48,548 nucleotides of DNA. It comes from a virus. The notes beneath the pieces are model-generated. The model did not search any database. It was not told where the DNA came from and worked only from the letters and a program-made list of their open reading frames with translations. Below, one piece after another: positions 1 through 48,548 of the stretch. Location of the stretch: positions 1 through 48,548 of IMG/VR virus record IMGVR_UViG_3300008116_006782. The stretch is one strand, 5' to 3'. How positions within the stretch are numbered: position 1 is the stretch's first letter; each line of letters opens with the position of its first letter. The position numbers and the translations under genes were made by a program.

Positions 1-43
1 ACAGAACCAAAATCTGTTGTGCTACCATTACACCAAGCGGCAA
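1..43 (-). tRNA. tRNA-Gln(TTG), 3' part cut off by window edge
   Basis: Read on the minus strand, a 5' acceptor strand, a D-arm with the GGTAG loop and an ACAGA/TCTGT anticodon stem enclosing the loop TTTTGGT are visible, giving anticodon TTG (Gln). The variable loop, T-arm and 3' acceptor strand lie outside the window. It is the most downstream visible member of the minus-strand tRNA cluster. Confidence 0.85.
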
Positions 44-47
44 TATG

Positions 48-119
48 AGCAGATAGCCAGACTCGAACTGGCATCTCCGGTTTGGAAGACCGGAGCACTA
101 ACCATTGTGCTATATCTGC
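48..119 (-). tRNA. tRNA-Gly(TCC)
   Basis: The acceptor strands GCAGATA/TATCTGC pair perfectly. The anticodon stem CCGGT/ACCGG encloses CTTCCAA (anticodon TCC), and the T-arm GCCAG-TTCGAGT-CTGGC is canonical. No CCA is encoded. Only 4 nt separate it from the Gln gene, so both are probably processed from one precursor. Confidence 0.95.
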
Positions 120-123
120 AGTT

Positions 124-197
124 GTAGAAGATGAGAATTTTGAAATCCCGACCCCTGCCATGTAAGGGCAGTGCTCTGCCTCTGAGCTAATCTTCTA
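124..197 (-). tRNA. tRNA-Val(TAC)
   Basis: The acceptor stem TAGAAGA/TCTTCTA is perfect, the D-stem is GCTC/GAGC, and the anticodon stem CTGCC/GGCAG encloses CTTACAT (anticodon TAC). The T-stem has one wobble and one T-T mismatch next to the loop. Confidence 0.92.
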
Positions 198-265
198 TGT
201 GGTAATCTTTTTTTATCCCCCCTTTTCGGAGGGGCTTGTGAGCAGAATTACCAAACAGCTCATCG

Positions 266-338
266 TGGACCGTCCCGGCTTCGAACCGGGGACTGTAGCT
301 TGCAAAGCTACTGTGTTAGCCATCTATACCAACAGCCC
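266..338 (-). tRNA. tRNA-Ala(TGC)
   Basis: The anticodon stem GTAGC/GCTAC encloses TTTGCAA (anticodon TGC), and the T-arm CCCGG-TTCGAAG-CCGGG is perfect. The acceptor stem GGGCTGT/ACGGTCC includes two G-T pairs. The 68-nt gap to tRNA-Val holds a C-rich/G-rich hairpin near 219-234 without a T-tract. Confidence 0.93.
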
Positions 339-427
339 TGGCTGGATCTCTCTCCTAATTGTCACCCTCCACTATTTAGCGCTTCATTTCTGAATTTGTG
401 GTTGCGGACAGGTCAACACCACTTTAG

Positions 428-501
428 TAGAGTAGACAAGACTCGAACTTGCATATTCTTGCTCCCAAAGCAAGGGGGTTAAGCCATTACCCTACTACTC
501 T
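428..501 (-). tRNA. tRNA-Pro(TGG)
   Basis: The acceptor stem AGAGTAG/CTACTCT is perfect. The anticodon stem CTTGC/GCAAG encloses TTTGGGA (anticodon TGG), and the T-arm GCAAG-TTCGAGT-CTTGT has one wobble. Nothing recognisable lies in the 89-nt gap between it and tRNA-Ala. Confidence 0.95.
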
Positions 502-510
502 ATATTTCTG

Positions 511-582
511 AGGCACTTACAAGATTCGAACTTGTATAAGGGCTTTTGCAGAACCCCACCTGAACCATTCGGACAAAGTGCC
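511..582 (-). tRNA. tRNA-Cys(GCA)
   Basis: The acceptor stem GGCACTT/AAGTGCC is perfect. The anticodon stem GGGTT/AGCCC encloses CTGCAAA (anticodon GCA), and the T-arm ACAAG-TTCGAAT-CTTGT is canonical. The overall layout matches bacterial tRNA-Cys. Confidence 0.95.
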
Positions 583-587
583 ATTTG

Positions 588-660
588 TACTCTTGAGTGG
601 ACTCGAACCACTATTCCTAGATCCGTAGTCTAGAGTTCTAATCCATTGAACTACAAGAGC
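588..660 (-). tRNA. tRNA-Arg(ACG)
   Basis: The acceptor stem is GCTCTTG/CAAGAGT. The anticodon stem CTAGA/TCTAG encloses CTACGGA (anticodon ACG, presumably read as ICG after deamination), and the T-arm AGTGG-TTCGAGT-CCACT is perfect. It would decode CGT/CGC. Confidence 0.95.
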
Positions 661-668
661 AATTTTTG

Positions 669-740
669 AGGTCAGTGTCAGAATCGAACTGACGACCCAT
701 GCTTACAAGGCACGTATTTTCCCAATTAAACTAACCGACC
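669..740 (-). tRNA. tRNA-Thr(TGT)
   Basis: The acceptor stem is GGTCGGT/ACTGACC with one wobble. The anticodon stem CGTGC/GCATG encloses CTTGTAA (anticodon TGT), and the T-loop TTCGATT has a perfect stem. Confidence 0.93.
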
Positions 741-746
741 TAATTG

Positions 747-818
747 CACCCACGTAAGGACTCGAACCTTCATCTTCGGTTTTGGAGACCGACATTCTAC
801 CAATTGAACTACGCGGAT
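747..818 (-). tRNA. tRNA-Trp(CCA)
   Basis: The anticodon stem TCGGT/ACCGA encloses CTCCAAA (anticodon CCA). The acceptor stem ATCCGCG/CGTGGGT with discriminator G resembles the bacterial tRNA-Trp layout, as do the D-arm and the T-loop TTCGAGT. Confidence 0.95.
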
Positions 819-847
819 GTGTATTCCATATATCAAAGATCTTTTTG

Positions 848-921
848 TTCCCCCATTGGGACTCGAACCCAAAACCCCATGGTTAAAAGCCACGTACTCT
901 AGCCAATTGAGCTATAAGGGA
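848..921 (-). tRNA. tRNA-Lys(TTT)
   Basis: The anticodon stem CGTGG/CCATG encloses CTTTTAA (anticodon TTT). The acceptor stem TCCCTTA/TGGGGGA pairs with G-T wobbles, and the T-arm is TTGGG-TTCGAGT-CCCAA. A 7-bp hairpin at 931-950 separates it from the next gene and may guide processing. Confidence 0.94.
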
Positions 922-987
922 ATATATCGTTCCCTCTTGCTTCAGAGGGACTAGTTAACGTTTTCGTTTCATGTTGTTTCGTTTTTG

Positions 988-1060
988 CGGTGAACCTCAG
1001 TTCCGACCTGAGTCCTCTAGATTTTCAGTCTAGCGCTTCTACCAAGTTAGCTTGAACACC
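988..1060 (-). tRNA. tRNA-Phe(GAA), structurally divergent
   Basis: The anticodon stem CTAGA/TCTAG encloses CTGAAAA, giving anticodon GAA (Phe), and the T-stem CTCAG/CTGAG is perfect. Two things are odd. The T-loop is GTCGGAA instead of TTCRANY, and the acceptor stem GGTGTTC/GTTCACC has two adjacent T-T mismatches. It may be a decaying gene or a specialised variant. It is the promoter-proximal member of the cluster and directly abuts the T-tract of the terminator at 1062-1098. Confidence 0.8.
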
Positions 1061-1061
1061 G

Positions 1062-1098
1062 AATAAAAAAAGTCCTGGTTTTTTTAGGACCAGGACTT
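1062..1098 (-). terminator. Intrinsic terminator, minus strand, directly upstream of the tRNA cluster
   Basis: On the minus strand AAGTCCTGGT and ACCAGGACTT form a 10-bp perfect stem around a short A-rich loop, followed by a run of T, as in a strong Rho-independent terminator. It ends about 1 nt before the 5' end of tRNA-Phe. Unmodified it would block transcription into the tRNA genes. A second copy of the 3' stem arm lies upstream on the same strand (RC of 1141-1149). Confidence 0.75.
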
Positions 1099-1151
1099 GC
1101 TTTATGTTTAGTTGTTATTTTATTTAACTCATAATATCACAGTCCTGGTTT
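1062..1151 (-). promoter_or_regulatory. Putative attenuator (antiterminator/terminator) of the tRNA operon
   Basis: Read on the minus strand the order is ACCAGGACT (RC of 1141-1149), then AAGTCCTGGT (RC of 1089-1098), then ACCAGGACTT (RC of 1070-1079), then a T-run. The middle segment can pair equally with the first (antiterminator) or the last (terminator). This is the classic layout of a transcription attenuator. The repeat and pairing are seen directly; the regulatory role is inferred and no sensing element is recognised. Confidence 0.5.
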
Positions 1152-1303
1152 GTACTAGGTTTGCCTTGAATATCCACATTAAAGCAATAGCCTATCGAAA
1201 GCGTATTTCTGCGCTCCGCTGACCAACTCGTGGTATTCATATGTGATAAAATGTGTTTCATTTTTTGCGTAACCAAATTTTCTTGCAAAAATTTTTCTTT
1301 TTT
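1099..1303. other. Divergent intergenic region without a gene
   Basis: About 200 nt between the tRNA leader and the plus-strand promoter region. No ORF with credible coding character is seen. It must hold the minus-strand promoter of the tRNA operon, but no convincing TTTG/TAnnTTTG pair was found. A GC-richer patch around 1195-1230 with local complementarity (GCGTATTTCTGCGC) could be part of a structured leader RNA. Confidence 0.5.
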
Positions 1304-1332
1304 TATAGAGCGTTAGAAACGCGCGCGCTATA
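1304..1332 (+). promoter_or_regulatory. Hairpin of a repeated control module, copy 1
   Basis: TATAGAGCG at 1304-1312 pairs with CGCGCTATA at 1324-1332 with one mismatch. The following bases read AAAAG, as in the second copy at 6859-6887, where the near-identical arms TATAGGGCGTTA/TAACGCTCTATA occur. Both copies sit upstream of a TTGG-23-TAATTTTACGG promoter, so the hairpin is probably a regulator-binding site or an RNA structure tied to these promoters. Confidence 0.5.
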
Positions 1333-1351
1333 AAAGTAGCCAAAAACAAAC

Positions 1352-1385
1352 TTGGTTAGGCAAAGGGCCGTGCGTAATTTTACGG
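1352..1385 (+). promoter_or_regulatory. Bacteroidota-type promoter P1
   Basis: TTGGTT starts at 1352 and TAATTTTACGG at 1375, exactly 23 nt between element starts. This fits the Bacteroidota housekeeping promoter (TTTG and TAnnTTTG). It would transcribe the ATPase gene starting at 1403. The sequence ACGG after the -7 element is shared with promoters at 6916 and 7199. Confidence 0.7.
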
Positions 1386-1402
1386 AAATTAAAAATTAAA
1401 GT

Positions 1403-2212
1403 ATGAATAAAGCAAAAAGAGGTCGTCCGCGCAAGCAAGTCGCAGGATTTGAAGTAGTAAATGTTAAACAAGAGTTTGACGCGTCCATCATTAAAACGAT
1501 GCGTGGTAATGACTTGTATTTCAACAACAGTATTTTTGAGCCAATGAAAACACATTCTGAACTTGATACTATATTAAGTACAGAGGGTGGTTTGATGCCT
1601 GCTACTAATATGATATTGATTGGTAGTCCAGGTTCAGGTAAATCTACAGTTGCGCTTGATACGATGGCTAATCTTGTTATGCAAGGTTATAAATGCTTAT
1701 TCGTTAGTGCTGAAATGGATGAAATTGCTTATTACAAGTACTGTCGTCGTTTACCTAAAATTCAGCATGTTCCTGTTTTGTTCCTAAACAACTATCAACA
1801 TCAATTCAAAGAAACATTGGAACACGTTTTCAATGAAGGTTATGATGTTGTATGTATTGACTCTATTGCTGAGGTAATTGAATCGTATAAGATTATTTAT
1901 CGCACAACTGAAAGCGCTGCTGAAAAGTGGTTACTTGAGTTACAAACAAAACATAAAAAAGGAGATAATCCGAAAAAATACTATACAACATTTGTTAATA
2001 TTCAGCAAGTAACTAAAGCTGGAGAGTTTGTAGGTAGTAATCGTTTGAAACATATGATGGATGCAATGATGCATATTGATCGTTCTAGAGATGGTTTAGA
2101 GCGTACAATTCATTTTAGTAAAAATCGTGATTGCGATAAGGACTTTAAAGTACATTTTGCAATACACAATGACAGTGTTCATTATTCATACGCTGAGGTA
2201 AACCAGGATTAA
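1403..2212 (+). CDS. RadA/RecA-like P-loop ATPase with N-terminal AT-hook-like motif
   Basis: A 269-residue ATPase of the RecA fold. Walker A GSPGSGKST is at residues 74-82 and Walker B VVCIDS at 149-154. The segment around 200-243 (NIQQVTKAGEFVG, KNRD) resembles the bacterial RadA/Sms core. The zinc finger and Lon-like domain of full RadA are absent. Residues 5-12 (KRGRPRKQ) contain an AT-hook core, suggesting contact with AT-rich DNA. The likely role is in recombination-dependent replication or repair, perhaps replacing a UvsX-type recombinase. That role is inferred. It is the first gene after promoter P1, and its stop codon lies inside a terminator-like hairpin. A DnaB-like helicase fold is a less likely alternative. 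Confidence 0.72.
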   Translation: MNKAKRGRPRKQVAGFEVVNVKQEFDASIIKTMRGNDLYFNNSIFEPMKTHSELDTILSTEGGLMPATNMILIGSPGSGKSTVALDTMANLVMQGYKCLFVSAEMDEIAYYKYCRRLPKIQHVPVLFLNNYQHQFKETLEHVFNEGYDVVCIDSIAEVIESYKIIYRTTESAAEKWLLELQTKHKKGDNPKKYYTTFVNIQQVTKAGEFVGSNRLKHMMDAMMHIDRSRDGLERTIHFSKNRDCDKDFKVHFAIHNDSVHYSYAEVNQD

Positions 2213-2232
2213 TCTTGGTTTCCTCATTTTAT
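2194..2232 (+). terminator. Terminator-like hairpin overlapping the ATPase stop codon
   Basis: TGAGGTAAACCA (2194-2205) pairs with TGGTTTCCTCA (2216-2226) with one bulged base, followed by TTTTATTT. The 3' arm also supplies the TTGG element of the next promoter, so termination and re-initiation are packed into about 50 nt. Confidence 0.6.
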
Positions 2233-2246
2233 TTACTTAACTTTAA
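2215..2246 (+). promoter_or_regulatory. Bacteroidota-type promoter P2
   Basis: TTGGTT at 2215 and TAACTTTAA at 2238 are again 23 nt apart. It would drive the DUF932 gene at 2267 and the genes that follow. Part of it lies within the 3' arm of the preceding hairpin. Confidence 0.55.
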
Positions 2247-2266
2247 TTTAATCAAAATTTTCTACA

Positions 2267-3052
2267 ATGAAAAATTCATACATTCCTGTTAATAACAGCA
2301 TTGATAAAGCATTAGCATTCGCTCCTACATTAAGCGAATCGTATCGTAAAAACAATCAACGTATCAGTACTAAACCTAAGTATATCGAAACGATTGATAC
2401 AGTTGAAAACCTAATGAAACAAGGATGGATACTTGATGGTGTATGCGAAAATCGAAACAAATCTAGTTTTAAAATTGATTCGCACCATATCAAAATGTCA
2501 CATCCAGATTTACAAATGAAAACAGCATCAGGTAATACTGAAGGTATTGCTAATTTATTTGTAGGTAATTCTTGTAACGGAACTAAAGCAATGAATATTG
2601 ATTTTGGAATGTATCGTCAAGTTTGCTCAAACGGATTAGTTCGTTTTGATGGCGAGCAAGTAGGTAGTATTCCTCATAATAACAAAGGTATTGAGCGTTA
2701 TCCTATTATAATGAGTAAAATAAATGAACTAGCAGCTGATGCAATGGAACAATTTGCTCAATTTAAACAAAAGGAACTTACTACCTCTCAAATACAAAAA
2801 CTAACACGCGATGCTCTTAGATTGCGTTTTGTAGGACGTTCAGATATTAATCCTAATCAATTAAATAAATCACATCGCCCTGAGGATGAAGGCAATCAAT
2901 TGTGGAATATTTATAATCGCGTTCAAGAAAACCTTACTAAACCAGGAATGTTAATCGATGCTCAAGGTAATCTAATTAACGGAATTGTTAGTGTTAAGGA
3001 AGATATGGACGTTAACAAACAATTATTTAGTTTAGTACACGCATATGCATAA
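2267..3052 (+). CDS. DUF932-family phage protein
   Basis: 261 residues. The central part (about 85-130), with the block YRQVCSNGLV at 116-125, is typical of DUF932, a family found in phages and plasmids whose function is not established. The C-terminal half is helical and charged. It follows promoter P2 and overlaps the next gene by 8 nt, which suggests coupled translation. Position beside the RadA-like ATPase suggests a role in early DNA metabolism, but this is inference only. Confidence 0.75.
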   Translation: MKNSYIPVNNSIDKALAFAPTLSESYRKNNQRISTKPKYIETIDTVENLMKQGWILDGVCENRNKSSFKIDSHHIKMSHPDLQMKTASGNTEGIANLFVGNSCNGTKAMNIDFGMYRQVCSNGLVRFDGEQVGSIPHNNKGIERYPIIMSKINELAADAMEQFAQFKQKELTTSQIQKLTRDALRLRFVGRSDINPNQLNKSHRPEDEGNQLWNIYNRVQENLTKPGMLIDAQGNLINGIVSVKEDMDVNKQLFSLVHAYA

Positions 3053-3239
3053 TAGTAAATTTCAAGGAATATACCTATCGCAAGCCGATTTTGAACAACT
3101 TGCTAAAAACGAGAAAATGAAAATGGCTGAACAGTTAGGTATTACCTTAGAAGAATATGAAGATGCTTTACTTAATGGTAAAGTATTAACTCCTAAACCC
3201 CCTAAACCTAAAGCAGTACAACAAAGATTATTTGATTAA
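3045..3239 (+). CDS. Small hypothetical protein, 64 aa
   Basis: Not recognised. The protein is acidic and helical, with a Pro/Lys-rich stretch (TPKPPKPKA) near the C-terminus and a final QQRLFD. This QxxLF-type ending can resemble a sliding-clamp-binding tail, but that is only a pattern resemblance. It overlaps DUF932 by 8 nt and is followed 9 nt later by a methyltransferase gene. Confidence 0.6.
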   Translation: MHNSKFQGIYLSQADFEQLAKNEKMKMAEQLGITLEEYEDALLNGKVLTPKPPKPKAVQQRLFD

Positions 3240-3248
3240 AAACATAAT

Positions 3249-3827
3249 ATGACTTATAAAGAAAAAAGAGTTGCAGAATTATTAGAAGCACCAAGAATGA
3301 TTTATTCTACTTCTAACAACCGAATCAATAGACTTAATGGTTTAAAAATGTTAATTGATGATTTTATTACTGATAATACCATGATGATTGAAGTTGGTTC
3401 ATTTGCTGGTGTTAGTAGTGAAATGTTTGCTTTACATTGTAAACACATTATTTGTGTTGATGAATGGAATCCATATTGGGAAATTCAAACACCTGAATTA
3501 ATTCAAGGTGCCGAAGCTCAATTTGATAAATTATTGTTAAAATATCTTAATATTACTAAACATAAATCATCAAGTGTAGAAGCAGCTACTAAATTCTCAG
3601 ACAATTCACTTGATTTTGTTTATATTGACGCCGCTCATGATTATGAAAATGTAAAAAAAGATATTACTGCTTGGTTGCCTAAAGTAAAAATAGGTGGTGT
3701 AATAGCAGGACATGATTATCATTATGATCCTAATATTCAAGTATACGAAGTAGTAAATGAATTTTTTGCTTCTGATTATAAAATATCAACATATCCTGAT
3801 TCAAGTTGGGCTATAGTGAAAAAATAA
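3249..3827 (+). CDS. Class I SAM-dependent methyltransferase
   Basis: 192 residues. SAM-binding motif I is MIEVGSFAGVSS (46-57), the post-strand acidic residue is in CVDEW (69-73), FVYIDAAHDY (123-132) matches motif IV of small-molecule methyltransferases, and GGVIAGHDY (149-157) closes the core. This is the class with the D-x-x-H-D-Y signature often seen next to sugar-modifying genes. It opens a run of five co-directional genes (3249-6791) with very short gaps or overlaps, all plausible sugar or glycan modification enzymes. The substrate is unknown. Confidence 0.8.
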   Translation: MTYKEKRVAELLEAPRMIYSTSNNRINRLNGLKMLIDDFITDNTMMIEVGSFAGVSSEMFALHCKHIICVDEWNPYWEIQTPELIQGAEAQFDKLLLKYLNITKHKSSSVEAATKFSDNSLDFVYIDAAHDYENVKKDITAWLPKVKIGGVIAGHDYHYDPNIQVYEVVNEFFASDYKISTYPDSSWAIVKK

Positions 3828-3830
3828 ATT

Positions 3831-4496
3831 ATGTTATCATTTAAACAAATAGGAGAAAAATACCAAACTGATAAAGTACTCTATCACGGGTACTATCATT
3901 TTTATCCTCGTTTTCTTGAGCCTTTAAGAAACGAAACATTTAATATGTTGGAAATTGGTTTAGGTAGTTTTCAAGACAACACAGGTAACTCTCCTAAATT
4001 ATGGAAAGAATATTTTCCTTATTCTAATATATTTGTAATGGATATAGATCATGAATACACAGATGAATATGGAAGAGTAATTAAAGGAGACCAATCAAGT
4101 TTAAATGATTTAAATAATGTAAAAAACATTATCCAATCAGCTAAATTTATTATTGATGATGGTAGCCATCACCCAGAACACCAAATATTAAGTTTTGAAT
4201 TTTTATTTGAAAATCTTTTGGAATTAGGTGGTGTATATATTATAGAAGATATTGAGTGCTCATACTGGCACCCACATGAAGACATTTATGGTTATACAAC
4301 AGGTTATCTAAATATCATTGATTATTTTACTAAATACCAACATGAAATAAACAGTGAATTTAATGATGTAAGTAATCGTTTGAAAATATCAACAATAACT
4401 TACGGACAAAACTGTATTATAATAACTAAACAAACCCAAGAGGAAATAGATTTTTATAATAGAGAATATCGTTTTAGATGGAAATTAAGAAAGTAG
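3831..4496 (+). CDS. Class I SAM-dependent methyltransferase, sugar-O-methyltransferase-like
   Basis: 221 residues. Motif I is MLEIGLGS (39-46), DIDHEY (71-76) follows the second strand, and IIDDGSHH (107-114) with GGVYIIEDIE (133-142) is the signature seen in bacterial sugar and macrolide-sugar O-methyltransferases. It starts 3 nt after the preceding methyltransferase and overlaps the next gene by 19 nt, so it belongs to the same operon. A role in modifying a host or virion glycan is inferred from context. Confidence 0.78.
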   Translation: MLSFKQIGEKYQTDKVLYHGYYHFYPRFLEPLRNETFNMLEIGLGSFQDNTGNSPKLWKEYFPYSNIFVMDIDHEYTDEYGRVIKGDQSSLNDLNNVKNIIQSAKFIIDDGSHHPEHQILSFEFLFENLLELGGVYIIEDIECSYWHPHEDIYGYTTGYLNIIDYFTKYQHEINSEFNDVSNRLKISTITYGQNCIIITKQTQEEIDFYNREYRFRWKLRK

Positions 4497-5413
4497 CATT
4501 AATAAGTTCGTTTTGTAATGACCAAGAAAAAATTGATGTATTAATTAAAAACATCAATATTGTAAAAGAACTAGGACTTGATGTAGTTGTATTAAGCCCA
4601 TTTTATTTACCTAAAGAAATAGTAGATAAATGTGATTATTTCTTTGTTACTAAAGATAATCCCGTATATGAATGGCCTAAAAAAGGATGGAATTTTTGGC
4701 GTGAAATACCTTATAAAGGTAAAATATTAAAAATATCTAAAACCGTATCCGATTATGGTTGGGCAGGAGTTCATCAAGTAAAACAATTAAGTGAACTTGC
4801 TCTTAATTTAGACTATACCCACTACTATCACCTTATATACGATTTAAAAATAACTGATAGTGTTAAACTACAATTTGATCAAGCACCACCAGATAAAGTA
4901 GTATTCCCATCTAAACGTGGAGATACTATTTGGAAGGTAGGTCTTCATTTTATGATATTTAGTAAGGAAAATTTAAGAAAATTTACTAATTTTATCACTG
5001 AAGAAAGTTATAACACTATTGATAAACTAGATAGTGCCTTTGATTGGTTAGCTAAAATTGTAGATTTGATGCCTATTAAGATAGGTAATTTCCCTGTTGA
5101 AGATGAAATTTATATTTTTGAAAATGAAGATATATATAATTACTCACCTGTAAATGGAGTAAAGTTTTTTATTGAAAAAAATGATGAAACACAAGCAAAT
5201 ATAAAGTTATATTTTTATGAAATTGAAAATACTAAAGTTGAACTTTATGTTTATCAAGACCACACACATGTATCAGTTAGGGAGGGTGATATAATTGACT
5301 TAAATTTCAATAAGTTTAATTTTAAAGAAGTTGTACTTGTTATTAATAATAAAACATACAACATCACAAATACAATTAGAAATGTTAAACATAATACCTT
5401 AGACATTTTATGA
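4478..5413 (+). CDS. Putative glycosyltransferase-like protein
   Basis: 311 residues. The N-terminus (KKVALISSFCND, then DVVVLSPFYLP) looks like an alternating alpha/beta nucleotide-sugar fold. Aromatic-rich blocks (GWNFWREIPYKG, 85-115) and YYHLIYDLKI (near 130) are compatible with a GT-A fold whose aspartate sits in the IYDLK stretch. The last 100 residues look like a beta-rich add-on domain. I do not recognise a specific family. The call rests mainly on fold pattern and on its position between two methyltransferases and an acetyltransferase. Confidence 0.5.
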   Translation: MEIKKVALISSFCNDQEKIDVLIKNINIVKELGLDVVVLSPFYLPKEIVDKCDYFFVTKDNPVYEWPKKGWNFWREIPYKGKILKISKTVSDYGWAGVHQVKQLSELALNLDYTHYYHLIYDLKITDSVKLQFDQAPPDKVVFPSKRGDTIWKVGLHFMIFSKENLRKFTNFITEESYNTIDKLDSAFDWLAKIVDLMPIKIGNFPVEDEIYIFENEDIYNYSPVNGVKFFIEKNDETQANIKLYFYEIENTKVELYVYQDHTHVSVREGDIIDLNFNKFNFKEVVLVINNKTYNITNTIRNVKHNTLDIL

Positions 5414-5955
5414 TAGAAAATATTCATTTATGGCACGCTGATAGAGGTACTTATTTTGATAGAAACGTTAATATAATTTCCTGGAGCGATCAGTATATAG
5501 TTAAATTAGGTAAATACAACTCTATAGGTAGAGATTGTAATTTTTTTCTTCACGCTAACCATAGAGCAGATTGGATTACAACTACATCTCAACTTTGGGG
5601 TCCTGTTACTCCTGAAATAGCACAGATGCATATGAATATGGGTCATCCAACTTGTAAAGGAAACATTAATGTTGGAAATGATGTTTGGATAGGAGCTAAA
5701 TCAACTATAATGTCAGGTGTTACTATTGGTGATGGAGCTATTATTGGTTCTACTTCTACTATAGCTAAAGACGTTCCACCATATGCTATTGTTGTTGGTA
5801 ATCCAGGTAAAGTAGTAAAATATAGATTTACACAAGCCCAAATTGATGGCTTATTACAAATACAATGGTGGAATTGGGATGAATCAAAAATAAAGACTGA
5901 AGCAATGGAATTATGGTCTCCAAATATTGATGATTTTATATATAAACATTTATGA
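5410..5955 (+). CDS. Hexapeptide-repeat acetyltransferase (CatB/XAT-like)
   Basis: 181 residues with a left-handed beta-helix. Hexapeptide-like repeats run from about 84 to 132 (INVGNDVWIG, GVTIGDGAIIG, DVPPYAIVVGNPGKVV). The candidate catalytic histidine is in ANHRAD (His51), in the position where xenobiotic/sugar acetyltransferases of the CatB-VatD type carry theirs. The C-terminal WWNWDESKI resembles that family too. It transfers an acyl group from a CoA thioester. The sugar target is inferred from the operon. It overlaps both neighbours by 4 nt. Confidence 0.85.
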   Translation: MIENIHLWHADRGTYFDRNVNIISWSDQYIVKLGKYNSIGRDCNFFLHANHRADWITTTSQLWGPVTPEIAQMHMNMGHPTCKGNINVGNDVWIGAKSTIMSGVTIGDGAIIGSTSTIAKDVPPYAIVVGNPGKVVKYRFTQAQIDGLLQIQWWNWDESKIKTEAMELWSPNIDDFIYKHL

Positions 5956-6791
5956 TAAAAGTAGATTTTAGTAATGGGGTTAGAATTGAAACAGGTAAAT
6001 TAGAATATGCTTTTCAACCTGATCAGCTTCCTCTTGAAATACAAATACAAAGAGCAGTATCTAAAGAGATAATTTGGACTACCAATATGGGTAGTGGAAT
6101 GTGGGCTACATATCCTGAAAGTGAAATTAATAATGTAATTGTTAATGATGCTAAAGGTAAGTTTGTATATCAACGCAATTGGGAACCAATTACGGACGGA
6201 TCTATATTTTATCAAGCACTCATTCTATATTGTAAATCAGTAGCTAATAAAGGTAAAAAACCTAAAGGGCTAGTTATTGGAACACACGATGGTGAATTTG
6301 GTGAATGGGTACCTATTGCCCTTAAAGTATTATCAGATATGGTGTTGGTTGAGGGTAGTAAAAACCAATATGATAAACTTTGGAAAAATTATGTTGGTAG
6401 ACCAGGCATAACAGTATTATTTGATTTAATAACCCCAGATGGTAGTGAGGTTGAGTTTTGGGAAGGGGGGAAAGGTTATACTAATACAATTGTTAAGCGT
6501 GTTATTGATTATTGGGAAAGAGAACCCATAGCTGCTACTAAACGCACATCAACAAGTATTAACCAATTAATCGAAACACAATGTGGTGGGGAAATAGATT
6601 GGTTACATTTAGATGTTGAAGGTTTAGATGCAAAAATTCTTATGGCTATTAATACTAAGTACCTACCAGGATTTATAATATTCGAAGATTTTAATTTACC
6701 ACAGGAAGAAAAAGATACTATATATAATTACCTAAAAGAAAAAGGATATAAAACACATTCGGAAGCAGGTATTTGTATGGCCGCGCTATAA
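5952..6791 (+). CDS. FkbM-type SAM-dependent methyltransferase
   Basis: 279 residues. The SAM site is probably LVIGTHDGEFG (107-117), with the acidic residue in VLVEGS (131-136). WLHLDVEGLDAKIL (217-230) is the hallmark I(D)xEGxE-like block of FkbM methyltransferases, which O-methylate sugars and other small molecules. The N-terminal 90 residues are an additional domain I do not recognise. It is the last gene of the cassette and its stop is followed by a 185-nt control region. Confidence 0.78.
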   Translation: MIKVDFSNGVRIETGKLEYAFQPDQLPLEIQIQRAVSKEIIWTTNMGSGMWATYPESEINNVIVNDAKGKFVYQRNWEPITDGSIFYQALILYCKSVANKGKKPKGLVIGTHDGEFGEWVPIALKVLSDMVLVEGSKNQYDKLWKNYVGRPGITVLFDLITPDGSEVEFWEGGKGYTNTIVKRVIDYWEREPIAATKRTSTSINQLIETQCGGEIDWLHLDVEGLDAKILMAINTKYLPGFIIFEDFNLPQEEKDTIYNYLKEKGYKTHSEAGICMAAL

Positions 6792-6802
6792 TTTCTACAA
6801 AA

Positions 6803-6858
6803 GTTAGTACAATATAACTAACGTAGTTAGTCAAATTCCTACACATTTTAGTCAAATT
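6803..6858 (+). promoter_or_regulatory. Operator-like repeats
   Basis: TTAGTCAAATT occurs at 6827-6837 and again at 6848-6858, a 21-nt period (two helical turns). GTTAGT (6803-6808) and ACTAAC (6817-6822) form an inverted pair, with a further GTTAGT at 6826-6831. Such phased repeats upstream of a promoter are typical of a dimeric regulator's sites. The regulator is unknown. Confidence 0.45.
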
Positions 6859-6887
6859 TATAGGGCGTTAATTACTAACGCTCTATA
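6859..6887 (+). promoter_or_regulatory. Hairpin of a repeated control module, copy 2
   Basis: TATAGGGCGTTA (6859-6870) pairs with TAACGCTCTATA (6876-6887) across a 5-nt loop: 12 bp with one wobble. The same arms, in a less perfect form, occur at 1304-1332, also followed by AAAAG and then by a promoter. No T-tract follows, so a terminator is unlikely. Confidence 0.55.
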
Positions 6888-6915
6888 AAAGCTTTGCAAG
6901 ATTTATGCAGAATTG

Positions 6916-6950
6916 TTTGGTTACCTAAAAAATTCAGCGTAATTTTACGG
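6916..6950 (+). promoter_or_regulatory. Bacteroidota-type promoter P3
   Basis: TTTGGTTACC with its TTG at 6917, and TAATTTTACGG at 6940, 23 nt apart. It shares the downstream ACGG with P1 and P4. It drives the 73-residue gene at 6976. Confidence 0.7.
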
Positions 6951-6975
6951 TTGCCAATAAGGCATTAAAAATAAA

Positions 6976-7197
6976 ATGAAAGTTATGAGTAACAATTTAG
7001 TACAAGAAGCGTTTGAATTATTTGTTGAAACAATGCCATTAGAAACAATGCCATTAAATGATGAAACGTCGTTTGTTTGGCACGATTTATATAGCAAAGA
7101 ATGTAAGATATTTGATTTGTTAAGGCGTATGACGGATGAAGAAAAAGACGCATATCGTAAAGCGGTTCAACACGTAAGTCTTTACCAAACAAAGTAA
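6976..7197 (+). CDS. Small hypothetical protein, 73 aa
   Basis: Not recognised. The protein is acidic and helical. An in-frame 15-bp tandem duplication (7027-7056) gives two copies of ETMPL. The ATG at 6976 is preceded by an A-rich leader (ATTAAAAATAAA) typical of Bacteroidota. The second ATG (6985) is an alternative start. It has its own promoter on each side, as expected of a small early gene. Confidence 0.6.
   Translation: MKVMSNNLVQEAFELFVETMPLETMPLNDETSFVWHDLYSKECKIFDLLRRMTDEEKDAYRKAVQHVSLYQTK
7027..7056 (+). repeat. 15-bp perfect tandem duplication inside the 73-aa gene
   Basis: GAAACAATGCCATTA occurs twice head to tail (7027-7041 and 7042-7056). It keeps the reading frame and adds five residues. 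Confidence 0.9.
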
Positions 7198-7198
7198 G

Positions 7199-7233
7199 TT
7201 TGGTTGCCTAAAAAACAGGTCGTATCTTTACGG
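7199..7233 (+). promoter_or_regulatory. Bacteroidota-type promoter P4
   Basis: TTTGGTTGCC with its TTG at 7200, and TATCTTTACGG at 7223, 23 nt apart. The layout and the CCTAAAAAA stretch after the -33 element are nearly identical to P3. It drives the gene at 7270. Confidence 0.7.
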
Positions 7234-7269
7234 GAATTAAGTAATTAATTAAAAATAAAAATAAAGGTT

Positions 7270-8100
7270 ATGTCAAACATTTTGAAAGAAGCTCTACAGA
7301 GCAAGTTGGAACAATTGAAATCTGAAGAAAAGCAACGTCACGCAAATCTTCAAGATTATCAAAAACGAGTATTTAATGATTGGAAAGCCCAATACATTGA
7401 TAAAGTTCCATTCATTAGCCAAAAAGCAAAAGATACGTTGGTTATGGAACCAACTTCAGGTGGTATTGAATTCAAATGTGATTCTGAACGTTGGGGTAGT
7501 AGTATTACTCTTAGTCGCGATGCAAACTGGCGTAGTGAGGAAAAACGTCCTGAATTGAGTTGGTTTAGTTCACGTGCTGATAAAGAAGATAAAAACAATT
7601 ACCTTAGTATTCTTCAAATATTAGGTTTGTTATCCAGTTATATGCAAAGCGACTTGAATGCATTTAATGAATTGTTAGAGGTATTTGATTTCTATCAGAA
7701 AACTTCTTCAGAAATTATGGGTAACATTAGTCACCAAATTTGGGAAGTTGAAAGTGCAATTCGTAACGCTGAGTATGATGAGCGTGAACAAGAAAAAATC
7801 AAGATGCTTAACAAAGGTAAAATGGAATTACCTGAGGATGTTGATTATTTACCTAGCTTTTATGCAAGCGCAGATAAATGGTCTAACAAAAGATTTAGCC
7901 ATATGACTTGGAAAGAAAATAAAGGTGGTAAAACCTATAAAGTTTCAGGTTATGTGATAAATAAAAATTGGTCTGATGGTAAAAAATGTCATACGTGGTT
8001 TGTTGATCGTATGAAAAAAGACCGTTTGTTAGATGCGATCAGTGAAGGAATGAAGAGACTGAAAGAATATAACGAAGATAAAGCCACTGTTAACGCCTAA
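7270..8100 (+). CDS. Hypothetical protein, 276 aa
   Basis: Not recognised. The N-terminal 60 residues are a charged coiled-coil-like helix. The middle (about 70-170) contains WGSSITLSRDANW and a helical segment. The C-terminal part (205-260) is rich in Trp, Lys and Gly (ADKWSNKRF, GYVINKNWSDGKKCHTWF), suggesting a small nucleic-acid- or ligand-binding beta domain. No membrane segment or signal peptide is seen. It is driven by promoter P4 and sits among small early genes, which fits a host-takeover or DNA-metabolism role, but no function can be assigned. Confidence 0.6.
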   Translation: MSNILKEALQSKLEQLKSEEKQRHANLQDYQKRVFNDWKAQYIDKVPFISQKAKDTLVMEPTSGGIEFKCDSERWGSSITLSRDANWRSEEKRPELSWFSSRADKEDKNNYLSILQILGLLSSYMQSDLNAFNELLEVFDFYQKTSSEIMGNISHQIWEVESAIRNAEYDEREQEKIKMLNKGKMELPEDVDYLPSFYASADKWSNKRFSHMTWKENKGGKTYKVSGYVINKNWSDGKKCHTWFVDRMKKDRLLDAISEGMKRLKEYNEDKATVNA

Positions 8101-8129
8101 TCTAATTACTAAACCATTAAATTAAAGAA

Positions 8130-8360
8130 ATGAAACTCGAATCAACACTAACCAAAATTGCAGAACAAGTCTTTAGCGCAACAAGCGTCGAACAAGCAAA
8201 AACAATTGCCCTCGATTTCTTAAGTGAAAGTAAAATCAATGAAGCGGATCGTAAAAAGATGATTGCCGAAATTGAAACAAAGAAAGATTTAGTTAAACTG
8301 CAAATATATATAGCGAACGCATTACTTAAATTTGAGGGATTAAGCCTTAACGATAAGTAA
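8130..8360 (+). CDS. Small hypothetical protein, 76 aa
   Basis: Not recognised. It is almost entirely helical and charged, without cysteines. The A/T-rich leader (AAATTAAAGAA) and ATG are typical of this genome. Its N-terminus MKLESTLTKIAE ends in I-A-E, as the T4 capsid-targeting peptide does, but its location among early genes makes that similarity weak. Confidence 0.6.
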   Translation: MKLESTLTKIAEQVFSATSVEQAKTIALDFLSESKINEADRKKMIAEIETKKDLVKLQIYIANALLKFEGLSLNDK

Positions 8361-8384
8361 GTGTCCAACCAAAAAATAAACAAC

Positions 8385-8657
8385 ATGAAAAAATTATTTA
8401 TAATTGCCCTAGTATTATTCAGTTCAGTAGTATTTAGCCAGCAATTACCTTCAAGAAACCCAGACAACCTTCCTTCACGTAATCCAAGAATGTTACATTC
8501 AAGAATGTATCAAATGAGACCTCAAGTAATTGAGCGTAAGGATGGTAAAGTAACTATTGTGGTTACAGAACAGCAATTCAGAATGATGCAACAAAGACAT
8601 CCTCGTCCTGGAATGCCTATGTGTAAAAAATGTTCTAAACATCACAAACATTCTTAG
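8385..8657 (+). CDS. Small secreted protein with signal peptide
   Basis: 90 residues from the ATG at 8385. This start is preferred over an in-frame GTG at 8361 because it opens directly with a signal peptide (MKKLFIIALVLFSSVVFS, then Q). The mature part has two LPSRNP repeats, many Arg/Met residues and a C-terminal CKKCSKHHKHS tail rich in Cys and His that could bind metal. A phage protein exported to the periplasm is unusual outside lysis genes. It is followed by a strong terminator and ends the early block. No family recognised. Confidence 0.65.
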   Translation: MKKLFIIALVLFSSVVFSQQLPSRNPDNLPSRNPRMLHSRMYQMRPQVIERKDGKVTIVVTEQQFRMMQQRHPRPGMPMCKKCSKHHKHS

Positions 8658-8687
8658 TTTTCATTCCTTTATTTTTAATTTGGCAAT

Positions 8688-8711
8688 GCCCCTCCTAGTG
8701 AGGGGTTTTTG
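8688..8711 (+). terminator. Intrinsic terminator
   Basis: CCCCTC (8689-8694) and GAGGGG (8700-8705) form a stem with a 5-nt loop, followed by TTTTT. It separates the early block from the next transcription unit, which begins with an ATATTTAT element a few bases on. Confidence 0.88.
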
Positions 8712-8718
8712 CTTTATA

Positions 8719-8728
8719 TATATTTATA
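8719..8728 (+). promoter_or_regulatory. Candidate late-promoter element (TATATTTATA)
   Basis: The 8-mer ATATTTAT (8720-8727) recurs in short gaps ahead of many genes in this window. Here it lies between a terminator and the GTG start at 8742, a position only a promoter or leader element would occupy. Confidence 0.5.
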
Positions 8729-8741
8729 TCAAATAATAGTT

Positions 8742-9008
8742 GTGGAAGAATTAAACGATGAATTTAAATCAGCAATAGCTAATATGATGGATAGTGCTGT
8801 TGAGTCATTGCTTGAAGTAATTCAGTTTGACGAAAAAATAGACCACTATTATACTAAAAACTTGTCTAAAGAACAAGCAGAGGAAATTGTTAGGTGGTTT
8901 AGTGATGAAGTAATTCCATTATATACTGAATTAGAAATGTTTGAAAAGGCAGCTCAAGCTAAAAAAATAAAGGATACAATAAAAAAATATAATGAAGATA
9001 TTCGTTGA
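8742..9008 (+). CDS. Small helical hypothetical protein, 88 aa
   Basis: Starts at GTG 8742. An upstream in-frame TTG (8709) would overlap the terminator and the ATATTTAT element and is unlikely. The protein is acidic and predicted all-helical (NDEFKSAIANMMDSAVES ... AAQAKKIKDTIKKYNEDI). No motif recognised. It overlaps the following methyltransferase gene by 17 nt, so translation is probably coupled. Confidence 0.65.
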   Translation: MEELNDEFKSAIANMMDSAVESLLEVIQFDEKIDHYYTKNLSKEQAEEIVRWFSDEVIPLYTELEMFEKAAQAKKIKDTIKKYNEDIR

Positions 9009-9582
9009 AATAGGTAGTTGTTACTTTGATACGTTACATTATTTGTTAGATGAAGGCTGGAAGGGTTTTATGATAGATCCTGTTGGGCATTATCTAGATA
9101 AAGTACCTAATCATCCTAATTTAACTAAAATAGAATCAGCTGTTGTTGCACATCAATTGTTTAAAACCCCATCTATTGGATTAACATATGTTACAGAACA
9201 ACATTATTCTAGTTTTGATGAGCAGGCAAAAAAAGATTTTCATGGAATGGGTAGTACACAACCATTTAGAACAAGTATATTAAGTGGTAAGATAGGAAAT
9301 TATAATAAAGGAGATATTGCTACTAAAGTAGTACCTGCTATATCATTAAATTGGTTTATAGAATATTATAATATCCCTAAAATTGATTTACTCAAGATAG
9401 ATACCGAAGGTGCCGACTTTGATATTCTAGCTTCTATAGATCTTTCTAAAATTGAAGTTTCTGAAATACAAATTGAACATAAACATTATGATGATATATT
9501 TTTAGGAAAGTATCTAGTAATGAATGGTTATAAATGGGAATTTAGTCCCACTGATTGGTCAACTATAATTGCAAAAAAATAA
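8992..9582 (+). CDS. FkbM-type SAM-dependent methyltransferase (second copy)
   Basis: 196 residues. The N-terminus FVEIGSCYFDTL (4-15) is a short SAM motif I and GFMIDPVG (25-32) the acidic strand. IDLLKIDTEGADFDIL (131-146) is the FkbM signature. It is shorter than the FkbM-like protein at 5952 and lacks its N-terminal extension, so the two are distant relatives rather than a recent duplication. Three nt separate it from an oxygenase-like gene. Methylation of a sugar or small molecule is inferred. Confidence 0.8.
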   Translation: MKIFVEIGSCYFDTLHYLLDEGWKGFMIDPVGHYLDKVPNHPNLTKIESAVVAHQLFKTPSIGLTYVTEQHYSSFDEQAKKDFHGMGSTQPFRTSILSGKIGNYNKGDIATKVVPAISLNWFIEYYNIPKIDLLKIDTEGADFDILASIDLSKIEVSEIQIEHKHYDDIFLGKYLVMNGYKWEFSPTDWSTIIAKK

Positions 9583-9585
9583 TTT

Positions 9586-10221
9586 ATGGTAAATGCATTT
9601 GTTGTAGATAATTTTCATCCTAGACCTTATGAATTAAGGGAATTTGCATTAAAACAAGATTTTAATGTTGATGGAAATTATCCTGGACGCCGTACACGTT
9701 CATTTTTAAAAGACTCAGATTATCCTACAGGATTAATTCCATTTCCTCCACCCCCAGATTATACTTCTACTATGCAACAAAAAATTGCTGATATAGTAAG
9801 ACCATTTGCTGGTGAAATAACTTGGTGGGGTGATGAAGAATATACAGGTGCTTTTCAATACACAACAGCTAAAGATAAAAGTTGGATTCATGTTGATCAT
9901 ATTACATCATGGGCTGCTGTTTTATATTTAACACCTAATGCCCCAATCACAGCAGGGACAGGTTTATTTAGACATAAATTAACAGGTTGGACTACAGAAC
10001 CTTATTTTGATAATGGTAATGTAAATGAAAATCTTAAAGATTTAATTTATGAAGATGCTCATGATATGACTAAATGGGAGATACATACAATGGTAGGTAA
10101 TGTGTTTAATCGTTTAGTATTATATAAAGCAAATCAGTGGCACCAATCACTTGATTATTTTGGAAAAGATATTCATGATGGAAGATTATTTATGACATTC
10201 TTTTTTAACACAGAGATATAA
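9586..10221 (+). CDS. Putative 2OG-Fe(II) oxygenase-like protein
   Basis: 211 residues. A facial triad can be read as H102-x-D104 (WIHVDH) with a distal His186 (NQWHQS), and Arg200 (DGRLFMTFFF) could bind 2-oxoglutarate. NRLVLYKANQWH before the distal His is typical of the family's barrel. Proteins of this type hydroxylate small molecules, protein side chains or bases. It directly follows the FkbM methyltransferase, suggesting a two-step modification (hydroxylation then methylation), which is inference. Confidence 0.65.
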   Translation: MVNAFVVDNFHPRPYELREFALKQDFNVDGNYPGRRTRSFLKDSDYPTGLIPFPPPPDYTSTMQQKIADIVRPFAGEITWWGDEEYTGAFQYTTAKDKSWIHVDHITSWAAVLYLTPNAPITAGTGLFRHKLTGWTTEPYFDNGNVNENLKDLIYEDAHDMTKWEIHTMVGNVFNRLVLYKANQWHQSLDYFGKDIHDGRLFMTFFFNTEI

Positions 10222-10227
10222 ACAAAC

Positions 10228-10261
10228 TTGGAATTACAAATTTAAACTATTATATTTATGA
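10228..10261 (+). promoter_or_regulatory. Bacteroidota-type promoter P5, with TATATTTATG
   Basis: TTGG at 10228 and TATATTTATG at 10251 are 23 nt apart. It combines the -33 element of P1-P4 with an ATATTTAT-type -7 element, and it overlaps the ATG at 10258. Confidence 0.55.
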
Positions 10262-10617
10262 CCGGGGGTAAAAGGGAAATAGGGGGTGAGAGAAGAGGGG
10301 TGATAGAGGTGGTGACGTTTACTTTGGATGGATGCGGGGCGTGTATGGAACTAAAAAATAAGCTTCATGCTAAAGAAATACCGTTTCGTAACATTTCGGT
10401 AGATGATAGGTTAGGACCTGTATTAGAACGAGAATATCTTACCGATCATTACCCTATAGTAGCCATAATGGATAAAATAACAAAAATACCTTATTGGGTA
10501 TTTGTTACTGAATCTCCTTTAGACGATCCTAAAGTTATCCACTGGGATGCTATTAGTGAATTAGCAATTAAAATAAAAAATAAATACGATGCGTTACAAA
10601 CAACTAGTTTCGGATAA
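10258..10617 (+). CDS. Thioredoxin/glutaredoxin-fold protein (CGAC)
   Basis: 119 residues from the first ATG, with a CGAC redox motif (Cys26/Cys29) after a VVTFTLDGC strand. YPIVAIMDK carries the expected Pro of the thioredoxin fold. It resembles phage glutaredoxins that reduce ribonucleotide reductase, but no reductase gene is in view. The ATG overlaps promoter P5 and the first 14 codons are unusually G-rich (GGGGG runs), so translation more likely begins at GTG 10300, 10309 or 10312. Confidence 0.7.
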   Translation: MTGGKREIGGERRGVIEVVTFTLDGCGACMELKNKLHAKEIPFRNISVDDRLGPVLEREYLTDHYPIVAIMDKITKIPYWVFVTESPLDDPKVIHWDAISELAIKIKNKYDALQTTSFG

Positions 10618-10768
10618 GTTAGACCAAGCGGTTAATACTTTAAACGTTTTAAGACATGCTGTGTCTATGAACGACACAAATGGTGCTAAACAAGTAATTG
10701 AAAGAATTAAGGATAAACTTGAGGAAATTCAAACCTTAGTAAATACTGAGCATGATGATAATAGATAA
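10589..10768 (+). CDS. Small helical protein, 59 aa
   Basis: An intact ATG-to-TAA frame overlaps the thioredoxin-like gene by 29 nt and the next gene by 17 nt, filling what would otherwise be a 134-nt hole. It begins MRYKQLVSDKLDQAVN and ends EHDDNR, and is a single charged heptad-like helix pair. Similar short helical proteins starting MRYKQL occur in other T4-like phages as far as I recall. The function is unknown. Confidence 0.7.
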   Translation: MRYKQLVSDKLDQAVNTLNVLRHAVSMNDTNGAKQVIERIKDKLEEIQTLVNTEHDDNR

Positions 10769-11537
10769 GATTAAAAATTTGTTTCAAAAGCAGGATAACA
10801 TACTACATTGTTATACTCCTAATTCCGCTGTTTATGAATTTGGAGAAATTGAAGTAGCAAAAAAATGTCTTCCTAGTTGGTGGAAAGAATTACCCTCTAC
10901 TTACCAACATAAACCTTATGTATTCCAAAATTCTTCTTCTAGTAATGTGTTTTCTCAATTTAAAGCACCCATCACAACAATAAAATATTGCCCCGCCATT
11001 CAAGGATTATTTGGTGCTGGTTTTATTATTAAGGCCTGGTGTGATATAAAAATATTTGTTAGTCCTGAAGGGTATGTTGATAGCATTCAGAAAGAAGATA
11101 GAATGTTTAACCATCATAGACCAGGATCGTTCCATCCTTATATACAAAGAGCAGGATTTCTTCCAAATATGGCGCATTGGAAAATTCATAGTCCTTGGTC
11201 TTTTAAAACCACAAATCTCAGACGATTTTTTTGGAATGGCGCTTATTGGTGGAATCCCCAATTAATAGAAAATAATATTCATATAGTACCAGGATTTATA
11301 GATTATTACACTCAGGGAGGTACCGAAATTAATATGCTATTACCTATTAAAGAAGAACCATATGAAATTAATATAAAATTTGGTGATCCTTTAGTACATA
11401 TATTTCCATTAGATAATAAACCAGTTATTATTAAAAAACAATTAATAGATATGGAGGAATATGCTAATCTACTTAATCCTCATCTCAGATTTGTTGGATC
11501 AGCGCATCAACTTAAATCAACGAGACTTAAAAAATAG
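10752..11537 (+). CDS. Conserved phage hypothetical protein, 261 aa
   Basis: Not assignable to a function. It contains CLPSWWKEL near residue 40, CPAIQGLFGAGFIIKAWCDI around 80-100, and several Trp/Asn-rich segments (NGAYWWNPQLI). The pattern resembles uncharacterised proteins of marine and freshwater T4-like phages. There is no signal peptide or membrane helix. The start (ATGATG) overlaps the 59-residue gene by 17 nt. Confidence 0.65.
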   Translation: MMIIDKIKNLFQKQDNILHCYTPNSAVYEFGEIEVAKKCLPSWWKELPSTYQHKPYVFQNSSSSNVFSQFKAPITTIKYCPAIQGLFGAGFIIKAWCDIKIFVSPEGYVDSIQKEDRMFNHHRPGSFHPYIQRAGFLPNMAHWKIHSPWSFKTTNLRRFFWNGAYWWNPQLIENNIHIVPGFIDYYTQGGTEINMLLPIKEEPYEINIKFGDPLVHIFPLDNKPVIIKKQLIDMEEYANLLNPHLRFVGSAHQLKSTRLKK

Positions 11538-11538
11538 C

Positions 11539-11548
11539 CATATTTATT
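11539..11548 (+). promoter_or_regulatory. Candidate late-promoter element (ATATTTAT)
   Basis: The ATATTTAT 8-mer at 11540-11547 lies in the 32-nt gap before the gene at 11570. No TTG is found 23 nt upstream. Confidence 0.4.
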
Positions 11549-11569
11549 AGTAGTAAATTCTAATATTAT

Positions 11570-12139
11570 ATGTCATTTAGCGCAACCCAATGGAGAGATT
11601 TGTTAGCCGATTATTCTGGTTCTACTAATGGAACAAGATCTTGGGGAGAATTAGGACAAGGCCAGTTTCAAGGAAAATACTATATTCAAACAATAATAGC
11701 CGGAAATAATTTAATAGCAAGAGTTAGAGGATGTGGAGGAGGTATAGGTAAAACTGTTCAAAGTTTTTATTCAGTTAATTCACGAGCAGCCAATTATTTT
11801 ACAGCCTTTAATGGATATTATGGATTTTTTTCAAACTTTCAATATGCAAGCGGAACTTTATATTCAACTCCTGCTTATGTGTATATATTAGGAACTCTAC
11901 TGACTGGTCTTAGTAACTCGTATGTTTCTTATGGTTCATATTCACAATCAAAATTTTGGGGTTCGGCTGAAACACGATTTATAAATAGCAGTAATTATGT
12001 TGCTTTTTATAGTTATACTCCTTGGGGTAGTGGACCTTACAGTGCTGGAAGTAATATAGCTATAGGACATGGAAACAATGGATCACCAACTTCAGGTTAC
12101 CCTTATCAGAGACATTACAATTCTTCCACTCTTTGCTAA
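11570..12139 (+). CDS. Gly/Ser/Tyr-rich hypothetical protein, 189 aa
   Basis: Not recognised. The composition is dominated by Gly, Ser, Tyr and Asn, with many aromatic-glycine pairs (GYYGFFSNF, YVSYGSYSQS, YSYTPWGSGPYS). The last third is loop-like with HGNNGSP. This is typical of extended beta-structural virion proteins such as fibre or head-decoration components. No signal peptide is seen. A virion surface role is inferred from composition and from the candidate late element in front of it. Confidence 0.55.
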   Translation: MSFSATQWRDLLADYSGSTNGTRSWGELGQGQFQGKYYIQTIIAGNNLIARVRGCGGGIGKTVQSFYSVNSRAANYFTAFNGYYGFFSNFQYASGTLYSTPAYVYILGTLLTGLSNSYVSYGSYSQSKFWGSAETRFINSSNYVAFYSYTPWGSGPYSAGSNIAIGHGNNGSPTSGYPYQRHYNSSTLC

Positions 12140-12157
12140 TAAAAATTATAATTTAAG

Positions 12158-12856
12158 ATGACTACATATCATATAGAAGAATTTAACCATAGTGGTAGTG
12201 AATTTCATGGGATTAATTATTACAAATATACTACAGGTATATCTCAAGGGTCTTATAATGACACTTCTATATTAATGTCACTTACTAAAACTACTAATAC
12301 AAACGGAACTCTTTATTATGATATTACTTGGTTAAATCAAGTATATAAAAATATGGGTGAATATAACCCTACTAGTAGTTTATATTATACTAACATATAC
12401 CAACCTCAAATTCAAAAATTAAGTAGAGTAGATTCATCTGATGGACTTACTTTTGAAACAGCATACAATACCATTTATAATTATATTTCCTCACAAATTA
12501 ATATCATTACAGGTAGTGAATCCCCTGTTTTGTATTATAATTTAACTCCTCCCCGCTACATGTCTGGTTCTCAACCTTATTGGTATTTAGCTACATCAAA
12601 AACAAGTGGTTCGGTTGTTCAAGTTAGTGATGACTCTTCAATCAATTGTAATTTTGTAAATATTAGTTTTATTATAGGAGATAATAATTTACCTGTTATA
12701 AATCCTATTAAAAAATATTTTAATTGGTTTTCAACTAAAAACTTCCCAATACAGGGAGATATAAATGAAATTATTACAGAATTACAAACAGCTGATCAAA
12801 ATTTAAGACCTCAAATATCGCCAAACGTAGATTTAAGTCCTATTTGGCCTATATAA
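12158..12856 (+). CDS. Hypothetical protein, 232 aa, probably structural
   Basis: Not recognised. It is rich in Tyr, Asn, Thr and Ser, without cysteine clusters or a membrane segment. It follows the Gly/Ser/Tyr-rich protein by 18 nt, shares its compositional bias and is probably co-transcribed with it. The C-terminus (VDLSPIWPI) is hydrophobic. It may be a virion protein, but nothing in the sequence proves this. Confidence 0.5.
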   Translation: MTTYHIEEFNHSGSEFHGINYYKYTTGISQGSYNDTSILMSLTKTTNTNGTLYYDITWLNQVYKNMGEYNPTSSLYYTNIYQPQIQKLSRVDSSDGLTFETAYNTIYNYISSQINIITGSESPVLYYNLTPPRYMSGSQPYWYLATSKTSGSVVQVSDDSSINCNFVNISFIIGDNNLPVINPIKKYFNWFSTKNFPIQGDINEIITELQTADQNLRPQISPNVDLSPIWPI

Positions 12857-12873
12857 TAAAAAGCAGTTTTTAT

Positions 12874-13206
12874 ATGAATAAAAAAGTTATATTAATAGTA
12901 CGTCATGGATGCCAAATGTGTGAAGTACTAGAGTATGAGTTAATACATAATGAAAAATTTGAAGTAATAACTTTTACAGACACACACCATCCCGATGTTT
13001 TTCAAGAATTTCTTCAACGCTTTAAAATAAATAGATTCCCTGCTATTCAAGTAGATGATGGCAAAGATTTTATTACTATACATGGAGATCCTGATTTTGT
13101 AGAACCTGTTAGTGGTGCTGGATCTAGTATGAGTAAAGCATTATTTTATTTTGAAAATACAATCAACAAACAAATAAGTCGACTTAAAGAATTACTTAAA
13201 GACTAA
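12874..13206 (+). CDS. Thioredoxin/glutaredoxin-fold protein (CQMC)
   Basis: 110 residues from ATG 12874. This is chosen over an in-frame TTG at 12844 because it opens with the first beta strand (KKVILIVRHGCQMC) and has an A/T-rich leader. The redox pair is Cys13/Cys16, and Pro56 in RFPAIQVDDG is the cis-Pro of the fold. It is the second thioredoxin-like gene in 2.6 kb and has a different active-site dipeptide. A helper of disulphide chemistry or an electron donor is likely. Confidence 0.75.
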   Translation: MNKKVILIVRHGCQMCEVLEYELIHNEKFEVITFTDTHHPDVFQEFLQRFKINRFPAIQVDDGKDFITIHGDPDFVEPVSGAGSSMSKALFYFENTINKQISRLKELLKD

Positions 13207-13207
13207 T

Positions 13208-13241
13208 TTGGTTTCCCCCTTAGCAGGACGTATATTTATAT
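13208..13241 (+). promoter_or_regulatory. Bacteroidota-type promoter P6, with TATATTTATA
   Basis: TTGGTT at 13208 and TATATTTATATA at 13231, 23 nt apart, in the 50-nt gap before the HD hydrolase gene. It again combines both recurrent promoter motifs of the window. Confidence 0.65.
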
Positions 13242-13256
13242 ATAATTAAATACGTT

Positions 13257-14033
13257 ATGCTACAAGCTGAAGAAATAAAACAAAACTGGGATTTATTCTT
13301 AGAAATAATTAACGACAATATCACTGGCGAACGCAAGGATAAGTTGTTAGATTTTTATAAGCAGTACGAGGATAGATTCGTATTGCTTCCTGCTTCTCAT
13401 AAAAAAGCTTATCACAATTGCTTTCCAGGTGGTTATATTGATCACGTAATCAGAGTAGTTGAATGTGCTCTTAAACTAAATGAAGTTTGGAGAGAAATGG
13501 GTATGAAAAATACCTATACAATTGAAGAATTAGTATTCTCTGCTATCAATCATGATTTAGGTAAGTTTGGTACTTTAGATCAACCCTCAGTTTTCGATAA
13601 CGACAATGATTGGGAAATTAAAAACAGAGGTGAACTATATAAGTTCAATACCAACATTACTTATATGTCTGTTCCAGATAGGAGCTTACATATCCTGTTT
13701 TCAATAGGTGTTTCTATGACTGAAAACGAATATATTGCTATTAAAACACATGATGGAATGTATGACGAGGCAAACAAGTCATATTTGTTATCTTATATGC
13801 CTGAAACAAAACCACGTTCATCTTTACTTTATGTTTTACATCATGCTGATATGATGGCTGCTCGTATTGAATATGAACGTGAGTGGTTACCAAAATTAAT
13901 GAGTGGTAAATCTTCGAAACCTGCTCCTAAAAAAGAATTCATACTTAATAAATCAGGTCAATCAGCCCAAAAACAAAAAGCAATGAAGTCAATGGGTAAT
14001 GATAACCTAGCTAACATACTAAAAAACATATAA
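13257..14033 (+). CDS. HD-domain phosphohydrolase
   Basis: 258 residues. The metal-binding HD superfamily ligands can be read as His63 (GGYIDHVIRV), His99-Asp100 (AINHDLGKF), His165 (IKTHDGMY) and the HHAD block (195-198). The family cleaves phosphoesters, often nucleotides or cyclic nucleotides. Here a role in nucleotide metabolism, or removal of a host signalling nucleotide, is plausible. The final 45 residues (KPAPKKEF) are a basic, disordered tail. It is followed after 1 nt by a membrane protein gene and then by the late sigma factor. Confidence 0.82.
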   Translation: MLQAEEIKQNWDLFLEIINDNITGERKDKLLDFYKQYEDRFVLLPASHKKAYHNCFPGGYIDHVIRVVECALKLNEVWREMGMKNTYTIEELVFSAINHDLGKFGTLDQPSVFDNDNDWEIKNRGELYKFNTNITYMSVPDRSLHILFSIGVSMTENEYIAIKTHDGMYDEANKSYLLSYMPETKPRSSLLYVLHHADMMAARIEYEREWLPKLMSGKSSKPAPKKEFILNKSGQSAQKQKAMKSMGNDNLANILKNI

Positions 14034-14034
14034 T

Positions 14035-14313
14035 ATGATTTGGGGAATTATCGCTATCATACTTTGGGTAGCAACAATTATAGGTTACTTTATGCGTAAT
14101 CTAATGGTTCAAAATGAAAAATTAACTCGCTTAGTAGAAGAAAGAGATATTTATATCAATAATCTTGATGCCGTAATAGAAGATATTACAAAACGCCTCC
14201 AGGAAGTTGATAATAGAGGTACATTCGCTAGCGATGATGAAGTTGGATTTTTCTTTAATAGTTTAAAACAGATGTCCGAAACACTAAACGTGTATAAAAT
14301 AAGAAAACAATAA
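14035..14313 (+). CDS. Single-pass membrane protein with coiled coil
   Basis: 92 residues. Residues 2-19 form one transmembrane helix (WGIIAIILWVATIIGYF). A coiled coil then runs to about 60, followed by an acidic segment (TFASDDEVGFFFNSL). Similar short membrane proteins next to the late sigma factor occur in other T4-like phages, as far as I recall; the function is unknown. The stop overlaps the start of the sigma factor gene by 1 nt (TAATG). Confidence 0.65.
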   Translation: MIWGIIAIILWVATIIGYFMRNLMVQNEKLTRLVEERDIYINNLDAVIEDITKRLQEVDNRGTFASDDEVGFFFNSLKQMSETLNVYKIRKQ

Positions 14314-15083
14314 TGGCAAAAAATAATATAGACGAGTTATTAAAAGAAGAAACCGTCGCCCTTACAAAACGAGGGACGGTACGCAAACGTAAACCAAAAG
14401 AATCAATTCAATACTTTACGAGCGATACTGAAGAAGCAATTTTGGAATATTTAAGAACAAGTAGTCCTATTAAACGTAATCAAATATTCAATGATAGAAT
14501 TAACTATGCTTTCCATAAATTAGCGGAAAACATTATTCATACATTCAAATTCTATTATACTGAAGTAAATACAATTGACGAACTTAAACATGAAGTAGTA
14601 GCGTTTTTGCTTGAAAAACTACACTTATATAAGCAAGAAAAAGGTAAAGCATACTCATATTTTGGTACAATTGCTAAGCGTTATTTAATTCTATATAACA
14701 ACGCCAACTATAAAAAGTTGAAGGAAAAAGCTGAGGTAAGTGCCGTAGATGAGGATAAATCTATTTTTATTGATTTAGTAAATGAGGAACATAACAATAT
14801 GCCTATTAACAATTTTGTTAACGCCTTTGTTTCTTACGTTGATAAAAACTTATGGAAATATTTTCCCAAAGAAGATGACGCACGTACAGCAGATGCTGTA
14901 ATGGAATTGTTTAGAAAGCGCGAAAGTTTAGACATATTCAATAAAAAAGGTATATACATTTACATCAGAGAAATTACAGATCAACCAACTCCACAAATTA
15001 CCAAGATAATTAAAAAGTTAAAGACTATATATAAAGATTTGCTTTCTCAATATCTTGAGCATGATAGGTTAGTTGATATTTAA
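14313..15083 (+). CDS. 55: Late-transcription sigma factor, T4 gp55-like
   Basis: 256 residues. The block KLAENIIHTFKFYYTEVN, then IDELKHEVVAFLLEKLHLY and KAYSYFGTIAKRYLI, is the gp55 version of sigma region 2, as seen in T4-like phages (core-polymerase binding and -10 recognition). Region 4 is absent, as in T4 gp55, which needs a clamp-bound co-activator for full activity. The C-terminal helix-rich part (KIIKKLKTIYKDLL) is phage-specific. It directs the host RNA polymerase to late promoters, for which the recurrent ATATTTAT element is the candidate. It overlaps the preceding gene by one base. Confidence 0.8.
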   Translation: MAKNNIDELLKEETVALTKRGTVRKRKPKESIQYFTSDTEEAILEYLRTSSPIKRNQIFNDRINYAFHKLAENIIHTFKFYYTEVNTIDELKHEVVAFLLEKLHLYKQEKGKAYSYFGTIAKRYLILYNNANYKKLKEKAEVSAVDEDKSIFIDLVNEEHNNMPINNFVNAFVSYVDKNLWKYFPKEDDARTADAVMELFRKRESLDIFNKKGIYIYIREITDQPTPQITKIIKKLKTIYKDLLSQYLEHDRLVDI

Positions 15084-15094
15084 AAGTTTTCTAA

Positions 15095-15110
15095 GACAAT
15101 ATTTATTGTC
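15095..15110 (+). promoter_or_regulatory. ATATTTAT element inside an inverted repeat, start of tail module
   Basis: GACAATATTTATTGTC has 7-bp arms (GACAATA/TATTGTC) around TT and contains the recurrent ATATTTAT (15099-15106). It lies 8 nt before the ATG at 15119, which opens the 20-kb tail block. It may be promoter and operator in one. Confidence 0.45.
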
Positions 15111-15118
15111 AAAACATC

Positions 15119-15493
15119 ATGGATTTTAGTCAAGTAACATTATTCGGGAATAAAACATTCGCCGACTTACTTAAGGAAATATATACTAATTCCAAGGATA
15201 AGGAAAAACAAATTTCTGCTTTAATTCAGGGTTTAAAACCATTAATCGAAACTCCTGGTGATGCTACTCTCATTGTTCCATTGATTAAGGAATATATGGA
15301 AATAGCCGTTAAAAACGACGAGGCATTAATTAAAATGGCCGGTATCGTTCAACGCGCTATGATGAATTCAGGGGCAAACGAGGATTTACTTTTAAGTGAC
15401 GCCGATAAGGAAATGTTATTTAAGAGTTTAGATGATTTAGGTACAAATGTTAAACAAACTGAAATAAAAGAAGCAGATGCCATTAACTCCTAA
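15119..15493 (+). CDS. Hypothetical protein at start of tail module, 124 aa
   Basis: Not recognised at family level. The protein is all-helical and acidic at the C-terminus, without cysteines. It is the first gene after a candidate late promoter and overlaps the spike gene by 17 nt. The position suggests a small tail assembly chaperone or baseplate component; this is inference. Confidence 0.6.
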   Translation: MDFSQVTLFGNKTFADLLKEIYTNSKDKEKQISALIQGLKPLIETPGDATLIVPLIKEYMEIAVKNDEALIKMAGIVQRAMMNSGANEDLLLSDADKEMLFKSLDDLGTNVKQTEIKEADAINS

Positions 15494-17498
15494 TTTTGGT
15501 GGTGATATAGCTGGTTTTGGTCAATCAGGTAAACGTGGCCAAAAACCCCAAATTTTCCCTGCTAGGGTTAAGGATATTATTTTGCAACCTAGTACAGATC
15601 CTAATTCATTGTTTGCTAAAAATAAAGGATATCCTTCTATAGGATATATTTCATTTCACCCCTTGTATTCTGTAGTTGATAGCGAAAATAAAGCTAATCT
15701 AATTGCGGCACCAATGGATGTAAACCTTAGACGTTTACCTTTAGTAAATGAAATAGTACTTATTATTCAATCTACAGATGTATTAAATAATGATCCTCAA
15801 GCACAAAAATTTTATTATTTAAATAATGTAAATGTTTGGAATAGTATTCATCATAATGGATTTCCTGACTTACAAAATTTAAGTGCAACACAAAAATCAG
15901 AAACATTACTTGGATACGTAAGTACTGAAAACGGATTAACTAAAAAGCAAGACGATTCTCCTAAAGATTTATTTTTAGGACAAACATTTATTGAAGATCC
16001 ACAAATTAGAAATTTATATCCTGTTGAAGGTGATACTATTATTGAAGGACGTTTTGGTAATTCAATTCGTTTTTCACATACATCAATATTTCCATCTCAA
16101 TCAGTAGTAAGTCCTTGGAGTAAAACAGGAAAAAATACAAGTCCGATTACTATTATTCGTAATGGACAAACAAAACAAGTTCCAAGTGTAAGATGGACTC
16201 CTATATTTGAAGACATTGATGGCGATGCTTCATCAATTTATCTTACTAATGGGCAAGAGATTCAAATGACTCTTGCTTCTAAAAATTTAGCATCATACAA
16301 CATGGTTATTACTTCATCGGCTGCTGTAGTTCAGATTCCTAATGTTGTAGTACAACCTCAAAACCAACCATTAACTGAATCAGATGCTGAAGAGTTAGAA
16401 TTAGCTACTTCTCAATCGTTAACAGAAACAACTCCTGCATTAACTAGACCAGTAACAGCTTCTGTAGCAGCAACTGCTTCTCAAGCTCCTAATAATTCAA
16501 CAACTCAAAACCCATCACCAACTGCATCAGTTAGTCCATCACCAGAAAGAACTCCAGCTGCAGGTCCTGGTTCTTCTAAATATGAACCTATTCCTGAATC
16601 TAAGTTAGGACCACTAACATGGGCTGGTGAAGAAATTCAAGCATTAAGTTATCAAGAGGATTACGCTACTGTAGTAGAAGATGAATCTCAATATTGGGAT
16701 CAAAACCCTCCAACTCTTGAAATTTCCAAAGAATTAGAAAAATTTATTTTACCCCCACCTCCACCTGCACCCTCTGGAAGTTCATATACACCAGGAGCTA
16801 CTACTACCGAAGTTAATTTAACTCCTGCACAACTTGAACAAGCTAAAGCATTAGCTGCTAGATCTGGTTTAGATATAGTTCCTGGAACTTATACTAACAA
16901 TGCCGGTAGACCAATATCATTAGCTGTAGTAGGTAGTCAAGTAGTAGAACTCGAAGCAGCTAAAGCATTTATAGTAATGGCTGCTGCTGCTAAAGCAGCT
17001 GGTGTTAATATTAGGGTTAGTAGTGGATATAGACCTCCAGTTACACCTGTTAATTGTAAATCTAGCAAAGGTGTAGATCTTAAATTTACAGCTCAATATC
17101 AATTGAGAACAGTTGATAGATGGACAGGTAAATGTGGAGCATACAACGATAATCAAAGGATGAATGCTGGCGCTAGTTGTTTCCATCCAGCAACTGCTGC
17201 CCCTGGTAAATCTAAACATGGAGATGGAATTGCTATAGATATTAATACTGGAGGATTCTCAGCAGTTCTTCCATCTACAGGTGCTTTAACTAATGTATTT
17301 GTATGGATGGCTTTAAATGGTTGGAAATATGGGTTTGTTAGAACAGTATCAACAGAAACATGGCATTGGGAATATCATCCACAATTAGCAAAACAAGGAC
17401 CATACGCTAAATTAGGAGGAAAACCAGATGCTAACTTTAAGAGAACTATGGCTTTTGCTGGTCAAACATATGATTTAGGAAATATTAAAGTAGCATAA
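15477..17498 (+). CDS. gp5-like baseplate spike with C-terminal VanY/M15 peptidase domain
   Basis: 673 residues. The first ~280 residues form an OB-fold-type spike region (IFPARVKDIIL, GYISFHPLYSVV, LPLVNEIVLII). A Pro/Thr/Ser-rich linker follows at about 290-450. The C-terminal domain (~455-673) has the M15 signature: SGYR (516), SKHGDGIAID with zinc ligands His581 and Asp588, and ETWHWEYH with Glu627 and ligand His630. M15 enzymes cut peptide cross-links of peptidoglycan. In T4 the gp5 spike instead carries a lysozyme, so the enzyme type differs. It should open the cell wall during injection. The linker may be cleaved, as in T4 gp5. Confidence 0.82.
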   Translation: MPLTPNFGGDIAGFGQSGKRGQKPQIFPARVKDIILQPSTDPNSLFAKNKGYPSIGYISFHPLYSVVDSENKANLIAAPMDVNLRRLPLVNEIVLIIQSTDVLNNDPQAQKFYYLNNVNVWNSIHHNGFPDLQNLSATQKSETLLGYVSTENGLTKKQDDSPKDLFLGQTFIEDPQIRNLYPVEGDTIIEGRFGNSIRFSHTSIFPSQSVVSPWSKTGKNTSPITIIRNGQTKQVPSVRWTPIFEDIDGDASSIYLTNGQEIQMTLASKNLASYNMVITSSAAVVQIPNVVVQPQNQPLTESDAEELELATSQSLTETTPALTRPVTASVAATASQAPNNSTTQNPSPTASVSPSPERTPAAGPGSSKYEPIPESKLGPLTWAGEEIQALSYQEDYATVVEDESQYWDQNPPTLEISKELEKFILPPPPPAPSGSSYTPGATTTEVNLTPAQLEQAKALAARSGLDIVPGTYTNNAGRPISLAVVGSQVVELEAAKAFIVMAAAAKAAGVNIRVSSGYRPPVTPVNCKSSKGVDLKFTAQYQLRTVDRWTGKCGAYNDNQRMNAGASCFHPATAAPGKSKHGDGIAIDINTGGFSAVLPSTGALTNVFVWMALNGWKYGFVRTVSTETWHWEYHPQLAKQGPYAKLGGKPDANFKRTMAFAGQTYDLGNIKVA

Positions 17499-17499
17499 A

Positions 17500-17919
17500 A
17501 TGGCATATATACCAGAATTTCCATATAAAGGTGACCAAGCAATAATCAATTCAGGTCGAGTATTATTAAATGCTAAGGACGATTCTGTATTTATATTTGC
17601 TAAAAAATCAATAGGTTTTTCTTCAGCTGGTACTATTAATTTTGATAGTGATGATGCATGTATTATTAATTCACCTAAAATTTATTTAGGATTAAATGCA
17701 ACTGAACCACTAGTTAAGGGGGGAAGATTAGCTGATTATTTACAAGATTTAAATGAATCTTTAGTTATATTAGCTAAGTCTTTATCGAAAGTAAAAGGTG
17801 TTAAAGAAGGTGTTCCTTTTTTAGCTCTTAACGTTGCGGGAACTGACTTATTAAAAACTGTTGAATTATTATCTACTCAAGTAGATGGTTTATTATCAAA
17901 AAATAATTTTACTCTGTAA
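17500..17919 (+). CDS. Probable spike-associated beta-structural protein, 139 aa
   Basis: The N-terminal half consists of short beta strands with turn residues (GDQAIINSGRVLLNAKDDSVFIFAKK, split over several repeats), like the beta-helical segments of spike proteins. VKGGRLADYLQDLNESL and the rest are helical. It starts 1 nt after the spike gene ends and is followed directly by a large tail protein. A spike C-terminal or tip component is the best guess; not proven. Confidence 0.6.
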   Translation: MAYIPEFPYKGDQAIINSGRVLLNAKDDSVFIFAKKSIGFSSAGTINFDSDDACIINSPKIYLGLNATEPLVKGGRLADYLQDLNESLVILAKSLSKVKGVKEGVPFLALNVAGTDLLKTVELLSTQVDGLLSKNNFTL

Positions 17920-19965
17920 ATGGCTGACCCAATTATAAATAGTAATCCTAATCCTCTCAAGGCAATCCCACCAGCTAATCCGAACCAGGCATTACCAGCA
18001 ATTGCACCTACAATTTCTCCTAATCCTTCAGTAGTAAAAGTTACAAATGATTCATCATCTAAAAGTAATAGAAGAAAACAGGTTAGAACACTAAATGAAC
18101 TTAAAGGAGTAACACCTACTAATTATCCATATCCAAATTCACCTATGGGGAGTTTTCTCCAAACGGCTACTACAAAATCTATTTTAGTAAGTAAGGATAT
18201 AAAGAAAGTAATTATTAAAACAACAGATAAAGTTGAGACTATAAACGAAATTGATTTATGTAATTTAATAAGTTATTTTCTCACCCAAGCATTACCTTCA
18301 GGATCTAATGTAGAACAACAATTCCAAAAAGTAAAAGATCAAGCTAGTGAATTATTACAGAAAATAGAAGAGACAGAACAAAAAATTATTAATCAACCTT
18401 TTACTAAATCTTCTATAGCTCCTCCAGCTAATGCTTTAACAGGAAGTGTTACTTCATCTAGCGCAACTACTAATGTAAATAGTGGGGCACCTGCTCCAAC
18501 TAATATAGCTGCTCAAAACGCCAATTATGGTGGTAGTGGAACATTTAATACACCACCTACCCCCGCTGTTCAATCTGTAACAGGAGGAAATAATGGAACT
18601 TCTGCTACAATAGGCAGTACTTTAGATGCAATACGCTCAGTAAAGGGACTTATTGATGGTTTAAATATCCCCACTCCAGTATTAAAAGTAATTCCTGGGG
18701 GAGGTAAATTATTAAGTTCATTAAAAAGAATTAATGAACAAATTCCTACTAATATAAGTAATTTCCCTAATCAGGATTTACAAAAAATTACTCAAACATT
18801 TTCTGAGTTAAAAAGTATATTATCTGGTATTTCAAGCGCTGAAAATCCTGCTGATTTATTAGCAGTATTTCAAGCGAAAAATGCTATAACTAAATTACAG
18901 GATAAACTAAATCCTGTTCAAATTATTCCTATTATAAATGGAATAGTTCAATCTCTTGAAGTAGTAAGCAGAGTTTTAAATACAATCACAAGCTATTTAG
19001 GTAAAATAACTACTGTTGTAAGAACATTAAGCACAATTGTAAGAGTATTTGAAGTTTTAATTAAATTTATTCGTAAATTACCTATACCCGCTCGTTTTTT
19101 AACTTCTGGAGTTATATCTACTTTTAGTAATATAGCAGATAAATTAGAAGAAAAAGTAAAACAAATATCTTCTATTTTAGCTCAAGCATCTTTTTTCTTA
19201 TCAACTTTTAACTCTATTATATCAGGAATTAATAGAAAATTAGCTATATTAGTTGTTGATTTAAGAATTTTATTACAAAAACTTGAAAAATGTAAAAAAA
19301 CAACAAATCTTCCTGCAACTAAAAAATTAAAAGAAGCAATATTAACTTTAGAAAATAGTTTAGCTGCTTTAGAAACAGTTTTACCAAAAACTAATCCAAA
19401 TAAAAAGATTATATATAAAGGATTTACTTTAGAAATTGTTGAAGAACAAGTAACTGACGAAGGTATTCCTGTAAATAGAAGATATGGTGTTGCTTTAGAT
19501 GCAAGAGGAGTAGTTGTTATTCAAACTGAATTAACATATGCTACTAATCTTGACATAATAAGAAATGAATTACGTTATTTAATTGATGTAAATAAACTTA
19601 ATGCTGATCCAATTACTCAAAATACAATAAGTGAAGAAGATCAAATTCTTGCAGATCTTGATTTACCAAGTGAACAAGAACAAATAAATGACGCTGCTGA
19701 AGCTCAAGCACAAATTGATGAGTTAATTAAACAGATTCCACCTGAAGAAAATCTTAAAAAGGAACGTAGTAAAAAAGATAAACGTAGACTTAAACGTTTA
19801 GCACGTGCTATAAGAAGATTAAGAGATAATGGAAAAAGTAAAACAGACATTAAAAAACGCTTATTAAAAAGAAATAAATTTGATCAATTTGATGAATCCG
19901 ATTTTGAAGAAGCATGGAAAGCATCATTTAATAAATCAGCTATAAAAGATATTAAAAGATCATAG
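17920..19965 (+). CDS. Large helical tail protein, hub- or tape-measure-like
   Basis: 681 residues. There is a Pro/Asn-rich N-terminus, coiled-coil segments at about 130-165, a long central helical, moderately hydrophobic region (about 270-460, with VRTLSTIVRVFEVLIKFI and AILVVDLRILLQKL), a small beta domain (480-540, IIYKGFTLEIVEEQV), and a strongly basic C-terminus (KKDKRRLKRLARAIRRLR) with a helical coda. A long helical protein between spike and wedge genes is compatible with a tape measure or hub component. I cannot decide which; no enzymatic motif is visible. Confidence 0.55.
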   Translation: MADPIINSNPNPLKAIPPANPNQALPAIAPTISPNPSVVKVTNDSSSKSNRRKQVRTLNELKGVTPTNYPYPNSPMGSFLQTATTKSILVSKDIKKVIIKTTDKVETINEIDLCNLISYFLTQALPSGSNVEQQFQKVKDQASELLQKIEETEQKIINQPFTKSSIAPPANALTGSVTSSSATTNVNSGAPAPTNIAAQNANYGGSGTFNTPPTPAVQSVTGGNNGTSATIGSTLDAIRSVKGLIDGLNIPTPVLKVIPGGGKLLSSLKRINEQIPTNISNFPNQDLQKITQTFSELKSILSGISSAENPADLLAVFQAKNAITKLQDKLNPVQIIPIINGIVQSLEVVSRVLNTITSYLGKITTVVRTLSTIVRVFEVLIKFIRKLPIPARFLTSGVISTFSNIADKLEEKVKQISSILAQASFFLSTFNSIISGINRKLAILVVDLRILLQKLEKCKKTTNLPATKKLKEAILTLENSLAALETVLPKTNPNKKIIYKGFTLEIVEEQVTDEGIPVNRRYGVALDARGVVVIQTELTYATNLDIIRNELRYLIDVNKLNADPITQNTISEEDQILADLDLPSEQEQINDAAEAQAQIDELIKQIPPEENLKKERSKKDKRRLKRLARAIRRLRDNGKSKTDIKKRLLKRNKFDQFDESDFEEAWKASFNKSAIKDIKRS

Positions 19966-19986
19966 AATTAAAAATATAGTTTTGTA

Positions 19987-19996
19987 AATATTTATA
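19987..19996 (+). promoter_or_regulatory. ATATTTAT element
   Basis: The 8-mer at 19988-19995 lies only 4 nt before the ATG at 20000. As a -10 element it would place the start point inside the gene, so the RNA would be leaderless or the true start lies further downstream. Confidence 0.35.
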
Positions 19997-19999
19997 TAT

Positions 20000-20458
20000 A
20001 TGAAAGTTGAAACATTTAGAAAATTAATAAGAGAAGAGGTAAAACGCGCACTTCGCGAGGAATTACCTGCTGTTCTTAACGAAATTAATGAAACACCCAG
20101 AGGTGTTGCTAAACCAGGTCGTGCTTTTAGTGGTTTATTTGAAGAAATGGATCAAAAAATTAAACAACCTATGGTTGAACCTACAGGTAACCCAATGCTT
20201 GACTTGTTAAACGAAACAAAAATGAGCATGGTTGCAGGTGGTGACGAATGGAAATCAATAGGTAATTTTGATTCAAACAACATTAATGTTTATCGTTCTG
20301 AAATGATGAATGCTTTTGGTGGGGCACCTGCCGTAGAATCAGTTGATCAAATGATGGCAACTGCTCGTCCCTCAGCCGATATTAACCAAGTTCAAATCAA
20401 TGCCGTTCCTGATTTTAGTAAAATGATGGGCGCTTTAAAAGAAAAAGGTAAACTATAA
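20000..20458 (+). CDS. Small virion-associated protein with capsid-targeting-like N-terminus, 152 aa
   Basis: Not recognised as a family. It begins MKVETFRKLIRE and continues as an amphipathic basic/acidic helix (VKRALREELPAVLNEI). The rest is Met/Asn-rich and low in structure (MVEPTGNPMLDLL, PDFSKMMGALKEKGKL). The I-R-E at residues 10-12 matches the T4 prohead-protease cleavage rule. It ends TAATG, overlapping the gp25-like gene by one base. It may be a baseplate or internal component. Confidence 0.5.
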   Translation: MKVETFRKLIREEVKRALREELPAVLNEINETPRGVAKPGRAFSGLFEEMDQKIKQPMVEPTGNPMLDLLNETKMSMVAGGDEWKSIGNFDSNNINVYRSEMMNAFGGAPAVESVDQMMATARPSADINQVQINAVPDFSKMMGALKEKGKL

Positions 20459-20898
20459 TGCCTTCTGTAAATTACATATTTCGTAACAATTTAGATGCTA
20501 ATAAAAGACCTAGCACTGGGGTAGGTATATCAGTCCCATTTGATGGTCCTACAGGTATTAATACAACATATACTACTCAAGAGGCTATAAAATCTAATTT
20601 ATTAAATTATTTTTTAACTGATAATAGAGAACGAGTATTTAACCCTAAGTTTGGTTCAGGTATTAGAGGTATGTTATTCGAACAAATAACAACTTCAACC
20701 ACTAGTGAACTAACACAAATGGTCACAAGCGAAATTGCTTTATATTTTCCAAACATAATAGTTGAAAATTTAAAAGTCACTCCTCTTTTTGATCAAAATT
20801 CAGTTCAAATATATTTTCGCTATTCAGTAGCATTAACTAATATAGAAGATGAAATTCAAGTAACATTCCAAAACGCCACATTAAATGCCAACGTCTAA
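20458..20898 (+). CDS. 25: gp25-like baseplate wedge protein
   Basis: 146 residues, the usual size for this family. The fold of T4 gp25 (lysozyme-like wedge subunit of contractile tails, also in type VI secretion) is indicated by the central block NLLNYFLTDNRERVFNPKFGSGIRG, read in parts: LLNYFLTDNRER and FNPKFGSGI. MFEQ-like FEQITT and the final beta strand VQIYFRYSV follow. It joins the wedge to the hub/sheath initiator. It overlaps the gp6-like gene by 14 nt, the order seen in many contractile systems. Confidence 0.88.
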   Translation: MPSVNYIFRNNLDANKRPSTGVGISVPFDGPTGINTTYTTQEAIKSNLLNYFLTDNRERVFNPKFGSGIRGMLFEQITTSTTSELTQMVTSEIALYFPNIIVENLKVTPLFDQNSVQIYFRYSVALTNIEDEIQVTFQNATLNANV

Positions 20899-22759
20899 GA
20901 AAGTATCATATATAAATAAAGATTTTGATACGTTTAAACAACAGTTAATCAATTTTGCTAAAACGTATTATCCACAGTCGTACAATGACTTTACTGAGGC
21001 TTCGCCTGGTATGATGTTTATTGAACAGGCATCCTATGTAGGTGACGTTTTATCTTTCTATGCAGATAATCAAATGCAGGAAAACTTTGTTCAATATGCT
21101 AAACAAAGAAGAAGTTTACTTGCTGCTGCTTATAGAGGAGGTTATACTCCTAAAGTAACAGCTGCTGCTACTACGTTAGTTGATGTATATCAAATTATTC
21201 CATCACAAATTGTTTTTGGACAATCTGTACCTAACTGGGATTATGCTATGATAATTGAGCAGGGAGCTCAACTTTCATATGTTAATGACCCTGCAATTAA
21301 ATTTTATATTGAAAACAAAATTGATTTTACACAATCAGGCTCAGATAATCCAACAGAATTAACAGTACGTTCGCTTAATAGTTTAAATCAACCAGATTTT
21401 TATTTATTAAAAAAACAAGCTTTAGCTGTAGCGGGAACTGTAAAAACTTCTACATTTAGTTTTGGTGCTCCTGAAAAATTTCCTACTGTTACTATTGATG
21501 ATGCTCAAATTATTCAAATAACAAATGTAATAGATAATGATGGAAATAAATGGTATGAAGTTCCTTATCTAGCTCAAGAAACAATCTTCGTACCTGAAGA
21601 AAATACAGTGTTAAATGATCCTAACTTATATCAATATAGAGATCAAGTCCCATATTTATTAAAATTACAAAAAGTTCCAAGACGTTTTGTTAGTAGATTT
21701 TTATCTGATAATACATTACAATTACAATTTGGAGCAGGTGTTTCTAACGCTGCTGATGAATATATTACTCCAAACCCTGAAAATGTGGGTATAGGTTTAC
21801 CTTATGGAGTTGATAGAATGACTACAGCTTATGATCCATCAAACTTCATGTATACTAAAACTTATGGTGTTGCTCCTTCTAATACAACACTAGCAGTTGA
21901 ATATCTAGTAGGTAGTGGTGTTGCTTCAAATATTCCTTCAAACACATTAGGTTTACTTGCCTCGGGTAGTGTTTCATTTTATGGAGGTACTTTAAATCCT
22001 ACACTTGCTGGAACTGTTCAACAATCACTAGTATTTAATAATCCAACGGCCGCTACAGGTGGTGGTGATGGAGATACTAATGAGGATTTAAGATTAAATA
22101 CTTTAGCTTCATACCCAACTCAGTTACGTACTGTAACTAAGGATGACTACTTAATTAGAGCTTTATCTATGAGCCCTAAGTATGGTATTGTGTCTAAAGC
22201 TTATATTACTCAAGAAAAAGCAGTTACTCAAGATACGTTTGCTTCTATTGAAAATAATCCATTTGCTTTAAATCTATATGTGTTATCAAGAAATAATCAA
22301 AACAAACTTGAGCCACCCACATTAGCATTAAAGCAAAATTTAAAAACGTTTTTAGGCGAATACAGAATGTTAACAGATGCTGTCAATATTCTTGATGCCT
22401 TCATTATTAATATTGGTATAGATTTTGATATCGTTGTTAGACCAAAATACAATAATAGAGATGTATTGAATAGATGTTTAACAACGTTAAATGAATATTT
22501 TAATATAGATAATTGGCAAATAAATCAACCTATCATCCTTGCCAATGTATATACTTTACTTGATACAATAGAAGGTGTTCAAACTGTTCAAAATGTTGAT
22601 GTTTATAATATTGTAGGAGAAGCAACAGGATACTCTAAGTATGCTTATGATATTAAAGCAGCTACAATCAATGGAATTATTTATCCTTCATTAGATCCAA
22701 GTATCTTTGAAGTAAAATTCCCTGGAGCTGATATACAAGGCCGAGTAGTGAATTTCTAA
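20885..22759 (+). CDS. 6: gp6-like baseplate wedge protein
   Basis: 624 residues. The start (SYINKDFDTFKQQLINFAK, TYYPQSYNDFTEASPGMM) and the segment MFIEQASYVGDVLSFYADN are characteristic of T4 gp6 and the related baseplate J proteins. QMQENFVQYAKQRRSLL and AAYRGGYTP follow in the same order as in gp6. gp6 forms the ring that holds the baseplate together and changes shape on contraction. It is directly downstream of gp25, as in other contractile tails. Confidence 0.9.
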   Translation: MPTSKKVSYINKDFDTFKQQLINFAKTYYPQSYNDFTEASPGMMFIEQASYVGDVLSFYADNQMQENFVQYAKQRRSLLAAAYRGGYTPKVTAAATTLVDVYQIIPSQIVFGQSVPNWDYAMIIEQGAQLSYVNDPAIKFYIENKIDFTQSGSDNPTELTVRSLNSLNQPDFYLLKKQALAVAGTVKTSTFSFGAPEKFPTVTIDDAQIIQITNVIDNDGNKWYEVPYLAQETIFVPEENTVLNDPNLYQYRDQVPYLLKLQKVPRRFVSRFLSDNTLQLQFGAGVSNAADEYITPNPENVGIGLPYGVDRMTTAYDPSNFMYTKTYGVAPSNTTLAVEYLVGSGVASNIPSNTLGLLASGSVSFYGGTLNPTLAGTVQQSLVFNNPTAATGGGDGDTNEDLRLNTLASYPTQLRTVTKDDYLIRALSMSPKYGIVSKAYITQEKAVTQDTFASIENNPFALNLYVLSRNNQNKLEPPTLALKQNLKTFLGEYRMLTDAVNILDAFIINIGIDFDIVVRPKYNNRDVLNRCLTTLNEYFNIDNWQINQPIILANVYTLLDTIEGVQTVQNVDVYNIVGEATGYSKYAYDIKAATINGIIYPSLDPSIFEVKFPGADIQGRVVNF

Positions 22760-22774
22760 AAAGTAACAAGTAAG

Positions 22775-22784
22775 TATATTTATA
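22775..22784 (+). promoter_or_regulatory. Candidate late-promoter element (TATATTTATA)
   Basis: TATATTTATATA in the 42-nt gap before the gene at 22802. The 8-mer is at 22776-22783, 18 nt from the ATG. Confidence 0.5.
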
Positions 22785-22801
22785 TAGGATTAAGTATACT
22801 T

Positions 22802-23959
22802 ATGGCAGTTTATAGAATATTTTCCGAAAAAGACGCGTTCATTTGGAATGAACAACCTACCCAAAACACAGGTCGTGATGAAATCCTTCAAATTTCAACA
22901 TACAACGATCCTGATTTAGTAAATGGTGGTAACTTAAATTCAATACCCTCAGCAACTAGAGCACTGGTTAAATTTAAACAATCAGACATAGATACTGTTA
23001 TTGATAGAATAGTAAGTCATAGCGCTGTAGCTGCTAACCAATGGTCTGTTCGTTTAGGATTATATTTAGCTAATGCCTCAAATTTACCTCAAGATTACAC
23101 TTTAACAATTAATGCTATTTCTCAATCATGGGAAATGGGTACAGGACGTTTTGCTGATAGACCAAGAACAACAAATGGTGTCTCTTGGACTTATCGTTAT
23201 AATTCTGCCTCATTTGTTGCATGGCAAACTTCAAGTTTCCAAGCAAATGTGACTTCATCAGATAATGGTATTCAAAGAGGAGGAGGAAATTATTTTATTA
23301 ATCCATCAGCATCTGTTACTTTTAATTATACCTCAGATAAAGATTTATCTGTTGTTGTTAGACCAATAGTTGAATTGTGGCATAGCCATAGCGTACATGG
23401 TGGTCCACCTGAGGCATTTGGTAATGAAGGATTTATTATCAAGTATACTGGCAGCCAAGAATTTAATACTGCAAGTATTCAGCAATTGAGTTTCTTTTCA
23501 ATGGATACTCATACCATTTATCCTCCATATTTGGAATTTAGATGGCCTGATGATACTTATAATACAGGATCTAGTCCTACTATTACTAATTCTAATTTTA
23601 TTACTACAATAGGAAATTTACAGCCTGAGCTCCAAGCTCAATCTGTTTACAGATTCCAAATATATACTAGAGATCAATATCCTCCTAGAACGTTCCAAAC
23701 TCAATCTGCTTATTTAAACACCAAACTTTTACCTCCTGAAGTTAGTTATTGGGAATTAAAAGATGCTAATACTGGAGAAGTAATTGTTCCTTTTGGTCCT
23801 TGGACAAAATTAAGCGCAACATCAGAATATAATTATTTTGAATTTTTTGCTAATGGATTTGAGCCAGAAAGATATTACCAAATAATAATTAGAACAACTG
23901 TAGATGATCAAACTATTATAATTGAAAACCCAAACTATTATTTTAAAATAGTTAGATAA
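22802..23959 (+). CDS. Baseplate/tail structural protein, 385 aa
   Basis: Probably a virion protein. The N-terminal 250 residues form a beta-sandwich-like region (YRIFSEKDAFIWNEQ, LVKFKQSDIDTVI, WSVRLGLYLANAS, QSWEMGTGRFAD), the pattern of carbohydrate-binding-like domains. The C-terminal ~110 residues (LQAQSVYRFQIYTRDQYPPR, WELKDANTGEVIVPFGP) form a second beta domain. Its position between gp6-like and the 1889-residue protein suggests a wedge protein in the place of T4 gp7/gp8. I see no enzymatic motif. The stop overlaps the next start (TAATG). Confidence 0.65.
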   Translation: MAVYRIFSEKDAFIWNEQPTQNTGRDEILQISTYNDPDLVNGGNLNSIPSATRALVKFKQSDIDTVIDRIVSHSAVAANQWSVRLGLYLANASNLPQDYTLTINAISQSWEMGTGRFADRPRTTNGVSWTYRYNSASFVAWQTSSFQANVTSSDNGIQRGGGNYFINPSASVTFNYTSDKDLSVVVRPIVELWHSHSVHGGPPEAFGNEGFIIKYTGSQEFNTASIQQLSFFSMDTHTIYPPYLEFRWPDDTYNTGSSPTITNSNFITTIGNLQPELQAQSVYRFQIYTRDQYPPRTFQTQSAYLNTKLLPPEVSYWELKDANTGEVIVPFGPWTKLSATSEYNYFEFFANGFEPERYYQIIIRTTVDDQTIIIENPNYYFKIVR

Positions 23960-24303
23960 TGAGTCAGCAAGTTCAATTAACTAAAAAAGTATATGGAAGA
24001 GGTTTATATCCTCAAGTTGTAGATACTAATTTTACTCAATTAGTACCACCTTCTTCTTCAACTCCTCAGGCACTTACCGTACCTGAATTTTTTGAAGCAT
24101 ATGATAACTTATTTTATGAAATTCCTATAGAGGGAGATATTAATTCTCATGCTTACTTAGTAGCTAGAAGCTCTGAATATATTGGAGCAATAGTTCAAAA
24201 TGATGAGATAAACGGACTATTAGAAGAAATTAATTCCTTAAGACAAGAACTTTTGGATGCCAACAAAACAATTTTAGATTTGACGACAAATAATGCAGGT
24301 TAA
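23959..24303 (+). CDS. Small tail protein with C-terminal coiled coil, 114 aa
   Basis: Residues 1-50 are Pro/Ser/Gln-rich. 50-85 form a folded segment (YDNLFYEIPIEGDINSHAYL), and the last 30 (INSLRQELLDANKTILDLT) are a heptad coiled coil. It overlaps both neighbours by one base. It is likely an adaptor or chaperone for the following giant protein; inferred from position. Confidence 0.6.
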   Translation: MSQQVQLTKKVYGRGLYPQVVDTNFTQLVPPSSSTPQALTVPEFFEAYDNLFYEIPIEGDINSHAYLVARSSEYIGAIVQNDEINGLLEEINSLRQELLDANKTILDLTTNNAG

Positions 24304-27300
24304 TGGAAAATATTAATGTTCAAAATATAAATTACGTAGCGGTACCTGAAAACCAAGAATATACTCCTAAAGATCAGGGAGTATTAAACTCGATTTTCAT
24401 AACTAAAAATTTTGGTTTAGATACTGATTATGTTGAGAACTTTGTTTATTCTCCTTCTGGTGAATTACTATCTTCTAATTATAATTTTACAGATTATAAC
24501 GTATTATCTACATTTGAAGAATCAAGTACGTTTAATCAATTAGTTATGTCTCCTGAAGAAGATGTCAAAAGAAATGGCATTAATCAGGGTACAGTAAATT
24601 CAATTTATTATTTTTACAGAAAACTATTTAATAGTTCTTCAAGTAGAAAGTTTTTAATTAAAGATATTTCTAGTAATAGAACAGAATTACGTGTTATTCT
24701 TCCATCAGTATCAGTAGATGATTTACAATTAGACTTTATTGGATGGGCAGATTTAGTTAATTCTAGAAATTATTATAGCGATTTTGTTCTTAATTTTAGC
24801 GATAATCTTACATTAATTGGTGTAAATATTGCTTTTGAAGATGGTTTAGTTCCTACTTTATTAATTAAATTATACGAACCTCTCCCTCCTCAATTTGAAA
24901 TTAATGATTCATTTTGGTTAGTAGAAGAGGTATCTGATCCTATTACTTATGAAGTTACAATTCAACAAGAGTTTGTAAATGTAATAGAATCAACACAATT
25001 AAGAGGTCCAAATATCACTATTGATATTGAGGATAAACCAAACTTATCTACAGAAAAAATTAATTTAGATAAATTACGTTCTACAGAAGTAACTTCATCA
25101 TTCCAACAATTAATATCTTTATTTGATGAAACAAGTGCTGATATTAATATAGAATATGAAAATCCAGACGGATCAACTGCATTTGACAATTTCGTTCACT
25201 TCTCTTCTGCTGAAGAACGTTTAACAAATTTTAGATATAAATTATCATTAATAGAAGGTTATCAAAGCGACATTAACGCTTTAGATAATGTAATTGCTTC
25301 ACCTTATGTCTCTCAAAGTAAAGCTCCTATACAAGCTAAAATTGATGACATAATTAAGAATTTTGATAATTACGAATATTTTTTATATTATGCTTCATCA
25401 TCAGCCGCTTGGCCTAAAGTGAATGCATCTCAACCTTATGTATTATATCCAATAACCAGTTCAACAGCGTTAACTTGGTTTGGTAATACTACTTATAATT
25501 CTGCTTACTACGGAGGACAAATATTAAGTGCTTCTGTGTATGATAGCAATAATTTCAACTACGTTTGGAATACAATGCCTTCCTACATAACAACTGACCC
25601 TCAAAATCAAATTGTTCAGTTGTTTATTTCAATGTTAGGTCAACACTATGATTATCTTTGGACTTATATTAAAGCAATCACTGATATCCAGAGTGGTGAT
25701 AATAGATTAGAGCATGGTATTTCAAAAGATTTAGTAGGTGCTGCTTTACAATCTTTTGGTATTAAATTATATGGTAATAATCGTAATAATGAAGACATTT
25801 ATACTGCTCTTTTAGGTATAACACCTTCAGGTTCATTATTACCATCAACAGGTTCATTATTAATTACTAATTACGTTACTGCTTCATATCAAACAACTCC
25901 AGATAGTGATTTAGTAGCTGAAGGATACAAACGTTTATATCACAACTTACCTTATTTGTTAAAAGCAAAAGGTACTTATAATGGTTTAAGAGCGTTAATG
26001 AATTGTTTTGGTATTCCTCCAACTTTACTCCGTGTTGATGAATATGGTGGAAATATTAAAACAACAAGTTCAATAGAAACATACTTTGAACGTTTTGCAT
26101 TCCAAACAGATTTTCAAGGATATGGTAATGTAAATGTTCCTTGGTTACCATCATTAGCACAGTTTATTGATACAGGTGATCCAAATTTAATGCCTGATGC
26201 TATTGAATTTAGAATAAAAACCCCAGGTATTCCTTCAACAGGAAGTTTTACAGAACCAGTATTCCAAGTAGGTGCAGGAACTGATTTTAGATTTGGTATT
26301 AGACTTGCTTATAGTCAATCTTATAACAATTATGTAAGTGGAACTATTACATCTCCTGCTTCACCATATTATGGACAGCGATTAGGAAATAATTTCCAAG
26401 AATATGGTTTAATGCAATTAGTAATGTCTGGTTCTCAAGGATATTGCTATAGTACTCCTGTTTACTTACCTTTCTATAATGGTAAGTGGTGGAGTATTTT
26501 ATTATACAGAGAAAATCCTGCTTCTGACAATATATCAAACAACACATATTGGTTAGTAGCTAAAAATTCAATCTATACAGGTGAAGATGGAACCTCTATT
26601 GGATTCCAAGCATCATCCTCGATTTATGTAATGGGTGCTGTTTCATCTTCTTATAATAATTCTTGGAACTATTATGATCCTACTCCTGTTGCTTCTGCTT
26701 CATTAATTCCAACTGATGCCTATTTAGGTGGTACTGGAAGTAATAATGTATTAGCTCCAAACGGAGTTGGATTTACAGGTTCATTCCAAGATTTAAGATA
26801 TTGGAGAAGAACTCTTGGATTAGAATCATTTAACAAACACGTATTGAACCCAATGTCTATTCAAAATAATGAATATTCAGGTTCAAACGATGCTTATAAC
26901 GATTTAGTATTCCGTTTAGGTTTAGGTAACGATTTAATGGCTACTCCTGATGGTCTTACTTTTACGGGTAGTGGTTATAGTGTAGATCCTTATGGAAATG
27001 CTTTTTATACAACAGCTTCATATACTGCGTCAGATGCTTTTTTACAATCAATTCACCCAGCGATTACAGGTACTGTTACTCCAACAGCCTCATTTATATT
27101 TCCTCTTAACCCATCCGGATATACTATTGACTTGTATAATGTTGGTACGTATCAGCTTATTATAAGTGGTAGCCCTTCAGGTTCTTATGGTAGTTCTTCT
27201 TATAGTGGAAGTTACTATACAGGTTCTACACAATATGATTTATATACACTATCATTTGGTATAAACAATTCTGGAAGCCAAGGTGATACTACTTATTATG

Positions 27301-29972
27301 CTTTACAATCAGCTCCTAATGTAGGTGCTATTTCTCCAGTTGATGAGAAAGTAAGAATTATAGAACAAAATTTAGCAACAGGAAGTACCTTATCGCCTTT
27401 TATAAGTATAACTCAACCACAACTTAATCCATTAACTCCAGATTTTCCATATTTGGACGTAAGTTTATCCCCTCAAAACTCAATTGATTATGATATTATC
27501 AATCAGTTAGGTTATTGGAATATTGATGAATATATAGGTAATCCTTTGGATGCTTCAAGTACTTATTATCAAAGTCTTGCTACATTTAGAAATTATTACT
27601 TTAAAAAATATATTCAAAAGTATAATGTAACAGACATAATGAGATTGTTAGGATATTTTGATAACTCATTATTCAAAATGATCAAAGATTGGGTTCCAGG
27701 TCGTGCGGCTTTAGCTTCTGGTGTTATTATTAGACCTAATTTACTTGAAAGAGTTAAAACTCAAAGATTTGAACCTGATTTTTATACAGGTAGTTATTAT
27801 ACAGGTTCTATTTTAATGGAAGAAATTTCTGGTAGTTATAGCTATCAAGTAGATGAACTTACATTCAACTCTGATCATGCTAATGTAGCACCAAACGTTC
27901 CTACTCATAATAACCCAAGTCAGTCTGTATTCACTAACGAATCAGGAATATATGCTTATACTATTACTGATCAAAGAGCTCAATTTACAGGCCAATATGG
28001 AGGAAGTGAAGTTGTAGTTTATAACCAACCTACTTCTAGTATGGTAATGGAACCAAATAATTTGGATTTTCTTGATATGCCTTCCGCATCTCAAGTTCCA
28101 ACAGCAGTTACATATTCTGCTTTACCGTTCTTACCTACATTAAATACAGTTAATGCTGCTAGAACTACTAACAAACAATTAGATATAGATTATTCATCTA
28201 ACCCTAATGTGGCTGTAAATAATACTTTTATTACAGGAAGATTTGGAGGTAGTTTAACAGGATCAACAGGTGCTCCTCCAAATTCACAATTAGCACTTGC
28301 TTTATCACAACAATCATCTTCATTCTTAAATGCTCCTGTTCAAGATAGTAATTATACTACTACTCCAATAGTTGATTCTAGATATGATGGTGTAAAATTA
28401 ATAGCAAGAACTTATAACACTTATTCTGTAGGTGATATATCATATGGTAGTTCACCAGTTATTAGTAAAAATTCTATTTATTTTGCTTACTTTAAAGAAG
28501 TAGTAGCAACTGGTTCTAGCATGATGGTAGACACAGCATCTACAACTCCTTACATTAGTAACGTTTATATAAAATATTTAATTGATGCTGAATCAAATGC
28601 TCTTGAATTAACAAAACAAAATAAAAATGTTTTTGCTGTTCAAGAAATATATAATAACCAACAAGCAGTTATTTCATTATTTAATAACCAACAACCATCA
28701 AATCAAAAATTCTTAGATGGTTTACAAAATATATATGCTGGTGGATTTAAGTATACTCCTATTTCTTATAATCCATTAGCTGCTACTTCATTAGAATATA
28801 ATCTTACAGCTTCAGTAGTAATAAGTACTCCTCAAGCAGGTGAAACAGGATTATATACTGCTGCTGGTGCTCCTGGAGGAGTTGTTCCATCAACTGTTGG
28901 AATTTCAAGTAGTATGAATTGGTACCCATACTATCCTCCTTACAATTCAGGAGTAATGACACTTTACCCTACTTTCTCTGTTACAAGAACAGGTGCTTTA
29001 GCAGGTGCTTATTTAAATCAGGCGGTAAACGTTTATGTAGGATTTTCATCTTCATTTGATATCAGATTTTACACATATAACGGAACTAGCCCAGGAAATC
29101 CAAGTGTATTTTTAGGTGGATATTCTTTAAATAATGTATTTTCTGCCTCATATTCTTCATACACAACAGTATATGGAACTTTTTATGGAGACGCATATGC
29201 TATTTCTATACCTGCAGGTGTTAATTCTGTAACATATGTAGCTCCTCCTCTTTATGTTTATGTAGATGGAGATCTTACAACTTTTGGATATTCTCAATAT
29301 AGTCTTTATGGAGGGTCTAATACTTTAGGATTATCTGATCTTGCTTTATCAAATACCTATGCTATTACTCTACAAGCAACTTCTCAAGTTACTCAAATCA
29401 TTTCAGGAGTAATAGATCCTGGGTTTGATGCTGGTGGAGGTCAAAAATATTTCTTTAAAAGAAATTTAACAGGTTCATATAACTATCTTACAGCTTCTGA
29501 TTCAATGTCTTATTGGTATGGAACATATATCCAATCAAGATCATTAGCTATGTCTCAAAGTGGATATGAAGTTATTGAAGAACCATTTACAATTAACAGA
29601 GGTGACTTATTTAGATTTTATGAAGCCGCTAGTGATACATGGCCAAGAGCTCTTGAACGTGAAGTAAAAAGTGTGTATATCCCTACAGCAGGTGAATATT
29701 CAGCAGGTAAAAGAATGATTATTGAGTTTGATGAACAAGTTGACCCAAGAGCATGTTATGATTTTGTAACTTCTGGTTCAGATGATTGTTACCAAGTCCA
29801 AAAATTCGTCGTAATGAAGAAAACACCTGATGAAACTAACGTTACTCTTGATTATCAAAAACAACCAGGTTTAACTTCTGATGGTATTATTTTACCAGCC
29901 GATGCTCCTACATCATTAAGAGATGAAGCAGGTAACATTGTAAAACAACTGAAAGCACAAAACTTGATTTAA
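24303..29972 (+). CDS. Giant baseplate/tail protein (1889 aa) with LamG/ConA-like lectin domain
   Basis: The largest gene of the window. The N-terminal ~450 residues are a mixed structural region. The central part (~440-600) is helical (LFISMLGQHYDYLWTYI, GYKRLYHNLPYLLKAKGTYN), a pattern common in wedge proteins. Residues ~640-860 look like a concanavalin/LamG-type domain (DAIEFRIKTPG at the start, GSFQDLRYWRRTLGLESF at the end). The rest contains many GSYYTGS-type Gly/Ser/Tyr repeats and beta regions. Position after the gp6-like gene suggests the gp7/gp10 role in the wedge, with a glycan-binding module added. Function is inferred. Confidence 0.65.
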   Translation: MENINVQNINYVAVPENQEYTPKDQGVLNSIFITKNFGLDTDYVENFVYSPSGELLSSNYNFTDYNVLSTFEESSTFNQLVMSPEEDVKRNGINQGTVNSIYYFYRKLFNSSSSRKFLIKDISSNRTELRVILPSVSVDDLQLDFIGWADLVNSRNYYSDFVLNFSDNLTLIGVNIAFEDGLVPTLLIKLYEPLPPQFEINDSFWLVEEVSDPITYEVTIQQEFVNVIESTQLRGPNITIDIEDKPNLSTEKINLDKLRSTEVTSSFQQLISLFDETSADINIEYENPDGSTAFDNFVHFSSAEERLTNFRYKLSLIEGYQSDINALDNVIASPYVSQSKAPIQAKIDDIIKNFDNYEYFLYYASSSAAWPKVNASQPYVLYPITSSTALTWFGNTTYNSAYYGGQILSASVYDSNNFNYVWNTMPSYITTDPQNQIVQLFISMLGQHYDYLWTYIKAITDIQSGDNRLEHGISKDLVGAALQSFGIKLYGNNRNNEDIYTALLGITPSGSLLPSTGSLLITNYVTASYQTTPDSDLVAEGYKRLYHNLPYLLKAKGTYNGLRALMNCFGIPPTLLRVDEYGGNIKTTSSIETYFERFAFQTDFQGYGNVNVPWLPSLAQFIDTGDPNLMPDAIEFRIKTPGIPSTGSFTEPVFQVGAGTDFRFGIRLAYSQSYNNYVSGTITSPASPYYGQRLGNNFQEYGLMQLVMSGSQGYCYSTPVYLPFYNGKWWSILLYRENPASDNISNNTYWLVAKNSIYTGEDGTSIGFQASSSIYVMGAVSSSYNNSWNYYDPTPVASASLIPTDAYLGGTGSNNVLAPNGVGFTGSFQDLRYWRRTLGLESFNKHVLNPMSIQNNEYSGSNDAYNDLVFRLGLGNDLMATPDGLTFTGSGYSVDPYGNAFYTTASYTASDAFLQSIHPAITGTVTPTASFIFPLNPSGYTIDLYNVGTYQLIISGSPSGSYGSSSYSGSYYTGSTQYDLYTLSFGINNSGSQGDTTYYALQSAPNVGAISPVDEKVRIIEQNLATGSTLSPFISITQPQLNPLTPDFPYLDVSLSPQNSIDYDIINQLGYWNIDEYIGNPLDASSTYYQSLATFRNYYFKKYIQKYNVTDIMRLLGYFDNSLFKMIKDWVPGRAALASGVIIRPNLLERVKTQRFEPDFYTGSYYTGSILMEEISGSYSYQVDELTFNSDHANVAPNVPTHNNPSQSVFTNESGIYAYTITDQRAQFTGQYGGSEVVVYNQPTSSMVMEPNNLDFLDMPSASQVPTAVTYSALPFLPTLNTVNAARTTNKQLDIDYSSNPNVAVNNTFITGRFGGSLTGSTGAPPNSQLALALSQQSSSFLNAPVQDSNYTTTPIVDSRYDGVKLIARTYNTYSVGDISYGSSPVISKNSIYFAYFKEVVATGSSMMVDTASTTPYISNVYIKYLIDAESNALELTKQNKNVFAVQEIYNNQQAVISLFNNQQPSNQKFLDGLQNIYAGGFKYTPISYNPLAATSLEYNLTASVVISTPQAGETGLYTAAGAPGGVVPSTVGISSSMNWYPYYPPYNSGVMTLYPTFSVTRTGALAGAYLNQAVNVYVGFSSSFDIRFYTYNGTSPGNPSVFLGGYSLNNVFSASYSSYTTVYGTFYGDAYAISIPAGVNSVTYVAPPLYVYVDGDLTTFGYSQYSLYGGSNTLGLSDLALSNTYAITLQATSQVTQIISGVIDPGFDAGGGQKYFFKRNLTGSYNYLTASDSMSYWYGTYIQSRSLAMSQSGYEVIEEPFTINRGDLFRFYEAASDTWPRALEREVKSVYIPTAGEYSAGKRMIIEFDEQVDPRACYDFVTSGSDDCYQVQKFVVMKKTPDETNVTLDYQKQPGLTSDGIILPADAPTSLRDEAGNIVKQLKAQNLI

Positions 29973-29987
29973 AAATTATAAAAACAT

Positions 29988-29997
29988 TATATTTATA
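29988..29997 (+). promoter_or_regulatory. Candidate late-promoter element (TATATTTATA)
   Basis: TATATTTATATA 18-19 nt ahead of the ATG at 30016. A TTG lies 24 nt upstream (29964), one base more than in P1-P6. Confidence 0.5.
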
Positions 29998-30015
29998 TAT
30001 AGTAAACATTAAAAA

Positions 30016-30678
30016 ATGGGATATTTAAATTCAACTACAGTAACAGTAGATGCAATTCTAACAACAAAAGGTAGACAGTTATTAGCAGCAAATGATGGTT
30101 CATTTAGAATCACTCAATTTGCTTTATCTGATGATGAGATTGATTATACTTTATACAACCCTAATCACCCTTCGGGTTCTGCTTTCTATGGTGAAGCTAT
30201 TGAGGCGATGCCAATTATTGAAGCATTCCCTGATGAAACACAAATCATGAAGTATAAATTATTTACTGCTCCTCGTGGAACAGCTAAATTACCAGTAATC
30301 GATATTGGTTATGCTTCAATTACGTTAAAACAAGGTGCTACATTATCAATTACACCTCAGACACTTAACTATTTAGGTGCTGCTACTACATTCGAATCTT
30401 CTGGTTATACAGCCACTATAGGTGATGTTAGAACATTATCTCAATTTAATGGTGTAGGTATTAATACACCTGAAGTAGCTGCTTTAAATGTTTCTACAAC
30501 AGTAGGAACTATAGTAAGTAAAACAGTAATAGGTACTACAATCAATATGACTGGTACAACTGTAAATGCCTTATTTGGTTCCTCAGCAACTGCTCTTTAT
30601 ACTCAATTAATTATCACAGGTAGAGATTCAGGTGCTCGTTTAACAATTCCCGTAACAATTACAAAAGTAACACAATAA
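30016..30678 (+). CDS. Tail/baseplate structural protein, 220 aa
   Basis: Family not recognised by name. The N-terminus (GYLNSTTVTVDAILTTKGR, QLLAANDGSFRITQFALSD) is a pattern I associate with proteins in the baseplate/fibre region of other T4-like phages. The C-terminal half is Thr/Val-rich beta structure (GTTINMTGTTVNALFG, GARLTIPVTITKV). It has its own candidate late element and is followed 6 nt later by a related structural gene. It is probably a fibre-attachment protein. Confidence 0.6.
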   Translation: MGYLNSTTVTVDAILTTKGRQLLAANDGSFRITQFALSDDEIDYTLYNPNHPSGSAFYGEAIEAMPIIEAFPDETQIMKYKLFTAPRGTAKLPVIDIGYASITLKQGATLSITPQTLNYLGAATTFESSGYTATIGDVRTLSQFNGVGINTPEVAALNVSTTVGTIVSKTVIGTTINMTGTTVNALFGSSATALYTQLIITGRDSGARLTIPVTITKVTQ

Positions 30679-30684
30679 TAAAAT

Positions 30685-31791
30685 ATGAGCTACGTACAAT
30701 TTAATCCTGAAGATTTTGTAGTAAGTGCAGATTCGGTTACGACTACTTTGTGGTCGAATGCTACTCCTACATTAACTACATTTTTTACTTCATCAACAGG
30801 AGTAGGTGGAACCACTACTGGTTCTGCTAATTACTTAAATGTATATAATGTAGACCCTGCTGTATCAGCAAGTGCTGAAATTCAATTTTCAATTGCCTAT
30901 GGCCGTGTAGATAGTTCAGGTTCCGCTCCTTTTAATTTATTAGTTCCACAAAATACTCCTACAAGAGTAACTTACGGACAATATAGAACATTAGTTAATG
31001 GAGACGAAAATACAAATTTTAACTTTGGTTTAAACAATACAAGTTCAACAGATTTGTATGTACTTAACATTGAAAGAGCTCGTTATAAAGATCATTTATT
31101 CTTAGGTACATTTAACTTAAGATTATCTTGTTTAGGTGGTGGAGGTAATTTACCTACTCCTCATACAGGATCTATTGTATTAACAAATAATAGCAATAAC
31201 GTATCAACAGTTACTTACTGTGATGCAGGTAGAGTTTATGATATTGTAAGTGGTACAAATGGTACTGCTGTTACAACAGCATATTTCCCTGGCGTATCTG
31301 CTGGTTACACTCCTTCTGGTTCTTACGGTTGGTATTTACCTGATGTTGGTTTAATTTTATTAAATCCAAGAGCATTAGCATTACCATTCGTTTCAGGTGG
31401 TGTTAATATTCAACCATATTCATCTTCAGTTGCTACAACAAATAATAGTGATTTAACAGGACCTTCAGGTTCCGTTGCTAAATTATTCCAATCTATTTCT
31501 GGTTCACTAAATTCAGGTTCATTCCAAATTAATAGTGAAGAACAAATCAGTTCGGATTATGTGTTTGTAAGAGTAACAAACTCAGAATTTAACTACTCAA
31601 CTAATCCATCTATCATTAGTGGTAGTGGTGAATTTGTTTATCCTTCATTAGTAAATAATCCTCAAACATATCCAACAACAGTAGGATTATATAATGATAA
31701 TAACGAATTATTAGCAGTAGCTAAATTGTCAAAAGCCCTACCGAAGGACTTTACAAAAGAAATATATATTCGTGTTAAGTTAGACTTCTAA
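30685..31791 (+). CDS. Tail-fibre/structural protein, 368 aa
   Basis: Rich in Ser, Thr, Gly and Asn, with beta-strand patterns throughout, including short SGS-type spacers. The C-terminal ~85 residues (from YVFVRVTNSEFNYSTNPS to KEIYIRVKLDF) match the 101-residue protein at 34841 in spacing and key residues: NEFN/NSEFN, PSI, TTVG(L/I)YN, NELL(A/L)V(A/G)KLS. They are therefore one shared domain. It lies between two other fibre-like genes. A fibre or fibre-capping role is inferred. Confidence 0.6.
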   Translation: MSYVQFNPEDFVVSADSVTTTLWSNATPTLTTFFTSSTGVGGTTTGSANYLNVYNVDPAVSASAEIQFSIAYGRVDSSGSAPFNLLVPQNTPTRVTYGQYRTLVNGDENTNFNFGLNNTSSTDLYVLNIERARYKDHLFLGTFNLRLSCLGGGGNLPTPHTGSIVLTNNSNNVSTVTYCDAGRVYDIVSGTNGTAVTTAYFPGVSAGYTPSGSYGWYLPDVGLILLNPRALALPFVSGGVNIQPYSSSVATTNNSDLTGPSGSVAKLFQSISGSLNSGSFQINSEEQISSDYVFVRVTNSEFNYSTNPSIISGSGEFVYPSLVNNPQTYPTTVGLYNDNNELLAVAKLSKALPKDFTKEIYIRVKLDF

Positions 31792-31794
31792 TGA

Positions 31795-34700
31795 ATGAGT
31801 TTTGCATACAAAACATTAAAGGGATCCGATATTTCGATATCGCCGTATGTTGCCAATAAACAATATACTTTTCCGAGCAATAGTTTATCTAGCTCGGGAA
31901 TTATAGTTTATACTGGTGAATACGACCCTCAATATATTATAAGCGGAACAGTTTATAATGCTTTTGACCCTATTAATGATGTAAAAAATAATGGGTATTA
32001 TAGAAGACTAATTTTTGATTCAATTCAAAGACTATATTACCAAAACTACATCTCAGGATCACAATCAGGTTCGTTTTTCGTATCATCTTCTTATGAAAAC
32101 TACGATCAAACAACCTTGGCATCTGGTGCTTTTGATGCTACTGTAGTAAAAGTTTTAAATACTAATACTGCTTCTCTTATTCAACCTAAGATTAGAGTAA
32201 TTTCTATTCCTCAAGACATTTATGGAAATGGTGTTCAGCCTGGTACTTTTATAATTTCAAGTTCTACCTACTACATCAAAGATGATGGTCAGGGTAATTT
32301 ATGGGACTATATAACTTCAGGATCAATTTATAACCAGGATCCTTATAGTGGTTCTTGGTATGCTGGAACAAATGATACAAAAATATATGTTGGAAACATA
32401 GTTTATTCTCCTGGGTTTGCTATTATAGTAAATCCTGATTATTTATGTTTTTATCCTTCTGATCCTGTTGCTTTAAATGATAATTATACAATACTAAATG
32501 TTTCTGAAAGTAAAGTATTAGATATTTTAGCAAATGATTTTGATGATTGTAATGGTATTGATGACTCTACTGTAATGACTTATCCTTTAGCAGGATATAG
32601 TTTTCCATCATTTTCAATTGTAAGTGGGGATATTCATATTACTGACTGCGGTGCTAATAATTTACAAGTTACTCCTGGTGTATATAAAATGTTATACACA
32701 GTAAATAATGATAGAGGAGCAACAAGTAATTTAGCTACTTGTAGTTTAACTATATTATCAGGTGAATTTACTTCATCACTTGTTGCTTATACTTCAGGAT
32801 GTTGGGGTGATGTAGCAAGTCAATCAGTAACTTTTTCACTTGACTTAGGTATTCCTCCATATAGCTATTCTTTAGATAATTCAAATTGGACTGGATTTAG
32901 TGGATGTCCTGCTTTATACCAACCAATTGTAAGTTTATCAGTTCCTACTAATGATAATGTTAACGTTTATCTTAAAGATGTAGCAGGAACTATTATTTCT
33001 TATTCTCTTGATACTCAATTATTCCCTATACTTCCAAATTCAAGTCATTTAGATACTTGTTTAGACGCAAGTACAGGTTGGATATCTGCTAGTGCTGTTG
33101 GTGGAAATCCAACAAATGCTCTATCAGCAAGTATTCAATCTGGTTCTTACAACAGTGGATATTTTCCATTAGTTGGAGGTTCTTATGTATTTACAGGATT
33201 AAATAGTGGTAGTTATACTGTTACTTGGAAAGACAATAATAACTGTACTACTTCATCTACAGAAGTAATAACAGTTCCCCCTCCAATTAATATTTCTCTT
33301 CAATCAGTTGAAGCTGATTGTCCTGGAGGTACAGGTACTCCTAGTGGTGGTATTGCTGTTAGTGTAACTGGAGGATCTGGTTTATACAATTACAGATGGA
33401 CAGGAGACAGTGGTGCTTCTTTTATAAGTTATGTTGAAGACCCAGTAGGATTATCTGCTGGAAATTATGAATTATATGTAAGTGATAGTACAGGATGTAA
33501 TGATGCTACTTCAAGTGTTATAACAGTAGGATCTGTTACAGCTGTTGGATTTACAGGATTTACTATTGCTTCTTCTTCATGTTTTGGAAGTGGTGGCGGT
33601 GGTAGTATTACTGGAGGTTCTTTAACTGGAGGTTCTGGTAGTTTAAGTCCTGTGTTTACTGGTCCTAATGGATTTACTTCAAATAGTGTAAACATTATTA
33701 ATTTAAATACAGGTAGTTATACATTAACTGTTACTGATTCAGCTACAGGATGTTATTATACTTTTGGTCCTTATGCCATTAACCAACCTACCGAATTTAA
33801 ATCATCTTCATTTACTATTAATAGAGGAAATTTAGGTAATCCATATACTCCATATTTTGCTAGATTTGCTTTCCAAGGAGGTACTTTAGATACTAGTGGT
33901 GGTTATACTGCCTCTCTATATTTAAGTTCAAGCGCAGGATTAAGTCTACAATACGTTATAAGTGCCTCTTCAGTAGGTTCACAACAAATATGGTTAACAC
34001 AATCTTGTTTAACCGCATCTACTAACTGGGTATTAAGAGGAGTAGATGATAATGGATGTGTGGCAACTAACTACAGCCCAGGATACTACATTTCATTAGC
34101 CCCACAAGTAGTACAACAGGTTCCCGTTTGCTTTTCAGCAAATACATCTTCTAATGTTTGTGGTTGCGATCCAGCATCTGGTTCTTTTACTACATTTTAT
34201 TTATCATCTTCATATTCAACTTCATCTAACGATATTTTACAAGTTGCTGATTTAGGTGTTACTGGAGGAATTGATGGAAATGTTAATGCGTTAATATGGG
34301 CGAACTGCGCTCAATCAACTACAGCATCTGTAGGAACTTATTGGGATAATGGTAGCCAACAAGCCACTATTGGATTAGGAACAGGAGTAGGTGGATTTTT
34401 AAACAACTGGGACCCATGTCCTATTGCTCTTAGTAAGCGAATTACCACTTTTATTAATAATAATCCTGTTAAAGTATCATCTTGGACTGAACTTCAATAC
34501 CAATATGGAGTAGCAGTTACTAGTTCAAATTTTAGTTTAACTTGGACAGGAACAACAACAACCTCTTCACTTAAAAATATCCCAACTCCTCCAGGAGTAG
34601 GTTCATATACAGTAAGTGCTTCACTCGATCAAGCTTTAGACCCACAAGGAGATATTAGTGTAACTATATCTGTTACTAGTGGTTCCAGTACAGGATATGA

Positions 34701-34836
34701 ATCATCAGTATATTATTTATATGGACCAACAACTTTTGTAGGAGTTACAGAAGCAAGTTTTATATCTAATCCTTTATTCATAACAGGTAACTTAGACTAT
34801 ATAGTAAATATAGATTACAGTTCTGAATATTTATAA
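31795..34836 (+). CDS. Large tail fibre/adhesin with SprB-like repeats
   Basis: 1013 residues. The N-terminal ~220 residues are fibre-like, with the beta pattern and SGSxxGS spacers of the neighbours. Residues ~225-325 form an Ig/cadherin-like domain (SKVLDILANDFDDCNG). From ~415 to ~665 at least three repeats follow the form C...GG(S)G-x-Y-x-[FL]...GSYTxTVxDxxxC (e.g. GLNSGSYTVTWKDNNNC, GLSAGNYELYVSDSTGC, NLNTGSYTLTVTDSATGC). This is the SprB repeat of Bacteroidota gliding adhesins. Cysteines at each repeat end probably form disulphides. The C-terminus is unassigned. It is likely the receptor-binding fibre. Confidence 0.7.
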   Translation: MSFAYKTLKGSDISISPYVANKQYTFPSNSLSSSGIIVYTGEYDPQYIISGTVYNAFDPINDVKNNGYYRRLIFDSIQRLYYQNYISGSQSGSFFVSSSYENYDQTTLASGAFDATVVKVLNTNTASLIQPKIRVISIPQDIYGNGVQPGTFIISSSTYYIKDDGQGNLWDYITSGSIYNQDPYSGSWYAGTNDTKIYVGNIVYSPGFAIIVNPDYLCFYPSDPVALNDNYTILNVSESKVLDILANDFDDCNGIDDSTVMTYPLAGYSFPSFSIVSGDIHITDCGANNLQVTPGVYKMLYTVNNDRGATSNLATCSLTILSGEFTSSLVAYTSGCWGDVASQSVTFSLDLGIPPYSYSLDNSNWTGFSGCPALYQPIVSLSVPTNDNVNVYLKDVAGTIISYSLDTQLFPILPNSSHLDTCLDASTGWISASAVGGNPTNALSASIQSGSYNSGYFPLVGGSYVFTGLNSGSYTVTWKDNNNCTTSSTEVITVPPPINISLQSVEADCPGGTGTPSGGIAVSVTGGSGLYNYRWTGDSGASFISYVEDPVGLSAGNYELYVSDSTGCNDATSSVITVGSVTAVGFTGFTIASSSCFGSGGGGSITGGSLTGGSGSLSPVFTGPNGFTSNSVNIINLNTGSYTLTVTDSATGCYYTFGPYAINQPTEFKSSSFTINRGNLGNPYTPYFARFAFQGGTLDTSGGYTASLYLSSSAGLSLQYVISASSVGSQQIWLTQSCLTASTNWVLRGVDDNGCVATNYSPGYYISLAPQVVQQVPVCFSANTSSNVCGCDPASGSFTTFYLSSSYSTSSNDILQVADLGVTGGIDGNVNALIWANCAQSTTASVGTYWDNGSQQATIGLGTGVGGFLNNWDPCPIALSKRITTFINNNPVKVSSWTELQYQYGVAVTSSNFSLTWTGTTTTSSLKNIPTPPGVGSYTVSASLDQALDPQGDISVTISVTSGSSTGYESSVYYLYGPTTFVGVTEASFISNPLFITGNLDYIVNIDYSSEYL

Positions 34837-34840
34837 TTGA

Positions 34841-35146
34841 ATGCCAACATTAATCCATACAGGTTCCTTTGAAATGAGTTTTAAAAACACGTATATTCTT
34901 TATGAGAATGAAATACGTTGTACTATTACTGAAAATGAATTTAACCAATCCCAAAATCCCTCTATTTCTACAGGCAGTAATGGTGATTTATTGCCTTGGA
35001 CTACAGGTTCTAACTTTAGACCTTATGTAACTACTGTTGGTATTTATAATGAGGTAAATGAATTATTATTAGTAGGAAAATTGTCTCAACCTATCCCTGT
35101 TTCAAGCATGGTTGATACAACATTTGTTATAAAATACGATACTTAA
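34841..35146 (+). CDS. Small fibre-domain protein, 101 aa
   Basis: It consists almost wholly of the domain that ends the 368-residue protein at 30685, with the same order NEFNQSQNPSI, TTVGIYNEVNELLLVGKLS, and a final strand (TTFVIKYDT). It looks like a stand-alone copy of a cap or trimerisation domain placed after the adhesin-like fibre. The stop overlaps the GIY-YIG start by one base. Confidence 0.6.
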   Translation: MPTLIHTGSFEMSFKNTYILYENEIRCTITENEFNQSQNPSISTGSNGDLLPWTTGSNFRPYVTTVGIYNEVNELLLVGKLSQPIPVSSMVDTTFVIKYDT

Positions 35147-35583
35147 TGAATACAGGTAAATGGTTGTATTGGGATAAATTAAATCCCGAAGATTATTTAG
35201 GTTTTGTTTATAAAATTACCAATTTAACTGACGGTAAATTTTATATTGGTAAAAAATACTTCTGGTTTAATAAGAAGAAAAAATTAACCAAAAAACAACT
35301 TGCTGAACAAACAGGACCTGGTCGCAAAACTGCTTTTGAAATAATCAAAGTAGAAAGTGACTGGAAAACATATTGGGGCTCATCAAAAGAATTACTTAAT
35401 GACGTAAAAGTATTAGGTGATGACCACTTTGAGTGTATGATACTCATGCCCTGTAAAACAAAAAAACTACTTACATATTACGAAATGCATTATCAATGTA
35501 AATTTGAATGCTTAGTATCTCCCAGTTTATCTTACAATGATAACATATTGGGTAAATTCTTTAAAAAAGACTTTGTTGTCTAA
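35146..35583 (+). CDS. GIY-YIG endonuclease (Seg-like)
   Basis: 145 residues. GFVYKITN (19-26, the GIY part) and KFYIGKK (31-37, the YIG part) are at the correct distance for the family. YWGSSKEL (around 76-83) and YYEMHYQ carry the conserved Trp/Gly/Ser and catalytic Glu regions. Free-standing GIY-YIG enzymes in T4-like phages (Seg type) act as homing endonucleases. The gene overlaps its neighbours tightly, so it may instead be domesticated. It sits between the tail block and the replication genes. Confidence 0.85.
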   Translation: MNTGKWLYWDKLNPEDYLGFVYKITNLTDGKFYIGKKYFWFNKKKKLTKKQLAEQTGPGRKTAFEIIKVESDWKTYWGSSKELLNDVKVLGDDHFECMILMPCKTKKLLTYYEMHYQCKFECLVSPSLSYNDNILGKFFKKDFVV

Positions 35584-35606
35584 GGATACTTTCGTATATT
35601 GAGATT

Positions 35607-36536
35607 ATGGTTAATTCAATACTTGTCGGACTAGTGGATAGCGTACTGGGGAAAGGTTCTCCTACTGCGAGAGGTAACTATTCCTATAAATGTCCTTTCT
35701 GCGAACACCATAAAAAGAAATTAGAAATAAACATGGTTCCAACTGCTAAGGGAGAAAATCCATGGCATTGTTGGGTATGTGATGCTAAAGGTAAAACGCT
35801 AGTTGGTTTATTTAAGAAATTAAAGATTGATAAGGAAAAAATATTTGAACTTAGATCAACGTTAGGTTTTTCTGAAAAACGAAAAGATGAAGATGAAAAA
35901 GTTAAAGTAGAATTACCTAAAGAATTTATTCCTCTATACGAAGCTAAACCTACACCTCACGCTAAACAAGCTGTTGCTTACCTTAAGAAAAGAGGAATTA
36001 AAAAAGAAGATATTATTAAATATAATATTGGGTATTGTGAATCAGGACGCTACGAAAATATGGTTATCATTCCTTCATACAATGAAAATGGTACACTAGA
36101 ATATTTTGTAGGACGTAGTTTTGAAAAAGACCCAAGACGAAAATTTGATGCTCCCACAGCAAGTAAAAACATTATTGGTTTTGAAAACTTAATTAATTGG
36201 AATGTTCCAGTTATTTTATGTGAAGGAGCGTTTGATGCTGTTACTGTTAAAAGAAATGCTATTCCGTTATTTGGTAAGATTGTTTCTAAAAAATTAATGC
36301 AAAAGATCGTTACCAATGACGTCAAAAAAGTCTATATCGCTTTAGATAAAGACGCTATAAAAGACACTCTCAAATTATCCGAGAAAATAATGAACTCGGG
36401 AAAAGAAGTTTATATAGTAGAAATGGACGATAAAGATCCTAGTGAAATGGGATTCGAACACTTTACTAATTTGGTACAAACATCAGTACCGCTTACTTTC
36501 TCATCGTTCTTTTCTCTCAAATTAAACCAAGCATGA
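35607..36536 (+). CDS. 61: DNA primase, DnaG/gp61-like
   Basis: 309 residues. An N-terminal zinc module has CPFC (Cys29/Cys32) and HCWVC (Cys55/Cys58), matching CHC2-type primase zinc ribbons. A Toprim core follows: CEGAFDA (Glu206-Gly207) and YIALDKDA with Asp247 and Asp249. This is the short phage form without a helicase-binding domain. It makes RNA primers for lagging-strand synthesis. The start lies 23 nt after the GIY-YIG gene. A possible promoter (TTG at 35573, TATATT at 35595) has a 22-nt rather than 23-nt distance. It overlaps the nuclease gene by 4 nt. Confidence 0.88.
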   Translation: MVNSILVGLVDSVLGKGSPTARGNYSYKCPFCEHHKKKLEINMVPTAKGENPWHCWVCDAKGKTLVGLFKKLKIDKEKIFELRSTLGFSEKRKDEDEKVKVELPKEFIPLYEAKPTPHAKQAVAYLKKRGIKKEDIIKYNIGYCESGRYENMVIIPSYNENGTLEYFVGRSFEKDPRRKFDAPTASKNIIGFENLINWNVPVILCEGAFDAVTVKRNAIPLFGKIVSKKLMQKIVTNDVKKVYIALDKDAIKDTLKLSEKIMNSGKEVYIVEMDDKDPSEMGFEHFTNLVQTSVPLTFSSFFSLKLNQA

Positions 36537-37315
36537 TAGAAAAAAACTCAAATATTATTCATGATCCTAAAATTAAAAGGATTGTTGAATACACAGAGGA
36601 CAACAAGCAAGTAAATGTATTAGACCAACGTTTTTACAGACGTAATGGAAAATACTACCCTTCAGTAACCTCAATCTTAAATTATTTTCCTAAAAATCAA
36701 TTTTTTCATAATTGGCTTAAAGATGTAGGTCATAACAGCGAAATTATTGCTAACAAAGCAGCTACTGAAGGTACTACAGTACACAACGCAGTAGAATGGT
36801 TTTTATTAGGTAACGAATTAAATTGGATTAATGAAGATGGAACAGCAAGATTTAGTCTTGAAGCATGGAAAATGATTCTGCGTTTTGCTGAATTTTGGAA
36901 TGAATACAAACCAGAATTAGTAACAACAGAATATCATTTATTCTCAGACGAACATTGCTATGCAGGAACAACAGACATTATCTGTCGTTTCCAAGACAAG
37001 TTATGGTTATTAGATATTAAAACATCTAATTCATTACACACATCGTATAATCTTCAGTTAGCCGCTTATGCTAAAGCATGGACAGAAACACATAACGAAA
37101 AGATTGATGAAACCGGTATTTTATGGTTAAAAGCATCCACTAGAGGCGCTTCTAAGGATAAAATCCAAGGAAATGGCTGGCAGCTCAAAAACTGTGGAGA
37201 CATTGAAAATAATTTCAAAATGTTTTTAAGTATATACGACATTTATAAACTAGAAAATCCTGATTCAAAACCTATGACGGAGTCATTACCAACAACAATC
37301 AAATTACTAGCATAA
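36533..37315 (+). CDS. PD-(D/E)XK nuclease (RecB/Cas4-like exonuclease)
   Basis: 260 residues. The core reads GTTVHNAVEWF (80-90, with His84), YAGTTDII (143-150, with catalytic Asp148), LLDIKTS (159-165, the D-x-K motif with Asp161 and Lys163), and QLAAYAKAW (175-183, motif QxxxY). This is the RecB-family nuclease layout. The phage enzyme could degrade host DNA or process ends in recombination. The 4-nt overlap with the primase points to replication. The operon ends here; a 125-nt gap with the receptor's promoter follows. Confidence 0.87.
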   Translation: MIEKNSNIIHDPKIKRIVEYTEDNKQVNVLDQRFYRRNGKYYPSVTSILNYFPKNQFFHNWLKDVGHNSEIIANKAATEGTTVHNAVEWFLLGNELNWINEDGTARFSLEAWKMILRFAEFWNEYKPELVTTEYHLFSDEHCYAGTTDIICRFQDKLWLLDIKTSNSLHTSYNLQLAAYAKAWTETHNEKIDETGILWLKASTRGASKDKIQGNGWQLKNCGDIENNFKMFLSIYDIYKLENPDSKPMTESLPTTIKLLA

Positions 37316-37325
37316 TATATTTATG
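37316..37325 (+). promoter_or_regulatory. ATATTTAT element after the nuclease gene
   Basis: TATATTTATG immediately after the stop codon of the nuclease gene, 115 nt before the receptor gene. It may be a late promoter for the receptor in addition to P7. Confidence 0.35.
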
Positions 37326-37345
37326 CTTGAATTTAAAAAGTTTAC

Positions 37346-37380
37346 TTTGTTACGATATTATTATATAGGTATATTTTTCT
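37346..37380 (+). promoter_or_regulatory. Bacteroidota-type promoter P7 of the TonB-dependent receptor
   Basis: TTTG at 37346-37349 (TTG at 37347) and TATATTTTTC at 37370, again exactly 23 nt apart. The predicted start point is around 37380-37386, just before the stem-loop at 37394. Confidence 0.6.
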
Positions 37381-37393
37381 ATATTCAACTCTT

Positions 37394-37420
37394 TAGCGGG
37401 GCCATACACCCCGCTATTTT
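37394..37420 (+). terminator. Stem-loop with short T-tract in the receptor leader
   Basis: TAGCGGGG (37394-37401) pairs perfectly with CCCCGCTA (37409-37416) across a 7-nt loop, followed by TTTT. It could end read-through from the nuclease operon. It lies downstream of promoter P7 and 20 nt before the receptor ATG, so on the P7 transcript it would be a 5'-end hairpin, either stabilising the RNA or attenuating expression. Confidence 0.65.
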
Positions 37421-37439
37421 AATCTAAAAACAAACAAGT

Positions 37440-39956
37440 ATGAAAAAAACAAAACTTTTATTCGCGGCGCTATTGCTATCCGTAGCATCTTTCGCCCAAA
37501 TCAAAGGAAAAGTTGTGGATGCGTCCACAAAAGAGGTTTTAGTTGGAGCAACTGTTAACAATGTATTAACAGCACTTGATGGATCTTTTAATTTAAAAAC
37601 TGCTAAGGCAGGAGATAAAATAAAAGTATCTTTTACTGGTTTTAAAACTATGGAAGTTGAGGCAAAGGATGCCATGGTTGTTGAATTACAACCCACTTCG
37701 ATTGGCTTAGCAGAAGTTAGCGTTATTGCTTCTGTAGCTAGAGACAGGAAAACTCCTGTCGCTGCTTCAACTGTTAAAGCAAAACAGATTGAAGAAACTT
37801 ATGGTGGTTCAGCTGAATTACCTGAAGTATTAAAAGTAACCCCTGGTGTTTATGCTACTAAAACAGGAGGTGGTGTTGGTGATTCTCGTATCAACATTCG
37901 TGGTTTTGACCAACGTAACGTAGCAGTAATGATCAACGGTATTCCTGTTAATGACATGGAAAACGGTTGGGTTTACTGGTCTAACTGGGCTGGTTTAGGT
38001 GATGCTGTATCACAAATTCAAGTACAACGTGGTTTAGGTGCTTCTAAAATCGCTGTAAACTCAGTTGGTGGTACAATGAACATCATTACTAAATCAACTG
38101 ATGTAAAAGCAGGAGGTTCAGTTCAGTATCAAACTACAGACTATGGTCAACAAAAAGTTACAGTTTATGGTTCAACTGGCTTATCTAAAAAAGGATGGGC
38201 TTTCACTTCAGTATTTTCTCGTACATGGGGTGATTCTTATGTTAATGGAACTTGGATGGATGGTTATTCTTATTTCTTAAGTTTAACTAAACAATTAGGT
38301 GATAAACATAAGTTAGTATTAACTGGTATTGGTGCTCCTCAACAACATGGACAACGCAGTTCTGGTTTAACTCAAGCTCAACTTGATAAGTTTGGTCGTA
38401 AGTTTAATACTGATATTGGATATTATTCTAATGGTGATTTATTTAATGAGCGTGTTAACTACTATCACAAACCACAATTTGCTTTAAATCACTATTGGGA
38501 TATTAGCTCCAAAACACAATTAAATACCTCAGTTTATTACTCAATTGGACATGGTGGTGGATCAGGCCGTTTAGGTTCTTCTTGGTTTAGAACTGCTGAT
38601 GGTTTGATTGATATTCAAAGAGTATATGATTATAACGTAGCAAACCCTGCTATTTCTAATGGTGGTGTTAGATATGCTAATCGTAACTCAGTAAACAACC
38701 ATTATTGGGCTGGTGCTTTATCAACATTAAATCACAAATTAAATAAGAATATTGATTTAGTACTTGGTGTTGATGCTCGTTCATATAAAGGAGAACACTT
38801 CCGTGAGGCCTCCAATTTAGTAGGTGGTACTCAATATAAAGATGCTACTAATGGTTTAGTAGGTGTTCACCCATATGCTTCTGACTTTACAAACCCATTC
38901 AAAGTAGTACCTGAAAACCAACGTGTTGCTTATGACAACGATGGTTTAGTTAAATACTTAGGTGGATTTGGTCAGATTGAATATTCTAAAGATAAATTAT
39001 CAGTATTTTTAACGGGTGCTATTAACACAACTTCCAACCAAAGAATTGAGCGTTTCCTTTACAGAACTTCTACTACAAGAGGTCCTGAATCTGAAATTGT
39101 AAATATCTTAGGTGGATCTGGTAAGTTAGGTGCTAATTATAATATCGATGAAAAGCATAACGTTTATGCTAACGTAGGTTTATTTAGTCGTGCTCCTTTC
39201 TTCTCATTTGTATTTGTTAACAACACAAACGATGTTGTACAAAATTTAGTAAATGAAAAAGCACAATCATTTGAATTTGGATATGGATTTAAAGTAAAGA
39301 AAGTTGCTTTAAAATTAAACGCATATCACACTACTTGGAAGGACAAATCATTACTTTCAGGTAACTTAACAGGACCAAATGGTACTATCACTCGCGCATT
39401 AATGAGCGGTGCTAATGCTGTTCACCAAGGTTTAGAATTAGAATTTAATACTAAATTCACTAAGAAATTAGATTTAGGTGGTATTGTTTCTATTGGTGAT
39501 TGGAAATGGAAAGGTGATATTAACGCAACAGTATATTCTGAAATTGATCCAACACAACAAGTTACTGTTAAATCTTATGTTGATGGTGTACACGTAGGTG
39601 ATGCTCCTCAAAACCAATTTGGTTTACAAGGTCGCTACCAAGTAACTAAAAATCTTTGGATTGGTAGTACTTACACTCACAACAGTAAGTTTTATGCTAA
39701 CTTCGATCCAGCTTCTAAAACAACAGCTGCTAGTAAGATTGATTCTTGGAAAATGCCAAACTACGGACAATTAGATGGCCGTATTGGATATGATTTGAAA
39801 GTTAAAAAACAATCAGTATCATTAATTATTCAAGGATTTAATTTAACTAATGAATTGTTCTGGAGTGATGCTCAAGACAATGGTGCTGCTGCTATGGCTT
39901 ATGGTTTCCCAGGATTTGGTAGAAACTTTAACTTTAGCGCTAAGGTTAGATTCTAA
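37440..39956 (+). CDS. Full-length TonB-dependent outer-membrane receptor
   Basis: 838 residues, complete. Residues 1-20 are a signal peptide (MKKTKLLFAALLLSVASFA). About 21-90 form a carboxypeptidase-regulatory-like domain (IKGKVVDASTKEVLVGATV), an N-terminal extension typical of Bacteroidota receptors. About 95-220 are the plug (ELPEVLKVTPGVYATK, SRINIRGFDQRNVAVMING, VQRGLGASKIAVNSVGGTMN). 221-838 are the beta-barrel, ending FNFSAKVRF with the C-terminal Phe needed for outer-membrane insertion. Such receptors import siderophores, vitamins or glycans with TonB energy. No TonB, SusD-like or enzyme gene is nearby. Arginine is mostly CGT here, while the fibre genes favour AGA, hinting at host origin. 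It has its own promoter and terminator. Confidence 0.93.
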   Translation: MKKTKLLFAALLLSVASFAQIKGKVVDASTKEVLVGATVNNVLTALDGSFNLKTAKAGDKIKVSFTGFKTMEVEAKDAMVVELQPTSIGLAEVSVIASVARDRKTPVAASTVKAKQIEETYGGSAELPEVLKVTPGVYATKTGGGVGDSRINIRGFDQRNVAVMINGIPVNDMENGWVYWSNWAGLGDAVSQIQVQRGLGASKIAVNSVGGTMNIITKSTDVKAGGSVQYQTTDYGQQKVTVYGSTGLSKKGWAFTSVFSRTWGDSYVNGTWMDGYSYFLSLTKQLGDKHKLVLTGIGAPQQHGQRSSGLTQAQLDKFGRKFNTDIGYYSNGDLFNERVNYYHKPQFALNHYWDISSKTQLNTSVYYSIGHGGGSGRLGSSWFRTADGLIDIQRVYDYNVANPAISNGGVRYANRNSVNNHYWAGALSTLNHKLNKNIDLVLGVDARSYKGEHFREASNLVGGTQYKDATNGLVGVHPYASDFTNPFKVVPENQRVAYDNDGLVKYLGGFGQIEYSKDKLSVFLTGAINTTSNQRIERFLYRTSTTRGPESEIVNILGGSGKLGANYNIDEKHNVYANVGLFSRAPFFSFVFVNNTNDVVQNLVNEKAQSFEFGYGFKVKKVALKLNAYHTTWKDKSLLSGNLTGPNGTITRALMSGANAVHQGLELEFNTKFTKKLDLGGIVSIGDWKWKGDINATVYSEIDPTQQVTVKSYVDGVHVGDAPQNQFGLQGRYQVTKNLWIGSTYTHNSKFYANFDPASKTTAASKIDSWKMPNYGQLDGRIGYDLKVKKQSVSLIIQGFNLTNELFWSDAQDNGAAAMAYGFPGFGRNFNFSAKVRF

Positions 39957-39973
39957 TAGACATTACATAGTTT

Positions 39974-39983
39974 AATATTTATT
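39974..39983 (+). promoter_or_regulatory. ATATTTAT element beside the receptor terminator
   Basis: The 8-mer at 39975-39982 touches the 5' arm of the terminator. As a promoter it would transcribe through that hairpin into the kinase gene at 40032. Confidence 0.3.
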
Positions 39984-40019
39984 GGCGATTCCTCTTGGGG
40001 GATCGCCAATTTTTATTTA
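39981..40019 (+). terminator. Strong intrinsic terminator after the receptor gene
   Basis: ATTGGCGATTCC (39981-39992) pairs with GGGATCGCCAAT (39999-40010) with one wobble, followed by TTTTTATTTATTTTT. It isolates the receptor from the following operon. Confidence 0.9.
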
Positions 40020-40031
40020 TTTTTATACGTC

Positions 40032-40772
40032 ATGAAATTAAAAGTATTAAAGGAAGCGCCAAAAGATTTAAAAGCAGTGTTGATTGCTGGTCCATCTAAC
40101 GTGGGTAAGTCAACATTCGTTAAATCTGTTATTCCTACCGAATACCAAAAATATGTGTTAAATCCTGATAAATTCTATGAACCCGAATTAGCCAAAATTG
40201 GTGGTGGTTCAATGAATATGAAGGACTTTTCCCCTGAGCAATTATCAGCAGCAGCAAAAGCACAAGCAGTAGCTGTAAAACAATATAGATCTGAATTAGA
40301 AAAAGCAATTGGTACAAAACCAGTTATTTTAGATATTACAGGTGGTAGCTTTAAAAAGGTAAAGGAAACAAAGGAAAAACTAGAAAAACAAGGTTATGAT
40401 GTAATGATGGTTTTATTATATGCTTCACCATATACTACTTTATCTCGCAATATGAGTAGAGACAGATCACTGGATCCAGGTATTGTAATTAGAAACTGGG
40501 AAGATGTAATTAAAAATGTTGATTTATATTCACAACTATTTGATGCTGATCATTTTGCTTTAGTAGATAATGATCCTCAAGGTGCTAATAAAAGCTTTAA
40601 CCTAGAAGATGTAGAATCATTATTTGAAAAATCTAAAATCTGGAAAGACATACCAGATGAGGATAGGAAAAAAATTGAGGCACGTATTCAAACACTTATT
40701 GACAAAACTGAAGATGCTAACTTTGTGGCATTTGATGAATTAGCAACTAAATTAAAAGGATTTCTTAAGTAA
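40032..40772 (+). CDS. Zeta-toxin/polynucleotide-kinase-like P-loop kinase with capsid-targeting-like N-terminus
   Basis: 246 residues. Walker A GPSNVGKST is at 20-28, followed by the helix and a KPVILDITGG strand (about 95-104). VMMVLLYASPYTTLSRNMSRD (around 120-140) has the arginine pair of the zeta-type lid. The C-terminal 60 residues are helical. The N-terminus MKLKVLKE, then A, has the L-x-E form of a T4 capsid-targeting peptide. Kinases of this class phosphorylate nucleotide sugars, nucleotides or polynucleotide ends. No antitoxin is nearby. It overlaps the next gene by one base. Confidence 0.75.
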   Translation: MKLKVLKEAPKDLKAVLIAGPSNVGKSTFVKSVIPTEYQKYVLNPDKFYEPELAKIGGGSMNMKDFSPEQLSAAAKAQAVAVKQYRSELEKAIGTKPVILDITGGSFKKVKETKEKLEKQGYDVMMVLLYASPYTTLSRNMSRDRSLDPGIVIRNWEDVIKNVDLYSQLFDADHFALVDNDPQGANKSFNLEDVESLFEKSKIWKDIPDEDRKKIEARIQTLIDKTEDANFVAFDELATKLKGFLK

Positions 40773-41662
40773 TGCCACAGATTTATCTTGATATGGATGG
40801 TTTATTAGTAGACTATGAAGGTGGTTTAAAAAATACTGCTAAAGAATTAGGTGTATCTGAAGATGATGGTAAAGCTATTTGGAATAAAATTAATAGTAAT
40901 CCTGAGGAATGGTGGTCTAACCTAAAACCAATTCCTGAAGGAATGAAAATATTTAACGCTGTTAAAGATAAAGAACCATCAATATTATCAGCAGCAGGAA
41001 CAAATGAACGAACAAAACAAGGTAAACTTGAATGGCTAAAAAAGAATGGTTTATCTCCTTACCTTAAAGAAATTATATTTGTTAATAACAAATCAGCAAA
41101 AAAGAAATACGCTAAGGGAGGTAATATTTTAATTGATGATCGTCCCGATAATGTGGCTGATTGGGAAATGGAAGGTGGAACATCGTATTTGTTTCAAAAT
41201 AATGCTAATCAAATTATTAAGCAGTTAGGTATGTTAAAAGAAAATTATTGGAAAAACTATTTAAATAAAAAACGTTTACAAGAAAACATTATAAAGGAAT
41301 ACACACCTGATTTCTTTCACACTATGAAAGATTTTGTTAATTTTGCATCGAATGAACTTCAATTAAAAGATGTTCCTAAAGTACATGTTATTAATTCTCC
41401 TAATTTTACTCAACAATTTAAAAGTTTTGGTGGATACCAACCAATGCAAAACAAAATTGCTATAGTAATTAAAGGAAGAGGTTTAGCTGACATATTAAGA
41501 ACATTAGCTCATGAACTTGTCCACGCACAACAGATGCAACTTAATAAACTTGACGTATCTTCGGGTGAAACTGGATCACCTGTAGAAAATGAAGCAAACG
41601 CTTTAGCAGGTGTATTAATGAGAAATTATGGACAGAAAAACCCAATGATATTTGAGTTATGA
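40772..41662 (+). CDS. HAD phosphatase fused to a putative zinc metallopeptidase
   Basis: 296 residues. The N-terminal domain (1-155) is a HAD-type phosphatase of the 5'(3')-deoxyribonucleotidase kind: LDMDGLLVDYE (Asp7, Asp9), ILSAAGT (motif II), and NILIDDRPDN (118-127, motif IV). The C-terminal domain (about 180-296) has HELVH (247-251), with a possible third ligand in ENEANALAG (Glu274), the shape of a small zincin. The joint enzyme is unusual. It lies between a kinase and a second HAD gene and overlaps both. I see no frameshift, so the fusion is genuine. Confidence 0.78.
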   Translation: MPQIYLDMDGLLVDYEGGLKNTAKELGVSEDDGKAIWNKINSNPEEWWSNLKPIPEGMKIFNAVKDKEPSILSAAGTNERTKQGKLEWLKKNGLSPYLKEIIFVNNKSAKKKYAKGGNILIDDRPDNVADWEMEGGTSYLFQNNANQIIKQLGMLKENYWKNYLNKKRLQENIIKEYTPDFFHTMKDFVNFASNELQLKDVPKVHVINSPNFTQQFKSFGGYQPMQNKIAIVIKGRGLADILRTLAHELVHAQQMQLNKLDVSSGETGSPVENEANALAGVLMRNYGQKNPMIFEL

Positions 41663-42174
41663 TAAGTTTAAAAAATATATTAGAAGTAGAAGGTATTACC
41701 CCCTATCAAATTTATTGTGATATGGATGGTGTTATAGCTGATTTTGAAGCACGTTTTGACCATTTCTTTGGAATGTCTCCAAGTGAATATGAAGCCCAAC
41801 ATGGTAAAAGAGCATTTTGGAATCAAATCGATAACAACATAGGTGTTAAATTCTGGGTTGGTATTCCTTGGATGCCAGATGGACATCAACTTTGGGATTA
41901 TATTAAAAAATATAATCCAATCTTATTATCTTCCCCTTCTACCTCAGAATCAAGCCGTTTAGGTAAACGTTTGTGGGTTAAAAAATACCTACCGGGAACT
42001 AAATTAATTTTAGCTTCTCCTGAACGTAAAGCAGAACAATCTGGTGAGGGAAAAATATTAATTGATGATAGATTTGAACCAAATATCCGCATGTGGAGAG
42101 AAAAAGGTGGAATTGGTATTCATCATACAAGTGCTGCTGACACTATTAAACAGCTTAAAGAATTAGGTTTATGA
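41659..42174 (+). CDS. HAD-family 5'-nucleotidase-like phosphatase with capsid-targeting-like N-terminus
   Basis: 171 residues. CDMDGVIADFE (20-30) gives the nucleophile pair Asp21/Asp23, ILLSSPST motif II, and KILIDDRFEPN motif IV. It is a paralogue of the N-terminal domain of the preceding protein. A 15-residue extension (MISLKNILE, then V) precedes the fold and matches the [LI]-x-E rule for T4 head targeting. It would remove phosphate from (deoxy)nucleoside monophosphates. The 4-nt overlap on both sides suggests coupled translation. Confidence 0.82.
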   Translation: MISLKNILEVEGITPYQIYCDMDGVIADFEARFDHFFGMSPSEYEAQHGKRAFWNQIDNNIGVKFWVGIPWMPDGHQLWDYIKKYNPILLSSPSTSESSRLGKRLWVKKYLPGTKLILASPERKAEQSGEGKILIDDRFEPNIRMWREKGGIGIHHTSAADTIKQLKELGL

Positions 42175-42743
42175 GTGAATCAAATTTAAAAAGAGAATTC
42201 TCTCAACGTGATGTAAAACGTATGAGAGATTTAATTACCGGAAACGTTGGTGATAGAACACAAGTTCAGGTAGGTTATGAAAAACAAACAGGCGACTATA
42301 AAGAAGGTAATGTTTGGGAAGAAAATGGTAAACAATGGACCATTAAAAATGGTATTAAACAAACTGTTACAAAGTATGATACTTTAAAACGTTTAGTTAC
42401 TTTACCCCTTTCATGCCCTAATTGTGGTCGTGCGATGAAAGATAATCGTTATAACAAAGAAATGTGGGCAATACATAAAACATGTTTTGATTGTGTAATT
42501 GAATATGAAACTAAATTACGTCAAGAAGGTAAATTTGAAGAATACCAACGTAATATATTGAATGCCAATAAAGACGCAGTATTAGACGAAACTTTAGAAG
42601 CAATTGACGCTTGGGCTAGTGTAAAAGATACATTTGTAAATGAAGCTGGTGATATTGAAAACTGGGGTGGTGGTGCTGTTGATAGAAATGAAGTAGCTAA
42701 ATTAAAAGAATATGTCCAAGAATTAAAGAGTAAAACAATTTAA
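42171..42743 (+). CDS. Conserved T4-like phage protein with four-cysteine zinc knuckle
   Basis: 190 residues. SCPNC (Cys82/Cys85) and TCFDC (Cys105/Cys108) frame a zinc-binding unit. The N-terminal part (REFSQRDVKRMRDLITGN, GYEKQTGDYKEGNVWEENG) and the C-terminal helices resemble, as far as I recall, a conserved uncharacterised protein of marine T4-like phages. The function is unknown. The gap to the next gene contains an ATATTTAT element. Confidence 0.7.
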   Translation: MSESNLKREFSQRDVKRMRDLITGNVGDRTQVQVGYEKQTGDYKEGNVWEENGKQWTIKNGIKQTVTKYDTLKRLVTLPLSCPNCGRAMKDNRYNKEMWAIHKTCFDCVIEYETKLRQEGKFEEYQRNILNANKDAVLDETLEAIDAWASVKDTFVNEAGDIENWGGGAVDRNEVAKLKEYVQELKSKTI

Positions 42744-42753
42744 CATATTTATT
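42744..42753 (+). promoter_or_regulatory. ATATTTAT element
   Basis: The 8-mer at 42745-42752 lies 7 nt before the ATG at 42760, so a -10 role would leave almost no leader. Confidence 0.35.
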
Positions 42754-42759
42754 CTCAAC

Positions 42760-43047
42760 ATGAACGATAACATTTATACAGTTTTGATGACCGCTGTCAC
42801 CGTTTTAGGTAGTGCCGCAGCATTTAGATTTTATGAAAAACGTTCAATGCGCAAAGAACGCGATGAAGAATTTATTCGTCATGATTGTAAAGATCGCATA
42901 TCCAAATTAGAAGCATTACTTGTTGAATCAGCTCGCGAAAAAGATGAGTTGCGCAAGATGGTATTAGAATTAACTAGAGAAGTAGCTTCATTACGCACTA
43001 AAGTTGAGTTTTTCGAAAGAGGTGCTAGTCCCCGTACTGGCCTTTAA
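42760..43047 (+). CDS. Membrane-anchored coiled-coil protein, 95 aa
   Basis: Residues 5-23 form a single transmembrane helix (YTVLMTAVTVLGSAAAF), followed by a basic stop-transfer segment (YEKRSMRKER) and a long charged coiled coil (KLEALLVESAREKDELRKM ...). It could be an inner-membrane spanin-like or holin-associated protein, or a membrane organiser. The lysis genes are 2 kb downstream, so the link is weak. Confidence 0.6.
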   Translation: MNDNIYTVLMTAVTVLGSAAAFRFYEKRSMRKERDEEFIRHDCKDRISKLEALLVESAREKDELRKMVLELTREVASLRTKVEFFERGASPRTGL

Positions 43048-43056
43048 TAAACATCG

Positions 43057-43066
43057 TATATTTATA
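43057..43066 (+). promoter_or_regulatory. Candidate late-promoter element (TATATTTATA)
   Basis: TATATTTATATA in the 48-nt gap before the gene at 43096, 30 nt from the ATG. No TTG is found 23 nt upstream. Confidence 0.5.
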
Positions 43067-43095
43067 TAGAGAAATACTCTAATAAATTATACATT

Positions 43096-43758
43096 ATGCC
43101 CTATACAGCCGTTGGTAAATGCGTTTACAAAAAGACCGAAGATGGTAAACGTGGTGAAAAAGTAGGATGCACAAAAGGTGCAATAAAAGACTACTTAGCC
43201 GCATTATATGCTTCAGAAAAAAATGAAGCCGTTAAAGCCGCAAAAGAAATTAAAGAAGCATTACAAGATAATGTTGACCCAACAACTTCCGCTCTTGGTA
43301 TTGACGATCAATTAGGTTCATTTTTTATTGTTCAAAAACCCTCTAAAGATTCAACTGTAGAAAATATAGTAGCAGAAGGTGATTTATTTACTGTTGCTAA
43401 TATGTTTAAGCGTGGTTTAGATTTTGATAACGTGTTTGGTTTATATAAAACAGCTGATAAAGCTCAAAGAATTGGTGAAAAACTCATCAATGAAATGAGA
43501 AAACAAATGAGAGAAAATCTTAAATTAGGTGAAAATAAAGTAACTGAACTTGAAGATGATATTAACTTAATTAAGCAAGAAATTGAACATCATATGCAAG
43601 CAGCTATGTCTGAACCTGGCACTCGTGATGCTCACTTTGCTGATGCTGAAAAATTATTAGGTGATTTAAAGAAAAAAGAAGCCGAATTAGTTAAACTAAA
43701 AGGTGCTTTAGAAAACGAAGTAAAAAAATTAGACGAAGCCGAAAAAATTAAAAAATAA
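43096..43758 (+). CDS. Hypothetical virion-like protein with coiled coil, 220 aa
   Basis: The N-terminal 45 residues contain two cysteines in CVYKKTEDGKRG and VGCTKGAIKDYLAALYA, a short module I recall from other phage proteins. A central domain (about 65-130) follows. The C-terminal third is a charged coiled coil (ELEDDINLIKQEIEHHM ... LKKKEAELVKLKGAL). The function is unknown. The stop overlaps the next start by one base. Confidence 0.6.
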   Translation: MPYTAVGKCVYKKTEDGKRGEKVGCTKGAIKDYLAALYASEKNEAVKAAKEIKEALQDNVDPTTSALGIDDQLGSFFIVQKPSKDSTVENIVAEGDLFTVANMFKRGLDFDNVFGLYKTADKAQRIGEKLINEMRKQMRENLKLGENKVTELEDDINLIKQEIEHHMQAAMSEPGTRDAHFADAEKLLGDLKKKEAELVKLKGALENEVKKLDEAEKIKK

Positions 43759-44129
43759 TGAATCCTATAGCTGCATTTTTCTCGACTTTACTTGCCTCTA
43801 GAACGCAAGCCCACATTTATCATTGGCAAACTCCATCTGATGCTGCTCACAGAGCATTAGCTACTTACTATGAACAAATAATTACAATAATTGATCCTCT
43901 TGTTGAATCAATTCAAGGTAAAAATGGTATTATCACAGGTTATTCTGCTCCTGGTCAAGTAAGAGAATATATTTCATGTGAAGAAATAATTGCTTATTTT
44001 ACTGCGTTGTCAATGTATGTTGAACAAAACAGAAATAAATTACCTCAAGACTCATATGTACAAAATCAAGTAGATATGATTTCTGAGTTAATTAATACTA
44101 CTATTTACAAGTTAAAATTCTTAAAATAA
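43758..44129 (+). CDS. Dps/ferritin-like four-helix protein
   Basis: 123 residues, all-helical. HIYHWQTPSDAAHRALATYYEQI (19-41), with His19, His22, His31 and Glu39, has the layout of Dps proteins (H-x-x-x-W then H, then E at the dimer ferroxidase site). The protein is shorter than cellular Dps (about 160) and lacks an obvious DNA-binding tail. Related small Dps-like proteins occur in marine T4-like phages. It may protect DNA or bind iron. It overlaps both neighbours by one base. Confidence 0.65.
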   Translation: MNPIAAFFSTLLASRTQAHIYHWQTPSDAAHRALATYYEQIITIIDPLVESIQGKNGIITGYSAPGQVREYISCEEIIAYFTALSMYVEQNRNKLPQDSYVQNQVDMISELINTTIYKLKFLK

Positions 44130-44905
44130 TGTCAGTAGAATTAAAAGTTCTAATCAGAGAAGCAATTGAACGTCTTCTAGAGGAAGATGTAAAATTTGCT
44201 GAGGGTGAAAAAGTAAAAACTACTGATGGTAAAGAAGGTGAAATTACTTTAGCTAAACATCCTTTTTACGCTATTAAGTTAGGTGATGGTTCTACAAAAT
44301 CATTCCATTTTTCAGATTTAATTAAGGCAACACAGGAAAAAATGGAATATGCTGGTGATTTAAATGAAATCTCAGCTGGTTTAGCTTTTCATATTAAAAA
44401 TGATTTAAGTTTATTTGAAAACGTGTTTCGTCCTGAATCAAAAGCATATTTTGATTTATTTAACGAAGCAAGAAAATTATATAGTGAAGGTTTATTAAAA
44501 TTAACCAAAGAGGAAGTTGAATTACTACATTCGGGTATTGGTGAATCAGTAATTATTGAAAATAAAGTAATACATTTAGGATTACCATTTTTAGATGATG
44601 CTGAATTTTTAACTGAGGAAGAAAAGAAAAAAGACCCACCAATTGGAAAACCAAAACGTGGTGGTTCTAAAAAATTCTACGTTTACGTTAAGAATCCTAA
44701 AACAAAGAAAATTAAAAAAGTATCATTTGGTGATACTACAGGATTACGTGCTAAATTAAATAATCCTAAAGCAAGACAAGCGTTTTCTAAACGCCACAAT
44801 TGCCCTCAAAAGAAAGATAGAACAAAAGCATCATATTGGAGCTGTCGCTTACCAAGATATGCTAAACTATTAGGTTTTAAAACATCATTTAGTGGATATT
44901 GGTAA
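44129..44905 (+). CDS. Multi-domain phage protein with capsid-targeting-like N-terminus and basic Cys-containing C-terminus
   Basis: 258 residues. The N-terminus MSVELKVLIRE, then A, fits the I-x-E head-targeting form. Residues 20-70 look like a small SH3/KOW-like barrel (FAEGEKVKTTDGKEGEITL). The middle is helical. The C-terminal ~90 residues (KKFYVYVKNPKTKKIKKVSFGD ... RHNCPQKKDRTKASYWSCR) form a compact basic domain I recall from many cyanophage and freshwater phage proteins; it is uncharacterised. The basic domain may bind DNA, which would fit an internal head protein. Function is inferred only. Confidence 0.62.
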   Translation: MSVELKVLIREAIERLLEEDVKFAEGEKVKTTDGKEGEITLAKHPFYAIKLGDGSTKSFHFSDLIKATQEKMEYAGDLNEISAGLAFHIKNDLSLFENVFRPESKAYFDLFNEARKLYSEGLLKLTKEEVELLHSGIGESVIIENKVIHLGLPFLDDAEFLTEEEKKKDPPIGKPKRGGSKKFYVYVKNPKTKKIKKVSFGDTTGLRAKLNNPKARQAFSKRHNCPQKKDRTKASYWSCRLPRYAKLLGFKTSFSGYW

Positions 44906-45161
44906 ACCATACATCGACTTAGAAGTCACAGACAAATATATTATACGAGAGTTCAATGAGGATATAGACCCCATTGAACTTCTCTGGCATCGCGATAATG
45001 AAGATCGCTTTATAGAAATAATAGGAATTACAGACTGGCAAATACAACTTGAAGACCAGCTTCCAACCTCCATGAATAAGCCCATATTTATACGCAAACA
45101 TGAATGGCACCGAACTATAAAAGGGACGGGCAAGTTGCGTATAAAAATACATAAAATTTAA
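44892..45161 (+). CDS. Small cupin-like protein, 89 aa
   Basis: Starts at GTG 44892, overlapping the preceding gene by 14 nt. Residues 10-40 (REFNEDIDPIELLWHRDNEDR) and the end (KPIFIRKHEWHRTIKGTGKLRIKI) give His33 and His71/His74-type positions, consistent with a single small beta-barrel of cupin type that could hold a metal. Similar short proteins are found in other T4-like phages as far as I recall. The function is unknown. Confidence 0.65.
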   Translation: MDIGKPYIDLEVTDKYIIREFNEDIDPIELLWHRDNEDRFIEIIGITDWQIQLEDQLPTSMNKPIFIRKHEWHRTIKGTGKLRIKIHKI

Positions 45162-45166
45162 AAATC

Positions 45167-45766
45167 ATGGATTTAAACAAACTTAAAGGGCACATCCCTG
45201 ACAACGTAATTGCGCAATTACCTGACACAATTGCTAAATTCGAATTAAATACTCCATTACGCTTAGCACATTTTTTAGCTCAAGCAGGGCATGAAAGTGG
45301 GGGATTTAAAGCAGTAAATGAAAATTTAAACTATGGTGCTAAAGGTTTATTAGGTATATTTAAAAAATATTTCCCAACTCCCGAAAAAGCAGCCTTATAC
45401 GAGCGCAAGCCAGAAAAGATTGCTAATTTAGTTTATGGTGGTCGTATGGGTAATGGTCCTGAAGCATCAGGTGACGGGTATAAATTCCGTGGACGTGGAT
45501 ATATTCAATTAACTGGTAAGGATAATTATGCCGCTTTTGATAAAGTTGTTTCTGAAAATTTACTTGAAACACCAGATTTAGTAGCTACAAAATATCCATT
45601 ATTATCAGCTGCTTGGTTTTTTCATAAAAATGGTCTTCATAAAATTGCAGATCAAGGTGCCACAGATGCTGTAGTAACATCAGTTACTAAGCGTGTTAAT
45701 GGTGGAACTATTGGTTTACCTGATCGTATTAAACATTTTAAAGAATATTATCACTTATTAGCATAA
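45167..45766 (+). CDS. Endolysin, GH19 chitinase-like lysozyme
   Basis: 199 residues, the normal size of single-domain GH19 endolysins. FLAQAGHESGGF (36-47) carries the catalytic Glu43, and YKFRGRGYIQLTGKDNY (105-121) is the family hallmark. AAWFFHKNGL and TKRVNGG follow as expected. It cleaves the glycan backbone of peptidoglycan. There is no signal peptide, so export depends on a holin, which is not clearly identified. Two small membrane proteins of spanin type follow directly. Confidence 0.93.
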   Translation: MDLNKLKGHIPDNVIAQLPDTIAKFELNTPLRLAHFLAQAGHESGGFKAVNENLNYGAKGLLGIFKKYFPTPEKAALYERKPEKIANLVYGGRMGNGPEASGDGYKFRGRGYIQLTGKDNYAAFDKVVSENLLETPDLVATKYPLLSAAWFFHKNGLHKIADQGATDAVVTSVTKRVNGGTIGLPDRIKHFKEYYHLLA

Positions 45767-45768
45767 TT

Positions 45769-46143
45769 ATGATACAAAAAATTACTAATTGGTTTAAAGT
45801 AAATAAAGCTTTTTTTAAATATGCACTATATGGGGTAATAGGATTATTTGCTCTATATGGTTTTATTTTTATTGTATCTCTTAAACCAAACATGCCTGCT
45901 GAAATTAAAGCAACAATTGATTCTTTAAATGTTGTTAACAAACAACTTGTTGAACGTCAAAAACAAATTGATAGTACAATTGCTGTTTACGAAGATGAAG
46001 TTGACCAGATTGATAATCAAGTAGATAACATTAAAGAAAAAACAACTATAATTCGTGAATACTATCATGAAGTAGGTCAAAAAGCTGAGCAATACACCCC
46101 AACACAAGTTGATTCATTTTTTAAAGCTAGATACGGATACTAA
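45769..46143 (+). CDS. Putative inner-membrane spanin (Rz-like)
   Basis: 124 residues. A transmembrane helix (FFKYALYGVIGLFALYGFIFIV, about 15-36) is followed by a periplasmic coiled coil (VVNKQLVERQKQIDSTIAV ... DNIKEKTTIIREYY). This is the layout of i-spanins. It starts 2 nt after the endolysin and its stop overlaps the next gene by one base. A holin role is less likely because of the long soluble coiled coil. Confidence 0.68.
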   Translation: MIQKITNWFKVNKAFFKYALYGVIGLFALYGFIFIVSLKPNMPAEIKATIDSLNVVNKQLVERQKQIDSTIAVYEDEVDQIDNQVDNIKEKTTIIREYYHEVGQKAEQYTPTQVDSFFKARYGY

Positions 46144-46538
46144 TGAAATACATTTTAATTATATTGATGTTATTACCCATATTTGGTAATGCTCAAACAC
46201 AAGATACAGTACATATTCCTTCTCATGTTGCTAAATTAATTGTTAAAGATTTAGTTAGTGGTGATAGTGCTAAGGCAGAATTAAAATTAGCCAATGAACA
46301 TATAGATTTAATGCATCAAAAAGTTAATCTAAAGGATAGCATCATCTCAGGACACGTTCAAAAGGGCATAATGTATGAAGATCGCATCAAGAATGAACAA
46401 TTAAAATTTGATACTCAACAAAAATGGGTAGATCAATTACGCAAGGATAATAAAAAACTTAAAGTTAAACTTAGATTTTTACAAATTACAGGCACAGCTA
46501 TTGTGGGAGGATTGGCATATTTATATATAACTAAATGA
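46143..46538 (+). CDS. Putative lysis-associated envelope protein, 131 aa
   Basis: The N-terminus MKYILIILMLLPIFGNAQ is a cleavable signal peptide. The middle is a coiled coil (AELKLANEHIDLMHQKVNL ... QQKWVDQLRKDNKKLK), and residues ~112-129 (FLQITGTAIVGGLAYLYI) form a C-terminal transmembrane helix. There is no lipobox cysteine, so it is not a classic outer-membrane lipoprotein spanin. It may be a partner of the preceding protein or a unimolecular spanin. The one-base overlap with that gene supports a joint role in disrupting the outer membrane. Confidence 0.62.
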   Translation: MKYILIILMLLPIFGNAQTQDTVHIPSHVAKLIVKDLVSGDSAKAELKLANEHIDLMHQKVNLKDSIISGHVQKGIMYEDRIKNEQLKFDTQQKWVDQLRKDNKKLKVKLRFLQITGTAIVGGLAYLYITK

Positions 46539-46927
46539 TAAAATTAGCCGACATATTATGTGAAATCCTTAATGAGGATAGATGTCAACGAATAGCCAAT
46601 AGACGCTATGACAAGCCCTCAGCATATAAGTCAGGAGCAATTGTTCGTTGCCGTAAAGGTAATATTTGGAAAGGTATTAAATCTGAAGTAGCTTTACAAG
46701 AAAAAGAAACTTTACATAAATGGTTTGCAAGACAAGGTGGAACGGGAAGTTCAGGTGGTTGGGTTGATTGTAATACATGTCGCACGGACCCAAAAACAGG
46801 TAGAAAAAAATGTAAATCATGTGGACGTCAAAAAGGTGAAAAGCGTGCTAAATATCCTTCATGTCGCCCCACTCCTTCACAATGTAAAAGCCCAGGCAAA
46901 GGTAAATCTTGGGGTAAAACGAAATGA
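46535..46927 (+). CDS. Cys-rich basic protein with capsid-targeting-like N-terminus, 130 aa
   Basis: The N-terminus MIKLADILCE, then I, has the L-x-E form. The C-terminal half is very basic and holds VDCNTCRTD, KKCKSCGRQKGEKR and YPSCRPTPSQC, a zinc-finger-like domain seen, as far as I recall, in other large phages. The C-terminus KGKSWGKTK is positively charged. A DNA-binding protein packed with the genome is plausible. The function is unproven. It overlaps both neighbours by 4 nt. Confidence 0.65.
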   Translation: MIKLADILCEILNEDRCQRIANRRYDKPSAYKSGAIVRCRKGNIWKGIKSEVALQEKETLHKWFARQGGTGSSGGWVDCNTCRTDPKTGRKKCKSCGRQKGEKRAKYPSCRPTPSQCKSPGKGKSWGKTK

Positions 46928-47490
46928 TGAAATTAAAAGACATATTACTTGAGGTTGAAGCAGATCAAAAAGTTGATGCTGTAGTAGACGATTTAAAGGA
47001 TGATTTTGCTTCAGCTCTTGATGGTATTGAAGATGCCTTAGAGGATGCTGAATATCAACAAAAAGAAGGTGTATTAACTACAGCTAGCTTATTACTTGCT
47101 CTTCCTGCTGTTTTAGGTATAATTGCTCGTTTGGGTAAAGCTGCTACTTCTGCTTTTCAGAAAATAGCTGGTAAAAAACCAAATGATCAAAGCGGAACAG
47201 AAAAATATTTCCAACAATTAGGAAGAGTAGCAGATGAATTACATCATTTGTATATGAAACCTCTTGAATTATTAACAAGAAAGTTTATTAAAGACCCTGT
47301 AAAAGCTAAAAAAGTAGCAAATGCTATTTTTCATATAATTGTAGCTACCATGATGGTTGCCTCAGGAGTTACTGCTGCAAAAGCACTTCAAGCAAAAGAA
47401 ATATCATTAGCTTCATTAGAATCAGCTTTAACCGCTGTTAAGGGTGGTGAAATAAAAAATTATTTAACAAATCTCTATAACGCTATATAA
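46924..47490 (+). CDS. Membrane-active protein with capsid-targeting-like N-terminus, 188 aa
   Basis: Begins MMKLKDILLE, then V (the second ATG at 46927 is equally possible), matching the L-x-E rule. Residues 15-50 are acidic helix (DDLKDDFASALDGIEDAL). Two hydrophobic helices follow: LTTASLLLALPAVLGIIARLG (about 53-73) and ANAIFHIIVATMMVASGVTA (about 138-157). A packed protein with membrane helices could act on the host membrane during injection. No family recognised; inference only. Confidence 0.6.
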   Translation: MMKLKDILLEVEADQKVDAVVDDLKDDFASALDGIEDALEDAEYQQKEGVLTTASLLLALPAVLGIIARLGKAATSAFQKIAGKKPNDQSGTEKYFQQLGRVADELHHLYMKPLELLTRKFIKDPVKAKKVANAIFHIIVATMMVASGVTAAKALQAKEISLASLESALTAVKGGEIKNYLTNLYNAI

Positions 47491-47829
47491 ATGAAACTTA
47501 GAATTAAATCAATTAAAGAAGATAAAGTTGAAAAAGTAGATATTTTATCTGCTAAATTATTCAAATTAAAGGATAAAGTGCAACCTGCTTTTTACGACAA
47601 AGTTCGTTCACTTATTAATAGTGGTGATTTAGCTAAGGCTGAAGAATTTTTAAATCGTATTACTAAAGAAGCATTAGACCCAGTAGGTAAAGAAGATAGT
47701 GATATTGATAATGATGGGGATGTAGATAAGTCAGATAAGTATTTACAAGCAAAACGTGATGCTATATCTAAAAATATAAAAGAAGATCATGAAGTAAGTA
47801 TGGCTCATAATTTACTTGATAGGTGGTGA
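47491..47829 (+). CDS. Small protein with EF-hand-like loop and capsid-targeting-like N-terminus, 112 aa
   Basis: Begins [10 protein letters not shown], then D (I-K-E at 8-10). A calcium-binding-type loop [15 protein letters not shown] lies at about 70-85. The end ([14 protein letters not shown]) stops abruptly where the next frame continues with a sequence that would complete a known phage domain. This suggests the gene was once joined to the following one by a frameshift or deletion near 47816-47829. Confidence 0.55.
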
Positions 47830-48214
47830 AGAAAGAGATATTCCTGGATGGATTCAAGATCATATTTCACAAGCTCAAAATTATATAAATCAAGCAAATA
47901 CTAATTATCATGAAGATAAGGACGAAGCAGAAGATGAAGCTATGCTTGAAGCCGAAATGAATGATATATCACCAGAAGAAGCAGAGAAAGAATTTGATAA
48001 ATTAATGCAACGTTACGATTGGTATGCTGAAATGAGTGATGATTACAGAGCATACGACAGAATGACATCTGTAAATCGTAGATTATTATCATTAGCTCAA
48101 AAATTTGATGCTAATAAAGCTGTAGATATTTTTAACCAATATGCCCCTAAAGGATCAGGTGTTCAAAAATATTTAGATAGAACTATTGATTCATTAGACC
48201 AATTAAGATCATAA
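47816..48214 (+). CDS. Helical protein, possibly the detached 3' part of the preceding gene, 132 aa
   Basis: The only available start is TTG 47816, 14 nt inside the preceding gene, in the +1 frame. The N-terminus [17 protein letters not shown], then [12 protein letters not shown], resembles the C-terminal domain of longer phage virion proteins that, as I recall, contain DHEVSMAxxxL just before it. This is the very sequence that ends the 112-residue protein. The rest is acidic helix. Translation may be by reinitiation or ribosomal shift, or the gene may be decayed. Confidence 0.5.
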
Positions 48215-48548
48215 TGAGATTTAAATTATCAAAAGAAAGTGTTAAGCAACTAAGAGGAATAGTTAGTAACGAAGCAAGCGAGTTTGTTCAAGAACAAGCT
48301 GAGGAAGTTATTTCGTTTGAATCTAATCCTATGGAGTATATTTTAAACAAATATCCTTCATTAACGGATACTTTAGATGATTTACTTACTAATTATTTTC
48401 GTGATTACGTTACAGGTATATTTGTTATAGCTCCCAAACCAACTACATTTAAAGTTTTACTACATAATGGACAAATGTTTTTCTTAACATATGGTCCTAA
48501 ATCTTGGATTGCTAAAGTAGCGGGTAAAAGATATTATTTACTTAATTT
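48214..48548 (+). CDS. Partial hypothetical protein, cut by the window end
   Basis: An open frame starts at ATG 48214 (one base overlapping the previous stop, TAATG) and runs to the window edge without a stop, at least 111 residues. It begins [17 protein letters not shown] and has an acidic helical stretch (NEASEFVQEQAEEVISF). A beta segment follows (VIAPKPTTFKVLLHNGQMF, FLTYGPKSWIAKVAGKRYY). Not recognised. Confidence 0.6.
   Translation, partial: MRFKLSKESVKQLRGIVSNEASEFVQEQAEEVISFESNPMEYILNKYPSLTDTLDDLLTNYFRDYVTGIFVIAPKPTTFKVLLHNGQMFFLTYGPKSWIAKVAGKRYYLLN

Follow-up and report, generated by a model that had tools for sequence, protein, structure and literature searches.

A phage gene cassette that may build and cap O-methylated, O-acetylated glycans on virion proteins

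What does a phage do with a compact run of sugar-modifying genes, and on which molecule would their products act? The question arises from a 48.5-kb linear fragment in IMG/VR, analysed here over its whole length of 48,548 nucleotides (the window). Its baseplate, fibre, primase and exonuclease block is collinear with Flavobacterium phage immuto; by core genes, the closest isolates are immuto and Microcystis phage Mel-JY01. The host of this large virus probably belongs to the Flavobacterium-like bacteria (Bacteroidota). A sequence-only reading had described five genes, separated by tiny gaps or overlaps, that could together build or decorate a sugar on host surface polysaccharide, a virion glycoprotein or phage DNA.

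The run was present exactly as described: five collinear, ATG-started ORFs at 3249-6791 on the plus strand, in the order MT1-MT2-GTx-HEX-FKB1 (Table 1), with spacings of +3, -19, -4 and -4 bp (one gap, three overlaps). All five are shared with the near relative L002 at 76-93% amino acid identity and dN/dS of 0.10-0.20 (0.19-0.20 for MT1), and the diverged contig L022 repeats the order MT2-GTx-HEX-FKB1, with identities of 70, 48, 69 and 47%. Because of this retention at low dN/dS and the recurring order, we conclude from the alignments that all five ORFs are real rather than chance, and under purifying selection. Sigma-70-type promoter matches in the region fell below the shuffled-sequence count and were uninformative. 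None of the cassette proteins contains a transmembrane-like or hydrophobic segment; the maximum 19-aa mean was 1.45, versus 2.25-2.27 in the window's membrane-like controls. The extent needs correction: two further genes, encoding FKB2 and a DUF6445 protein, follow 2.2 kb downstream and are conserved alongside the cassette in its near relatives L002, L003 and L005. FKB2, which scored 49.5 bits against PF05050 (cut-off 22.7), is a probable accessory of the same island. The DUF6445 protein matched PF20043 (E=3.5e-12) and phrog_1644; with HVD at residue 102 and WHQS at 185, it is a possible 2OG-Fe(II)-type oxygenase.

Table 1. Features of the window discussed in the text
Feature	Position	Strand	Description
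MT1	3249..3827	+	192 aa; class I (Methyltransf_24) O-methyltransferase
MT2	3831..4496	+	221 aa; predicted MycE/TylE-type metal-dependent sugar O-methyltransferase, catalytic domain only
GTx	4478..5413	+	311 aa; GT-A-fold glycosyltransferase (from model), extra C-terminal beta domain
HEX	5410..5955	+	181 aa; left-handed beta-helix O-acetyltransferase, XAT (CatB/Vat) type
FKB1	5952..6791	+	279 aa; FkbM-family methyltransferase, extra N-terminal beta domain
FKB2	8992..9582	+	196 aa; second FkbM-family methyltransferase
DUF6445 protein	9586..10221	+	211 aa; HxD...H motif; paired with FKB2
Two S/G/Y-rich ORFs	11570..12139, 12158..12856	+	hypervariable putative virion-surface proteins, possible acceptors
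Tail-fibre/spike region	30016..35146	+	ORFs at 30016, 30685, 31795, 34841; candidate glycan acceptor

The proposed gene identities, namely two class I methyltransferases, a glycosyltransferase-like protein, a hexapeptide acetyltransferase and an FkbM protein, were borne out by Pfam matches, MycE/TylE matches and a GT-A model. MT1 matched PF13578 (E=1.2e-16) and carries a D-A-x-H motif. MT2 matched the macrolide sugar methyltransferases MycE (3SSM, E=1.5e-18) and TylE (8IA9, E=1.3e-16). Its residues D110, H113, E139 and D140, invariant in all 20 homologues, align with MycE D275, H278, E303 and D304, among which H278 is described as the catalytic histidine and D275 and D304 as metal-binding (PMC9275233, PMC10117803). 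MT2 aligns only with positions 186-331 of MycE (419-aa chain), and the two-domain MycE/TylE architecture (about 399 aa) is absent. MT2 is thus predicted to work like MycE and TylE, transferring methyl to a sugar hydroxyl, rather than to be a full-length member. HEX matched PF00132 (E=3e-10), 6MFK (E=8e-32) and 8J40 (E=2e-30), carries HRADW at residue 51, and is the best conserved of the cassette genes (68-94%).

The remaining two proteins were assigned with the help of AlphaFold models, and the structure-based family assignment that the earlier reading had proposed as a check agreed with it for both. GTx found no match in Pfam or the other sequence-family libraries searched. Its model (pLDDT 89) retrieved predominantly glycosyltransferases with Foldseek, the best VIA-align superposition having a Z of 13.4 over 176 residues at an rmsd of 3.0, and by this model GTx is a GT-A-fold glycosyltransferase. 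D122 is the only invariant acidic residue at the expected DxD strand end (YDLKI); D92 and D209 are invariant elsewhere. The closest viral model is annotated as an Aah/TibC glycosyltransferase (E=5e-14). FKB1 passed the gathering cut-off of PF05050 (E=9.5e-6, 26.3 bits versus 22.7), and its model (pLDDT 95) is class I methyltransferase/COMT-like (Z 14.6). Comparison of the GTx C-terminal domain with TibC-type domains stayed below significance, as did that of the FKB1 N-terminal domain (hhalign P = 0.019-0.027, probability about 2%). Neither protein had relatives among 50,697 phage records, neither sequence profile matched a PDB entry, and scans with short motifs, a method of limited sensitivity, gave no confirmed hit in 84,980 genomes of bacteria and archaea. 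FKB1 has 33 viral relatives. GTx and FKB1 look like virus-restricted enzyme families, unnamed in the libraries searched.

Catalytic residues, the GT-A model, and gene fusions and co-location with other glycan enzymes together support a sugar-building or sugar-decorating cassette well. In other phage contigs, GTx-HEX-FKB1 forms the core of larger clusters with DegT, PglD-like and GT4 genes; whole clusters in L126, L127 and L133 read GT4/TibC-DegT-PglD-GT-HEX-MT2-(MT1)-GTx-(FKB1), and the TibC cluster of L127 includes a 61% identical MT1 homologue. MT2-like methyltransferases also adjoin a glycosyltransferase in Mycobacterium prophages. GTx is fused in relatives to FKB1 (a 599-aa polypeptide in L062), to PglD and GT2 (with Hexapep, in L014/L048), and to methyltransferase or TibC. 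In L060, a single 1497-aa polypeptide joins GTx, GT4, Aah/TibC, GT and MT2. Similarly, the isolated phage Mel-JY01 encodes a 1227-aa polypeptide comprising GT4, GT, MT2 and Aah/TibC. Closer to the window, one near relative has GTx swapped and MT2 lost between flanks that are still about 90% identical; the glycan product therefore varies.

These fusions point to protein glycosylation. Aah/TibC (TIGR04414) occurred in 20 of 29 related records, 19 of them above the 200-bit cut-off; our literature search found no report of it in phages. Bacterial enzymes of this kind (BAHT) are cytoplasmic and modify many serines (PMC7142665). No TIGR04414 member was detected in the window or in L002, L003 and L005, all of which are fragments, and immuto carries neither TibC nor FkbM, which makes the trait accessory. 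Among the 29 records we found no gmhA, and rfaE-domain-like cytidylyltransferases were weak and below cut-off in the three records that had them; with no ADP-heptose pathway found, the phages would depend on the host for heptose donors. The window likewise encodes no nucleotide-sugar pathway, so its donors must also be supplied by the host.

The genes adjoining the core in many relatives encode mucin-like Thr/Ser-repeat or S/T-rich proteins, such as a 1792-aa protein with 39% Thr in L053 and a 1394-aa protein with 38% Ser in L054. S/T-rich neighbours accompanied 17 of the 27 loci that bear TibC, against 7 of the 28 remaining loci (p=0.007 by Fisher's test, with loci counted regardless of contig relatedness). 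The TibC clusters of L120, L126, L127 and L133 have no such neighbour, and there is no mucin-like ORF in the window or in the L002, L003 and L005 fragments. Within the window, the tail-fibre/spike region is collinear with immuto gp107-gp105, adjoining the annotated fibre/spike genes gp104-gp101 of that phage. It lies about 24 kb from the cassette and includes the most S/T-rich stretch of the window, the 1013-aa S/T-rich protein at 31795-34836, whose gene has no relatives among the 50,697 phage records. We regard this region, including the 1013-aa protein, as a candidate acceptor. The two S/G/Y-rich ORFs, which share 46% and 32% amino acid identity with their L003 counterparts compared with 83-94% for most other genes, are possible acceptors.

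On balance, these data modestly favour a cassette that serves to O-glycosylate the phage's own virion proteins (its fibres) in the cytoplasm and to cap the glycan with O-methyl and O-acetyl groups; acceptor, order of steps and benefit are the conjectural elements. The cassette would form the tailoring end of a phage-encoded cytoplasmic pathway acting on tail-fibre or surface proteins. An Aah/TibC-type protein O-heptosyltransferase, which would be encoded outside the 48.5-kb fragment, probably starts the glycan, or another initiator would take its place. GTx would then transfer a sugar from a nucleotide-sugar donor to the growing protein-bound glycan, MT2 would methylate a ring hydroxyl in a MycE-like metal-dependent reaction, MT1 and FKB1 would add further O-methyl groups, and HEX would O-acetylate. 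The GTx swap and MT2 loss among close relatives would alter the final glycan, as fits a surface epitope under selection. Of the three targets proposed from the sequence, the virion glycoprotein is the best supported: relatives show the connection to Aah/TibC and have mucin-like neighbours, the enzymes are soluble, and neither a flippase nor an initiating transferase was found. Host surface polysaccharide fared less well and DNA poorly.

Modification of host LPS/O-antigen or capsule with O-methyl groups, O-acetyl groups and one sugar, blocking adsorption of competing phages, is the strongest alternative, and we judge it fairly unlikely. WbbJ, WcaF and other O-acetyltransferases of polysaccharides are relatives of HEX, and soluble enzymes could reach precursors linked to undecaprenyl on the inner leaflet. 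For pelagimyophages, the glycosyltransferases of the host-recognition region have been interpreted by their authors as O-antigen-modifying (PMC7029224). However, a Polysacc_synt flippase (PF01943) and a Bac_transf initiator (PF02397) were absent from 20 related records, which are fragments, while controls were positive. Membrane glucosyltransferases or acyltransferases of the Gtr/Oac seroconversion type were also absent, consistent with the lack of hydrophobic segments in the cassette proteins, and in relatives these families share polypeptides with a protein O-heptosyltransferase.

Decoration of a small diffusible or cell-bound metabolite, such as a glycolipid or antibiotic-like compound, rather than a polymer or protein, is improbable. 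Among solved structures, MT2 is closest to macrolide sugar methyltransferases and HEX to antibiotic acetyltransferases, but aglycone biosynthesis genes are absent nearby and the clusters of relatives are of glycan and protein-glycosylation genes. Moreover, HEX, while sharing the fold family, is far under the NCBIfam equivalog cut-offs for CatB (120.5 versus 350 bits) and Vat (119.5 versus 300 bits), and its assignment as such a resistance enzyme was rejected.

Hypermodification of phage DNA bases by glycosylation, methylation or acetylation to counter restriction is more improbable still. Glycosyltransferases that act on DNA are known from phages, and MT1 matches a PHROG labelled DNA methyltransferase. 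That match covers only a C-terminal part of the PHROG, however, and MT1, a Methyltransf_24 protein, has no [DNS]PP[YFW] motif, so the label was rejected. Thymidylate-synthase-type genes occur in only 2 of 20 related records and not in a 295-kb record, and the cassette's partners are protein-glycosylation enzymes rather than any DNA glucosyltransferase-like family. No DNA role is known for MycE-type, FkbM or XAT enzymes. Least probable of all is passively carried remnant cargo without present function: the cassette lies in an accessory region whose genes are absent there in immuto, but its ORFs are intact with translational-coupling overlaps and dN/dS of 0.1-0.2 in every gene, and catalytic residues are invariant across distant relatives.

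Returning to virion glycosylation, a broader version is possible, at rather less than an even chance: in a widespread group of large tailed phages, an Aah/TibC-type heptosyltransferase would start glycans on Ser/Thr-repeat, mucin-like fibres, and a modular cluster including this cassette would extend and cap them with varying O-methyl and O-acetyl groups. If true, this would make glycosylated fibres, a phage trait about which little is known, accessible to genetics. Such fibres could protect virions, adjust adsorption or evade surface defences, and their glycan would be varied through the swap of one gene. Phages would also become linked to the protein O-heptosyltransferases described from bacterial adhesins, and the idea is directly testable in the isolated phage Mel-JY01.

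Parallels exist in several known systems. MT2 shares fold, metal ligands and catalytic His with the catalytic domain of MycE/TylE and differs from MycE in the absence of the N-terminal domain. Mimivirus R132 is, like MT2, a 221-aa MycE-like catalytic domain in which these D, H and D residues are conserved; it is proposed to methylate viosamine on virion fibrils. Its viosamine cluster comprises an aminotransferase, an acetyltransferase and glycosyltransferases (PMC10117803). Mimivirus, however, is a giant virus of eukaryotes, the sugar is chemically known for Mimivirus only, and the cited passages of PMC10117803 mention no Aah/TibC initiator. Pelagimyophages, T4-like marine phages, also carry glycan genes in hypervariable regions near tail fibres; these are mainly GT8 and interpreted as modifying the O-chain, and the section of PMC7029224 cited mentions neither the MycE/XAT/FkbM trio nor TibC.

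For the mycobacteriophages Che8, Corndog and Myrna, it is established that phage enzymes glycosylate the virion (Freeman et al. 2023, as summarized in PMC12363180). There, as we propose from the genes for the cassette, glycosyltransferases encoded by the phage modify its own virion proteins within the cytoplasm of the host. The targets there are capsid and tail-tube proteins of actinobacterial phages, whereas the relatives here are myoviruses that combine a putative initiator of the Aah/TibC type with a GTx-HEX-FKB1 core and mucin-like neighbours. Finally, cassette relatives occur in one polypeptide or one cluster with proteins scoring above the TIGR04414 cut-off of the Aah/TibC (BAHT) autotransporter heptosyltransferases. 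In contrast to the bacterial enzymes, the phage domain, which has no member in the window and whose heptose transfer is putative, shares polypeptides with GT4 and other enzymes, and its copies adjoin phage fibre-like genes rather than autotransporters.

Five collinear, closely packed ORFs were present on the + strand at 3249-6791, as the sequence-only reading had described. All have ATG starts, and successive ORFs are separated by a 3-bp gap, then by overlaps of 19, 4, and 4 bp. The reading's family assignments also held. MT1 matched Pfam Methyltransf_24 (E = 1.2e-16), HEX matched Hexapep (E = 3e-10), and FKB1 matched FkbM with a score above the gathering cut-off; the Pfam search returned zero matches for MT2 and for GTx. 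MT2 was recognized as a methyltransferase from its matches to the PDB sequences of two sugar O-methyltransferases, MycE (1.5e-18) and TylE (1.3e-16). MT2 retains the metal ligands and the catalytic histidine of MycE (roles as given in PMC9275233 and PMC10117803), and all of these are invariant in 20/20 homologues. HEX matched the CatB and Vat acetyltransferases; because it fell far short of both NCBIfam cut-offs, its identity as a CatB or Vat resistance enzyme was rejected. The proposed structure-based check gave a predicted GT-A fold for GTx (pLDDT 89; PDB matches were GT-A glycosyltransferases, Z ≤13.4 over 176 residues). The FKB1 model was a COMT-like class I methyltransferase (pLDDT 95; Z 14.6) with an added N-terminal beta domain. 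The alignments behind these predictions were shallow (13 and 19 sequences), and confidence was nonetheless high.

Positions of the cassette genes and of other features in the window and in related phage contigs
Sequence	Feature	Position	Strand
Window	tRNA gene cluster	47-921	-
Window	MT1, methyltransferase	3249-3827	+
Window	MT2, methyltransferase	3831-4496	+
Window	GTx, glycosyltransferase	4478-5413	+
Window	HEX, hexapeptide O-acetyltransferase	5410-5955	+
Window	FKB1, FkbM methyltransferase	5952-6791	+
Window	FKB2, second FkbM gene	8992-9582	
Window	FKB2 and DUF6445 gene pair	8992-10221	
Window	Two S/G/Y-rich ORFs	11570-12856	
Window	Region collinear with phage immuto	13257-37315	
Window	Fibre-region protein	31795-34836	
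Window	TonB-dependent receptor	37440-39956	
Window	Two HAD-phosphatase-like ORFs	40772-42174	
L009	Short DegT-like protein	1423-2067	
L053	Thr/Pro-repeat protein	12383-17761	
L057	Beta-barrel/Plug protein	6386-9652	

IMG/VR relatives numbered 33 for FKB1, 39 for GTx (profile search), and 18 for MT2; most related records are fragments. Motif-based scans of 84,980 prokaryote genomes yielded no confirmed member of either FKB1 or GTx; as far as the sensitivity of these scans reaches, the two families appear confined to viruses. Many contigs, including several that derive from large T4-like phages (Gp23 in four), repeat the order GTx-HEX-FKB1, with HEX 68-94% identical. There, this core forms the end of a larger cluster whose partners are DegT-like, PglD-like, NTP-transferase, GT4, DUF6625, and rhamnosyl-O-methyltransferase/CmcI genes. 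The DegT-like protein of the L009 type (214 aa), which many of these clusters share at 70-90% identity, matched only one quarter of the aminotransferase profile; it is truncated and possibly non-catalytic.

The protein O-heptosyltransferase family Aah/TibC (NCBIfam TIGR04414), known from autotransporter adhesins, was detected in 20/29 records, in 19 above the curated 200 bits. Most GTx-HEX-FKB1 clusters are faced by a combined GT4+TibC gene. Gene fusions connect the window's enzyme families to Aah/TibC. A single 1497-aa protein of L060 comprises GTx (37%), GT4, Aah/TibC (293 bits), a further GT-like part, and MT2 (46%). Similarly, a 1227-aa protein of the isolated Microcystis phage Mel-JY01 comprises GT4, a GT-like part, MT2 (46%), and Aah/TibC (317 bits). 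Other fusions join GTx to FKB1 and a GT-like part to MT2 (L062), PglD, Hexapep, and GT2 to GTx (L014/L048), and a methyltransferase to GTx (L013/L044). One cluster in each of L126, L127, and L133 holds TibC, DegT, PglD, HEX, MT2, and GTx, together with MT1 (61%) in L127 and FKB1 in L126 and L133. Aah and TibC heptosylate many adhesin serines prior to export, hence in the cytoplasm (PMC7142665).

The cassette's glycan pathway is most likely cytoplasmic as well; we infer its acceptor, sugars, and order of steps. An initiating protein O-glycosyltransferase would start the glycan on a protein, GTx and other transferases would then lengthen it, and O-methyl and O-acetyl caps would be added by MT1, MT2, FKB1, and HEX. 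Virion assembly would come after capping, so that no export would be needed. Such a pathway fits with the lack of transmembrane segments in the cassette proteins; it also fits with 20 related records, which encode neither a flippase nor an initiating phosphoglycosyltransferase.

In many relatives, the core is followed immediately downstream by a gene for a long Thr/Ser-repeat protein, as in L039 (1193 aa, 21% Thr) and L053. The L053 protein resembles a mucin (1792 aa, almost all Thr/Pro repeats; 39% Thr, TPTNTPTQ-like), and a 1394-aa mucin-resembling protein adjoining FKB1 in L054 is almost all Ser/Gly repeats (38% Ser, 27% Gly). Among 55 distinct loci, an S/T-rich ORF occurred in 17/27 with TibC versus 7/28 without (Fisher p = 0.007, relatedness ignored). 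Two large phages (295 and 317 kb) carry such ORFs next to the cluster and also elsewhere; several TibC clusters have none (e.g., L120, L126, L127, and L133). The window contains no mucin-like ORF, and its most S/T-rich stretch lies within the 1013-aa fibre-region protein. The Thr/Ser-repeat neighbours, this fibre-region protein, and the S/G/Y-rich ORFs are possible acceptors.

Of the three targets named in the sequence-only reading, a virion protein is thus favoured as the most likely. Alteration of the host surface is possible, and is the role preferred by the pelagimyophage authors for their glycosyltransferases (PMC7029224). Modification of phage DNA is unlikely. A small-molecule product is disfavoured by the missing aglycone genes. 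Finally, purifying selection contradicts passive carriage of the genes: dN/dS was 0.10-0.20 across all five genes against the near relative L002, and 0.11-0.19 for the orthologous MT1, HEX, and FKB1 (87-94% protein identity) against L003. These values point to a cassette kept by more than chance. L003 has no MT2, and its GTx is only 49-50% identical to that of the window, being nearer to the GTx of the distant contig L016 (58%). This pattern indicates GTx allele replacement and MT2 deletion, with neighbouring genes untouched. Between close relatives, the two S/G/Y-rich ORFs change far faster than any other gene (46% and 32% identity, versus 83-94% for most others). The paired FKB2 and DUF6445 (HxD...H motif) genes are conserved in near relatives, and the loci of the larger phages showed no DUF6445 match.

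The window, a linear 48.5-kb IMG/VR fragment, resembles Flavobacterium phage immuto (baseplate wedge 48%, 220-aa tail ORF 73%, exonuclease 55%, and primase 50% identical) and, likewise, Mel-JY01 (wedge 48%). The immuto interval from the DUF932 gene to the phosphohydrolase gene contains other ORFs, none matching the cassette, and the whole immuto genome encodes neither FkbM nor Aah/TibC. By these comparisons, the cassette is an accessory island, and the phage that carries it is an Immutovirus-like myovirus. The immuto link makes the host probably Flavobacterium-like. Among the window's phage genes is an intact gene for a TonB-dependent receptor of Bacteroidota type, also in line with this host. 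The receptor has 838 aa, with a signal peptide as well as CarbopepD_reg_2 and Plug domains. Its full-length homologues (38-39%) occur in two human-gut phage contigs, and Plug was found in only 3/29 related records. The receptor could replace or mask a host receptor, or feed uptake. In L057, a 1088-aa outer-membrane beta-barrel/Plug protein is encoded directly upstream of a GTx gene; TonB-receptor-like and GTx genes thus co-occur in at least two phages. The window also carries nine clustered tRNA genes (G+C 0.45 versus ~0.32 elsewhere) and two adjoining ORFs, overlapping by 4 bp, with DMDGxxxD starts.

Mycobacteriophages are an established case of virion glycosylation by phage-encoded enzymes (PMC12363180), and for Mimivirus fibrils a MycE-like enzyme equal in size to MT2 has been proposed (PMC10117803). 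The literature searched contained no description of tailed phages in which a GTx-HEX-FKB1 core is combined with an Aah/TibC initiator and mucin-like neighbours. The window cassette is one reduced, variable example of that combination, its presumed target following from the clusters of its relatives.

Follow-up and report, generated by a model that had tools for sequence, protein, structure and literature searches.

Why would a phage carry a complete outer-membrane receptor of host type, and how did it come by one? The window, by which we mean the whole 48.5-kb virus record analysed here, holds an intact gene for a TonB-dependent receptor (TBDR). Phage genes stand on both sides of it and the site is empty in relatives, so that this host-type gene lies within a genuine phage genome, which elsewhere encodes baseplate wedge proteins, a GIY-YIG endonuclease, primase-like and exonuclease proteins and an endolysin. 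Known phage genes for nutrient uptake act mostly in the periplasm or cytoplasm; T4-like cyanophages, for example, carry the phosphorus-acquisition auxiliary genes pstS and phoA. These resemble the gene of the window as phage-borne cargo for (in our case, putative) nutrient uptake, and differ from it in encoding a periplasmic binding protein and a phosphatase rather than an outer-membrane transporter, and in having cyanobacterial hosts.

The receptor and its site of insertion

The reading frame runs through 838 amino acids without frameshift or internal stop, and the parts of a complete receptor listed in an earlier sequence-only reading of this DNA are in place (Table 1). Direct reading gives a signal-peptide-like N-terminus (MKKTKLLFAALLLSVASFA, then Q) and the C-terminal residues ...KVRF, ending in Phe; Pfam gives a PF13715 CarbopepD_reg_2 match at residues 21-95 (E 5e-8) and a PF07715 Plug match at residues 103-212 (E 4.4e-15; 56.5 bits versus a cut-off of 23.9). 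In an AlphaFold model built on a 46-sequence alignment (mean pLDDT 83.6, pTM 0.82) the CTD, plug and barrel are visible. The barrel claimed earlier, of 22-strand size, is consistent with the modelled one and its C-terminal aromatic residue, as a type rather than as an individual count of strands. The plug is the best conserved region of the alignment (mean conservation 0.79). Directly before it stands LAEVSVIAS, opposite which most of the 45 aligned relatives, phage and cellular, have a similar motif, and residues 89-102 would by their position be TonB-box-like. Such a protein is predicted to be exported to the outer membrane and coupled to TonB.

Table 1. Features of the window at and around the receptor gene
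Feature	Coordinates	Strand	Evidence
PD-(D/E)XK-type phage exonuclease, left edge of cargo site	36533..37315	+	phrog_298, E 2e-39
Inserted stretch, not in sister phages	37316..39968 (boundaries approximate)	+	Empty sites in L222, L223, L224, L225, L242
G+C-rich hairpin then T-run, within inserted stretch	37394..37416 (approximate)	+	Sequence
TBDR gene, 838 aa	37440..39956	+	ORF, Pfam, AlphaFold, Foldseek
Signal-peptide-like N-terminus, residues 1-19, MKKTKLLFAALLLSVASFA	37440..37496	+	Direct reading; model helix 2-16
CarbopepD_reg_2 domain, residues 21-95	37500..37724	+	Pfam; absent from the 70-72% cellular relatives
TonB-box-like linker, residues 89-102, with LAEVSVIAS	37704..37745	+	Positional assignment, 46-member alignment
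Plug domain, residues 103-217	37746..38090	+	Pfam PF07715 on 103-212; conservation
Beta-barrel, residues 218-838, terminal Phe	38091..39953	+	AlphaFold model, Foldseek
Resident phage terminator-like hairpin, common to empty sites	39973..40017	+	Comparison with relatives
AAA_33/zeta-toxin-like kinase, right edge of cargo site	40032..40772	+	Pfam match below cut-off; phrog search

The best PDB matches of the model found with Foldseek are all TBDRs: PqqU/YncD (TMt 0.82), Fiu, FhuA and FecA, with E-values down to 8e-42. The FhuA-pb5 (8a8c) and FhuA-Llp (8a60) complexes are among the fold matches, and the only full TBDR to match well among predicted viral structures is a SusC of an uncultured marine phage. 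Searching the solved structures by sequence gave only plug-level matches (a siderophore receptor and the colicin I receptor) and a fragment of a SusC homologue. Membership of a known curated subfamily was rejected, every NCBIfam match (BtuB, FepA, haem, SusC/RagA) falling far below its cut-off, the best with 52.9 bits versus 323.75. Neither fold nor sequence comparison indicated a substrate.

The placement of the gene between phage genes held up in phrog and Pfam searches: a primase-like gene (phrog_47) and the exonuclease gene (phrog_298) lie upstream, and the AAA_33/zeta-like kinase gene lies downstream. Related phage loci were collected by scanning with the exonuclease (52 loci) and with the kinase (7 loci). 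The close relatives L222/L242, L223, L224 and L225 share 91-93% identity with the window in the exonuclease and 90-98% in the kinase. Between these two genes they have only ∼75-80 bp, and the terminator-like hairpin found downstream of the window TBDR is present in these empty sites too. The TBDR is therefore a precise single-gene insertion, placed after the stop of the exonuclease gene and before a terminator already resident in the phage, not a gene with a terminator of its own as first supposed. A promoter of its own is at most putative. The hairpin upstream of the TBDR lies within the inserted stretch; an upstream terminator hairpin was rejected as a special feature of phage TBDRs, being no commoner before phage TBDRs (9/58) than before cellular ones (23/132). 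No cobalamin or other riboswitch was found by Rfam in the window or in eight related loci. Beyond the kinase gene, at 40772-42174, the window has two 5'-deoxynucleotidase-like genes in a row (NT5C PF06941; phrog_2643).

Origin of the gene and its relatives in phages

The nearest cellular relatives, from four Flavobacteriales genomes of ∼2 Mb (L082-L085), are 70-72% identical over residues 89-838, that is, over plug and barrel; a genome search added two more at this level. Like the window copy they have no SusD; unlike it they are chromosomal and without the CarboxypepD domain, and they stand mostly beside polyphosphate kinase, whereas the window copy has that domain and occupies a phage cargo site. 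The main marine clade of phage TBDRs has separate cellular relatives, at 69-74%. A homologous receptor split into two ORFs, with an intact paralogue beside it, was observed in Winogradskyella vidalii (L126:982-6586).

That the gene is transferred cargo, one of the options raised earlier, is supported by the empty sites and with these cellular relatives. Its G+C (35%) and codon usage are nearer to those of the phage than to those of the sampled hosts, which points either to a low-G+C donor outside the sampled hosts or to adaptation of the gene. Repeated exchange between cells and phages is seen in both trees made, where the phage copies fall into the window, L002, a marine clade and an L058/L078 clade. 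With 153 sequences, the FastTree tree calls for six phage/cell changes, and well-supported branches force five of them; a mixture-model tree of 40 sequences needs four, all forced by starred branches. On these sequences the history would include at least four such changes, in directions that the tree does not give; the window and L002 TBDRs, for instance, could reflect one gain and one transfer back.

Two rival accounts of the insertion can be weighed here. The sequence-only reading had linked assembly error or recent chance capture to relatives lacking the gene together with near-identity to one host gene: such relatives exist, but the host match is only 70-72% in protein, and with the phage-like codon usage this favours neither a chimera nor a recent transfer out of the hosts that were sampled. 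An assembly chimera of phage and host DNA, to which the singleton nature of the insertion might point, is highly improbable, as a single gene fills the space from the end of the exonuclease gene to the phage terminator with no host neighbours (PPK1 etc.) carried along, and the nearest host gene has just 69-71% DNA identity. A passenger gene, captured by chance and of no benefit to the window phage, would fit its absence from all close relatives found and the lack of a second phage contig with a near-identical copy; we consider it very unlikely, given the intact frame, a codon usage at a distance of 0.087 from phage genes versus 0.10-0.13 from host TBDRs, and the fact that other phages have gained such genes repeatedly and keep them under purifying selection.

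The gene is not the isolated case that it had seemed, similar TBDR genes occurring widely in contigs of uncultured phages. Relatives are encoded on 404 IMG/VR stretches, of which the best 80 were kept and examined. These contigs are fragments, and some of the others could be cellular contamination. Among the best 80 of the 404 most copies are full length. The median dN/dS over 334 pairs of phage copies is 0.163 (range 0.024-0.445), and the TBDR is therefore under purifying selection among phages.

Most TBDR loci inspected sit in regions of T4-type replication functions, with genes for DNA polymerase (phrog_262), a clamp-like protein, the clamp loader (phrog_168), replicative helicase, ribonucleotide reductase and ThyX. 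A clamp loader homologue is present in 38 of these best 80 loci; conversely, 24 of 34 marine contigs that have an L011-like clamp loader and enough flank carry a TBDR, on either side of the clamp loader. The L002 TBDR (52% identity) lies between the ThyX region and HPRT-, FolE- and DNA-polymerase-type genes. Nucleotide supply is represented near phage TBDRs by IMP dehydrogenase-, HPRT-, ThyX-, ribonucleotide reductase- and deoxynucleotidase-like genes (IMP dehydrogenase and HPRT recognised by eye). In marine T4-like phages, GroEL-, GroES- and IMP dehydrogenase-like genes apparently precede the TBDR, again by eye (L011:699-5957, L012, L005). Two other contigs (L002:439-2485, L081:362-2408) have by eye a queC/queD/queE-like set, with a FolE-like gene further on; the set suggests 7-deazaguanine DNA modification.

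Gene neighbourhoods and the putative cargo

Secreted-type nucleases recur beside phage TBDRs. In the best 80 of the 404, an S1/P1 nuclease is downstream in 17 loci and a DNA/RNA non-specific endonuclease directly upstream in 5; the reverse scan with S1/P1 nuclease found a TBDR in 8 of 11 loci, two of the remaining three being cut by the contig end upstream. No secreted nuclease or phosphatase was seen adjoining the TBDR of the window, whose contig is a fragment.

The cellular relatives have neighbours of a similar kind. Polyphosphate kinase (PPK1) follows most of those at 70-72%, and NPP phosphodiesterase, PhoD, endonuclease I or an EEP (exo/endonuclease/phosphatase) nuclease is often near the more distant ones. 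Phosphorus or nucleic-acid neighbours occur in 28 of 72 dereplicated cellular loci versus 3 of 80 random 8-kb Flavobacteriales windows (Fisher p 4e-8), a value that is optimistic because the families were chosen after being seen and the loci are related by descent, and that takes random windows, not other TBDRs, as its control; the flanks of the other 44 loci have none of these families. A lipoprotein-like protein follows 3' of most of 46 of 80 cellular receptors (L100:6551-8212 and 45 other loci); it is possibly a partner of the cellular receptors, and its L130 copy has no Pfam match.

Published experiments offer an independent parallel. In Flavobacterium johnsoniae, phosphate depletion induces TBDTs together with extracellular (EndA) nucleases, a PPK-like gene and PlcP (PMC8115612); these TBDTs/PUS systems share PF07715 and PF13715 with the window protein, a likeness by domains only, and are cellular. 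In Riemerella anatipestifer, both TonB and an outer-membrane protein linked to it influence natural transformation, a hint at a role in DNA entry in Flavobacteriales (PMC8459023, PMC8383284); those TonB-linked proteins, needed for transformation, are likened to ours by description, are of SusC/RagA type and have a transport role by their authors' proposal.

Sister phages use the site of the window TBDR, the position after the exonuclease gene, for other outer-membrane or envelope-related genes. One contig (L243:6827-8005) encodes at this equivalent site a 392-aa Porin_O_P protein (PF07396, E 4e-24), a phage-borne phosphate-selective-type porin. Its support for a phosphorus reading is weak, because the OprP of the F. 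johnsoniae phoBR operon is not induced at low phosphate (PMC8115612). Two contigs (L250:6826-9786, L272:6404-9682) have there very large proteins with a CarboxypepD domain and an outer-membrane barrel, and four (L226, L227, L241, L246) have a GT2-type glycosyltransferase gene followed by one for a calcineurin-like metallophosphatase. This last pair is a conserved two-gene cassette of phage contigs (L226:6795-8236, L290-L369), for of 80 loci retrieved by a metallophosphatase search, 78 have the glycosyltransferase one or two ORFs upstream. The cassette may serve to remodel lipids or the envelope. Against LpxH, the metallophosphatase stays far short of the cut-off. Identity with the classical PlcP-Agt lipid-remodelling pair is at most possible: the phage enzyme matches a GT2-type profile and the known Agt is GT4 (PMC8231724).

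We propose that a host-type TonB-dependent importer has been captured repeatedly by T4-like Bacteroidota phages, which would keep it as auxiliary metabolic cargo. The window phage received it between the exonuclease gene and the terminator of that gene; in the infected cell the protein would be exported, placed in the outer membrane and powered by host TonB, and the nutrient brought in would aid phage replication. The likeliest cargo would be nucleic-acid fragments or nucleotides, or other organic phosphorus. We prefer import of these during infection because of the gene neighbourhoods in cells and phages, from which the substrate is read, and hold its chances to be about even. Nutrient uptake had been among the earlier suggestions and fits the neighbourhoods best, with nucleic acid or phosphorus indicated in place of the iron, vitamin or glycan then named.

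The same protein might instead serve superinfection exclusion or receptor exchange, by replacing, masking or decoying the surface receptor that this phage or its competitors use, with the loss of incoming phages. Phages commonly enter through FhuA and other TBDRs, which exclusion proteins also target (Cor: PMC11436027), FhuA bound to pb5 and to Llp is among the fold matches, and several different surface-related genes occupy the cargo site in sister phages. Exclusion nevertheless leaves unexplained the secreted-type nucleases by phage TBDRs and the phosphate and nuclease neighbours of the cellular homologues; a decoy needs no conserved TonB-box-like motif and plug, and an extra copy of a receptor adds adsorption sites rather than removing them. 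We judge exclusion unlikely, and give no better prospects to import into the infected cell of another nutrient (an iron complex, vitamin, glycan or peptide). The latter accords with the general role of TBDRs, with PQQ and siderophore receptors as the closest folds, and with the carbohydrate uptake proposed for a megaphage SusC (see below). Against it, the genes flanking the window TBDR (exonuclease and kinase) include no SusD-like lipoprotein gene and no SusD-like partner was recognised by eye in the other loci inspected, the Rfam searches gave no riboswitch, and the neighbours indicate nucleic acid or phosphorus.

A broader form of the preferred import reading, which we advance tentatively and at less than even confidence, is that uncultured T4-like Bacteroidota phages run their own scavenging: the captured TBDR, accompanied in many lineages by secreted nucleases, would draw nucleic acid from outside into the infected cell as a source of nucleotides and phosphorus for making phage DNA, and at one cargo site related phages would swap outer-membrane modules.

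Precedent and significance

Among open-licence full texts we found one precedent for a phage-encoded TBDR, a SusC-type protein of the marine megaphage Mar_Mega_1 and LR745206, which its authors, in the passages on it, interpret as an auxiliary metabolic gene (PMC9723777). It is like the window TBDR in lying on a phage genome, and unlike it in belonging to a megaphage of ∼650 kb, in its distant sequence (LR745206 versus P0001: a 31% match over a quarter of its length) and in the carbohydrate uptake proposed for it; those passages hold no analysis of gene neighbourhood or acquisition. For repeated acquisition, T4-like distribution, an exchangeable site and a nuclease link, no published account was found in the same body of texts.

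If import is the true function, viruses would supply an energy-coupled outer-membrane importer, one that was gained on several independent occasions and is frequent within one marine lineage, and phages would remodel the host outer membrane for feeding. This would give a testable answer to where large phages in nutrient-poor waters obtain phosphorus and nucleotides, and a clue to the cargo of a large uncharacterised class of Bacteroidota TBDRs. Were exclusion the true function, it would be of a new type.

The window also has at its left end a dense cluster of ten tRNA genes (47-1060) on the minus strand, the main genes being on the other; nine were identified by ARAGORN and the tenth, at 988-1060, by Rfam.

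Follow-up and report, generated by a model that had tools for sequence, protein, structure and literature searches.

Why do genes for quite different proteins, grouped in one part of a phage genome, begin with the same kind of short peptide? The question is raised by IMG/VR record IMGVR_UViG_3300008116_006782, of which positions 1 to 48,548 were analysed (the window). A sequence-only reading had picked out six such genes, likened their starts to the capsid targeting sequence of phage T4, and proposed that the proteins form a modular set that is packed in the head and injected with the DNA. The starts are as that reading described them: the ORF translations confirm an ATG, the coordinates and the residues in every case, and 6/6 named starts carry a tag of 8-11 residues ending in [L/I]-x-E.

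Six tagged genes and their neighbours

40032..40772, + strand: P-loop kinase-like protein, tag MKLKVLKE (40032-40055); 24/28 homologues tagged
41659..42174, + strand: 5'-3' deoxyribonucleotidase-like protein, tag MISLKNILE (41659-41685); 23/29 homologues tagged
44129..44905, + strand: basic 258-aa protein, tag MSVELKVLIRE (44129-44161); 41/61 homologues tagged
46535..46927, + strand: DUF5872 protein, tag MIKLADILCE (46535-46564); 15/15 homologues tagged
46924..47490, + strand: 188-aa protein, all-helical in the model, tag MMKLKDILLE (46924-46953); start-swap family
47491..47829, + strand: 112-aa protein with an EF-hand/dockerin-like stretch, 10-residue tag (47491-47520)
40772..46538, + strand: untagged interspersed cluster genes 40772, 42171, 42760, 43096, 43758, 44892, 45167, 45769, 46143
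35607..37315, + strand: primase and exonuclease genes, the left cluster edge in relatives (by synteny)

The bodies behind the tags had been described as differing completely, and the phosphatase among them is well identified: the 41659 product matches phrog_2643 (E 9.9e-26), a 5'-3' deoxyribonucleotidase. The kinase and EF-hand/dockerin assignments are weaker, their matches falling below curated cut-offs (for the 40032 product, weak ones to AAA_33/zeta-toxin and phrog_2071/12810). The 46535 product matches Pfam DUF5872 (E 6.4e-7) and has a predicted pI of 10.0, while the phrog_7595 match of the 44129 product is confined to the C-terminal part. The predicted structure of the 46924 protein is all-helical. 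PDB fold searches with the 46924 and 44129 models returned nothing at E <= 0.001; the best match of the latter was to MscS channels (E 0.0032), with KOW/Tudor-like barrels ranking lower. The 47491 ORF probably encodes just the N-terminal portion of a larger protein, its counterpart in the relatives L081, L082 and L002 being a single ORF of 296-311 aa. When seven proteins were compared with a defence-protein library, every match was weak and fell on the kinase-like protein. At the left edge, the primase match to Pfam DNAG_N is barely above cut-off and the exonuclease match to PDDEXK_1 is under it.

Searches of phage records gave no match to 40,000-48,548 by near-identity DNA comparison, and none to the 46924 protein by tblastn. 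No capsid or scaffold gene was seen among the window ORFs, and a search of the window record for an S77 protease gave 0 matches, as it did in the control genomes. A tag-like start is also present in the baseplate region at 20000.

The sequence-only reading had called for a motif search over the whole genome against a statistical null. For the window this used 56 genes, hand-picked from 83 ORFs after removal of antisense and nested ORFs. [LI]xE by itself, its Glu falling at residues 7-12, occurs in 6/16 genes right of 40,000 vs 6/40 to the left (Fisher p = 0.07), and in 169/2192 internal windows of the cluster proteins. A neutral definition of a tag, requiring the Glu at 7-16, >=3 of LIVMF and neither Pro nor Gly ahead of the Glu, is satisfied by 6/16 cluster genes vs 4/40 other window genes (p = 0.024), and by 0/39 internal-Met pseudo-starts of the cluster proteins. 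Because these p values are weak and the gene set was picked by hand, the window-only evidence is suggestive, not decisive; support for the tags is modest in the window alone and strong once the relatives are included.

Tags and bodies in related phages

Among 1896 non-redundant proteins of the relatives, the neutral definition is satisfied by 396 true starts (20.9%) vs 327/7049 internal-Met pseudo-starts (4.6%). In Flavobacterium phage immuto the counts are 10/25 in the cluster vs 16/191 elsewhere. Tag motifs, in patterns devised post hoc, are 38-266x denser at the N-termini of the 1896 proteins than internally. The sequences at the predicted cleavage Glu of five immuto proteins are as follows.

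gp083: MKKQILSEQFRRMQKLAGIITE
gp076: MENFDLKKFLVE
gp077: MADNFNLRSFLTE
gp080: MKKSQLRQIIKE
gp087: MKKVMGNLADLLLE

Counted family by family (homologues with [LI]xE, Glu at 6-16), the kinase, nucleotidase, 44129 and 46535 families have the frequencies listed above, and the 46924 and 47491 families have 12/26 and 3/5. Frequencies are low in the neighbouring families 42171 (0/48), 42760 (0/7), Dps-like (1/15), 44892 (6/51), lysozyme-like (1/6), primase (4/35), gp20 (3/41), 30016 (0/6), gp6 (0/1) and gp25 (0/3). The 40772 family has the motif in 28/37, a count whose matches include a tagged paralogue family. The motif is also found in the 43096 (8/16), 35146 (7/27), exonuclease (15/31) and gp17 (15/40) families; since exonuclease, gp17 and 43096 proteins often start with [LI]xE, the motif alone is no marker of cargo.

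The modularity in that proposal is supported by the relatives, in which one body occurs with different tags and one tag occurs on unrelated bodies. Several different N-terminal modules precede the body of the 46924 family, with a clean start swap between L107/L113 and L095, and the swap boundaries lie near xE sites. Conversely, unrelated bodies within one genome carry a common N-terminal module. The LAGI tag is found on at least 17 body clusters, SELR on 13, FDL on 7, IKL on 34 and LIRE on 20, all lower bounds because 412 proteins fell together in a single group under single-linkage clustering. In the SELR and LIRE tags a long helix extends beyond the Glu.

The scaffold-position tail and the head module

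The LAGI class gives the tags a firmer link to prohead assembly than does resemblance to T4 alone, because its peptide is also the tail of the gp22-position protein. RMQKLAGI is both an N-terminal tag class in the relatives and the extreme C-terminus of the protein encoded immediately upstream of gp23; this upstream protein is called the scaffold here from its position only and has no PHROG match. In a separate IMG/VR scan, 118/120 RMQKLAGI matches were terminal (93 C-terminal, 25 N-terminal and 2 other), and 88/93 of the C-terminal matches lay directly before the capsid gene (gp23). The gp22-position protein has a C-terminus with LAG or LAN in 16/16 head modules and [ILVM]xE just upstream of this tail in 15/16 (the exception is L150), L155-L157 being near-identical among the 16. 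The 24 LAGI tags have [LIV]xE after them in 22 cases and before them in 18; the background is 11.8% of windows.

The tag cluster in relatives continues into a head module that includes a prohead protease of the gp21 type (S77), present in 15/19 of the relatives' records. When their capsid proteins are aligned with T4 gp23, the column of Glu65 holds the Glu of a VxE in 16/16. The candidate capsid site thus has the form VxE (VSE in immuto) and not the strict [LI]xE of T4.

The window's own tags fall outside the scaffold-tail class, with no LAGI-class tag seen among its ORFs, and are connected to it by tag exchange on the same body; in the near relative L082 a LAGI tag lies at 12977, one gene beyond the point matching the window end. 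Ten LAGI-tagged proteins tried gave no Pfam match above cut-off and no PHROG match, and no LAGI-tagged cargo was seen among the genes listed for Mel-JY01, RM378, Kyanoviridae HTVC008M and Melnitz. The scaffold N-terminus was considered as a source of the SELR and LIRE tags. A profile of 14 N-termini gave a weak N-terminal excess (at score 10, 21/22608 N-terminal windows vs 28/360776) and a score of 0.6 for the window 44129 tag, and this origin is not claimed.

Readings of the tags and their parallels

The T4-like reading is supported in part and indirectly, by the modularity, by the [LI]xE ends, and by the protease and capsid VxE of the relatives. We consider it probable that the tags are capsid-targeting propeptides of the T4 type, which Far-T4 (Immutovirus-like) phages use on a much larger number of proteins and which in some cases mimic the scaffold tail. 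The main competitor, which we regard as unlikely, is that the tags are docking peptides for a phage structure (the prohead core or, for example, the tail) that are retained uncut, [LI]xE being a by-product of acidic amphipathic helices. The SELR and LIRE helices that run past the Glu would fit retention, as would the similar starts of untagged-looking enzymes such as gp17 and the tag-like start at 20000. Against it stand the swap boundaries near xE sites, the [LIV]xE after 22/24 LAGI tags, and in the relatives both the protease and the matching form of the capsid sites.

AT-rich genes tend to start with Lys, Leu and Ile codons, and [LI]xE could be common by chance in the first dozen residues, as the window-only p of 0.07 and the motif in 6/40 non-cluster genes would allow. 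Chance is nevertheless already disfavoured as the origin of the whole group, and we give it very little weight in view of the excess of true starts over pseudo-starts, the concentration in the immuto cluster, the common tags on unrelated bodies, the start swap on the 46924 body and the terminal placement of LAGI; among the six tags of the window, one or two (40032 or 47491, say) could still be due to chance. Least probable, by a little, is that the shared starts are DNA-level modules of recombination or expression (gene shuffling, translation) and not peptide signals. Six SELR-tagged genes of the relative L127 do use the same codon at 102/136 identical residue pairs; however, the codons differ at the other 34/136, the upstream 25 nt are only 42% alike, and one tag class is also found as a C-terminus.

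On the propeptide reading, the short N-terminal helix of a tagged protein would bind a partner in the assembling prohead, and the gp21-type protease would then cut after [L/I/V]-x-E, so that the body is freed within the head and could later enter the host with the DNA. Different tag modules are interchangeable on one body. Since RMQKLAGI is the tail of the gp22-position scaffold, cargo bearing it probably occupies the scaffold's own docking site and would be set free by that same cleavage. The likeliest receptor of the LAGI peptide is the capsid protein, as the herpesvirus and P22 scaffolds suggest by analogy. The window's own tag classes presumably work in the same way as the LAGI class. More tentatively, Far-T4 phages may possess a packing code, in which exchangeable N-terminal peptides each address a prohead docking site, one of them copied from the scaffold tail, and the cargo is trimmed and delivered with the genome. 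Such cargo would comprise many proteins, mostly uncharacterised, and many tagged bodies in the group match no family. If the code exists, it would provide a sequence rule for finding head-packaged, probably injected proteins in little-studied environmental phages, and cargo would be recruitable by copying the scaffold docking peptide. In the open PMC literature, no description of these tags was recognised and no virion proteome of the Far-T4 group was found.

Phage T4 has internal proteins with a capsid targeting sequence that gp21 cuts at [LI]xE (PMC9026906). The resemblance lies in unrelated proteins that begin with a short peptide (about 10-19 residues in the T4 type) whose last residues are [LI]xE, and in the S77 gp21-type protease of the relatives; T4 gp22, gp24, gp21 and gp67 likewise begin with short peptides ending in xE. 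Unlike in T4, more tag classes alternate on a given body, tagged genes are far more numerous, one class is identical to the scaffold-position C-terminus, and the tag letters differ from those of IPI (compared by eye, with IPI only). In herpesviruses the capsid protein is bound by the C-terminal end of the scaffold, which is cleaved at the M site (PMC12474303). The likeness is one of function: both scaffolds have a C-terminal tail with a protease site (here a candidate one) immediately before it, whereas here other proteins bear the same tail, mostly at the N-terminus. In P22, a C-terminal segment of the scaffold loads fused cargo into proheads (PMC9962691), the same route of entry as is proposed here; the P22 system is engineered and uses residues 141-303 or 238-303, whereas the peptide here is natural and about 10-20 residues long. 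Giant phages such as SPN3US (gp245) also have N-terminal propeptides on head proteins, some of 20-24 residues, that are removed by the prohead protease (PMC10052503); as far as the portion of that account used here goes, theirs differ in having another cleavage motif, mostly long propeptides and no described exchange of short tags.

Tagged starts and their distribution

The 48,548 bases of the window make up an entire IMG/VR virus record that is classed as linear, and so it is probably a fragment; nine tRNA genes lie on the minus strand at its left end (47-921). Its baseplate protein at 20885 has 47.7% identity to counterparts in Flavobacterium phage immuto and Microcystis phage Mel-JY01. In a comparison by the immuto capsid protein, Mel-JY01 comes nearest at 54%, ahead of an uncultured 484-kb phage at 51% and Rhodothermus phage RM378 at 37.7%; T4-like phages of enterobacteria stand at about 28% and below. 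We call the group Far-T4 / Immutovirus-like; RM378 carries the Far-T4 label. The series primase, exonuclease, tag cluster is followed in relatives by gp17, gp20, gp21, the gp22 position and gp23.

The six starts ending in [L/I]-x-E proposed by the sequence-only reading (40032, 41659, 44129, 46535, 46924 and 47491) were all borne out as stated in the window ORFs. The motif search against a statistical null that it had suggested gave a divided answer in the window alone. When [LI]xE was the sole requirement, Glu being at 7-12, 6/16 genes right of 40,000 and 6/40 other window genes qualified (p = 0.07). A neutral definition (Glu at 7-16, no Pro or Gly before it, at least three of LIVMF) took in 6/16 versus 4/40 (p = 0.024), and 0/39 internal-Met pseudo-starts of the cluster proteins. 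The neutral definition also fits 396/1896 true starts versus 327/7049 pseudo-starts in the relatives' proteins, and 10/25 cluster-region genes of immuto versus 16/191 elsewhere (p = 1.1e-4).

Homologues with an [LI]xE tag, by family
Six tagged families: kinase 24/28; nucleotidase (41659) 23/29; 44129 41/61; 46535 15/15; 46924 12/26; 47491 3/5
Neighbours, tag rare: 42171 0/48; 42760 0/7; Dps-like 1/15; 44892 6/51; lysozyme-like 1/6; primase 4/35; gp20 3/41; 30016 0/6; gp6 0/1; gp25 0/3
Neighbours, tag not rare: exonuclease 15/31; gp17 15/40; 43096 8/16; 35146 7/27
40772 (matches take in the tagged nucleotidase family): 28/37

Because the exonuclease, gp17, 43096, 35146 and 40772 families are also tagged, the motif alone does not identify cargo. 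Outside the cluster, a 152-residue protein adjoining the baseplate genes (20000-20458) starts MKVETFRKLIREEVKRALREE, resembling the LIRE tags; immuto has a similar start at 81525.

Two other genes lie in or beside the cluster:
37440-39956, TonB-dependent receptor, 838 aa (Plug domain, E 4.4e-15), between exonuclease and kinase
43758-44129, DUF5856 / starvation-inducible (Dps-like) protein, untagged, within the cluster, position kept in relatives

The receptor gene is absent from every locus compared, and in the near relative L003 the exonuclease and kinase genes are about 75 nt apart; either the phage carries this receptor gene or the assembly is chimeric here.

Exchange of tags between protein bodies

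Tag classes in the relatives are MIKLxDILxE (IKL), MKIRIKE (KIRIKE), FDLRKFLTE (FDL), KSELRQLIREE (SELR), LxxLIREVL (LIRE) and RMQKLAGIITE (LAGI). Among 1896 relatives' proteins, the density of the class motifs, with patterns composed after inspecting the data, is 38 to 266 times as high at N-termini as in internal stretches. Body clusters number 34 for IKL, 20 for LIRE, 17 for LAGI, 13 for SELR, 7 for FDL and 3 for KIRIKE; these are low bounds, since a single cluster chained 412 proteins, and they overlap, part of the SELR proteins being counted under LIRE too. One relative's locus (L127) has six SELR-tagged genes inside 7 kb, and the 484-kb phage has a run of five adjacent genes with a related tag.

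The clearest swap is in the 46924 family (mean column identity 62%), whose members start with IKL, KIRIKE, FDL or LAGI. Two of them (L107 and L113) are near-identical to a third (L095) from EVDINLDDKEQ on and unlike it upstream. In immuto, N-terminal pairs without body homology scoring at least 40 number 19/23858, versus 1/15564 at residues 41-64; at the lower score of 33 the list takes in signal peptides and tail-fibre starts too.

As to the bodies, 41659 is firmly a deoxyribonucleotidase and 46535 a DUF5872 protein; the kinase (40032) and EF-hand (47491) labels are weak. Predicted pI is 10.0 for 46535 and 9.4 for 44129. The 46924 protein is modelled as all-helical, and a fold search with this model gave no PDB match. 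The EF-hand/dockerin-like stretch of 47491-47829 matches five PHROG families of other functions, including cytidyltransferase, and comes after a LAGI tag in the relative L014; the stretch itself could be a second module subject to shuffling. The ORF at 47491-47829 overlaps one with a TTG start at 47816-48214, and the pair corresponds to a single ORF (296-311 aa) in L081, L082 and L002; the split is a frame change, either real or a sequencing error.

A shared peptide at the scaffold position

The S77 protease (Pfam PF03420) was found in 15/19 relatives' records, all 15 above cut-off. The C-terminal tail of the protein between protease and capsid genes, termed scaffold by position, contains LAG or LAN in 16/16 head modules (a set that includes the near-identical L155-L157), with [ILVM]xE immediately ahead of that tail in 15/16; two of these proteins tried against PHROG had no family match. 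Other proteins carry the same tail at their N-terminus, as the LAGI tag. An IMG/VR scan for DNA coding RMQKLAGI, a test independent of body homology, gave at least 120 matches in at least 119 loci. Among the 120 matches listed, the peptide is C-terminal in 93, N-terminal in 25 and elsewhere in 2, and 88 of the 93 C-terminal cases are directly upstream of a gp23 homologue. Two large proteins have it at both ends (L009:12208-14625, 805 aa; L011:8536-11316, 926 aa). [LIV]xE follows 22/24 N-terminal LAGI peptides and precedes 18/24 (background windows, 11.8%), the 24 being mutually alike and not 24 independent events.

The LAG tail is old, judging by the ends of the same-position proteins of RM378 (IKRLAGL) and Mel-JY01 (RMKKLAGIVK). 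In L082, a near relative of the window phage, a gene with a LAGI tag lies one gene past that in which the window ends, and the window phage may likewise use LAGI. Ten LAGI-tagged proteins tried gave no match at Pfam cut-off, nor to PHROGs at E 0.001.

Candidate cleavage sites and probable head targeting

Whether predicted capsid cleavage sites follow the tag rule was checked in the relatives. At the column of T4 gp23 residue 65, where the T4 protein is cut (Glu65), the Glu is kept in all 16 aligned capsid proteins, in the form VxE; RM378 has LME and Mel-JY01 ISE. The 16 relatives' capsid proteins also all open with a peptide whose closing LxE falls at residue 8 or 9. In T4 the rule is L/I-x-E, with propeptides of 10-19 residues, according to PMC9026906.

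The tags are likely, in our judgement, to be head-targeting propeptides. It has already been proposed that the capsid targeting sequence may let T4-like phages load a variety of proteins (PMC9026906). As far as literature searches of open PMC papers show, what is new is how many tag classes there are and that they are exchanged, and that one class is identical to the tail at the scaffold position. A LAGI tag should share its partner with the scaffold tail. That the IKL, KIRIKE-like and LIRE tags of the window itself would act like LAGI is suggested by their exchange with it on the same body in the 46924 family; a derivation of these tags from the scaffold N-terminus has little support.

By analogy, a first guess for the LAGI partner would be the capsid protein, because of how herpesvirus scaffolds bind and are cut and how the P22 scaffold loads cargo. 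Herpesvirus scaffold C-termini bind the capsid protein and are cut there (PMC12474303). In the P22 scaffold a C-terminal helix-turn-helix is essential, and this scaffold has served for loading fused cargo (PMC9962691).
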